35,274 bases of DNA from Phycisphaerales bacterium. GTDB lineage: Bacteria > Planctomycetota > Phycisphaerae > Phycisphaerales > SM1A02. Made by a program: the position numbers and the translations under genes. This document shows, piece after piece, positions 1-35,274 of this stretch (the first letter of the stretch is position 1; each line of letters starts with the position of its first letter). The notes under the pieces were generated by a model. The model did not search any database and had not been told where the DNA came from. It saw nothing but the letters and a program-made list of their open reading frames with translations. The stretch spans positions 1-35,274 of the forward strand of contig JABABZ010000008.1 in the NCBI GenBank assembly GCA_014237965.1, in the 5' to 3' direction.

Positions 1-714
1 GCCGAGCCCGCAGGCCCTCTGCGTGCCCGCTTCGCCGCGACCGCGGAGGAATTCGGCGTTCCGCTGCCGCCGGACACCATCGCGGTCGGGATTCCCGCGG
101 ACGTGATCCGACGGCGTCCGGACATTCGAGCCGCGGAACGCACCTTGGGAGCCGCCGCCGCTAACATCGGTGTCGCCGAGGCGGCGTTGTATCCCTCGCT
201 GCGTCTGACCGGGCAGGGCGGATACAGCTCCACCGAGTTCGACCAGTTGGTCAACCCCGGGAATCTCGGCGGATTGCTCACCATCCAGATCAACTGGCCG
301 ATCTTCACCGCGGGACGCCTTCGTTCGGTCGTGGACGTGCGGAACGAGCAGGCGTATCAGGCGTTGCTTTCCTACGAATCGACGGTACTCAATGCGATCG
401 CGGATGTGGAGACGGCACTGGTCGCGTATGGATCGAGCATTCGAGAACAGGCGAGACTGTCTCAGGCCGAAGCTTCTTATGACCGCGCGGCGACTCTCGC
501 CACGGACCGTCTGGCTCGCGGCGTCTCGGATCTCGAATCACTCTTGAATCTGGAACGGGAACTGCTTGCGGTGCAGCAGGAGCTCGCGGTGGTGAACGGT
601 CAGGTCGCTTCAAATGCGGTCGGCCTCTACAAGGCGTTGGGCGGATCTTGGAACATCGAGGAAAACACGCTGGACCTCACGGCGGCAGCCGAGACGGCGG
701 AGGACGCAGGATGA
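1..714 (+). CDS. RND efflux outer membrane factor (TolC/NodT family), 5'-truncated by the window edge
   Basis: Frame 1 is open from base 1 through the listed ORF (103..714). It reads AEPAGPLRARFAATAEEFGVPLPPDTIAVGIPADVIRRRPDIRAAERTLGAAAANIGVAEAALYPSLRLTG, the typical NodT/OprM 'P.d.(i/l)RRRPDI.AAE' signature. Directly followed by MFP and RND genes. Confidence 0.9.
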   Translation, partial: AEPAGPLRARFAATAEEFGVPLPPDTIAVGIPADVIRRRPDIRAAERTLGAAAANIGVAEAALYPSLRLTGQGGYSSTEFDQLVNPGNLGGLLTIQINWPIFTAGRLRSVVDVRNEQAYQALLSYESTVLNAIADVETALVAYGSSIREQARLSQAEASYDRAATLATDRLARGVSDLESLLNLERELLAVQQELAVVNGQVASNAVGLYKALGGSWNIEENTLDLTAAAETAEDAG

Positions 715-1982
715 AGATGATGAGACTCGAACGGAACACCATTGGAATCACATTCGCCGCCGGGCTCTCCGTGGCGATGTTGGCGAATGGTTGTGGCCGC
801 CGAACGGCCCAGGCCGCTCCGAAGCCTCCAGCGGTTCCGGTCACCTCGGTCGACTCCGAGAAGATGGACGTTCCGGACTTGCGTCGGTACCCCGGAAACA
901 CCGAGGCGATTCAACAGGTCACGCTCGAAGCCAGAGTCGAAGGCTTCCTGATGAAGCGGCTCTTCGAAGAAGGAACCTCGGTCACCGCGGGCGAGACGCT
1001 CTTCGTGATCGAGCAGCCGCCCTACGAAGCGAACGTGCTCGAGGCTCAAGGACAGTTGCGTTCGGCGGAGGCCGCATTCGACTTCGCCCGAAGCGAATTC
1101 ACCCGGAACGAGCCGTTGGTGTCATCGGGTGCGATTTCAGCCCAGGACTTCGATCGATACCGGTCGAATCTCGCATCCGCGGCCGCTCAGATGCAGGTCG
1201 CCGAAGCCGAACTCATCAATGCACGGATCAATCTCGGATACACCGAGGTGGCCGCCCCGTTCGACGGGAGGATCGGTCGCCGGCTCGTCGACGTCGGCAA
1301 TCTCGTCGGCCCCGGAATCAACGAGAACCTGGCGGTGCTGGTCGACCTCGATCCCATGCGGGTCGTCTTCCAGCCGGCAGGCGCCGAACTTCCCGACTAC
1401 CTCGCAGTCTGGCCGTCGACGAAGGTCGGCGTCAAGGTCACGGTTCAGGGGATTCGAAGAACCATGACCTTCGAAGGCGACGTCGATCTCGTCGACAACG
1501 AGGCGGCCGTCGACAGTTCGACGTTCATTGCGAGGGCATCGTTCCCGAACACCGATCTGGAACTCGTTCCGGGATTGTTCGCGGAGATCGAAGTCGATCT
1601 CGGAACCATGAAGGACCAGGTCGTCGTCCCCGTCGAAGCGATCCAGAGCGAGCCGCAACAGGCCTACGTCTGGACGGTCAAGGACGAGAAACTCGCCAGG
1701 GTGAACGTCACGCTCGGTCCTCAGTGGAAGGAACTCCGGGTGGTCACCGGTCTCGAACCCGGGATTCCAGTGGTCGTCGAGGGCAACCCCTACATGCTGA
1801 AGACCGACGTCCCGGTCCGATCCAAGACCTTGTCGCTCGACGCCTGGCGGAAAGAGGTGGCTGGAAAACATGCGGCCAAGTCAAGCAAGACCAAGGGCGG
1901 CCGTCATCCCGCCCAGACTCATGCCGCCAAGCACGGCGTCGAGCCGTCGGCCGCGACCGGCCACGAGAACAGCAGCAAGTGA
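711..1982 (+). CDS. RND efflux periplasmic adaptor (membrane fusion protein), lipoprotein
   Basis: ATG at 711 overlaps the preceding stop (ATGA). N-terminus MKMMRLERNTIGITFAAGLSVAMLANGCGRR has a lipobox-like LANGC. HlyD/AcrA-type core: RRYPGNTEAIQQVTLEARVEGFL...VAAPFDGRIGRRLVDVGNLV. Confidence 0.92.
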   Translation: MKMMRLERNTIGITFAAGLSVAMLANGCGRRTAQAAPKPPAVPVTSVDSEKMDVPDLRRYPGNTEAIQQVTLEARVEGFLMKRLFEEGTSVTAGETLFVIEQPPYEANVLEAQGQLRSAEAAFDFARSEFTRNEPLVSSGAISAQDFDRYRSNLASAAAQMQVAEAELINARINLGYTEVAAPFDGRIGRRLVDVGNLVGPGINENLAVLVDLDPMRVVFQPAGAELPDYLAVWPSTKVGVKVTVQGIRRTMTFEGDVDLVDNEAAVDSSTFIARASFPNTDLELVPGLFAEIEVDLGTMKDQVVVPVEAIQSEPQQAYVWTVKDEKLARVNVTLGPQWKELRVVTGLEPGIPVVVEGNPYMLKTDVPVRSKTLSLDAWRKEVAGKHAAKSSKTKGGRHPAQTHAAKHGVEPSAATGHENSSK

Positions 1983-2016
1983 ACCAGCATCGGCTCATCC
2001 AGACCCGGAGTGACGC

Positions 2017-5000
2017 GTGACTCGTTTCTTCATCGCCCGCCCGATCTTCGCCAGTTCGATCGCGATCCTGATGGTCGTGGTCGGCCTGGTTTCGATCTTC
2101 ACGCTTCCGATCTCCTTGTTCCCGCCGACGGTCCAGGTCACCGCGGGTTATCCCGGCTCCAGCGCGGAGGTGGTGGCGCGGGTGATCACCACGCCGCTCG
2201 AGCAGCAGATCAACGGCGTCGAGGGCATGATCTACATGTCCAGCAATTCGACGGCCAACGGCGCGAGCGCCATCACGGTGACCTTCGAAGTCGGATACGA
2301 CGTGGACATCGCCGCGGTCGACATCCAGAACAAGGTGCAGACCGCCCTCGGGCAGTTGCCCGAAGTCACCCAGCGATCGGGCGTGTCGATCAACAAGGCC
2401 GAGACGGACATCACCTGTCTGCTCACCTTGCACGACACCACGGGCAACTACGACAGCGCCTTCCTCGGCAACTGGGCGCAGATCAACATGGTCGATGCGC
2501 TCAATCGCCTTCCCGGCGCAGGGCAGGTGACCAACTTCGGCCTGCTCGAGTACTCGATCCGCATCTGGCTCGATCCCGACAAGATGGCTTCGATCGGCGT
2601 GACGCCGAACGACGTGGTCAACGCGGTCAAGGCGCAGAACGTGGACGTCGCGGCGGGACAGGTCGGCGCCCCGCCGACGCCGGAATCGATGGCCTTCACC
2701 TACCAGCTGACCACTCTGGGCCAGTTGAAGGACGCGGATGACTTCAATGACATCGTGGTCACGGTCCGCGACGGCGGGGTCGTGCAGATCAAGGACATCG
2801 GCCGGGTGGAGCTCGGAGCCGAGTCCTATGCCTCGTCGACGACCTACCAGAACAATCCGACGGCGCTTCTCGGCATCTTCCAGAGATCCGGGGCCAACGC
2901 GATCCAGCTCAGCAACCAGATCCAGGCATTGATCGTCGAGATGGAGAAGAAGGGGAGATTCCCCGACGGTGTGAAGGCGCTCATCACCTACGACAGCACC
3001 GACTTCGTCAAGGACAGCATGTCGGACCTGGTCGTGACGCTGCTCGAAGCGATCGGGCTCGTGGTCATCGTGGTCTTCGTCTTCCTCCAGAGCTGGCGGA
3101 CGACGATCATTCCGATCATCGCGATTCCGGTCTCGCTCGTGGCGACGTTCGCCGTCCTCGCCGCCTTCGGCTTCTCCATCAACACGCTCACGCTGCTCGG
3201 CCTGGTCCTGGCGGTGGGATTGGTGGTGGATGACGCGATCGTCGTGGTCGAGAACGTGGAAAGACAGTTGGAGTCGGGGCTGGGTCGTCGCGATGCGGCG
3301 ATCGCCGCGATGAAGGAAGTCACGCCGCCGATCGTCGCGACCACCGCGGTGCTGATGGCGGTCTTCGTGCCGACCGCATTCATGCCCGGCATCGCCGGAC
3401 AGCTGTACAACCAGTTCGCATTGACCATCGCCTTCTCCGTCGCGATCTCCGCATTCAACTCGTTGAGTCTCAGCCCGGCGCTCTCGGGCGTGCTGCTTCG
3501 ACACACCTCGCGCGATGATCGTGCCAAGCCGTTCAGGATCTTCAACGAGGCCTTCGATTCGGTCTCCAGTGGGTTCAGCCGTTTCGTCGGCATGCTGGGC
3601 CGCAAGCTGTGGTGGGCGGTGCTCATCGCGTTTGTAGCGCTGATCCTGTTGACCTTCAACCGGTTCAAGGAAACGCCGACCGGCTTCGTGCCCGAAGAAG
3701 ACCAGGGCTGGTTCTTCGTGTTCGTGGCGCTGCCGAGCGGTTCGTCGCTGGAGAGAACGGAAGAAGCCTGTGCGAGTGCCGCCGACATCCTGCTGGACAC
3801 GCCGGGTGTTCAGTATGTGAATACGGTTTCCGGCTACAACTTCCTTGACGCCTACGCGGATTCGGCGACCGGCGTGGTCTTTGCGATCCTCGACCCGTTC
3901 GCCGAGCGAACCACGGAGGAAGAACAGGTCCCCGGCATCATCCAGAAGTCGCGCAGGGATCTGTTCGCCGTCGACGGCGCCACCTGCATTCCGATCAACC
4001 CGCCGGCGATCCCCGGACTGGGCTCCACGGGCGGATTCCAGTTCGAGATCCTCGACCAACTCGGTCAGGGATCCGATGCGTTGCTCGCCGCGACCTTGGA
4101 ATTCGTCGAGAAGGCGGAGGCGAGTCCGGAAGTCGGAAAACTCCTCTGTGACTTCAAGACCGATGTCCCGCAGGTCAAGCTCGACATCGATCGTGTGGAG
4201 GCCACGCGGCTCGGCCTCGAGATCTCCGACGTGTTCCAGACGCTTCAGGTGCATCTCGGCGGCTACTACGTCAACAACTGGAACAAATTCAACCAGGTCT
4301 ACCAGGTCAACCTGCAGGCCGAGGGTGCGGACCGGATGACCTTCGAGGACATTCTGGAACTTCGAGTCGAGAACAAGCAGGGTGATCAGGTCCCGCTCTC
4401 GCAGTTCGTGAAGCTCGAGCAGGATGCCGGGCCCATGAACATCGCCCACTACAACCTCTTCGAGTCGGCACAGATCATCGGTGGACCGGCGAAGGGCAAG
4501 TCGGGCGGCGAAGCCGTGATCGCCATGATGAAGGTGGCCGAGGAGGTCCTCGCCCCGAAGGGCTGGGGCTACGAATGGACCGGCACGGTCTATCAGCAGG
4601 AGAAGGTCGGGAACATCGCGCCGATGATCTTCGGCCTGTCGCTGATCACGATCTTCCTGGTGCTGGCCGCCCTGTATGAGAGCTGGGCGATGCCCTTCGT
4701 GATTCTTCTCTCAGTGCCTCTGGCCGTGCTCGGCGCGCTCATCGCCTTGGATATTCGCGGACTTCCGTTGGACGTCTACGGTCAGATAGGCCTGTTGATG
4801 CTCGTGGGTCTGGCGGCGAAGAATGCGATTCTGATCGTGGAATTCGCGAAGACGTTGCGCGAAGATGGATGGGGAATCGTGGAAGCGGCCATGGAGGCCG
4901 TTCGCCTCCGGCTTCGGCCCATCCTCATGACCGCCTTCGCCTTCATTCTCGGAGTCGTCCAGCTGGTGGTTGCGACCGGGCCGGGTGCGAATGCGAGGCA

Positions 5001-5166
5001 TTCGATCGGCACGACGGTCTTCGGCGGCATGATCGCGTCGACCTTCCTCAGCCTGCTGGTGGTTCCCGTGATCTACATCGTGGTCGAATTCGCTCGCGAG
5101 CGGATCTTCGGGGTGCGGGGAGACGATCTGCCGCCGGGTGCCAAGCCGCCCGAGAATCCTCTTTGA
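2017..5166 (+). CDS. HAE1/AcrB-type RND efflux pump, inner-membrane permease
   Basis: 1049 aa; N-terminus MTRFFIARPIFASSIAILMVVVGLVSIFTLPISLFP; TM4 GLVLAVGLVVDDAIVVVENVER; C-terminal repeat LRLRPILMTAFAFILGVVQLVVATGPGANARHSIGTTVFGGM. Confidence 0.96.
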   Translation: MTRFFIARPIFASSIAILMVVVGLVSIFTLPISLFPPTVQVTAGYPGSSAEVVARVITTPLEQQINGVEGMIYMSSNSTANGASAITVTFEVGYDVDIAAVDIQNKVQTALGQLPEVTQRSGVSINKAETDITCLLTLHDTTGNYDSAFLGNWAQINMVDALNRLPGAGQVTNFGLLEYSIRIWLDPDKMASIGVTPNDVVNAVKAQNVDVAAGQVGAPPTPESMAFTYQLTTLGQLKDADDFNDIVVTVRDGGVVQIKDIGRVELGAESYASSTTYQNNPTALLGIFQRSGANAIQLSNQIQALIVEMEKKGRFPDGVKALITYDSTDFVKDSMSDLVVTLLEAIGLVVIVVFVFLQSWRTTIIPIIAIPVSLVATFAVLAAFGFSINTLTLLGLVLAVGLVVDDAIVVVENVERQLESGLGRRDAAIAAMKEVTPPIVATTAVLMAVFVPTAFMPGIAGQLYNQFALTIAFSVAISAFNSLSLSPALSGVLLRHTSRDDRAKPFRIFNEAFDSVSSGFSRFVGMLGRKLWWAVLIAFVALILLTFNRFKETPTGFVPEEDQGWFFVFVALPSGSSLERTEEACASAADILLDTPGVQYVNTVSGYNFLDAYADSATGVVFAILDPFAERTTEEEQVPGIIQKSRRDLFAVDGATCIPINPPAIPGLGSTGGFQFEILDQLGQGSDALLAATLEFVEKAEASPEVGKLLCDFKTDVPQVKLDIDRVEATRLGLEISDVFQTLQVHLGGYYVNNWNKFNQVYQVNLQAEGADRMTFEDILELRVENKQGDQVPLSQFVKLEQDAGPMNIAHYNLFESAQIIGGPAKGKSGGEAVIAMMKVAEEVLAPKGWGYEWTGTVYQQEKVGNIAPMIFGLSLITIFLVLAALYESWAMPFVILLSVPLAVLGALIALDIRGLPLDVYGQIGLLMLVGLAAKNAILIVEFAKTLREDGWGIVEAAMEAVRLRLRPILMTAFAFILGVVQLVVATGPGANARHSIGTTVFGGMIASTFLSLLVVPVIYIVVEFARERIFGVRGDDLPPGAKPPENPL

Positions 5167-5198
5167 TCGCCCCGCTTGAAGGGTGATGGTATTCGGCA

Positions 5199-5212
5199 TG
5201 ATTCGTGAATCA
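5199..5212. other. Intergenic palindrome TGATTC-GT-GAATCA (extends imperfectly to GCA..TGC), possible operator
   Basis: Direct reading of the intergenic gap between the RND gene and the Gfo/Idh/MocA gene; perfect 6-bp arms. Confidence 0.3.
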
Positions 5213-5250
5213 ATGCTTGCGGGTCCGTCCCGATTCGGTACCGTCGAGGA

Positions 5251-6762
5251 ATGAAGAAGCCTTCCATACCGAGTCGACGCGAGTTCATCGCCGCTTCCGC
5301 GGTGGGAGCCGCCGGAGCGATCCTTCCATCTCGAAGTGCGGCAGCCGCGCAGAGTGCTCCGCCGGAACCGGAGTCGAAGGCTCTTCCGGCTTCGGCGTCT
5401 TCGGACGACCTGCGGGTCGCCGTGGTCGGGCTTCGCGGTCGAGGATGGAACCACACCATGGGGTTCGCACGGCTCCCGGGCGTCCGTGTGGTCGCGCTCT
5501 GCGACGTCGATTCGAATGTGCTGGAGAGGCGGGCGGCGGAATGCGCGGCCGGCGGAAAGAACCGCCCGGCCTTCGAAGTCGAGACCACCGGCGACGTTCG
5601 CACGCTGCTTGACCGTGATGACATCGACGTGATCTCCATCGCCACGCCGAATCACACCCATTCGATGCTCGCCTGCTGGGCCCTCGATGCCGGGAAGCAC
5701 GTCTACTGCGAAAAGCCCGTCTCCCACGTGGTCGAAGAGGGGCAGCGGATCGTCGACGCTGCGAAGCGGAATGGCCGCATCTGCGCGAGCGGCACCCAGG
5801 GGCGCTCGGCGTCGAGTGTCCGTTCCGCGATCGACTTCGTGCATTCCGGTGGACTCGGGAAAGTGCACTGCTCCCGCGGGCTTTGCTACAAGCCGCGTCG
5901 ATCGATCGGAGCCGATACCGGGCCGAAGTTCGTCCCGTCGTCGGTCGATTACGACCGTTGGCTCGGACCGGTGGCCTATCTGCCACTGGACCGTCGGCAG
6001 CTTCACTACGACTGGCATTGGAATCTGGCGACCGGCAACGGTGACCTTGGAAACCAGGGCATCCACCAGATGGACATCGCTCGTTGGGCGTTGGGTCAAG
6101 GCGGGATGCCGAAGGCGGTGGCGTCGGTCGGGGGGCGCCTCGGCTACCAGGATGCCGGCGACTCGCCGAACACGCAGGTGGCGATCTTCGACTGCGGAGA
6201 AGCGCCCCTGGTCTTCGAAGTTCGCGGTCTTCCCAAGGACAAGGCGTCGCAGTCCGGAAAGTGGGAGATGGACCGCTACGAAGGCCAGTCCATCGGCAAC
6301 ATCGTCCATGGCGAGAACGGCATGGTTCGAATCTCCAATTCGTACTCCTGGGCCGATTTCATCGATGGAGATGGAAAGAAGCAGCGGGAGTGGAAGGGTG
6401 GCGGCGACCACTTCGCGAACTTCGTCGAAGCGGTGCAGGCCGACGACCAGAGCATCCTGACCGCGCCCATCGTCGAGGGGCATCTCTCGTCGGCCTTCTG
6501 TCATCTGGGAATCCTCTCCCATCAGCTCGGTGACGCCGCGACGCCATCGGAGGTCGACTCGGCCTGGGCCGGCGACCCGATTGCGACGGACGCATGGGGT
6601 CGAATGCGTTCCCACCTGACCGCCAATGCCGTCGATCTGTCGGCGACGCCGGTGGTGCTGGGCCGGCCGCTTCAAGTCGAGGCCTCGGGAGAGGCGATCG
6701 CCGGTGATCCTGAAGCGACCGCGATGCTCTTCCGCAACTGTCGCGAACCCTATTCCTTCTGA
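5251..6762 (+). CDS. Gfo/Idh/MocA family oxidoreductase, TAT-exported
   Basis: 503 aa; TAT-like start SRREFIAASAVGAAGAILP; Rossmann segment LRVAVVGLRGRGWNHTMGFARLPGVRVVALCDVD; AGKHVYCEKPVSH motif. Confidence 0.93.
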   Translation: MKKPSIPSRREFIAASAVGAAGAILPSRSAAAAQSAPPEPESKALPASASSDDLRVAVVGLRGRGWNHTMGFARLPGVRVVALCDVDSNVLERRAAECAAGGKNRPAFEVETTGDVRTLLDRDDIDVISIATPNHTHSMLACWALDAGKHVYCEKPVSHVVEEGQRIVDAAKRNGRICASGTQGRSASSVRSAIDFVHSGGLGKVHCSRGLCYKPRRSIGADTGPKFVPSSVDYDRWLGPVAYLPLDRRQLHYDWHWNLATGNGDLGNQGIHQMDIARWALGQGGMPKAVASVGGRLGYQDAGDSPNTQVAIFDCGEAPLVFEVRGLPKDKASQSGKWEMDRYEGQSIGNIVHGENGMVRISNSYSWADFIDGDGKKQREWKGGGDHFANFVEAVQADDQSILTAPIVEGHLSSAFCHLGILSHQLGDAATPSEVDSAWAGDPIATDAWGRMRSHLTANAVDLSATPVVLGRPLQVEASGEAIAGDPEATAMLFRNCREPYSF

Positions 6763-6800
6763 CTTCGATCGCCCTCGAGGCGATGATGGTGGAGCGACGC

Positions 6801-8558
6801 ATGTCGAACATTCCGGAACGGAATCGACGCGAGTTTCTGGCGGCGTCGGCGGGAATGCTCGTGGCGGGGCCGGCGGGGATCGCCGCGGCCGCCCGGGCGG
6901 TCGCCGGCACGATCACGGCAACGCCACGGCCATTGACCTTCGGAATGGTCACCTATCTCTGGGGAAGGGATCTCTCGCTTCAGGAGCTTCTCGTCGCCTG
7001 CGAGGCCAGCGGACTCGAAGGCGTCGAATTGCGAACCACTCATCGGCATGGCGTGGAACGCGATCTGAGCGCCGAGGCACGCCGGGAGATTCGGAAGCGA
7101 TTCGCGGACTCGCCGGTGGCGATGGTCGGAATCGGAAGCGATGAACGTTTCGACTCACCCGATCCGGCTCGTCTCGCCGCGGCGAAGCGGTCCACGAGAG
7201 AGTTTCTCGAGCTCTCCTCGTCGGTCGGCGGGTCAGGTGTGAAGGTCAAGCCGGATTCGTTTCATCGTGGCGTCGATCAGGCGACGACGATCAGGCAGAT
7301 CGGCAGAAGCCTTTCGGAACTCGCCCCCATGGCCGCGGATCTCGGACAGGAACTCCGGCTGGAGGTTCATGGGCAGTGCGCGGACCCCGGGCACATCCGG
7401 CGAATCGTCGAGATCGCGGATCATCCCTCGGTGCGGGTCTGCTGGAATTCGAACGCCCGCGACCTGCGAGGCGAGGGATTGCAACGGAACTACCAGCGGC
7501 TCCGCCCGCACTTCGGTGGAACGCTCCACGTCAGGGAGCTTGGTGACGAGCGGTATCCCTACGTGGACCTGATCGAGTTGCTGGTGCGGGACCGTTACGC
7601 GGGAATGGTCCTGCTCGAGGCGCACTCTTCGCCGCCCCGTCATCGGGTGCCGGCATTGGCGAACCAACGCGCGGTGATGGATGAGATGTCCCGGCGGGCC
7701 ACGGTCGTGGTGGGTGATGCGCCGTTGCCGGTGGTGATCGCGGCTCGGCGACGGGCGCCTCGTCAATTCGACGTCCGGGCGGGCGGCGAACTCTTCGGCA
7801 CGGTCCGGTTGGGAAGCGGGGACCGGACTCCGGTCGTCTTCCCGCTGAATGCTCCGGGTGGAAGACTCGCGGTCAGGGCGTTCCCCTTCGAGCGTCGTGC
7901 AGGCGAGTCGGACGATCATCCGCATCATCGCGGCCTCTGGTTCGCTCACGGTGACGTGGACGGCCACGATTTCTGGCATGACGAGAAATGCCGGGTGGTG
8001 GTCCGGAACGCCGTGGTCGAGGGGAGCAATCTTCGGTTCGATGCCGACTGGATGGCTGGTGACCGTCGTGTCGCGGTGGAGTCGAGGACCATGCGATTCG
8101 CCGCCACGCCGTCAAGGCGACGAATCGATGTGGACATCGAATTGAAGCCGGTCGCCGAAACGATGATCCTCGGCGACACGAAGGAAGGGACATTCGCGCT
8201 GAGGCTGGCGCCGACGCTCCGAGTCGATGGGCCGCAGGCCCTCGGGCGACTTGAGAATGCAGAGGGGATGCTCGACGGTGATTGCTGGGGCCGGCGATCG
8301 AAGTCGATCATCGCCGAGGGACCGGTCGATGGACGTCTGGTGCGGGTTCGGATGACCGATGTGGTTGGCAATCCCCGCCATCCGACCTGGTGGCATGCCC
8401 GGAAGTACGGGCTGCTCGCGGCCAACCCGTTCGGTCGACGCGCGTTCGAAGGGGGTGGAACCTCGGGGGCGATGACCATCACGAAGGAGTCGCCGTTGCG
8501 TCTGCGGTACGCCGTCGAACTCGGGACGGGGCTGGATTCCGCGTCCGTTGATTCCTGA
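6801..8558 (+). CDS. Fusion: xylose-isomerase-like TIM-barrel (sugar phosphate isomerase/epimerase type) plus PmoA-like (DUF6807-type) domain, TAT-exported
   Basis: TAT start MSNIPERNRREFLAASAGMLVAG. The N-terminal half has TIM-barrel character (TFGMVTYLWGRDLSLQELLVACEASGLEGVELR). The C-terminal half has the PmoA-like signature SDDHPHHRGLWFAHGDVDGHDFWHDEK. Confidence 0.8.
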   Translation: MSNIPERNRREFLAASAGMLVAGPAGIAAAARAVAGTITATPRPLTFGMVTYLWGRDLSLQELLVACEASGLEGVELRTTHRHGVERDLSAEARREIRKRFADSPVAMVGIGSDERFDSPDPARLAAAKRSTREFLELSSSVGGSGVKVKPDSFHRGVDQATTIRQIGRSLSELAPMAADLGQELRLEVHGQCADPGHIRRIVEIADHPSVRVCWNSNARDLRGEGLQRNYQRLRPHFGGTLHVRELGDERYPYVDLIELLVRDRYAGMVLLEAHSSPPRHRVPALANQRAVMDEMSRRATVVVGDAPLPVVIAARRRAPRQFDVRAGGELFGTVRLGSGDRTPVVFPLNAPGGRLAVRAFPFERRAGESDDHPHHRGLWFAHGDVDGHDFWHDEKCRVVVRNAVVEGSNLRFDADWMAGDRRVAVESRTMRFAATPSRRRIDVDIELKPVAETMILGDTKEGTFALRLAPTLRVDGPQALGRLENAEGMLDGDCWGRRSKSIIAEGPVDGRLVRVRMTDVVGNPRHPTWWHARKYGLLAANPFGRRAFEGGGTSGAMTITKESPLRLRYAVELGTGLDSASVDS

Positions 8559-8685
8559 CTCTTCGGTTGTCTCGTGAGCGGGGCAGGCGCTCGCAGGATG
8601 GCGACGCTGCTCCGGGCGATCGCGTCGTCGGGTCTTTTTCCAGAGAACCGCCGGCGTCCTCGTTCGCGGCTCGTACCATGCACCG

Positions 8686-9636
8686 ATGCCTCCCCGAGTG
8701 ATCAGCCTGCTTCCCTCCGCGACCGAAGTCCTGTGTGCCGTCGGCGGGGAGTCGCTCCTCGTCGGCCGAAGCCATGAATGCGACTTTCCCCGCTCGATCG
8801 GCGATCTTCCGGTGCTCACCGCCGCCCGCACCACGGCGACTTCGAGCGCCGAGATCGATGCCGAGGTCAGGGCGGCGCTGAATGATGGGGACGGTGAGGC
8901 CTCCGCGTCGGCAAGCCTGTATCACCTCGACGCCGATCTGCTCGTTTCGCTGAAGCCCGACGTCATCCTCACTCAGGATCTCTGCGATGTCTGCTCGATC
9001 GATCTGGCGACCGTTCGATCGATCGCCGCCGGAATGGACGATCCGCCTGCGATCGTGAGCCTCGATCCGAAGACGTTGATGGACGTCTTCGACGATTTCC
9101 TGAAGGTTGGAGCCGCGGTCGATCTGGAACAGGAGTCGGAAGTCGCGGTGGTCCGGGCGCGTGACGGCTACTGGTCCGCGGTCGACTTCGTGAACCAGTA
9201 CATCCCCGGTCCCGAGACCCTCTTCCTCGAATGGACCGACCCACCATTCGTCGGCGGCCACTGGACTCCCGGCCTCATCGAAGAGGCGGGCGGAACCCAC
9301 TCACTCAACACCGTGGGGTCGAAGAGTCGGCAAGTGACGCCGGAGGACATCGTGGCGGCGCAACCCGAGCGGGTGATCATCTGCCCTTGTGGTTACGACC
9401 TGGCCGCGATTCGCCGTGATCTTCCGGCCCTGCAGGCCGCCGACTGGTGGAACGCGCTGCCGGCGGTGGCAGGTGGTGATCCCAACGCCGTGGTCATGGT
9501 CGACGGCAACGCCATGTTCAATCGCCCCGGCCCGCGGCTGGTGGACGCATTTCGTTGGTTGGTGAGCTGGTTCAATGATCGGCCCGAGGTCCTGCCCCCT
9601 GGTTTTCCCGTGAAATCCGTTGCCACGTCGAGTTGA
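8686..9636 (+). CDS. Cobalamin/corrinoid-binding periplasmic-binding-fold protein (BtuF-like), no obvious signal peptide
   Basis: MPPRVISLLPSATEVLCAVGGESLLVGRSHECDFP...SLKPDVILTQDLCDVCS is the characteristic BtuF-like 'SLLPSATE...L.GRSHECD.P' pattern. Confidence 0.82.
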   Translation: MPPRVISLLPSATEVLCAVGGESLLVGRSHECDFPRSIGDLPVLTAARTTATSSAEIDAEVRAALNDGDGEASASASLYHLDADLLVSLKPDVILTQDLCDVCSIDLATVRSIAAGMDDPPAIVSLDPKTLMDVFDDFLKVGAAVDLEQESEVAVVRARDGYWSAVDFVNQYIPGPETLFLEWTDPPFVGGHWTPGLIEEAGGTHSLNTVGSKSRQVTPEDIVAAQPERVIICPCGYDLAAIRRDLPALQAADWWNALPAVAGGDPNAVVMVDGNAMFNRPGPRLVDAFRWLVSWFNDRPEVLPPGFPVKSVATSS

Positions 9637-9656
9637 CGGGCGGGCGGCACCGGGCT

Positions 9657-9683
9657 GCCCCTTCGGCAGGAAGGGGCTTTCTT
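9657..9683 (+). terminator. Rho-independent-like terminator: GCCCCTT-CGGCAGG-AAGGGGC followed by TTTCTT
   Basis: Perfect 7-bp inverted repeat 21 nt after the stop at 9636, followed by a T-rich run. Confidence 0.6.
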
Positions 9684-9774
9684 CTGGTCGAATAAGCGGC
9701 TTTCAAGCCCCGAAAACGGCGACTGGCGGCATCATGAGAACGGCACGGGACTTGCAACTCTGAAGACCGCCAAG

Positions 9775-9801
9775 GCATCCCGCGATCCTGAATCGCGATG
9801 C
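9775..9801 (+). promoter_or_regulatory. Hairpin in the clpB leader: GCAT-cc-CGCGAT-CCTGA-ATCGCG-ATGC
   Basis: 10 bp of paired arms with a 2-nt bulge, ending 19 nt before the clpB ATG; by-eye pairing. Confidence 0.35.
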
Positions 9802-9820
9802 CGAGAATGGAGTCAATGAC

Positions 9821-12472
9821 ATGCAGATGGATCGATTCACAACCCTCGCTCAAGAGGTTCTTTCGAACGCCCAGTCGCTTTCGACCGGGCGAAGTCACGC
9901 CGAACTCACGCCTCTCCACCTTCTGGCCTCGATGCTCGAGGATCGGAACGGAGTCGCGTCTTCGATACTCGCCAAGGCCGGCCTTCAGCCGGAGCGCGTC
10001 CGCGATGTCGCGGAGGCCGAACTCTCCCGGCAGCCGCAGGCGAGCGGCACCCAGCCCAGAACCGCCAACGCGACGATGGAGGTCTTGCAGCGCGCCGAGC
10101 GGGAAGCGAAGGATCGGAAGGACGCGTACGTGTCCACCGAGCATCTTCTCCTGGCTCTGATTGAGGTCCCGAGCGCGGCCCGGGAAGTGCTCTCGAGTTG
10201 TGGAGCGGAGCGCAAGAACATCGGCGCCGCGATCGATGCGATTCGAAAGGCGTCCGGCGTGACCCAGGTCAATGATGCGGATGCCGAGAGCAACTTCGAA
10301 GCCCTGAAGAAGTACGCCATCGATCTCAACGAGCGGGCGGCGGCCGGAAAGATCGACCCGGTCATCGGCCGTGACGAGGAGATCCGACGATGCATGCAGG
10401 TGTTGTCGCGCCGGACCAAGAACAATCCGGTGCTGATCGGGGAGCCGGGAGTCGGAAAGACCGCCATCGCGGAAGGGCTTGCCATCCGGATCATCGATCA
10501 CGACTGTCCGGAGGGGATGCGGAATGCGCGGATCATGGCCCTCGACGTGGGGCAGCTGCTGGCGGGGGCGAAGTTCCGTGGTGAATTCGAGGAGCGTCTG
10601 AAGGCGGTCCTTCGAGAAGTCGCTGCCGCCGAAGGCTCGATCATTCTCTTCATCGACGAACTTCACACCATCGTCGGCGCCGGTCAGGCGGACGGAGCGG
10701 TGAGCGCGGGGAATCTTCTGAAGCCGGCGCTCGCCCGGGGCGAACTCCGATGCATCGGTGCGACCACGCTCGACGAGTACCGGAAACACATCGAGAAGGA
10801 CGCGGCGTTCGCCCGCCGGTTCCAGCCGGTCCTCGTCGGCGAGCCGAGCGTCGAAGACACCATCGCGATTCTCCGCGGCCTGAAGCCTCGCTACGAGGCG
10901 CATCACGGGATTCGAATTCAGGACGGTGCACTGGTCAATGCCGCTCGCTTGAGTGATCGGTACATCAGTGACCGGTTCCTCCCCGACAAGGCGATCGACC
11001 TGCTTGACGAGGCCAGTTCCAAGTTGCGGATCGAGAACGACTCGATGCCGACGGAGCTCGATGAACTCCGACGGCGGATCATGCAGCTGGAGATCGAGCG
11101 CGAAGCCTTGAAAATGGAGAGCGCCAAGGATCAGGATGCGCGGAAGAGGCTCGACGTCATCGTCGAGGAGCTCGCGTCACTGGAGGAACGGAATCAGGGA
11201 CTGACGGCCAAGTGGGAGATCGAGAAGGGCGATCTGGACCTGATCAAGCAGGTGAAAGCGGAGATCGACCGGAAGCACACGGAGCTCGAACAGGCGAAGC
11301 GGCTCGGCGATTTCGAAGCGGCGAGTCGAATCCAGTACGGCGAACTCCGTCATCTCGGCGAACAGCTTCTTGCCGCGGAGGAAGCCCTGCATGAGCGGCA
11401 GGAATCGGGTGATTCACTGGTGAAGGAAGAAGTGGACAGCGAGCAGATCGCCGCGGTCATCGCCCGCTGGACGGGGATTCCCGTCGATCGTCTCGTCGAA
11501 GGCGAGCGGGAGAAGCTCCTTCGAATGGAATCGGTGCTCGAAGATCGAGTGGTCGGTCAGGACCAGGCGGTCCGGGCGGTCAGCGAGGCGGTTCGGCGCA
11601 GTCGTGCCGGGCTCGGCGAGGCAAGTCGTCCGATCGGGTCCTTCCTCTTCCTCGGTCCCACCGGCGTCGGAAAGACCGAGCTCTGCAAGGCGCTCGCTTC
11701 GTTCCTCTTCGATTCCGACGACGCGATGATCCGGATCGACATGAGTGAGTACATGGAGCAGCACGCGGTCGCGAGACTGATCGGAGCGCCTCCGGGGTAC
11801 GTCGGATACGAGGAAGGCGGACGATTGACGGAAGCCGTCCGGCGCCGCCCCTATTCGGTCGTGCTCTTCGACGAGATGGAGAAGGCGCACCCGGATGTGA
11901 GCAACGTGCTTCTGCAGGTCCTCGACGACGGCCGTCTGACCGACGGGCAGGGGCGCACGGTCGACTTCTCGAACACCATCGTGGTGATGACCAGCAACAT
12001 CGGCAGTCACAAGATTCTCGAGATGTCCGAGACCGGCGCGGTTCACGAGGAGATCGAGGCGCATGTCAAGGATGCCTTGAAGCAGCATCTCCGACCCGAG
12101 TTGATCAACCGTATCGACGACACCGTGATCTTCCATCAGCTGGGCCGGGACCAGCTCGAAGGGATCGTGGGAATTCAGATCGATCTGGTGCGCGATCGGC
12201 TTGCAGATCGGAACCTCCATCTGGAGATCACGGACGAAGCGCTCAAGGCGCTCGCCGCCGAGGGGTACGACCCGCAGTTCGGGGCGCGACCGCTGAAGCG
12301 CGTGATTCAACAGCGGATCGAGAATCCGATCGCGACACGCATCCTGTCCGGGCAGTTCGAGGACGGGGACACCATCCTGATCTCCAGCAGCGGCGAGCAG
12401 TACCTGTTCGATCGACGGCCGGCGCCCGAGGTGGAGCGAGAGATCGTCGACGCCGAACTCGTCGAGGAATGA
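9821..12472 (+). CDS. clpB: ATP-dependent disaggregase ClpB
   Basis: 883 aa; Walker [16 protein letters not shown] and [15 protein letters not shown]; ClpB N domain and a coiled-coil middle domain between the AAA+ modules; [11 protein letters not shown]. Confidence 0.96.
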
Positions 12473-12526
12473 GTCCGACGCCGGTCCGCGGCAGCACGGC
12501 GGCAGCAAGCCAGTACGCTGGTCGGC

Positions 12527-14857
12527 ATGATGATTTCCTCTTCGCGACATCGGGTGCGGGTTCTGACTCTCGGAATCGTTCTGGCGACGATGCTCCCAGC
12601 CCTCCGGGCGGGAGCGGCGATGTCCGAAGGCGACGACCCGCTCACCATCGATCGGATCTACGCGACCGGCGAATTCTCGGCCAGAGGATTCGGTTCCGTC
12701 CGTTGGCTCGAGGATGGTGGGTACACGGCCCTGGAACGTGATGCCGACGGCCAGCCGATCCTGGCGAGGTACGAGCCGGAGACCGGTGAACGTTCGGTTC
12801 TGGTCCCGGCGGCCGGTCTCACGCCCGAGGGATCCACGAGAGCGATCCCGGTCGCCGACTACCAGTGGTCGGCTGATGGTGGGAAGCTGCTCGTCTTCAC
12901 GAACACTCGCCGGGTCTGGCGCCGCCACAGTCGTGGTGACTACTGGGTGCTCGATCTCGCGGCGGGGACCCTGCGAAAGATGGGCGGCGATCTCGAGAGC
13001 ACCTGGCTTCAGTTCGCGAAGTTCTCCCCCGATGGAGAATCGATCGCGTTCGTGCATCAGAGCGATCTCTATGTTCAGAATCTGCCGGACGGCAAGCCCA
13101 TGGCGTTGACCACGGATGGATCGGCGACGTTGATCAATGGCACGTTCGACTGGGTGTACGAGGAGGAGTGGTCGCTGCGAGACGGGTTTCGCTGGAGTCC
13201 GGATGGTGATCGAATCGCCTTCTGGCAGATCGACGATGAAGGCGTCGCCCGGTTTCCGCTGGTCGATCTGACGTCGGGGCTCTATCCCGAATTGAAGTGG
13301 ATTCACTATCCCAAGGCCGGCACCACCAATCCGAAGTGTCGGGTCGGCGTGATCGACTTGCTCCGGGAGTCCGCCGGTTCGGGCGATTCCGAGACCATCA
13401 CCGGAAGCATGCCGGCGCGTTGGTTGGACCTGCCCGGAGATCTCCGCGACGACTACGTGGCTCGAATGGAATGGACGCCGGATGGAGATCTGCTGATCCA
13501 GCGGGTGAACCGTCGGCAAGACACGGTGCAGGTGCTGGAGGTGCAACCCTCGGACTCGACGGTTTCGACGGTGTTTCGCGATCATGATCCGGCATGGGCC
13601 GACGTCTGCGACGACGTCGTCTGGCTCGATGACGATGGGCGAGCGTTCACCTGGGTCAGCGAGCGGGGAGGGTGGCGGCAGGTCTGGGTCATCGATCGCG
13701 ACGGCGCCGAACCACGATGCCTGACCACCCAGTCGCAGGACGTCATCTCGGTGTTGAAGATCGATCCAGAGAACGATGCACTGTGGTTTCTGGCCTCCCC
13801 GGAGAACGCGACCCAGCGATATCTCCATCGCCAGTCGCTTTCCGGCGGCGAGCCGGTTCGAGTCACGCCGGAAGATCAGCCCGGTTCGCATGACTACCAG
13901 ATCTCCGATGACGGGCGATTCGCCATTCATCGCTGGTCGTCCAGGTCGCAGGTTCCGCAGGTGGAACTGGTTCGGCTCCCGACGCACGAACCGGTCGATC
14001 GATTCCCTGCGGTGCGCAACGAAGCGTTGGCCGAGAAGATCGAGGAACTTCCAAGGGTCCGAGAGGAGTTCTTCCAGTTGGAGCTGGCGGACGGTGCGGT
14101 GGTCGACGGTTGGATGATGTACCCGCCGGACTTCGACCCCGAAGCCGGGAAGTGGCCGTTGCTGATGCATGTCTACGGGGAACCTGCGGGGACCACCGTC
14201 AATGATCGATGGGGTTCGGCGAGCCAGCTGTGGCATCGTCTGCTGGCGCAGGAGGGATACGTCGTCGCGAGCATCGACAATCGTGGAACGCCGGCGCCCA
14301 AGGGGCGGGCGTGGCGCAAGAGCGTCTATGGCGAGATCGGGGTTCTGGCCTCCGCCGATCAGGCGGAAGCGGTGCTCGGCCTGATCGAGGCGCACCCGTG
14401 GATCGACGCCGAACGGGTCGGCATCTGGGGGTGGTCGGGTGGTGGATCGATGACGTTGAATGCGCTGTTTCGGTATCCGGAGATCTACTCGGCGGGCATC
14501 GCCGTCGCGTTCGTCGCCGACCAGCGGTACTACGACACGATCTATCAGGAACGGTTCATGAACACGCCGCAAGCGAACCCGGAGGGCTATCGAGCGGGCT
14601 CGCCGATCCACCATGCAGGGGGACTGGAAGATCCGGTTCTGCTGGTCTACGGCACCGGCGACGACAACTGCCACTACCAGAACTTCGAGGCCCTGGTGAA
14701 CGAGCTCGTCAAGCAGGGAAAGCAGTTCGATCAGCTCGCCTACCCGAACCGGAGCCATGGCATTCATGAAGGTGCGGGGACCAGTCTCCACCTTCGTCGC
14801 TCGATGCTCCGTTGGTGGAAGCAGAACCTGCCATCCGGTCCCGTCGCCTTCGATTGA
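12527..14857 (+). CDS. Prolyl oligopeptidase family S9 / DPP-IV-like peptidase, exported
   Basis: 776 aa; signal-peptide-like N-terminus; DPP-IV beta-propeller region (WVYEEEWSLRDGFRWSPDGDRIAFWQIDD); nucleophile GWSGGGS; C-terminal VYGTGDDNCHYQN and PNRSHGI. Confidence 0.93.
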   Translation: MMISSSRHRVRVLTLGIVLATMLPALRAGAAMSEGDDPLTIDRIYATGEFSARGFGSVRWLEDGGYTALERDADGQPILARYEPETGERSVLVPAAGLTPEGSTRAIPVADYQWSADGGKLLVFTNTRRVWRRHSRGDYWVLDLAAGTLRKMGGDLESTWLQFAKFSPDGESIAFVHQSDLYVQNLPDGKPMALTTDGSATLINGTFDWVYEEEWSLRDGFRWSPDGDRIAFWQIDDEGVARFPLVDLTSGLYPELKWIHYPKAGTTNPKCRVGVIDLLRESAGSGDSETITGSMPARWLDLPGDLRDDYVARMEWTPDGDLLIQRVNRRQDTVQVLEVQPSDSTVSTVFRDHDPAWADVCDDVVWLDDDGRAFTWVSERGGWRQVWVIDRDGAEPRCLTTQSQDVISVLKIDPENDALWFLASPENATQRYLHRQSLSGGEPVRVTPEDQPGSHDYQISDDGRFAIHRWSSRSQVPQVELVRLPTHEPVDRFPAVRNEALAEKIEELPRVREEFFQLELADGAVVDGWMMYPPDFDPEAGKWPLLMHVYGEPAGTTVNDRWGSASQLWHRLLAQEGYVVASIDNRGTPAPKGRAWRKSVYGEIGVLASADQAEAVLGLIEAHPWIDAERVGIWGWSGGGSMTLNALFRYPEIYSAGIAVAFVADQRYYDTIYQERFMNTPQANPEGYRAGSPIHHAGGLEDPVLLVYGTGDDNCHYQNFEALVNELVKQGKQFDQLAYPNRSHGIHEGAGTSLHLRRSMLRWWKQNLPSGPVAFD

Positions 14858-14986
14858 GGGTCTGATCGGGCCGTCGATGAAGGGATGATTCGATCGCCGG
14901 CGGCGAAGAGCGAAGTCGCACAGACCGCATCACCCGCATCATCGATACCACGTCGAACCGCGGAATCGATACAGCCCACACCCTCC

Positions 14987-15011
14987 GAACCCGGCGTCGA
15001 ATTCCGGGTTC
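14987..15011 (+). terminator. Perfect 8-bp inverted repeat GAACCCGG-N9-CCGGGTTC, possible terminator of the peptidase unit (no U tract)
   Basis: Direct reading in the gap between the peptidase stop (14857) and the next gene. Confidence 0.35.
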
Positions 15012-15040
15012 ATGTGGCTTGCCGGGCGATTCGCACGGGG

Positions 15041-15119
15041 CATTCTTGAGTCATGCCTTTCCGGGCTCCGTGTTTCCGTCGCAGGGAACGGACCCTTCGG
15101 AAGGCGTGCTCAAGGAATG
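15041..15119 (+). promoter_or_regulatory. Long imperfect hairpin leader covering the putative RBS of the downstream exported protein
   Basis: CATTC/GAATG, TTGAG/CTCAA, CATGCCTT/AAGGCGTG (one G-U), CCG/CGG, CCG/CGG and TTTCC/GGGAA nest around loop GTCGCA, giving about 29 pairs by eye. AAGGA (15112-15116), 9 nt before ATG 15126, lies in the 3' arm. Confidence 0.5.
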
Positions 15120-15125
15120 GAAGAA

Positions 15126-16025
15126 ATGAAGATCCGACTGTGCTCGCTGGCTTGCATGATCCCCGTGGCCATGGCATCAATCTCATCCGCTGACGTCATC
15201 GAGATGAATCTCGGTCGATTTCAGTTCAACGGAGGTGTGGAGGACTACACCTACGAGGGTGACCATGCGGATGTTCTGGGGACGGACTACGAGGGTGATC
15301 CTTATGTCCGGACCGTTGCGACCGTCGATCTGGGATCGCTCTTCAGCCAGTTGGACATGAGTTCCATCTCCTGGATTCGAATCTCGGACATGGGTGACAA
15401 CTACTACAACCCGAACAACGACCCTGGAGCCGACGTCGATCTCTTCGCGCTCAGCGGCCAGCCTTCCGACATCATCACCACCTATGAATATGACGGCCCG
15501 AACCCGCGATACGCGTCATCGACCAGCGGGCAGATCGCGTCCGAGGTCGCGGTCGTCGACATGGACTACGGCGGAGGCGATGCGGCGCCGTGGTGGATCT
15601 CGCTCGGTGAGAACGGATCGATCACCATGTGGCTTGATGGATGGACTTCCGATGATTCCGACGGTCCCGGTGACGGTGACGGGTCGGGTGACGGAGATGG
15701 ACCCGGCGATGGCGATGACTCCGATGGTGGCGGTGATCCGGGAGATGGCGGAGATCCCAGCGACGACGGTGACGGCAGGGATCCCACCTGGTCGATTCTG
15801 GCCGCCCTGAAATCCGGCACGAAGCCCATCGATGGCGGTGGCATCACGCTGCCGTCCTACGATCTCTCCGGCTTCCAACTTCGCATCAACGAAGTCTCTC
15901 CCACGCCGGAGTGGGTCGATATCTCGATCGGTTACGAGACGGCAGGTTCCACGGTCGTTCCCGGCCCGGCGATGCTCTCCGTGGTGGTCGCAGCCGCAGG
16001 TCTGGTTCGTCGTCGAAGACGATGA
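15126..16025 (+). CDS. Exported hypothetical protein with Asp/Gly-rich tract and PEP-CTERM-like C-terminal tail
   Basis: Signal-like MKIRLCSLACMIPVAMASISSADV; C-terminus VPGPAMLSVVVAAAGLVRRRRR (Pro-Gly-Pro, hydrophobic helix, Arg cluster). Start at 15126 preferred over the track start 15012. Confidence 0.65.
   Translation: MKIRLCSLACMIPVAMASISSADVIEMNLGRFQFNGGVEDYTYEGDHADVLGTDYEGDPYVRTVATVDLGSLFSQLDMSSISWIRISDMGDNYYNPNNDPGADVDLFALSGQPSDIITTYEYDGPNPRYASSTSGQIASEVAVVDMDYGGGDAAPWWISLGENGSITMWLDGWTSDDSDGPGDGDGSGDGDGPGDGDDSDGGGDPGDGGDPSDDGDGRDPTWSILAALKSGTKPIDGGGITLPSYDLSGFQLRINEVSPTPEWVDISIGYETAGSTVVPGPAMLSVVVAAAGLVRRRRR
15651..15776 (+). repeat. Low-complexity coding repeat (GDGDGSGDGDGPGDGDDSDGGGDPGDGGDP...)
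   Basis: Repeating GGTGACGG/GGAGATGG-type units encode DDSDGPGDGDGSGDGDGPGDGDDSDGGGDPGDGGDPSDDGDG. Confidence 0.85.
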
Positions 16026-16085
16026 ATCGGACAATTTCGCGGCGTTCCCCGCAGTCCGCCATGGTCCCTCGATAAAGTGGTGACC

Positions 16086-17273
16086 ATGGCGGTGTTTGCT
16101 TACCAGGCACGAGATGCAACGGGTCGCCGGGTCGATGGCCAACAGGAAGGCGCGAGCCGAGCCGCCATCGTGTCCGAGTTGCAGTCAAAAGGGCTTTCGC
16201 CGATCTTCGTCCGCGAGAGCGTGGTCTCGGAGCGTCGTCGTCGCAAACGGCTTCCTGATCGAAGACTGGCCGCCGCGTACGGGCAGCTCTCCGACCTGCT
16301 CAAGGCGGGCGTGCCGCTGCTCCGTTCCCTGGCGCTGGTGGGTCGGAGCAAGAGTGATCCGCGGTTGGCGGCCGCGGTGAATGGAATCGCAGAGCGTGTC
16401 TCCGAGGGCGAGCGACTCGCAGACTCGATGCGGGCGATCGGCGGATTCCCCGAGATCCACATCGCCATGGTGCAGGCCGGCGAACGGGGCGGTTTCCTCG
16501 AGGAAGTCCTCGCCGAACTCTCCGTCTTCCTCGAGCATCAGTCCGAGCGTCGGGCGACGGTGATCGGAAACCTGATCTATCCCGTCATTCTTCTTCTTGT
16601 CGGATTCGGGGTGGTGGTCTCGGCCCTGGTGTTCTTCGTTCCCAAGTTCCAGGACTTCTTCGACGACATGGAGCTTCCCGTCGCGACCCGGTTGCTGCTC
16701 GGGATGTCCGACTTCATCATCGGATGGTGGCCGTTGATGCTGGCCGCCTTCGCGGCATCGATCGTGGGTTGGTTCTTGATTCGCGACCGTCCCGATGTTC
16801 GTCGGCGTCTGGCGATCTGGCAACTGAAGTTGCCCGTCGCGGGTGAACTCACCCGCACGATGTCGGTGGCGAGGTTCACGAGAATGCTCGGGACCTTGCT
16901 GGCCAACGGAATTCCCCTGCTCGCGTCGATGCGGATCAGCCGCGAGGCCGCAGGTAATCCATTGTTGACCGAGGCCATCGATGCGGCCGCGGAAGCGGTC
17001 GGCGGCGGTGAGTCTCTCGCGAAGCCGCTGGAACAGAGCGGACTCTTCGGTGAGGAGGTCGTCGAGATGATCTCGGTGGGAGAGAGCGCGAACAACCTCG
17101 ACGTGGTACTGGTCGGCATCGCTCGAAACGCCGAACGGAAGACGGACCGACTTCTGGACACCATGCTCAAATTGATGGAACCGGCGATGCTTCTGCTCCT
17201 GGCCGGGGCCGTGATGTTCATTTTCATGGCGTTGGTGGTGCCGATGATGTCCCTGAGTTCCCAGATCGACTGA
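16086..17273 (+). CDS. gspF: Type II secretion inner-membrane platform protein GspF (PilC family)
   Basis: MAVFAYQARDATGRRVDGQQEGASRAAIVSELQSKGLSPI; LPDRRLAAAYGQLSDLLKAGVPLLRSL; C-terminal LMEPAMLLLLAGAVMFIFMALVVPMMSLSSQI. ATG 16086 preferred over the upstream GTG codons. Confidence 0.95.
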   Translation: MAVFAYQARDATGRRVDGQQEGASRAAIVSELQSKGLSPIFVRESVVSERRRRKRLPDRRLAAAYGQLSDLLKAGVPLLRSLALVGRSKSDPRLAAAVNGIAERVSEGERLADSMRAIGGFPEIHIAMVQAGERGGFLEEVLAELSVFLEHQSERRATVIGNLIYPVILLLVGFGVVVSALVFFVPKFQDFFDDMELPVATRLLLGMSDFIIGWWPLMLAAFAASIVGWFLIRDRPDVRRRLAIWQLKLPVAGELTRTMSVARFTRMLGTLLANGIPLLASMRISREAAGNPLLTEAIDAAAEAVGGGESLAKPLEQSGLFGEEVVEMISVGESANNLDVVLVGIARNAERKTDRLLDTMLKLMEPAMLLLLAGAVMFIFMALVVPMMSLSSQID

Positions 17274-17396
17274 TTCGGAGTCGCCACCGGCCTTCGAGGC
17301 GGATGTGCGGAGGGTCAGCGGGGCTTCCGGGATGCGATCGAAACCTCTTCGGGCCGGGGAGGTAGACTCTCCAGCGGCTCGCCTCCGGGAGGGTCG

Positions 17397-17418
17397 GTGA
17401 GCGGAAGGATCCGTTCAC
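17397..17418 (+). promoter_or_regulatory. Intergenic hairpin GTGAGCGGA-AGGA-TCCGTTCAC between gspF and gspG
   Basis: 9-bp stem with one G-U pair and a 4-nt loop, in the 211-nt gspF-gspG gap. Confidence 0.4.
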
Positions 17419-17484
17419 TCGCAGAGGCCGTTCAGCGTCGGCGGGAGGAACTTGCCCCGATCCGACAGAAGGAAGGATTCACGC

Positions 17485-17997
17485 ATGCTTGACAAGACTC
17501 GACGCCTTCGCCCGGTTCATCGCCGTGGCTTCACGATCATCGAACTCCTGATCGTCATCGGGATCATCCTGGCCATCGGCGGGCTGGTTCTGGTGAATGT
17601 CGTCGGGGCGAGCGAGAAGGCTGACAAGTCTCTCACGCTTGCGCAGATTCAGGCTTTCAACCGGGCCCTCGAACAGTTCAAGGTCGAGATGAAACGATAT
17701 CCCTCCGAGGAGGAGGGCCTCGTCGTGCTCTGGAACGGTGAAGAGCTCGAAGATGAAGATGATTCCTCCAAGTGGGGCGGTCCCTACCTCAAGGAGGGAA
17801 ACCCCAACGACGTCTGGGGAAGCGAGTGGATCTACCGGAACCCCTCCGAGGTCGAGGGTGTCGCGTATGACATCGTCTCGATCGGGCCTGACAAGGAGGA
17901 AGGTACCGATGATGACATTTCCAGCAATGACGGCCGAGTCGGTGCCGATGGCGAACCGTTGGACGACTTCAGCGACTTCTCGCCGAGTGGTTCCTGA
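17485..17997 (+). CDS. gspG: Type II secretion major pseudopilin GspG
   Basis: Prepilin motif HRRG|FTIIELLIVIGIILAIGGLVLVNV; EQFKVEMKRYPSEEEGL; C-terminal calcium-site-like SIGPDKEEGTDDDISS. Confidence 0.93.
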   Translation: MLDKTRRLRPVHRRGFTIIELLIVIGIILAIGGLVLVNVVGASEKADKSLTLAQIQAFNRALEQFKVEMKRYPSEEEGLVVLWNGEELEDEDDSSKWGGPYLKEGNPNDVWGSEWIYRNPSEVEGVAYDIVSIGPDKEEGTDDDISSNDGRVGADGEPLDDFSDFSPSGS

Positions 17998-18769
17998 CCG
18001 CAAGCCCGTCTCCGTCACTCGCGGATTCACCATCCTCGAACTGCTCGTCACGCTGGGAATTCTTCTGGCGGTCGGTGGCATTCTGATCCCCTTCACGCTT
18101 GCCGAGTTGGAGCGGCGGGAATTGGTGCTCGCCGAAGACCAGCTTGGGATGCTCGTTCAATTCGCCCGAGTCGAATCGAGGCGAAGCGGAGCGCCGGTCG
18201 AAGTGGTCATCGACGCGGATGGTCGAAACGTGGAAGTTCTTCGGCTCGATCCGAAATCACTCGGTGACGGAGTCTTCGTCGATGCAGAAGATGCGGGAGT
18301 CGCTGTCGACTTTGAAGATGTCGTCGAGGTCGACGAGTCCGCCTCCGATCGTCGACTGCCGTCTCGTTGGGCTCGGCGAGCACTTCCGGAAATCGCATCT
18401 CTGAGGCCGCCGCCCAGCATCGATTCCGTGCTCGCGGGGTTCCGGCCGGAAGACGCGTTCGGTGGATTCGACTTGGATTCTCCGACGTCGGCCGTCGAGT
18501 CGGCGTTCGATTCGCCCTGGCCGGGACCGACGCGGTTGGCGGTCGCCTTTCCCGATGGTTCCGTGGTGACGGTCACGCCTGCGGTCCTCGTTTCCTCGGG
18601 GCGGCTTCGATCCTGGGAGATCGATCCCTGGAACGGGCGTTCGAGGTTCGGGCCGTTCACCAATCCGATTCCAGAGGAGTCGATCGAATTCGAAGAGGAC
18701 GTCGAAGACGAACTTTCGATCGATCAGTTCGACCTGAATCCCGAACTCGACTTCGGAGCGCCATCGTGA
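17987..18769 (+). CDS. gspH: Type II secretion minor pseudopilin, GspH-like
   Basis: Prepilin motif TRG|FTILELLVTLGILLAVGGILIPF. The track ORF is over-extended upstream; GTG 17987 (11-nt overlap with gspG) or ATG 17948 are more plausible starts. Confidence 0.75.
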   Translation: MVPDRKPVSVTRGFTILELLVTLGILLAVGGILIPFTLAELERRELVLAEDQLGMLVQFARVESRRSGAPVEVVIDADGRNVEVLRLDPKSLGDGVFVDAEDAGVAVDFEDVVEVDESASDRRLPSRWARRALPEIASLRPPPSIDSVLAGFRPEDAFGGFDLDSPTSAVESAFDSPWPGPTRLAVAFPDGSVVTVTPAVLVSSGRLRSWEIDPWNGRSRFGPFTNPIPEESIEFEEDVEDELSIDQFDLNPELDFGAPS

Positions 18770-19251
18770 GACGTTGGTGCACGCACGCACGCTCCGGTCG
18801 TCGTGGCGGCCTTCTTCTGGAGACGTTGATCGCCATCGCGATCTTCGTCGGGTTGGCCACTTTCTCGCTTGGTGCGGTGCGGGACGGCATCCTGGCGGCC
18901 GAACGAGCCAGGCTCCGCATCGTCGCCGTCGACCTCGCGTCCAGTCGCATCGCGGAGATCGAGTCGGGCCTGGTGTCACCCTACGGCTCCGAAGATTCGG
19001 TTGGAATCGATGTCGAAGAATTCGACGAGGCGCCATCTCCGTTCCGGATCGAGATGGAAGCGGAACCTTCGGGTTTCGCGGGGCTGGTTCGCGTGGTGGT
19101 CTCGGTCTTCGAAGTCGACGACTCTTCCTCGTCGTCGACGTCCGAAGAACGCCGACTGGCGCGGCTCGTGTCGCTGGTTCCGGACGCATCGGAGTCCGCT
19201 GCGCCGGAGAGAACTTCCGAGCCGTCGTCACAAGACGAGGATGCGCCATGA
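18766..19251 (+). CDS. gspI: Type II secretion minor pseudopilin, GspI-like
   Basis: GTG start in a 4-nt overlap (GTGA) with the upstream stop; prepilin-like RRGG|LLLETLIAIAIFVGLATFSLGAV. Assignment by operon position and motif. Confidence 0.7.
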   Translation: MRRWCTHARSGRRGGLLLETLIAIAIFVGLATFSLGAVRDGILAAERARLRIVAVDLASSRIAEIESGLVSPYGSEDSVGIDVEEFDEAPSPFRIEMEAEPSGFAGLVRVVVSVFEVDDSSSSSTSEERRLARLVSLVPDASESAAPERTSEPSSQDEDAP

Positions 19252-20051
19252 GCATTTCGCCGAATGATCGACTCCGCTCGCCCGTGGACGGCGGCTTCAC
19301 GCTTCTCGAGACGCTTCTGGCGCTCGCGATGGTGATCACGCTGCTCTTCGTGATGACGAGAGTCTTCGACGATCTCGTCGACGCGCGGCGCCGGATGGAA
19401 CGCAGCGCGTCGATCGTGGAGGGAGCGACGTCGGCATTGGAGCTGCTCGCCCGCGCGGCGGACACCGTGGTCGCGTCCAGTGATTCCGGTGAGGCGGGCG
19501 TGGTCGGCGATGCGACGTCGCTTCTGATCACGCGAAGCGGTGTTGCGACGAGTCGGCTCTCTCGTGCCGGTTCCGACGTCTCTCCGCTGTTCGACAAGCA
19601 TGGCATCGAACTCGGCTTCCGAAACGGCGGTTTCGAAGTGAAGGACGGGGATGGCGGAGCGTGGTCGACCCTGATACCCGAGGTCTTCGCGGTTCGTTTC
19701 CGGTATCACGACGGGACGTCGTGGGCCGGAACCTGGGACAGCAGCGCCTCGGGTCTGCCGGTTGCGATCGAATGCGCCATCTGGACGACTCCGTGGCCGG
19801 AGAATCTGCGACCAGCATGGATTCCGGATGCGGAGGATGAAGGGGCCATCGAGGACGACTCGGAAGACCTCTTCCCGGATGACGCGATCGCGACGGAATT
19901 CGGAAGCGATGCTGACGACCCGTTCTTCGGTTCGCCCACCTTCCTGACCGCGGATGATCCGACGCCTCGCCCCGATCATGTTCGAGTGGTGGCGATCATC
20001 GATGCGATTCCCGGTTCGGAGCCTGGTGAAGAAGGCGAGGTTCGTCCATGA
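19248..20051 (+). CDS. gspJ: Type II secretion minor pseudopilin, GspJ-like
   Basis: ATGA overlap with gspI; DGG|FTLLETLLALAMVITLLFVMTRVFDDL; VFAVRFRYHDGTSWAGTWDSSASGLPVAIE resembles GspJ C-terminal regions. Confidence 0.78.
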   Translation: MSISPNDRLRSPVDGGFTLLETLLALAMVITLLFVMTRVFDDLVDARRRMERSASIVEGATSALELLARAADTVVASSDSGEAGVVGDATSLLITRSGVATSRLSRAGSDVSPLFDKHGIELGFRNGGFEVKDGDGGAWSTLIPEVFAVRFRYHDGTSWAGTWDSSASGLPVAIECAIWTTPWPENLRPAWIPDAEDEGAIEDDSEDLFPDDAIATEFGSDADDPFFGSPTFLTADDPTPRPDHVRVVAIIDAIPGSEPGEEGEVRP

Positions 20052-21808
20052 ATCGGGACACGAGACTCCGATCGGAGATCGAGAGGCGGCGAGGTGTGGC
20101 GCTCGCCGCGGTCCTGCTGGTCGGCATGGGGATCATGCTGCTGGCGCTCGGGGTGATCCATCTGGTGCGTTCGGAAGTCGCGGGACTGGGTGCCGCGGAG
20201 GACCTCGAGCAGTCGCGATTGCTGGGTCGAAGCGCCATCCGCGCCTTCGCCGTCGAGCTGGATCGCGAGCGGGAATTCATGTTGCGAGGAGAGAATCCTC
20301 GCCTTCCGGAGAACATCGAACTGTTCGAGTTGGATGACGGGTCGGGATCCGGAGTCGCCGTCGCTCGTCTGCTTCCAACCGGTCCGGGCGGGGCTCGCCT
20401 GGTGGCGGAAGCAGGGAGACTCGATCTCAACCTGATCGACGCGGAGTCGCTCGCCGATACGGGGTTCATGACGATCGAGGAGGCGAGAACGGTGGTCGCC
20501 GCTCGGAGCGCTCGTCCGGGTGCTCGGTTCGATTCCGTACTCGACCTGCTCTCGCTGGTCGGCGACGTCTCGTTCGGTCCCGTCAGAATTCACGGCCCGC
20601 TCGATGAGATCTCGATCCTCTCGCTGGTCGATGCGGACGAGGGGTCGGCCGGCGACCGGGTGCTCGCTCGCCTCGATGCGGATCTCGGCGCCGATGTTCG
20701 TGGACTGGCGGATCTCCTCACGGTCCACGCTTTCGAGCCGGATGTCTGTCGCGACGGCCTTCCGCGGTTGGTCGATGGGGCCGCATCATCCGATGACGTC
20801 CAGTCGCTGGCACTGGAAGATCGAGACACGGTGACGTTGCTCGAGAAATTCCTCGGGACCGGACCTTCCGGGGATGGCGAGGCGACGGCAGGCGCGGGCA
20901 GGAAGAGATCTTCGAGGAATCGAGCGAGGTCGGAAACGCCGGAGGCCGACACCGAGCGGCCGATCGCGGATTCGAGCGAGAACGAGTTGCTGCCCCGACT
21001 GCGTTCGGTGCAATCGTTGGAGCTTGGCGATCTCGGACTGGCCTACGACTCGGTCACCGATGCCGAGGGTGGTTGGCGGAATGGGCTGCTCGACATCAAC
21101 ACCGCGAGCACGGAAGCGCTTCTGGGCATCGAAGGCATCGGGCCTGAACTGGCGGCGGCCATCGTCGCGCAACGGGAGTCGCTGCCGGTGGACCGCCGAT
21201 TCGATCGTCTCTGGCCCGTGGCGGAAGGGCTCGTCGACATCGCGGAGTGGGATGAGATCGCGCCTCGGATCACCACCCGGTCACTTCTCTGGAGAATGAC
21301 CATCGCGGTCGGTTTCGTCCGAGACGATACGGTCGATGAATCGCTCGAGCACCCCACGGTATGGGAGGTCGTCTTCGATTGCGGTTCGCAACCGCCACGG
21401 GTGGTCGAGCTCCGGGATGTGACGATGCTCGAACTCGTGGCGCGGATCGTCGCCGCGGAATCGGACGGTCTGGAATTCGAATCGACCGGGATCGCCGCGG
21501 ACGGGTCGGCCGGCCTCGATCTGGAGGAAGGACTCTTCGAGGAGGACTCGCTCTTCGAATCTTCGTCGTTGTTCGATGCGTCACCGGGGCTCTTCGATGA
21601 CCAGCCTTCGTTGTTCGAAGGAGATTCACTCTTCGACATGGAATCCGAGCCTGCCGAAGGCTCGGACTTCTTCGATTCGGAGCAGCCGCTCTTCGGCCCC
21701 GATGATGCGAGCAGGAGCGAAGATCCGGGGGAGACGGTCGATTCCGGAGGGGCGTCCAGGGCTCGCGGTCCGGGTGGGCGATGGCGTCCTGCAACCGGAG
21801 GCAGGTAG
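20048..21808 (+). CDS. gspK: Type II secretion minor pseudopilin GspK with acidic C-terminal extension
   Basis: ATGA overlap with gspJ; RRGVALAAVLLVGMGIMLLALGV (GspK-type N-terminus lacking Glu5); helix-hairpin LLDINTASTEALLGIEGIGPELAAAIVAQRES. Confidence 0.85.
   Translation: MNRDTRLRSEIERRRGVALAAVLLVGMGIMLLALGVIHLVRSEVAGLGAAEDLEQSRLLGRSAIRAFAVELDREREFMLRGENPRLPENIELFELDDGSGSGVAVARLLPTGPGGARLVAEAGRLDLNLIDAESLADTGFMTIEEARTVVAARSARPGARFDSVLDLLSLVGDVSFGPVRIHGPLDEISILSLVDADEGSAGDRVLARLDADLGADVRGLADLLTVHAFEPDVCRDGLPRLVDGAASSDDVQSLALEDRDTVTLLEKFLGTGPSGDGEATAGAGRKRSSRNRARSETPEADTERPIADSSENELLPRLRSVQSLELGDLGLAYDSVTDAEGGWRNGLLDINTASTEALLGIEGIGPELAAAIVAQRESLPVDRRFDRLWPVAEGLVDIAEWDEIAPRITTRSLLWRMTIAVGFVRDDTVDESLEHPTVWEVVFDCGSQPPRVVELRDVTMLELVARIVAAESDGLEFESTGIAADGSAGLDLEEGLFEEDSLFESSSLFDASPGLFDDQPSLFEGDSLFDMESEPAEGSDFFDSEQPLFGPDDASRSEDPGETVDSGGASRARGPGGRWRPATGGR
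21530..21706 (+). repeat. Acidic 'LF[DE]' short repeat in the GspK C-terminus
   Basis: GLFEEDSLFESSSLFDASPGLFDDQPSLFEGDSLFDMESEPAEGSDFFDSEQPLFGPDD; seven LF occurrences. Confidence 0.8.
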
Positions 21809-21820
21809 GATCGGTTCACG

Positions 21821-21841
21821 TACCCGTCACCCCTGCGGGTA
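21821..21841 (+). promoter_or_regulatory. Intergenic hairpin TACCCG-TCACCCCTG-CGGGTA between gspK and gspL
   Basis: Perfect 6-bp stem just upstream of the RBS-like GAGGAAGG of the next gene. Confidence 0.35.
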
Positions 21842-21857
21842 GAGGAAGGCGTCGCAC

Positions 21858-23333
21858 ATGGCTCGGAACATCCAACTCGCCGTCGATGTCGGACGTCGCG
21901 CGCTGCGTGCGGCCAAGATCCGTCCCGGTCGGCGGACCACGCTGGCCGCCACGGTCTTCGAGCCCATTCCCGAGGATGTCGCGACGGATGACGCGGAGGC
22001 GATCGGCATCGCTCTCGGCGCGGCGATGGAACGTGCCGGTCTCGGAATCGGCCCCGCGGTGTTCGCGCTTGATCGTTCGATCACGAGTTTCAAGCGGCTT
22101 GAACTTCCGACGGCTGATCCGGACGAACTTCCGGAGATGGTCCAGATCGCCGTCGAACGAGAGCTTCCCATCGAAGCGGGAGATGCGGTGATCGACTTTT
22201 CGATCATCGAACGCACCGCGGATGCCTACGTGATCGAGGCGGTGGCGGTACCGAAGCGAGAGATCGAGAGGATTCACGCGATCGCCGAAGCGGCAGGTCT
22301 GAAGGTCGCTCGAATCGCGCCTCGATGTCATGGTGCCATGCGTCTCGCGGATCCGGTCGAACCGACCTTGTTTCTGGACGTGACCGGGGAAGGCCTGGAG
22401 CTCGGTCTGGTCGAGGGCGGATTTCTCAAGTGGTCCAGAGGCGTCGCCCTGGACGGTGTCGATGGCGCCCCGCCGACTGCGGACGAACTCGTTCCCGAGA
22501 TCCGGCGAAGCTGGTTGAGTTACCGCGTCTCCGCAGGCGACATCGATTCGCCGATGCTTCTGGTCCTGGGCGGCGAACAGATCGCGGACTCCATCGGTCG
22601 CATTTCCGAAGCCACCGGCCTCACCACGCAGCGGTTCATCGGTGATCGTCGGGTGCAGGCCGACGTCGACATGCGCGGTGTCTGGCCGTTGGTGGGACTG
22701 TTGCTTCCGACCGCGAGCGATCGCCAGGTCGACCTGGCGGCTCCGCGGCGAACGCCGGATCGTGCGGCGAGACTTCGCCAGATGATTCTTGCCGCCGCAG
22801 GGTTGTCGATGATCGCGGGAGGCATCGGTTGGACCATCGGAGAATCGCAACTCGAAGCGCTCCGCCTCAATGAGGAAGATCTGCTCGGGAAGGCGAGGGT
22901 CGGGAACGACGAGCATCTGCGATTCAAGAGAGATGTCCTGAGGGCCGACCACCTCGAGGCATGGGCGTCCGTCCGCCCCGCCTGGCTGGAACACCTCCTC
23001 GTGGTGGCCACGCCGGGCATCGACATGGGTGGGACCGTGCTCGACGAATTCGGTGGTTTTCTCGAGGACGAAAAGGTCGAATTCACATCCGGAAAGACGT
23101 TCGTGGTCGATCCGAACGTCCGCATCATCGTCGAAGGAGAATCGCGAAGTCGGGATGCCGCGGCGGAGGTCCGCGCCGTGCTGGTCGCGGACGATCGGTA
23201 CGTCCTGCGAACCACGGGCGCCGATGCCGAAGGTGGAAGGCGCCTTCCCTACCCGTTCGGCTTCTCGATGCGTACGAAGGTGACCGATCCCGGCCCCGCC
23301 GAAGTCGCGCCCGAATCGGGAGGTGCGGAGTGA
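21858..23333 (+). CDS. gspL: Type II secretion GspL-like (PilM actin-fold plus PilN-like) protein
   Basis: NIQLAVDVGRRALRAAKI...PAVFALDRSITSFKRLELP...QIAVERELPIEAGDAVIDF (PilM-like), then a TM segment LRQMILAAAGLSMIAGGIGWTIG and a periplasmic region. Confidence 0.75.
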   Translation: MARNIQLAVDVGRRALRAAKIRPGRRTTLAATVFEPIPEDVATDDAEAIGIALGAAMERAGLGIGPAVFALDRSITSFKRLELPTADPDELPEMVQIAVERELPIEAGDAVIDFSIIERTADAYVIEAVAVPKREIERIHAIAEAAGLKVARIAPRCHGAMRLADPVEPTLFLDVTGEGLELGLVEGGFLKWSRGVALDGVDGAPPTADELVPEIRRSWLSYRVSAGDIDSPMLLVLGGEQIADSIGRISEATGLTTQRFIGDRRVQADVDMRGVWPLVGLLLPTASDRQVDLAAPRRTPDRAARLRQMILAAAGLSMIAGGIGWTIGESQLEALRLNEEDLLGKARVGNDEHLRFKRDVLRADHLEAWASVRPAWLEHLLVVATPGIDMGGTVLDEFGGFLEDEKVEFTSGKTFVVDPNVRIIVEGESRSRDAAAEVRAVLVADDRYVLRTTGADAEGGRRLPYPFGFSMRTKVTDPGPAEVAPESGGAE

Positions 23334-24313
23334 ATCGTCGGGAGCGAAGACTGGTGATCGTCGCGGTCGTCCTGGGCGTGCTGGGTGGCGCCGGTTCGCT
23401 GGGGTGGGCGGTCGGCTCCGGTCGGTTGAACGGCGATCGCACCGAACTCCTGCGAAAGACCGACCTCTATCGGAGAGTCCTGCTGACCGTCAGGGATGAG
23501 CGATTGGAACGCCCGGCTCTCGATGAGCGTCTCGGCGAGGTCGTCGATCGTTCGCTCGGTGGAGAGTTGGAATCCGTCGACAGTGATCTTCGCCGACGTC
23601 TTGCCATGCTGGCCGAATCGGCCGGCGTTCGCGGCGCCAGTGTCTCGACGGTCGGTGCCGCGGTGATCGCGACACCGGCGGCGCGAGAATTCTCGAGATC
23701 GGGGAACGAGCGGGCGTTTCGAGACGAGCCGGACTTCGTGGTGGTGCGAGCGAACGTCAAGGGAGTCGGAACGATCGATGCCGCGGTGCGTTTTCTTCAT
23801 GAACTGGATGCCGCTCCCTGGGTGAAGCGGATCGAGCAGGTCAGGTTCGACCCCGACCGGGAGGGCAAGTCGATCGGGATCGCCGTCGGTGTCGCCACGC
23901 TCTTTCTTCCCGGCCTCGCCGGTGACGGCGAGTTGGATCAACGCCCTCCCTCCTCCCGGAGGCCGGGATCGAGATACGACTCGCTCGTGGCGGCCAATCC
24001 GTTCTCACTGCCCGAGCCGCCGGTGACTCCGTCGAGGACCACATCACCCCCGAAGGTGCTGGTGGCGCCGAAGAATCCTCGGGCGGCCTGGAAGCTGACC
24101 GGGATCATGGAGGGGCCGGATGGAACGGAAGCCTGGCTTCGGCAGGTTGAAACCGGAGAGACGATCGAACTGCTCGTATCGGTCCAGAGGGAAATCGGTG
24201 GGCAGATCGTGCTGCAACTCGACGCCGCCTCAGGCGACATTGCCCGTTTCCGAGTCGGCGAAGAAACCTTCCGAGTGCTGGTCGGTTCGACTCTGGATCG
24301 TCCGCTCCCCTGA
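23330..24313 (+). CDS. GspM/PilO-like protein with a C-terminal GspC/PilP-like (HR) region
   Basis: GTGA overlap with gspL; single N-terminal TM (RRERRLVIVAVVLGVLGGAGSLGWAVG) then PilO-like helices; after a Pro/Ser-rich linker, ANPFSLPEPP...AAWKLTGIMEGPDGTEAWLRQVETGETIELLVSVQREIGGQIVLQLDAASGDIARFRVGEETF resembles PilP/GspC-HR. Confidence 0.62.
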   Translation: MNRRERRLVIVAVVLGVLGGAGSLGWAVGSGRLNGDRTELLRKTDLYRRVLLTVRDERLERPALDERLGEVVDRSLGGELESVDSDLRRRLAMLAESAGVRGASVSTVGAAVIATPAAREFSRSGNERAFRDEPDFVVVRANVKGVGTIDAAVRFLHELDAAPWVKRIEQVRFDPDREGKSIGIAVGVATLFLPGLAGDGELDQRPPSSRRPGSRYDSLVAANPFSLPEPPVTPSRTTSPPKVLVAPKNPRAAWKLTGIMEGPDGTEAWLRQVETGETIELLVSVQREIGGQIVLQLDAASGDIARFRVGEETFRVLVGSTLDRPLP

Positions 24314-24364
24314 AAACCAGCCTTGGTTGGTCCAGAAGTGATGATTTTTGGGTAGAAGACCACG

Positions 24365-24535
24365 ATGGATGGGGGTCCATGGGTACCATGACCACCATAT
24401 GTTGGGGAGTTGGAGTTTTCTTGTTGTGACGCCCTGATCGCCTGGGAAGGATTCCCAGGTCTTCGGTTGGGGTGATGGCCGCTTCGGCGGTTGGGAACGA
24501 CGGATCTGGATGCTCATCAACCGGTCGGAGACCGG
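24365..24535 (+). promoter_or_regulatory. Hairpin-rich leader upstream of the giant secretin-like ORF
   Basis: ATGGA-TGGGGG-TCCAT (24365-24380), mutually exclusive CATGG-GTA-CCATG (24378-24390), CCTGGGA-AGGAT-TCCCAGG (24441-24459), CCGC-TTCG-GCGG (24479-24490), CCGGTC-GGA-GACCGG (24521-24535). Confidence 0.4.
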
Positions 24536-24559
24536 GATCCTGATCCGCTGGAGCCAGAT

Positions 24560-27500
24560 ATGCAGACGACCCGGAAGTGCGTTCGGCGGACCACGTTGGC
24601 AGCGGCCTTGATCGGCTTCCTTGCGGGGATGCCACCGGCCTACTCGCAGGAAGCGGAAGAACCGCCTCGGCCGGTCCTCGATGATCAGGGTGTTCCTCAG
24701 GTTCGGTTCAACTTCAAGAGCCAGACCTGGGATCAGGTGCTCGACTACTTCTCTCGCGTGACGGGACTTCCGATCGTGCGCGATGCGGAGGTTCCGGGCG
24801 GAACGGTCGACTACATCAATCCAACTCCATACCCGCTTCCCAAGGCGCTTGAGACGCTCAATCTCCTCCTGCAGACTCGAGGGCTCGTGCTTCGCGATGA
24901 AGACGGCCGTCTGGTCCTGGAAGATCTTGCACAGATCAAGAAGGAGAACATTCCCACCTTCGTCGGCGACCTTCCGGAGGATGTGACCGCGGACACGCTG
25001 GTGACGCTCATCGTGCCGCTGGTGAACGCCACCGCGGCCAGCGTCTCCGAGCAGCTGAAAGAGATGGTCGCCGATTACGGCATGGTCGTCGCGCTCCCGC
25101 AGCAGAACTCGTTGCTGCTCGTCGAGACCGCGGCGAACGTTCGTCGCATTCAGTTGATCGTCGACGAGCTCGATCGCGAAGACGTCGAGAACCAGGTCGA
25201 ACAGATCCCGCTGAGGTATGCGAGTGCCACCGAGCTTCTTCCCACGCTCACGAAGTTGATGAGCGAGCGAGTGGTCAAGACGGTGACCAAGGGCAAGGCG
25301 AAGGTCCAGGTCGAAGAGGATGTGATGCCCGCGGGGTTCCGCATCACCGCCGACGAACGAACCAACTCGATCATCGCCCGAGGAACACCGCGTCGCCTCG
25401 ATCGGCTTCGGGCCGCCATCGAACTGCTGGACTCCGAGAAGATCGGTTCGGTGATGTCGATGCGGACCATCCAGCTCGAACGTCTCACCGTTGAAGAGGC
25501 GAGGGCGAAACTGGACGCGCTCTTCGCAGGGGTCCCCGAGGGCCAGCGGCCGACCTACGTCGCGCTCGAAGACACGAATCGCCTCACGATCTCCGCTGAT
25601 GCGGGGTTGATCGAGCAAGCCACGAGTTTCCTGGCCGATCTCGAGAGCGGCGGATCCCCAGATGCCCCGGGTACGGCAACCGTCACCCTGTTCTCCCTCG
25701 CACACGCTTCTCCTGAATCGGCGATTCAGGCCTGTCAGGCCGTATTCACGCCTCGACAGGCGGCCGTCGTCAAGTTGGTTCCGGGTCCGGATGGGCGAAG
25801 TCTGGTGGCCGCCGGTCCGGCCGGAGATATCGAATCCGTCCGAAAGACGATCCTGCTCATCGATCGCCCCGGGCGGGTTGATCGCCAGGTTCGATACCTC
25901 ACGGTGGATGCCGTCGATCCCACGGTCGCGGTGGCTCGAGCCACGCGGATGTTCGAGGCGGAGACCGTCGGAGAGCCCACGTGGGAAGTGCAGTCGGACT
26001 TCGATCTTCCGTCCCGCCGGCTGGTGATCGAAGGAACCAAGGAGGCGCTCGACGCATTCGAGCGATCTCTTGCGACCGCGGAAGCGTCGATCGAAGCCAA
26101 GACGATGGTTCGGCAGTTCACCGTGAAATCGACGACGCCGAGTCGTCTCGTGAATTCCATGTCCACGCTCTCGCGGTCCATGCTGAAGCCTCGTGACGGG
26201 AGCCCGTTCACGCCGCCGACGTTCGAAGCGGTCGATGCCCTCGGCCTGCTGGTCGTGACCGCGACGCCGGATCAGCTCGTCACCATCGACACGCTTCTGG
26301 CCACGCTTGACCGCCCCCAGCCTGGAGACGTCACCTATCGCGTGATTCCACTCGGCACGAGCGACGCGGCCGTGCTGTTGGAACGGGCGATGGCGGCGTT
26401 CGATCGGCAGGCGAGTTCGCTGGCGACCGATGAGTTGTCCCGCCCGGAAGTCTCCGTCGACCCGGCTGCAGGCGTGTTCGAGGTGATGGGTTCGACGAAA
26501 TCGGTCCAGGCCTTCGAGCGATCACTGGCCGAAGCACGCCGACTGCTCCCCCCCGCGCCGGTGAGCCGAATGATCGCCATTCGGCAGGCGCGAGCTTCGG
26601 AGATCCTCCCGCCGCTTCTCGCCATGATCGAAATGACGACGGATCTGAGCGACGGCCGGGTGATCTCGCCTCCCACGATCGAGATCGTCACGCCGACCAA
26701 CAGTCTCTGGGTCCGCGGTGATGCGGCTCAGGTCAAGTCGATCGAAGCGTTCGTCCGTGAACTCGACGTCTTCGAGCCGACCGACATGCCGCCGCTTCGA
26801 ATGCTCCAGCTCGCGGGGAGCGACGCGATGCAGATCGCGCGACTGCTGACTTCCAGATACGACGCCCGGCCCAATGACATTCGCCGCGAGCAACCCGTTC
26901 GAGTGGAAGCGGATGCCGCCACCAACACCCTGGTGGTCACCGCGCACGAAGCGGTCTTCGGCGAGATGAAGGAGTTCGTGGAGGCGTTGAATCGCAACAC
27001 CGAGACCGAAGCGGAGCGGGAGACCATGATCTTCCCCTTGCGGCTCGCTCGGGCGATGGATCTCGCAAAGGCGCTCGGAACCCTGTATCCCGAACCGCCG
27101 ATGCCTCTGGATACCCGGGGGCGTCCGCTCCCGCACCTTCGCCAGCCGCGAGAGGTCTTCGTCAGCGCGGATGCGGGCACCAACACGCTGATCATCGAAG
27201 CGCCGAGCGGGCGCAAGGCCAGCTTCGAGGAGCTGGTCAAGCAGCTCGACCGGATCGAGCTTCCGCCGCAGGCGTCACTCAAGACCTGGAACGTGGTTCG
27301 TGGCGAAGGGACGCAGATCGCGACCACGCTTCAGAATCTCGCTCGGCAGGGGGTACTCAGTCGCCCCGGGTCCAATGGCGAGAAGGCGGTCGAAGTCACC
27401 GTCCAGTTCGAGCCTCGCAGCCGGACCCTGATCGTCGCCGGTGATGAGTTCACGTTCGGGAAGATCGAGGAGATTCTCGCCGATCTGGAAGCGGTTCCGG

Positions 27501-30500
27501 TCCGTCGAGCCTTGCGAGTGATCGAGATCACCGCCGGGGACGCCTCCGAGATCGCCACCCGTGCGACGCGGCTCTTCCAGGAGCAGACTGCCGGAGACCC
27601 GGACTTCACCGAGGTCGAGGTCGAAGTCGATGCGGTCAACGGGACCATCCTCGCCGTCGGCGAGGATGAATCGTTGAACCGATTCAGTCAGGTGGTCGCG
27701 CAACTCGAGTCGACGCAGGCAAGGCCGCCCGACGTCCGGCTCATCTCCCTCCAACACTCCGATTCGACCGAAGTGGTCGAGATGCTGACCGAACTTCTCG
27801 GGAACGAACTTGCCGTCGCGACGCTCGGCGGTCCGCCGCCGGTCATCGAGGCGCTTCCGCAGGTCAACGCGATCCTCGTTGCGGCCGAACCCCGAGAGCA
27901 CGAGATCATTCGCCAGATCGTCGACACCATCGACACGGCGGATGAAGCGCTTCCGCCGATTCGCATCCTGCAGGTCCGAACCGCGGACGCGGCCAACCTC
28001 GCTTTGGCGCTCGGTCAGACCTACGAACGTCGCTCGAACGAGGAGAAGGCCGCGAAGCCTGTTCGAATCAGCGCCGATACGGCGACCAATGCACTGATCG
28101 TCGCGGCGCATCCCGATCTCCTCGATGAGATCAGGACGATCGTGTCGGATCTCAACGACGCCGACCGGCTCGACGCCGAAGGTCGTGAGATTCGCATCTT
28201 CCCGCTTCGAATCGCGCGAGCGGAAGATCTCGCCAAGACGATCGACCAGATGTACCCCGAGCCGCCGATGCCTAGAGACAGCCGAGGCCGGCCTCGGCCG
28301 GATCTTCAACAGACGCGGGAAGTCGTGGTTCGAGCGAACCCGCAGATGAATGCGTTGATCGTCGATGCCCCCATCCAGCGGATGGCGGGGTTCGAGAAAC
28401 TGGTCCAGCAGCTCGACCAGACGCAGCTCGTCGAAGAGACGGAGATCCGAACCTGGAAGCTTCCCACGCTCGAGTTGGAGGCGGCGGCGAAGACGCTTCG
28501 CGAGCTCGCCGACGGTGGGCATCTCGGCGGAGGCGAGCTGGGCGTGGCTGGTTCCATCTCGATCACCGTGGACGCGGCGACCGACACCCTGCTGGTCTCG
28601 GGACCGACGGAGATCTTCACGCGAGTCGCGAAGGTCATCGAATCACTCGAAGCCGGGCCGGTGGTGCCGGCCACGAGTCTTCGCACTTTCCGACTCGTCC
28701 AGGCGAGAGCCGATTCTCTCGCTCCGATGCTTCGGGAGATCCTGGTGGCGAGACTGATCGAGTCCGCCCCGGGGGGTGATCGCGAGATTCAACGTCTGCT
28801 CACCGTCACCGCCGACCGGAAGACCAACACGATCATCATCTCGGCGCCCGATGTGGTGATGCCGGTGGCGGAGGAGTTGATTCGCACGCTCGACGCGAGT
28901 GCTTCGGCGATCGGCGACCCGACGGTTCGAGTGCACCCCCTGATGTTCGCGGATGCGGCCGTGGTCGCGACCGCGTTGCAGCAGGCGATCCCGGGCATGA
29001 CCAGTCCGGCGACGGGAGATCTCATGGCGGTCAAGGTCGTGCCGGCGGCGGGTTCGAACGCGTTGCTGCTGGTCGGAATTCCCGAGGAGATCGACGAGGT
29101 CGAGCTGCTGATCGAGCCACTGGACGCTCGACCCGCGACCGACGCGATGGATGCGCAGACCTTCGAACTCACGCATGCCGAAGCCGCCCGGATCGCGCCG
29201 ATCGTGCAGTCTCTTCTCGACGACCAGCAGGGGAACGATCCTCGAATTCTCATGGAGCGCATTCGGCGGAGCCGCGGGGTGGTGGACCTCACGCCGAAGA
29301 TCCGAGTCGAAGCGGACGATCGAACCAACAGTCTGATCGTCAGCGGCCCCCAGCAAGCAGTCAATCTCGCGGGAGGTCTGATCGAGAAACTCGATCGGCC
29401 GGACGTGGATGCAGAGCGCACCTACGCCACTTTCACCCCTCGCAACGCCAATGCGGAACGCATGATCGGGACGGCCCAGCAAGTCCTCGATCAGACCCGC
29501 CCCGGCGGAAGTCGTTCCAGCCTGGAGCTCATGCTCGAGCCGGAGAGCGGCTCCATTCTGATCGTCGGAACCTCCCAGGAATCCGATCGGGCGATCGCGT
29601 TGTTGAAGGAATGGGATTCGAACGTACCGACGCTTCCCGCCATCGACTTCGGCGTGATCACGCTCGAGAACGCGGAGGCGACCGCGGTGGCTGCGACCAT
29701 CGGTCCGATCCTGCGTGACCGCAGTCGCTGGCCCGCTTCGCTCAGAGAAGCCATGCGGTCGGGAGTCTTGATGGCCGAACCGAGCGTGACGGCGGACGTC
29801 TCTGGAAATCGACTGTTGGTTTCGGCGCCGGCGGCGCTGCAGGCCGTCGCGACGACGCTGGCGAGGGAACTCGACCGGAATTCGGCGGGTGATGTGGTGG
29901 AGGTTCGCGTGTATCCGGTTCCCGCGGGAGGTGCCGAAGGGATGGCGTCCGCCATGCAGGCCGCCCTCGACGCCGCGGCGACGGCGCGGCCCGGCGAACC
30001 CATGCCGGTGGTCGCGTCCGCCGGACGATCCGATGCGATCGTGGTGACCGCATCGCCTCGCTTGCAGGAGATCGTGTCCGCGCAGTTGACGGTCATGGAG
30101 ACCTCGGGAAGCGGCGTCCAGGTCCGGACCGTGTTCCTCAAGCACGCCTCGGCCGCTCGAATCGCACCACTCGTCGAACGGATGCTCGCCGAGCAGGCGA
30201 TCATCGATCCTCGGGACCTCCCCGGTTGGATGCGGGCGGAGTTGATGATCGCGAAGGTTCGAGGTCAGGTGCCCGATGAGGCGCCGATCCGTGTTCTTGC
30301 CGACGACCGTCTGAACGCGGTGGTGGTGACCGGTCCGAGTGCCGTCCTGAATGCCGCCGAGCAACTCGTCTCGCAGCTCGACGTGCCGGCCGGTGTCGGC
30401 GGAGGCCGTTCGATTCGAGTGCTGGAGATCAGAAACGCCGACGCTCGTGAACTTGCGACGACCCTTGATGAGCTCTTCGTCGAGGACGACGACGGTCAGG

Positions 30501-33500
30501 CTCCTCCGGCGATTCGAGTGAATGCATCGAGCAACACCTTGCTGGTCCGGGCCACCCCGGAGCAGTTCACGGAGATCGAATCGATCGTGAACAGCATCGA
30601 CGACGCATCATTGAACGTGGCTCGAGAACTGAGGACGATCCCGATCGATCCCAGTCGAGGGTCGGCGGAGGACATCGCGCGGATGATCGAGCGGATGCTC
30701 GATCGCGAGGATGACGATCGAGTGCGGATCGTGCCCATCGACGAACTCCTCGAGCGATCTGGATCCAAGAGCGGTGCCGATGGCAAGGTCTCCCGAGCGA
30801 TCCCCTCCGGCCCGATGGGAATGCTCGGCATGGCTCGCTCGGCGGTGCTGGCGGTCTCGCTGGCCGCGATGCCTGCGGCCGCTCAGGACGGGCAGTCGAC
30901 TTCACCGGTTCAGGACGAGGCCGAGGTGATCATCGCCGTCGATCCGGCAACCAATTCTCTGGTCATTCTGGGTTCTCCGAGGGAGTTGGATCAGGTTCAA
31001 GGGCTTGCCGACGAGGTCGAGGATTCACTTCCCGATGAGGGAAGCGTCATCAGAACGGTCCCGCTCCCGGCGGACGTGGATGTCCGGAACGTCGGGAACG
31101 TCGTGACGGCGACGCTTCGCCAGCTGGTTCCGGCCGGTGGGAAGCCCGGCGACTTGAGCAGACGAACCGCGGTCGTCCCGGATCTGACTTCGAATTCCCT
31201 GGTGATCGCCTGCCGCGATGATGACTTTCCGCTCATCGCGGAGCTCATCGCATCGGTCGCTCGTCCCGCCGAAGCGGCGAAGGTGGTGGTCCGGGTCTAC
31301 CGGTTGACCGACATGAGCGCTGATCGAGCGGCCAGCGGTCTCAACGCGTTATTGCTTCGACCAGGAAATGGACGGTTCAACGAACTGGCGATCACCCTGG
31401 ATGCAGACGGCCGGACGGTCCAGGCGCAGTTCGATCCGGCGCAGGTGAAGGCGGTGGCGGATTCGGAAGCGAATGCGCTCGTGATCATGGCACCAGAGGC
31501 GGCGATTCCGTTTGTCGACCGATACATCGAACTCGCGACCCAGTCGCCCAAGGGTGATCGGACGACTCTTCGACTCTTCGAACTTCGCTACGCCCGGGCT
31601 TCCGAACTTCAGAAGACGTTCCGGCAGATCTTCCAGACGCGATTCCGGAACATCCGGCGAAGCGGGTCCGCCAAGGCCGCGGAGCCGGACTTCGCGGTCG
31701 ACGAACGAAGCAACCAGTTGATCGTGACGGCCAGCACGGAGGAGCTCTCGGAAGTCGAGAGTCTGCTCAAGAAACTTGATGTCGAGGATGGAAGCGAACG
31801 CAATCCGCTCACCGTGATCGAGCTCGTCTCGGCCCAACCGAGCGCCGCAGCGCGACTACTCGATCAGGCGGTGATCGGAAACGACGAACGGCTCAGATCG
31901 ACCACGTTGATTCTCCCCGATGACGCTTCGGGGATTCTCCTGGTGCGGGCTGATGGCCTGACGCTCTCGGAGATGAACGATGTTCTGGGAAGAATCGATC
32001 GCGAGGCGACGAGCCGGTTCCCGGTTCGGACGCTGGAACTCCTGCGGGCGGATGCCGGCGAGGTCGCCGAGGCGATCCAGCAGTTCTACGACGATCGAGC
32101 ACAGCTCTTCTCATCCGGCCGCGGACGTCGGGCCCAGTCCTCGACGGTCGCGATCACCGGTCGGACCGGAGGCGCGACGCTTCTGGTCGCTTGTGACGAT
32201 CCGACGTTCGAGGAAGTCAGCAAGCTCGCCGCGACCTTCGACGAGAAGGATGCGACGGCGGGATACGAGTATCGAATCTACGAGTTGAAGCATGCGCGTG
32301 CCGCGGATGCGTCGCAGACCGTCGAGTCGCTCGTGCAGTCGCTGACCATGAGCGACGCCAGCGTCGTTCGTTCCTGGATGTCGCGTCGGGCCGACCAATC
32401 TCGCAACAGCCTCGGGACGATCGCGATCCAGGTCGATGACCGGCTGAACGCCCTCATCGTGAGTGGCCGTGGAGACCGGTTCGAGCTGGTCGAGGATCTG
32501 ATCAACTCGCTCGACGTTCCCACTCCCGATGACGAGAAGCGGGTCGTCCGGTACTACCGCTTGGCGGGTACCGATGTGGGGCTCATGGAGAACGTGCTTC
32601 GGGACGCGCTCGGAGTCGAACAGTCACAGTCCCGCCGCTGGTGGATGATGGATGACTCGGAGGACTCCGAGGCGAAGATCTTCGCGGACGAGCGTTCCGA
32701 GACCATCTTCGTGGTCGGGAGCGAATCCCAGCAGGCAGGTGTTCAAGCGATCATCAAAGATCTCGACGCGATGATGGCGGGCGGTGAGTCCTCGGTCGAA
32801 GTGGTGAGGACCGAGTTCGCCGATGCGGGGGATGTGGCCGGCGCCGTGGATCGATACCTCCGAAGCCGATCGCGGGCGACGGGCCGGACGGCCACGGTGA
32901 TCGTGACGGAGATTCCGAACTCCGGTGCCATGCTGGTCGCCGGGACGGCTGACGAAGTGCGGATGGTCAAGGATCTGGTCGGCCGCATCGATGCTCCGGA
33001 CCTCTCGGGAGCTCGCTCGCTCGAGATCGTGCCGATTCAGCGCGGCGATGCCGTGGAGATGGCAACGTTGGTCGGCGCACAATTCGAGCGCCGAGGCGGA
33101 GAGGGCGTGGTCATCACGCCGGACTCGAGAACCAACTCGATCCTGGTCAACGCGCCGAGTCAGATCTATCCCCAGATCGCGGCCCTGATCAGTCGCCTTG
33201 ACGCGCCCGACGACACCACCGAAAGCGTGATCCGAACCTACAACCTCGAGGTCGCCGATGCGTCCGAGGCGACCCGCATCCTTCAAGAGACGCTGCGGCT
33301 GGATGAAGACGGCCGGACCACGGGCATCTCGATCGAGATGGAAGATGCGGAGGCCGGCTCCTCGCCCATCGAGGTGCAGGCGACGATCGTCGCGGACCGT
33401 CGGTCGAACTCGATCGTGGTCACCGCGACCAAAGTCAGCCTTCCGGTCATCGAATCGATACTCGCGAAACTGGAGGAGGCGCCGGCCCGGAGCCCGATCG

Positions 33501-35274
33501 AATATCGCATCATCACGCTCGAACACGCCCCCGCGGTGGACGTCTCCTACACCCTCGATCGCCTGCTGATGGCTCGCGGATTCGAGTGGCAGGACGTGGC
33601 GGTGGACTACAACCGGTTCGAGAACCAGCTCATCATCGGTGCCACGCCGGACCAGTTTGAAGTGATCGACACGGTTCTCGCGGAGCTCGACACGCCCGGA
33701 ACCCGCACCCGCCGGACCGACTTCGTCGCGTTGCAGTTCGCCGACGCCACCAAGCTCAAGGACGCGCTCGCCAACTTCTACGGCCCGTATGCGATGGAAG
33801 CCGACACCCCCGGCAAGCAGAATGTGCGGATCATCGCCGACGAAGCCACCAACAGTCTGGTCGTGACCGCGGCCGAACCCGAGTGGAAGGGCATCCTCGC
33901 CCTGGTGGATCAGCTCGACAGCGAAGAGTACGACGCTTCCTTGCAGCTGGCGGTTCTGCCGCTGGTCTATGCGGATGCCCGAAGCGTCTCGCGTGCGATC
34001 AACGACGCTTTCCGACCGCAGGTCGAGGCTGCTCGTCGAAATCAGAACGAGAATCGAAGTGAGAATCGCCAGCCCGACGCCGACCGTTCAAGTCGCGATC
34101 GCAATGAAGTGGCGCCACCGGTCCTGATGCAGAGTGAGGAATGGGTCAGTGCGAGTGCGGAAGTTCAGACGAATTCGCTGGTGATTTCCGCGAATCGACA
34201 GAATCTCGCCAAGATCGAGCGGATCGTCGAGCAGCTCGACGTCGCCGACTTCGTTCGTCTCCCGGCACCGCGGCTCATTCCGGTCGGCACCGGTGACCCC
34301 GAGACTCTCGCGGGGGCGCTTCGCACCATCTACCTGCCGGAAGGCGAGAATCGTGGTGGAACGCTCCGCATCGTGGGCGACCGCACCGCCAACGCGGTGA
34401 TCGTTCGAGCGGACGAAGACGAGTTCGCACAGATTCAGGCGTTGGCGAACGCCCTCCAGCAGGAAGCCGACTCGAAGGGGCTTTCGGTTCGGGTTCTTCG
34501 TCTCCAATCGGCTCCAGCGGCACGGGTCGCGGAATCGGTCCGCGGCGCGTTCGCGGCGAAGGCAAGGCAGGCCAAGGTCCCCTTCTCGGTCGAAGTGGAT
34601 TCCGTCGGGAACGCATTGGTGATCGCCTCGACCGTCCCGTTCTACGAAGAAGTCGCGGCAACCGTCCGGGAGATGGATCGCCTGGCACCGGCGGCGGGTC
34701 AGGGCATCTTCCTGATCGATCTCGAGAACGTCCCCGCATCGGTCGCAGAGCGTGCGGTGCAGCAGATCGGACTCGACAAGCCGCAGCCCGCGGACTCGAC
34801 CTCGCGTCTCGTGGTCGAGCCGATCAAGATCTCCACGCTCAGCGGTCGCAACGCGGTTCTGATCGTGGCGAATCCCGCCGACAAGGAGACGATTCTCGGA
34901 ATTCTCAAGGCGATCGACTCGGCTCCCGACGCGGAGTTGGGAACGTCGGAGCTTCGCGTGGTCGCCTTGCAGCGAGCGAGTGCGGTCGCGGTCATGAATC
35001 TGATCGACAAGGTGATCGATCCGGCCGGTGGTCCGGACGGCAACGCGATCGCAGCGGCGGTCAAGGAACAGATTCGGCGACTCAACATCGTGAACCGTCA
35101 AGGCGTGCCGGTCTCGCTGGATCTCACCAAGCCGATCCGGGTCACCGCCGATGAGGCAGGCAACTCGATCCTGATCAGTTCGACGCCCGACAACGTGAAG
35201 GCGCTGGCCGAGGTCATCGCGCTCTTCGACCGTCTTCCGAGCACCGAAGCCCTCACGGTTCAGATCTTCCCGCT
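24560..35274 (+). CDS. Giant secretin-N-repeat protein at the GspD position, 3'-truncated by the window
   Basis: ATG 24560 with GGAG at 24550-24553. Signal peptide MQTTRKCVRRTTLAAALIGFLAGMPPAYSQ, then an N0-like VRFNFKSQTWDQVLDYFSRVTGLPIVRDAEVPGGTVDYINPTPYPLPKALETLNLLLQTRGLVLRDEDGRLVL, then about 42 modules with the '..D..TNSLIV.a....l..i..li..LD' pattern. Manual codon-by-codon reading showed no in-frame stop to the window end. Confidence 0.9.
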   Translation, partial: MQTTRKCVRRTTLAAALIGFLAGMPPAYSQEAEEPPRPVLDDQGVPQVRFNFKSQTWDQVLDYFSRVTGLPIVRDAEVPGGTVDYINPTPYPLPKALETLNLLLQTRGLVLRDEDGRLVLEDLAQIKKENIPTFVGDLPEDVTADTLVTLIVPLVNATAASVSEQLKEMVADYGMVVALPQQNSLLLVETAANVRRIQLIVDELDREDVENQVEQIPLRYASATELLPTLTKLMSERVVKTVTKGKAKVQVEEDVMPAGFRITADERTNSIIARGTPRRLDRLRAAIELLDSEKIGSVMSMRTIQLERLTVEEARAKLDALFAGVPEGQRPTYVALEDTNRLTISADAGLIEQATSFLADLESGGSPDAPGTATVTLFSLAHASPESAIQACQAVFTPRQAAVVKLVPGPDGRSLVAAGPAGDIESVRKTILLIDRPGRVDRQVRYLTVDAVDPTVAVARATRMFEAETVGEPTWEVQSDFDLPSRRLVIEGTKEALDAFERSLATAEASIEAKTMVRQFTVKSTTPSRLVNSMSTLSRSMLKPRDGSPFTPPTFEAVDALGLLVVTATPDQLVTIDTLLATLDRPQPGDVTYRVIPLGTSDAAVLLERAMAAFDRQASSLATDELSRPEVSVDPAAGVFEVMGSTKSVQAFERSLAEARRLLPPAPVSRMIAIRQARASEILPPLLAMIEMTTDLSDGRVISPPTIEIVTPTNSLWVRGDAAQVKSIEAFVRELDVFEPTDMPPLRMLQLAGSDAMQIARLLTSRYDARPNDIRREQPVRVEADAATNTLVVTAHEAVFGEMKEFVEALNRNTETEAERETMIFPLRLARAMDLAKALGTLYPEPPMPLDTRGRPLPHLRQPREVFVSADAGTNTLIIEAPSGRKASFEELVKQLDRIELPPQASLKTWNVVRGEGTQIATTLQNLARQGVLSRPGSNGEKAVEVTVQFEPRSRTLIVAGDEFTFGKIEEILADLEAVPVRRALRVIEITAGDASEIATRATRLFQEQTAGDPDFTEVEVEVDAVNGTILAVGEDESLNRFSQVVAQLESTQARPPDVRLISLQHSDSTEVVEMLTELLGNELAVATLGGPPPVIEALPQVNAILVAAEPREHEIIRQIVDTIDTADEALPPIRILQVRTADAANLALALGQTYERRSNEEKAAKPVRISADTATNALIVAAHPDLLDEIRTIVSDLNDADRLDAEGREIRIFPLRIARAEDLAKTIDQMYPEPPMPRDSRGRPRPDLQQTREVVVRANPQMNALIVDAPIQRMAGFEKLVQQLDQTQLVEETEIRTWKLPTLELEAAAKTLRELADGGHLGGGELGVAGSISITVDAATDTLLVSGPTEIFTRVAKVIESLEAGPVVPATSLRTFRLVQARADSLAPMLREILVARLIESAPGGDREIQRLLTVTADRKTNTIIISAPDVVMPVAEELIRTLDASASAIGDPTVRVHPLMFADAAVVATALQQAIPGMTSPATGDLMAVKVVPAAGSNALLLVGIPEEIDEVELLIEPLDARPATDAMDAQTFELTHAEAARIAPIVQSLLDDQQGNDPRILMERIRRSRGVVDLTPKIRVEADDRTNSLIVSGPQQAVNLAGGLIEKLDRPDVDAERTYATFTPRNANAERMIGTAQQVLDQTRPGGSRSSLELMLEPESGSILIVGTSQESDRAIALLKEWDSNVPTLPAIDFGVITLENAEATAVAATIGPILRDRSRWPASLREAMRSGVLMAEPSVTADVSGNRLLVSAPAALQAVATTLARELDRNSAGDVVEVRVYPVPAGGAEGMASAMQAALDAAATARPGEPMPVVASAGRSDAIVVTASPRLQEIVSAQLTVMETSGSGVQVRTVFLKHASAARIAPLVERMLAEQAIIDPRDLPGWMRAELMIAKVRGQVPDEAPIRVLADDRLNAVVVTGPSAVLNAAEQLVSQLDVPAGVGGGRSIRVLEIRNADARELATTLDELFVEDDDGQAPPAIRVNASSNTLLVRATPEQFTEIESIVNSIDDASLNVARELRTIPIDPSRGSAEDIARMIERMLDREDDDRVRIVPIDELLERSGSKSGADGKVSRAIPSGPMGMLGMARSAVLAVSLAAMPAAAQDGQSTSPVQDEAEVIIAVDPATNSLVILGSPRELDQVQGLADEVEDSLPDEGSVIRTVPLPADVDVRNVGNVVTATLRQLVPAGGKPGDLSRRTAVVPDLTSNSLVIACRDDDFPLIAELIASVARPAEAAKVVVRVYRLTDMSADRAASGLNALLLRPGNGRFNELAITLDADGRTVQAQFDPAQVKAVADSEANALVIMAPEAAIPFVDRYIELATQSPKGDRTTLRLFELRYARASELQKTFRQIFQTRFRNIRRSGSAKAAEPDFAVDERSNQLIVTASTEELSEVESLLKKLDVEDGSERNPLTVIELVSAQPSAAARLLDQAVIGNDERLRSTTLILPDDASGILLVRADGLTLSEMNDVLGRIDREATSRFPVRTLELLRADAGEVAEAIQQFYDDRAQLFSSGRGRRAQSSTVAITGRTGGATLLVACDDPTFEEVSKLAATFDEKDATAGYEYRIYELKHARAADASQTVESLVQSLTMSDASVVRSWMSRRADQSRNSLGTIAIQVDDRLNALIVSGRGDRFELVEDLINSLDVPTPDDEKRVVRYYRLAGTDVGLMENVLRDALGVEQSQSRRWWMMDDSEDSEAKIFADERSETIFVVGSESQQAGVQAIIKDLDAMMAGGESSVEVVRTEFADAGDVAGAVDRYLRSRSRATGRTATVIVTEIPNSGAMLVAGTADEVRMVKDLVGRIDAPDLSGARSLEIVPIQRGDAVEMATLVGAQFERRGGEGVVITPDSRTNSILVNAPSQIYPQIAALISRLDAPDDTTESVIRTYNLEVADASEATRILQETLRLDEDGRTTGISIEMEDAEAGSSPIEVQATIVADRRSNSIVVTATKVSLPVIESILAKLEEAPARSPIEYRIITLEHAPAVDVSYTLDRLLMARGFEWQDVAVDYNRFENQLIIGATPDQFEVIDTVLAELDTPGTRTRRTDFVALQFADATKLKDALANFYGPYAMEADTPGKQNVRIIADEATNSLVVTAAEPEWKGILALVDQLDSEEYDASLQLAVLPLVYADARSVSRAINDAFRPQVEAARRNQNENRSENRQPDADRSSRDRNEVAPPVLMQSEEWVSASAEVQTNSLVISANRQNLAKIERIVEQLDVADFVRLPAPRLIPVGTGDPETLAGALRTIYLPEGENRGGTLRIVGDRTANAVIVRADEDEFAQIQALANALQQEADSKGLSVRVLRLQSAPAARVAESVRGAFAAKARQAKVPFSVEVDSVGNALVIASTVPFYEEVAATVREMDRLAPAAGQGIFLIDLENVPASVAERAVQQIGLDKPQPADSTSRLVVEPIKISTLSGRNAVLIVANPADKETILGILKAIDSAPDAELGTSELRVVALQRASAVAVMNLIDKVIDPAGGPDGNAIAAAVKEQIRRLNIVNRQGVPVSLDLTKPIRVTADEAGNSILISSTPDNVKALAEVIALFDRLPSTEALTVQIFP
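26789..27300 (+). repeat. Copy A of an internal coding duplication in the giant ORF
   Basis: PPLRMLQL...FPLRLARAMDLAKALGTLYPEPPMPLDTRGRPLPHLRQPREVFVSADAGTNTLIIEAPSGRKASFEELVKQLDRIELPPQASLKTW. Confidence 0.75.
27953..28467 (+). repeat. Copy B of the internal coding duplication, offset about 1164-1167 nt from copy A
   Basis: PPIRILQV...FPLRIARAEDLAKTIDQMYPEPPMPRDSRGRPRPDLQQTREVVVRANPQMNALIVDAPIQRMAGFEKLVQQLDQTQLVEETEIRTW. Confidence 0.75.
30815..30886 (+). other. Internal signal-peptide-like / hydrophobic segment inside the giant ORF
   Basis: MGMLGMARSAVLAVSLAAMPAAAQ, in frame; Arg followed by a hydrophobic stretch and an Ala-Ala-Ala|Gln cleavage-like site. Confidence 0.6.
34034..34108 (+). 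other. Charged Asn/Arg-rich loop inside a secretin-N-like module
   Basis: RRNQNENRSENRQPDADRSSRDRNE interrupts a module between helix and strand. Confidence 0.6.

Follow-up and report, generated by a model that had tools for sequence, protein, structure and literature searches.

Few export channels have been studied as closely as secretins, and the few rings that they stack in the periplasm are assumed to suit its narrow width. What, then, is encoded by a frame in the secretin position of a T2SS operon that repeats one module over thousands of codons and leaves its contig before a barrel has appeared? The window analysed here, the whole stretch of 35274 bp, is the entire contig C315 of a Phycisphaerales draft genome of 3.03 Mb (326 contigs, 84% complete). 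The frame opens at ATG 24560 on the plus strand and runs to base 35274, 3571 codons without a stop, as the initial annotation had read it. Stop and barrel are missing from the window because the contig ends inside the gene. The parts that lie within the window are the following.

24560-35274, plus strand: giant gspD-type gene, 5' part (3571 of ~4776 codons; remainder on contigs C209 and C296)
24560-24646, plus strand: signal peptide, MQTTRKCVRRTTLAAALIGFLAGMPPAYS followed by Q, read by eye
24698-24949, plus strand: N0 domain, bounds approximate, inferred from the 5wq7 profile alignment and the model
25001-35230, plus strand: 42 N1-type modules (Secretin_N, beta-alpha-beta-beta-alpha), from Pfam, the iterated profile and the model
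26789-27250, plus strand: modules 9-10, relatives of modules 14-15 (top-scoring module pairs in three species)
27953-28417, plus strand: modules 14-15, relatives of modules 9-10
30815-30889, plus strand: hydrophobic patch resembling a signal peptide (MGMLGMARSAVLAVSLAAMPAAAQD; residues 2086-2110), in the long loop of module 25 at the place where the gene is split in genus g29

Organization of the frame indicates a secretin built largely of N1-type modules. Pfam Secretin_N (PF03958) matches 34 stretches of it (E 1.4e-285), which bears out the proposed secretin family, and an iterated family profile identifies exactly 42 modules in the window, the number that had been estimated by eye (residues 148-3557, ~71 aa each). 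The same profile counts 52 in a sister species whose ortholog is complete. The signal peptide is visible at the N-terminus. The N0-like segment is supported by the A3 profile, in which residues 18-265 of the segment align to residues 8-243 of GspD 5wq7 (N0-N1-N2, E 3e-18), and by a fold match to 3ezj and 4e9j. The modules are separated by linkers of 4-11 aa (median 7), compared with 5-6 aa for the N1-N2-N3 linkers of ordinary relatives. Adjacent modules are 26.5% identical, while orthologous modules average 38-88%. Modules 9-10 and 14-15 appear to be an old two-module block copy. A recent repeat expansion, or the collapse of one in assembly, was rejected, as the modules are ~25% identical within the chain and orthologous in register between families.

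The barrel, which the initial annotation did not see, was found on another contig. A search of the source genome gave Secretin barrel matches in five places, and one of them is found where contig C296 begins, in a frame that is open at its 5' end and carries PF00263 (E 2.6e-50) before it stops. Contig C209 consists of one open frame of 684 codons with seven more N1-type modules. Both were placed on the uninterrupted ortholog of the sister species (G003; 4804 aa, 52 modules), of which the window covers residues 29-3599, C209 residues 3857-4522 and C296 residues 4523-4804, ending at the same stop. The two contigs abut at ortholog DNA positions 14636/14635, and beyond the stop C296 tracks the flank of the ortholog for ~5 kb and shares with it a small gene 3' of gspD. 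The window and C209 are separated by a gap of 771 bases, enough for about three modules (43-45); this sequence was not found elsewhere in the draft genome. Because C209 and C296 are collinear with the ortholog, the full protein is reconstructed at ~4776 aa, with a signal peptide, N0, 52 modules and a barrel, and the proposed extension to a stop codon is reached on C296.

This result removes one of the three readings that had been offered for the gene (a tall periplasmic channel, a long tether, and a scaffold without a barrel that pairs with a separate secretin). The scaffold had its origin in the window itself, which holds no barrel. It is rejected, since this very gene continues through C209 to a barrel on C296, and a single barrel likewise closes the gene in all complete giant orthologs that were dissected; we give it practically no weight.

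Nor is there much room for an artefact of assembly or frameshift that would join several ordinary genes. Breaks of the gene do occur: it is spread over several contigs in the source genome, in G008 and in G024, and in the two-contig genome G051 (L117, 2170-18249) it appears as three overlapping frames, which may reflect sequencing indels or a decaying gene. However, giant-type GspDs (barrel score of at least 297 bits) are present in 61 of the 151 Phycisphaerales genomes, and 52 of the 61 are one frame of at least 3109 aa. Within the genus, separately assembled genomes each encode the complete ortholog in one frame (4781-4833 aa), and uninterrupted giant frames of 4856 and 4634 aa come from genomes that consist of a single contig. 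Over the 3571 codons of the window frame, dN/dS against G003 is 0.069, uniformly low at 0.02-0.12 per 300-codon block, and the giant secretin is under purifying selection. Intact orthologs in separate assemblies together with this low dN/dS rule out chance and assembly artefact, and the single barrel at the end of each gene likewise speaks against joined genes, an explanation that we regard as scarcely credible. The one natural split, in genus g29, yields two very long parts and not ordinary genes.

The genes upstream confirm that the giant gene occupies the GspD slot of a T2SS operon, as had been proposed: the Pfam matches to T2SSF and T2SSG are strong, those to T2SSJ, T2SSK and T2SSL are weak, and the synteny is conserved.

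16077-17273, plus strand: gspF (T2SSF; PF00482, E 7.9e-52)
17452-17997, plus strand: gspG, major pseudopilin (T2SSG; PF08334, E 1.6e-25)
18005-18769, plus strand: gspH-like minor pseudopilin, start approximate (prepilin motif; N_methyl E 0.03, below the cut-off; position; ortholog in L102)
18774-20051, plus strand: frame with a gspJ-like pseudopilin (T2SSJ E 6e-4, below the cut-off)
20048-21808, plus strand: gspK-like gene (HHH_3 E 1.4e-8; T2SSK E 1.9e-4, below the cut-off; synteny)
21858-23333, plus strand: gspL/PilM-like gene (T2SSL E 0.0076, below the cut-off; synteny)
23330-24313, plus strand: protein in the gspM position, conserved directly upstream of gspD

A gspI gene probably lies in another frame within 18774-20051, an assignment made by position only. 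The protein in the gspM position has no Pfam or PDB match; its C-terminal part is possibly GspC-like, and a GspC homology, which was considered, found no support in these searches. The operon lacks gspE, and 12 T2SSE matches are located elsewhere in the genome. The order F-G-H-J-K-L-M-D is common to the carriers of giants, and F-G-...-D is also found with 3-module GspDs. Directly 3' of gspD, a small putative lipoprotein is encoded in giant carriers (L007, 862-1434; L033, L034, L035, L037 and others), which has no Pfam match and is a possible pilotin or partner. Directly upstream of gspF, at 15012-16025 of the window, a secreted Gly/Asp-rich protein with a PEP-CTERM-like tail (VPGPAMLSVVVAAAGLVRRRRR) is encoded, a possible substrate of the T2SS.

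The protein is, with near certainty from its sequence, a secretin and the GspD of a T2SS. The C-terminal profile finds T2SS GspD as its best match among solved structures (6hcg, E 2.5e-71), with PilQ below, and Foldseek places the best matches of the models among T2SS secretins. The T2SS GspDs of known structure (PulD 6hcg, E. coli 5wq7, V. cholerae 5wq8) share with the giant the signal peptide, N0, N1-type modules, the C-terminal barrel and the T2SS operon. Pfam and neighbourhood agree: Secretin_N PF03958 and N0 are found in the window frame, barrel PF00263 on C296, and gspF, gspG and further pseudopilins upstream. The size and the module number of GspD are exceeded by far, with 30-56 modules (52 in this genus) against three and 3100-5100 aa against 630-940, and the giant is naturally split in one genus. 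With 52 modules and ~4776 aa, the present protein is thus a variant and not a standard GspD. Ordinary GspDs of other Planctomycetota (for example L093, L096, L099, L104) are the nearest relatives of its barrel and share the F-G-...-D order, but measure 632-873 aa with mostly three modules.

In comparison, PilQ of Thermus thermophilus has six stacked rings, N0-N5, and a channel of ~35 nm (PMC5745081, PMC4463427). There also, the channel through a wide periplasm is lengthened by additional ring modules of the beta-alpha-beta-beta-alpha type. PilQ, however, serves the type IV pilus, measures 757 aa and has five such modules, roughly a tenth of the giant's complement. That the giant itself is a type IV pilus PilQ was rejected, since the AMIN domain, a PilQ feature, has no Pfam match in the window frame, the operon has T2SSG and GspK-like genes instead of the pilM-N-O-P-Q set, and the barrel profile ranks T2SS GspD above PilQ. 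By sequence comparison, the giant is a GspD variant that is new and under strong conservation; searches of the openly accessible journal literature found none like it described.

Within Planctomycetota, the giant form seems to be a property of one order. In the comparison across the phylum, which was confined to Planctomycetota (a sample of 399 genomes) and to the best ~150 matches, all the barrel-bearing frames of more than 2000 aa among the matches listed are from Phycisphaerales. The module count is 37-56 in seventeen giants with a barrel and 30 in an eighteenth, against mostly 3 in their closest ordinary GspD relatives, which keep the same F-G-...-D order. The set of 151 genomes also holds sixteen ordinary GspDs of 721-936 aa, with barrel scores of at most 289 bits.

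Modules 1-52 of the sister-species ortholog find reciprocal best matches, in the same order, in further genera of its family; in another family, f2, the series is matched with some gaps. Changes in length involve whole-module blocks: G020, for example, has gained four modules behind module 5, and G028 has lost six. In the barrel tree, the main giant clade unites f1, f2 and f4 (97/99) and a second one f5/f6 (98/96), and giants fall on one side of a weak branch (60/88). Most modules of f5/f6 are out of register with those of f1, while among the last ~11 several occur in the same order in both clades. This shared order favours a single origin with later independent rearrangement over two origins of gigantism, on a branch of weak support (60/88).

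In three species of genus g29 (G036, G454 and G509), the giant is encoded by two adjacent genes, the break lying in module 25, after its first helix and before its second strand.

L114, 5663-18181; L115, 4273-16217; L116, 2324-15005: split giant secretin of genus g29, two adjacent genes

The first gene encodes a signal peptide, N0 and the modules through the first half of module 25, and the second encodes a signal peptide of its own, the rest of module 25, all later modules and the barrel. In the G454 pair (L115), the stop of the first gene and the start of the second overlap as ATGA. As g29 is nested among fused lineages with good tree support, a derived fission is the simpler reading. An ancestral two-gene state kept in g29 is disfavoured by the same nesting, although the relic patch described next leaves an older fusion possible.

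The fused giants carry, in the loop of module 25, an insert of 36-114 aa with a short hydrophobic patch resembling a signal peptide. Compared with shuffled versions of the inserts, its hydrophobic residues are more clustered than expected: the P values of 11 genomes range singly from 0.007 to 0.37 and combine to 1.3e-5, although the genomes are not fully independent of one another. The patch is weak in some genera (L043, L050), and other long inserts are less hydrophobic than this one. Both the two-gene split and the patch appear to be new here, and the patch is inferred to mark a seam at which the chain could be produced in, or cleaved into, two parts. It is conceivable that the secretin consists of two chains everywhere, with signal peptidase or an internal start producing two polypeptides at the seam that rejoin through the split module. 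The separate genes of g29, each with a signal peptide and one pair with the ATGA overlap, speak for this, as does the patch of the fused giants. Yet fission seems to be the derived state, the patch is not long and in places weak, and the genomes are not independent samples, so that we consider two chains in all giants somewhat unlikely. Such a form is compatible with a ring stack as well as with a tether, and its probability overlaps that of the ring stack discussed below.

We consider it probable that a normal secretin barrel sits on an extremely tall channel of stacked rings, as a T2SS GspD that has grown from about three to 52 N1-type modules. Some 15 chains would come together, as they do in other GspDs; the barrel would lie in the outer membrane, N0 would form a ring on the platform of the inner membrane, and every module would join its counterparts in the neighbouring chains to close one ring. 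This would give ~53 stacked rings, through which the pseudopilus would push folded proteins across a wide or invaginated envelope. Since the linkers are as short as in ordinary N1-N2-N3 segments, the same axial stacking is expected to repeat. The low identity of neighbours against the higher identity of orthologs fits a homotypic, ring-by-ring packing, and divergence between the modules would hold the chains in register. A stack of several rings has its precedent in Thermus PilQ. Each secretin ring is taken to add 2.5-4 nm in height, a value based partly on that precedent. Extrapolation from other secretins gives a channel that would be very roughly 130-200 nm tall for 53 rings.

The main rival to this stack of rings is a flexible tether or scaffold, in which only the last few modules would form rings under the barrel and the others would link the inner and outer membranes flexibly, or bind cargo or peptidoglycan, with no continuous channel. 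AlphaFold predicts the modules as beta-alpha-beta-beta-alpha folds (mean pLDDT 79) and the C-terminal part as a secretin fold (mean pLDDT 67); the mutual placement of the modules is not resolved (pTM 0.26), which would suit a tether. The variation of module number by whole blocks between genera would also be tolerable for one. Against it, the linkers are as short as in GspDs that stack their rings, every module is individually conserved in register with no drift, and ordinary modules of the secretin family build rings. We consider a tether quite unlikely, and the tall channel, among the readings first offered, the best.

The ring-stack channel may exceed 100 nm in height, far beyond any secretin found described. 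A tube of more than 100 nm has no known precedent, and planctomycete tomograms are not known to have shown such a tall structure. The enlarged periplasm to which the initial annotation appealed is indeed known in planctomycetes, but has been shown, with its invaginations, in Planctopirus and Gemmata, from other orders than Phycisphaerales; links between outer membrane and cell membrane at crateriform structures were likewise shown in other orders (PMC5394234). A more specific version, which we hold to be unlikely, would be a trans-envelope tube of ~53 rings and more than 100 nm, with the module number as a ruler of the local envelope width and two chains meeting in the split module, encoded by two genes in one genus and elsewhere by a fused chain with an internal seam resembling a signal peptide.

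A T2SS secretin would then have about ten times the ring modules of Thermus PilQ, the tallest characterised secretin named here. If true, envelope-spanning machines would be scalable by module number, and the channel would make the enlarged envelope of planctomycetes physically accessible to study. The ring stack predicts that channel height is linear with module number in species with 30 to 56 modules.

Many of the small genomes of family f1 (1.9-2.9 Mb; for example G009, G013, G025, G026, G033) are without a giant-type GspD. Elsewhere, ordinary and giant systems appear to coexist: genome G060 (L045, L046, L090; C296) encodes two giant secretins and one ordinary GspD, and G492 one of each. 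In the source genome, contig C325 (L010) encodes another secretin, 941 aa long and with 4 modules, close to further gspF/gspG-like genes, which suggests that this organism has an ordinary-size secretin system as well.
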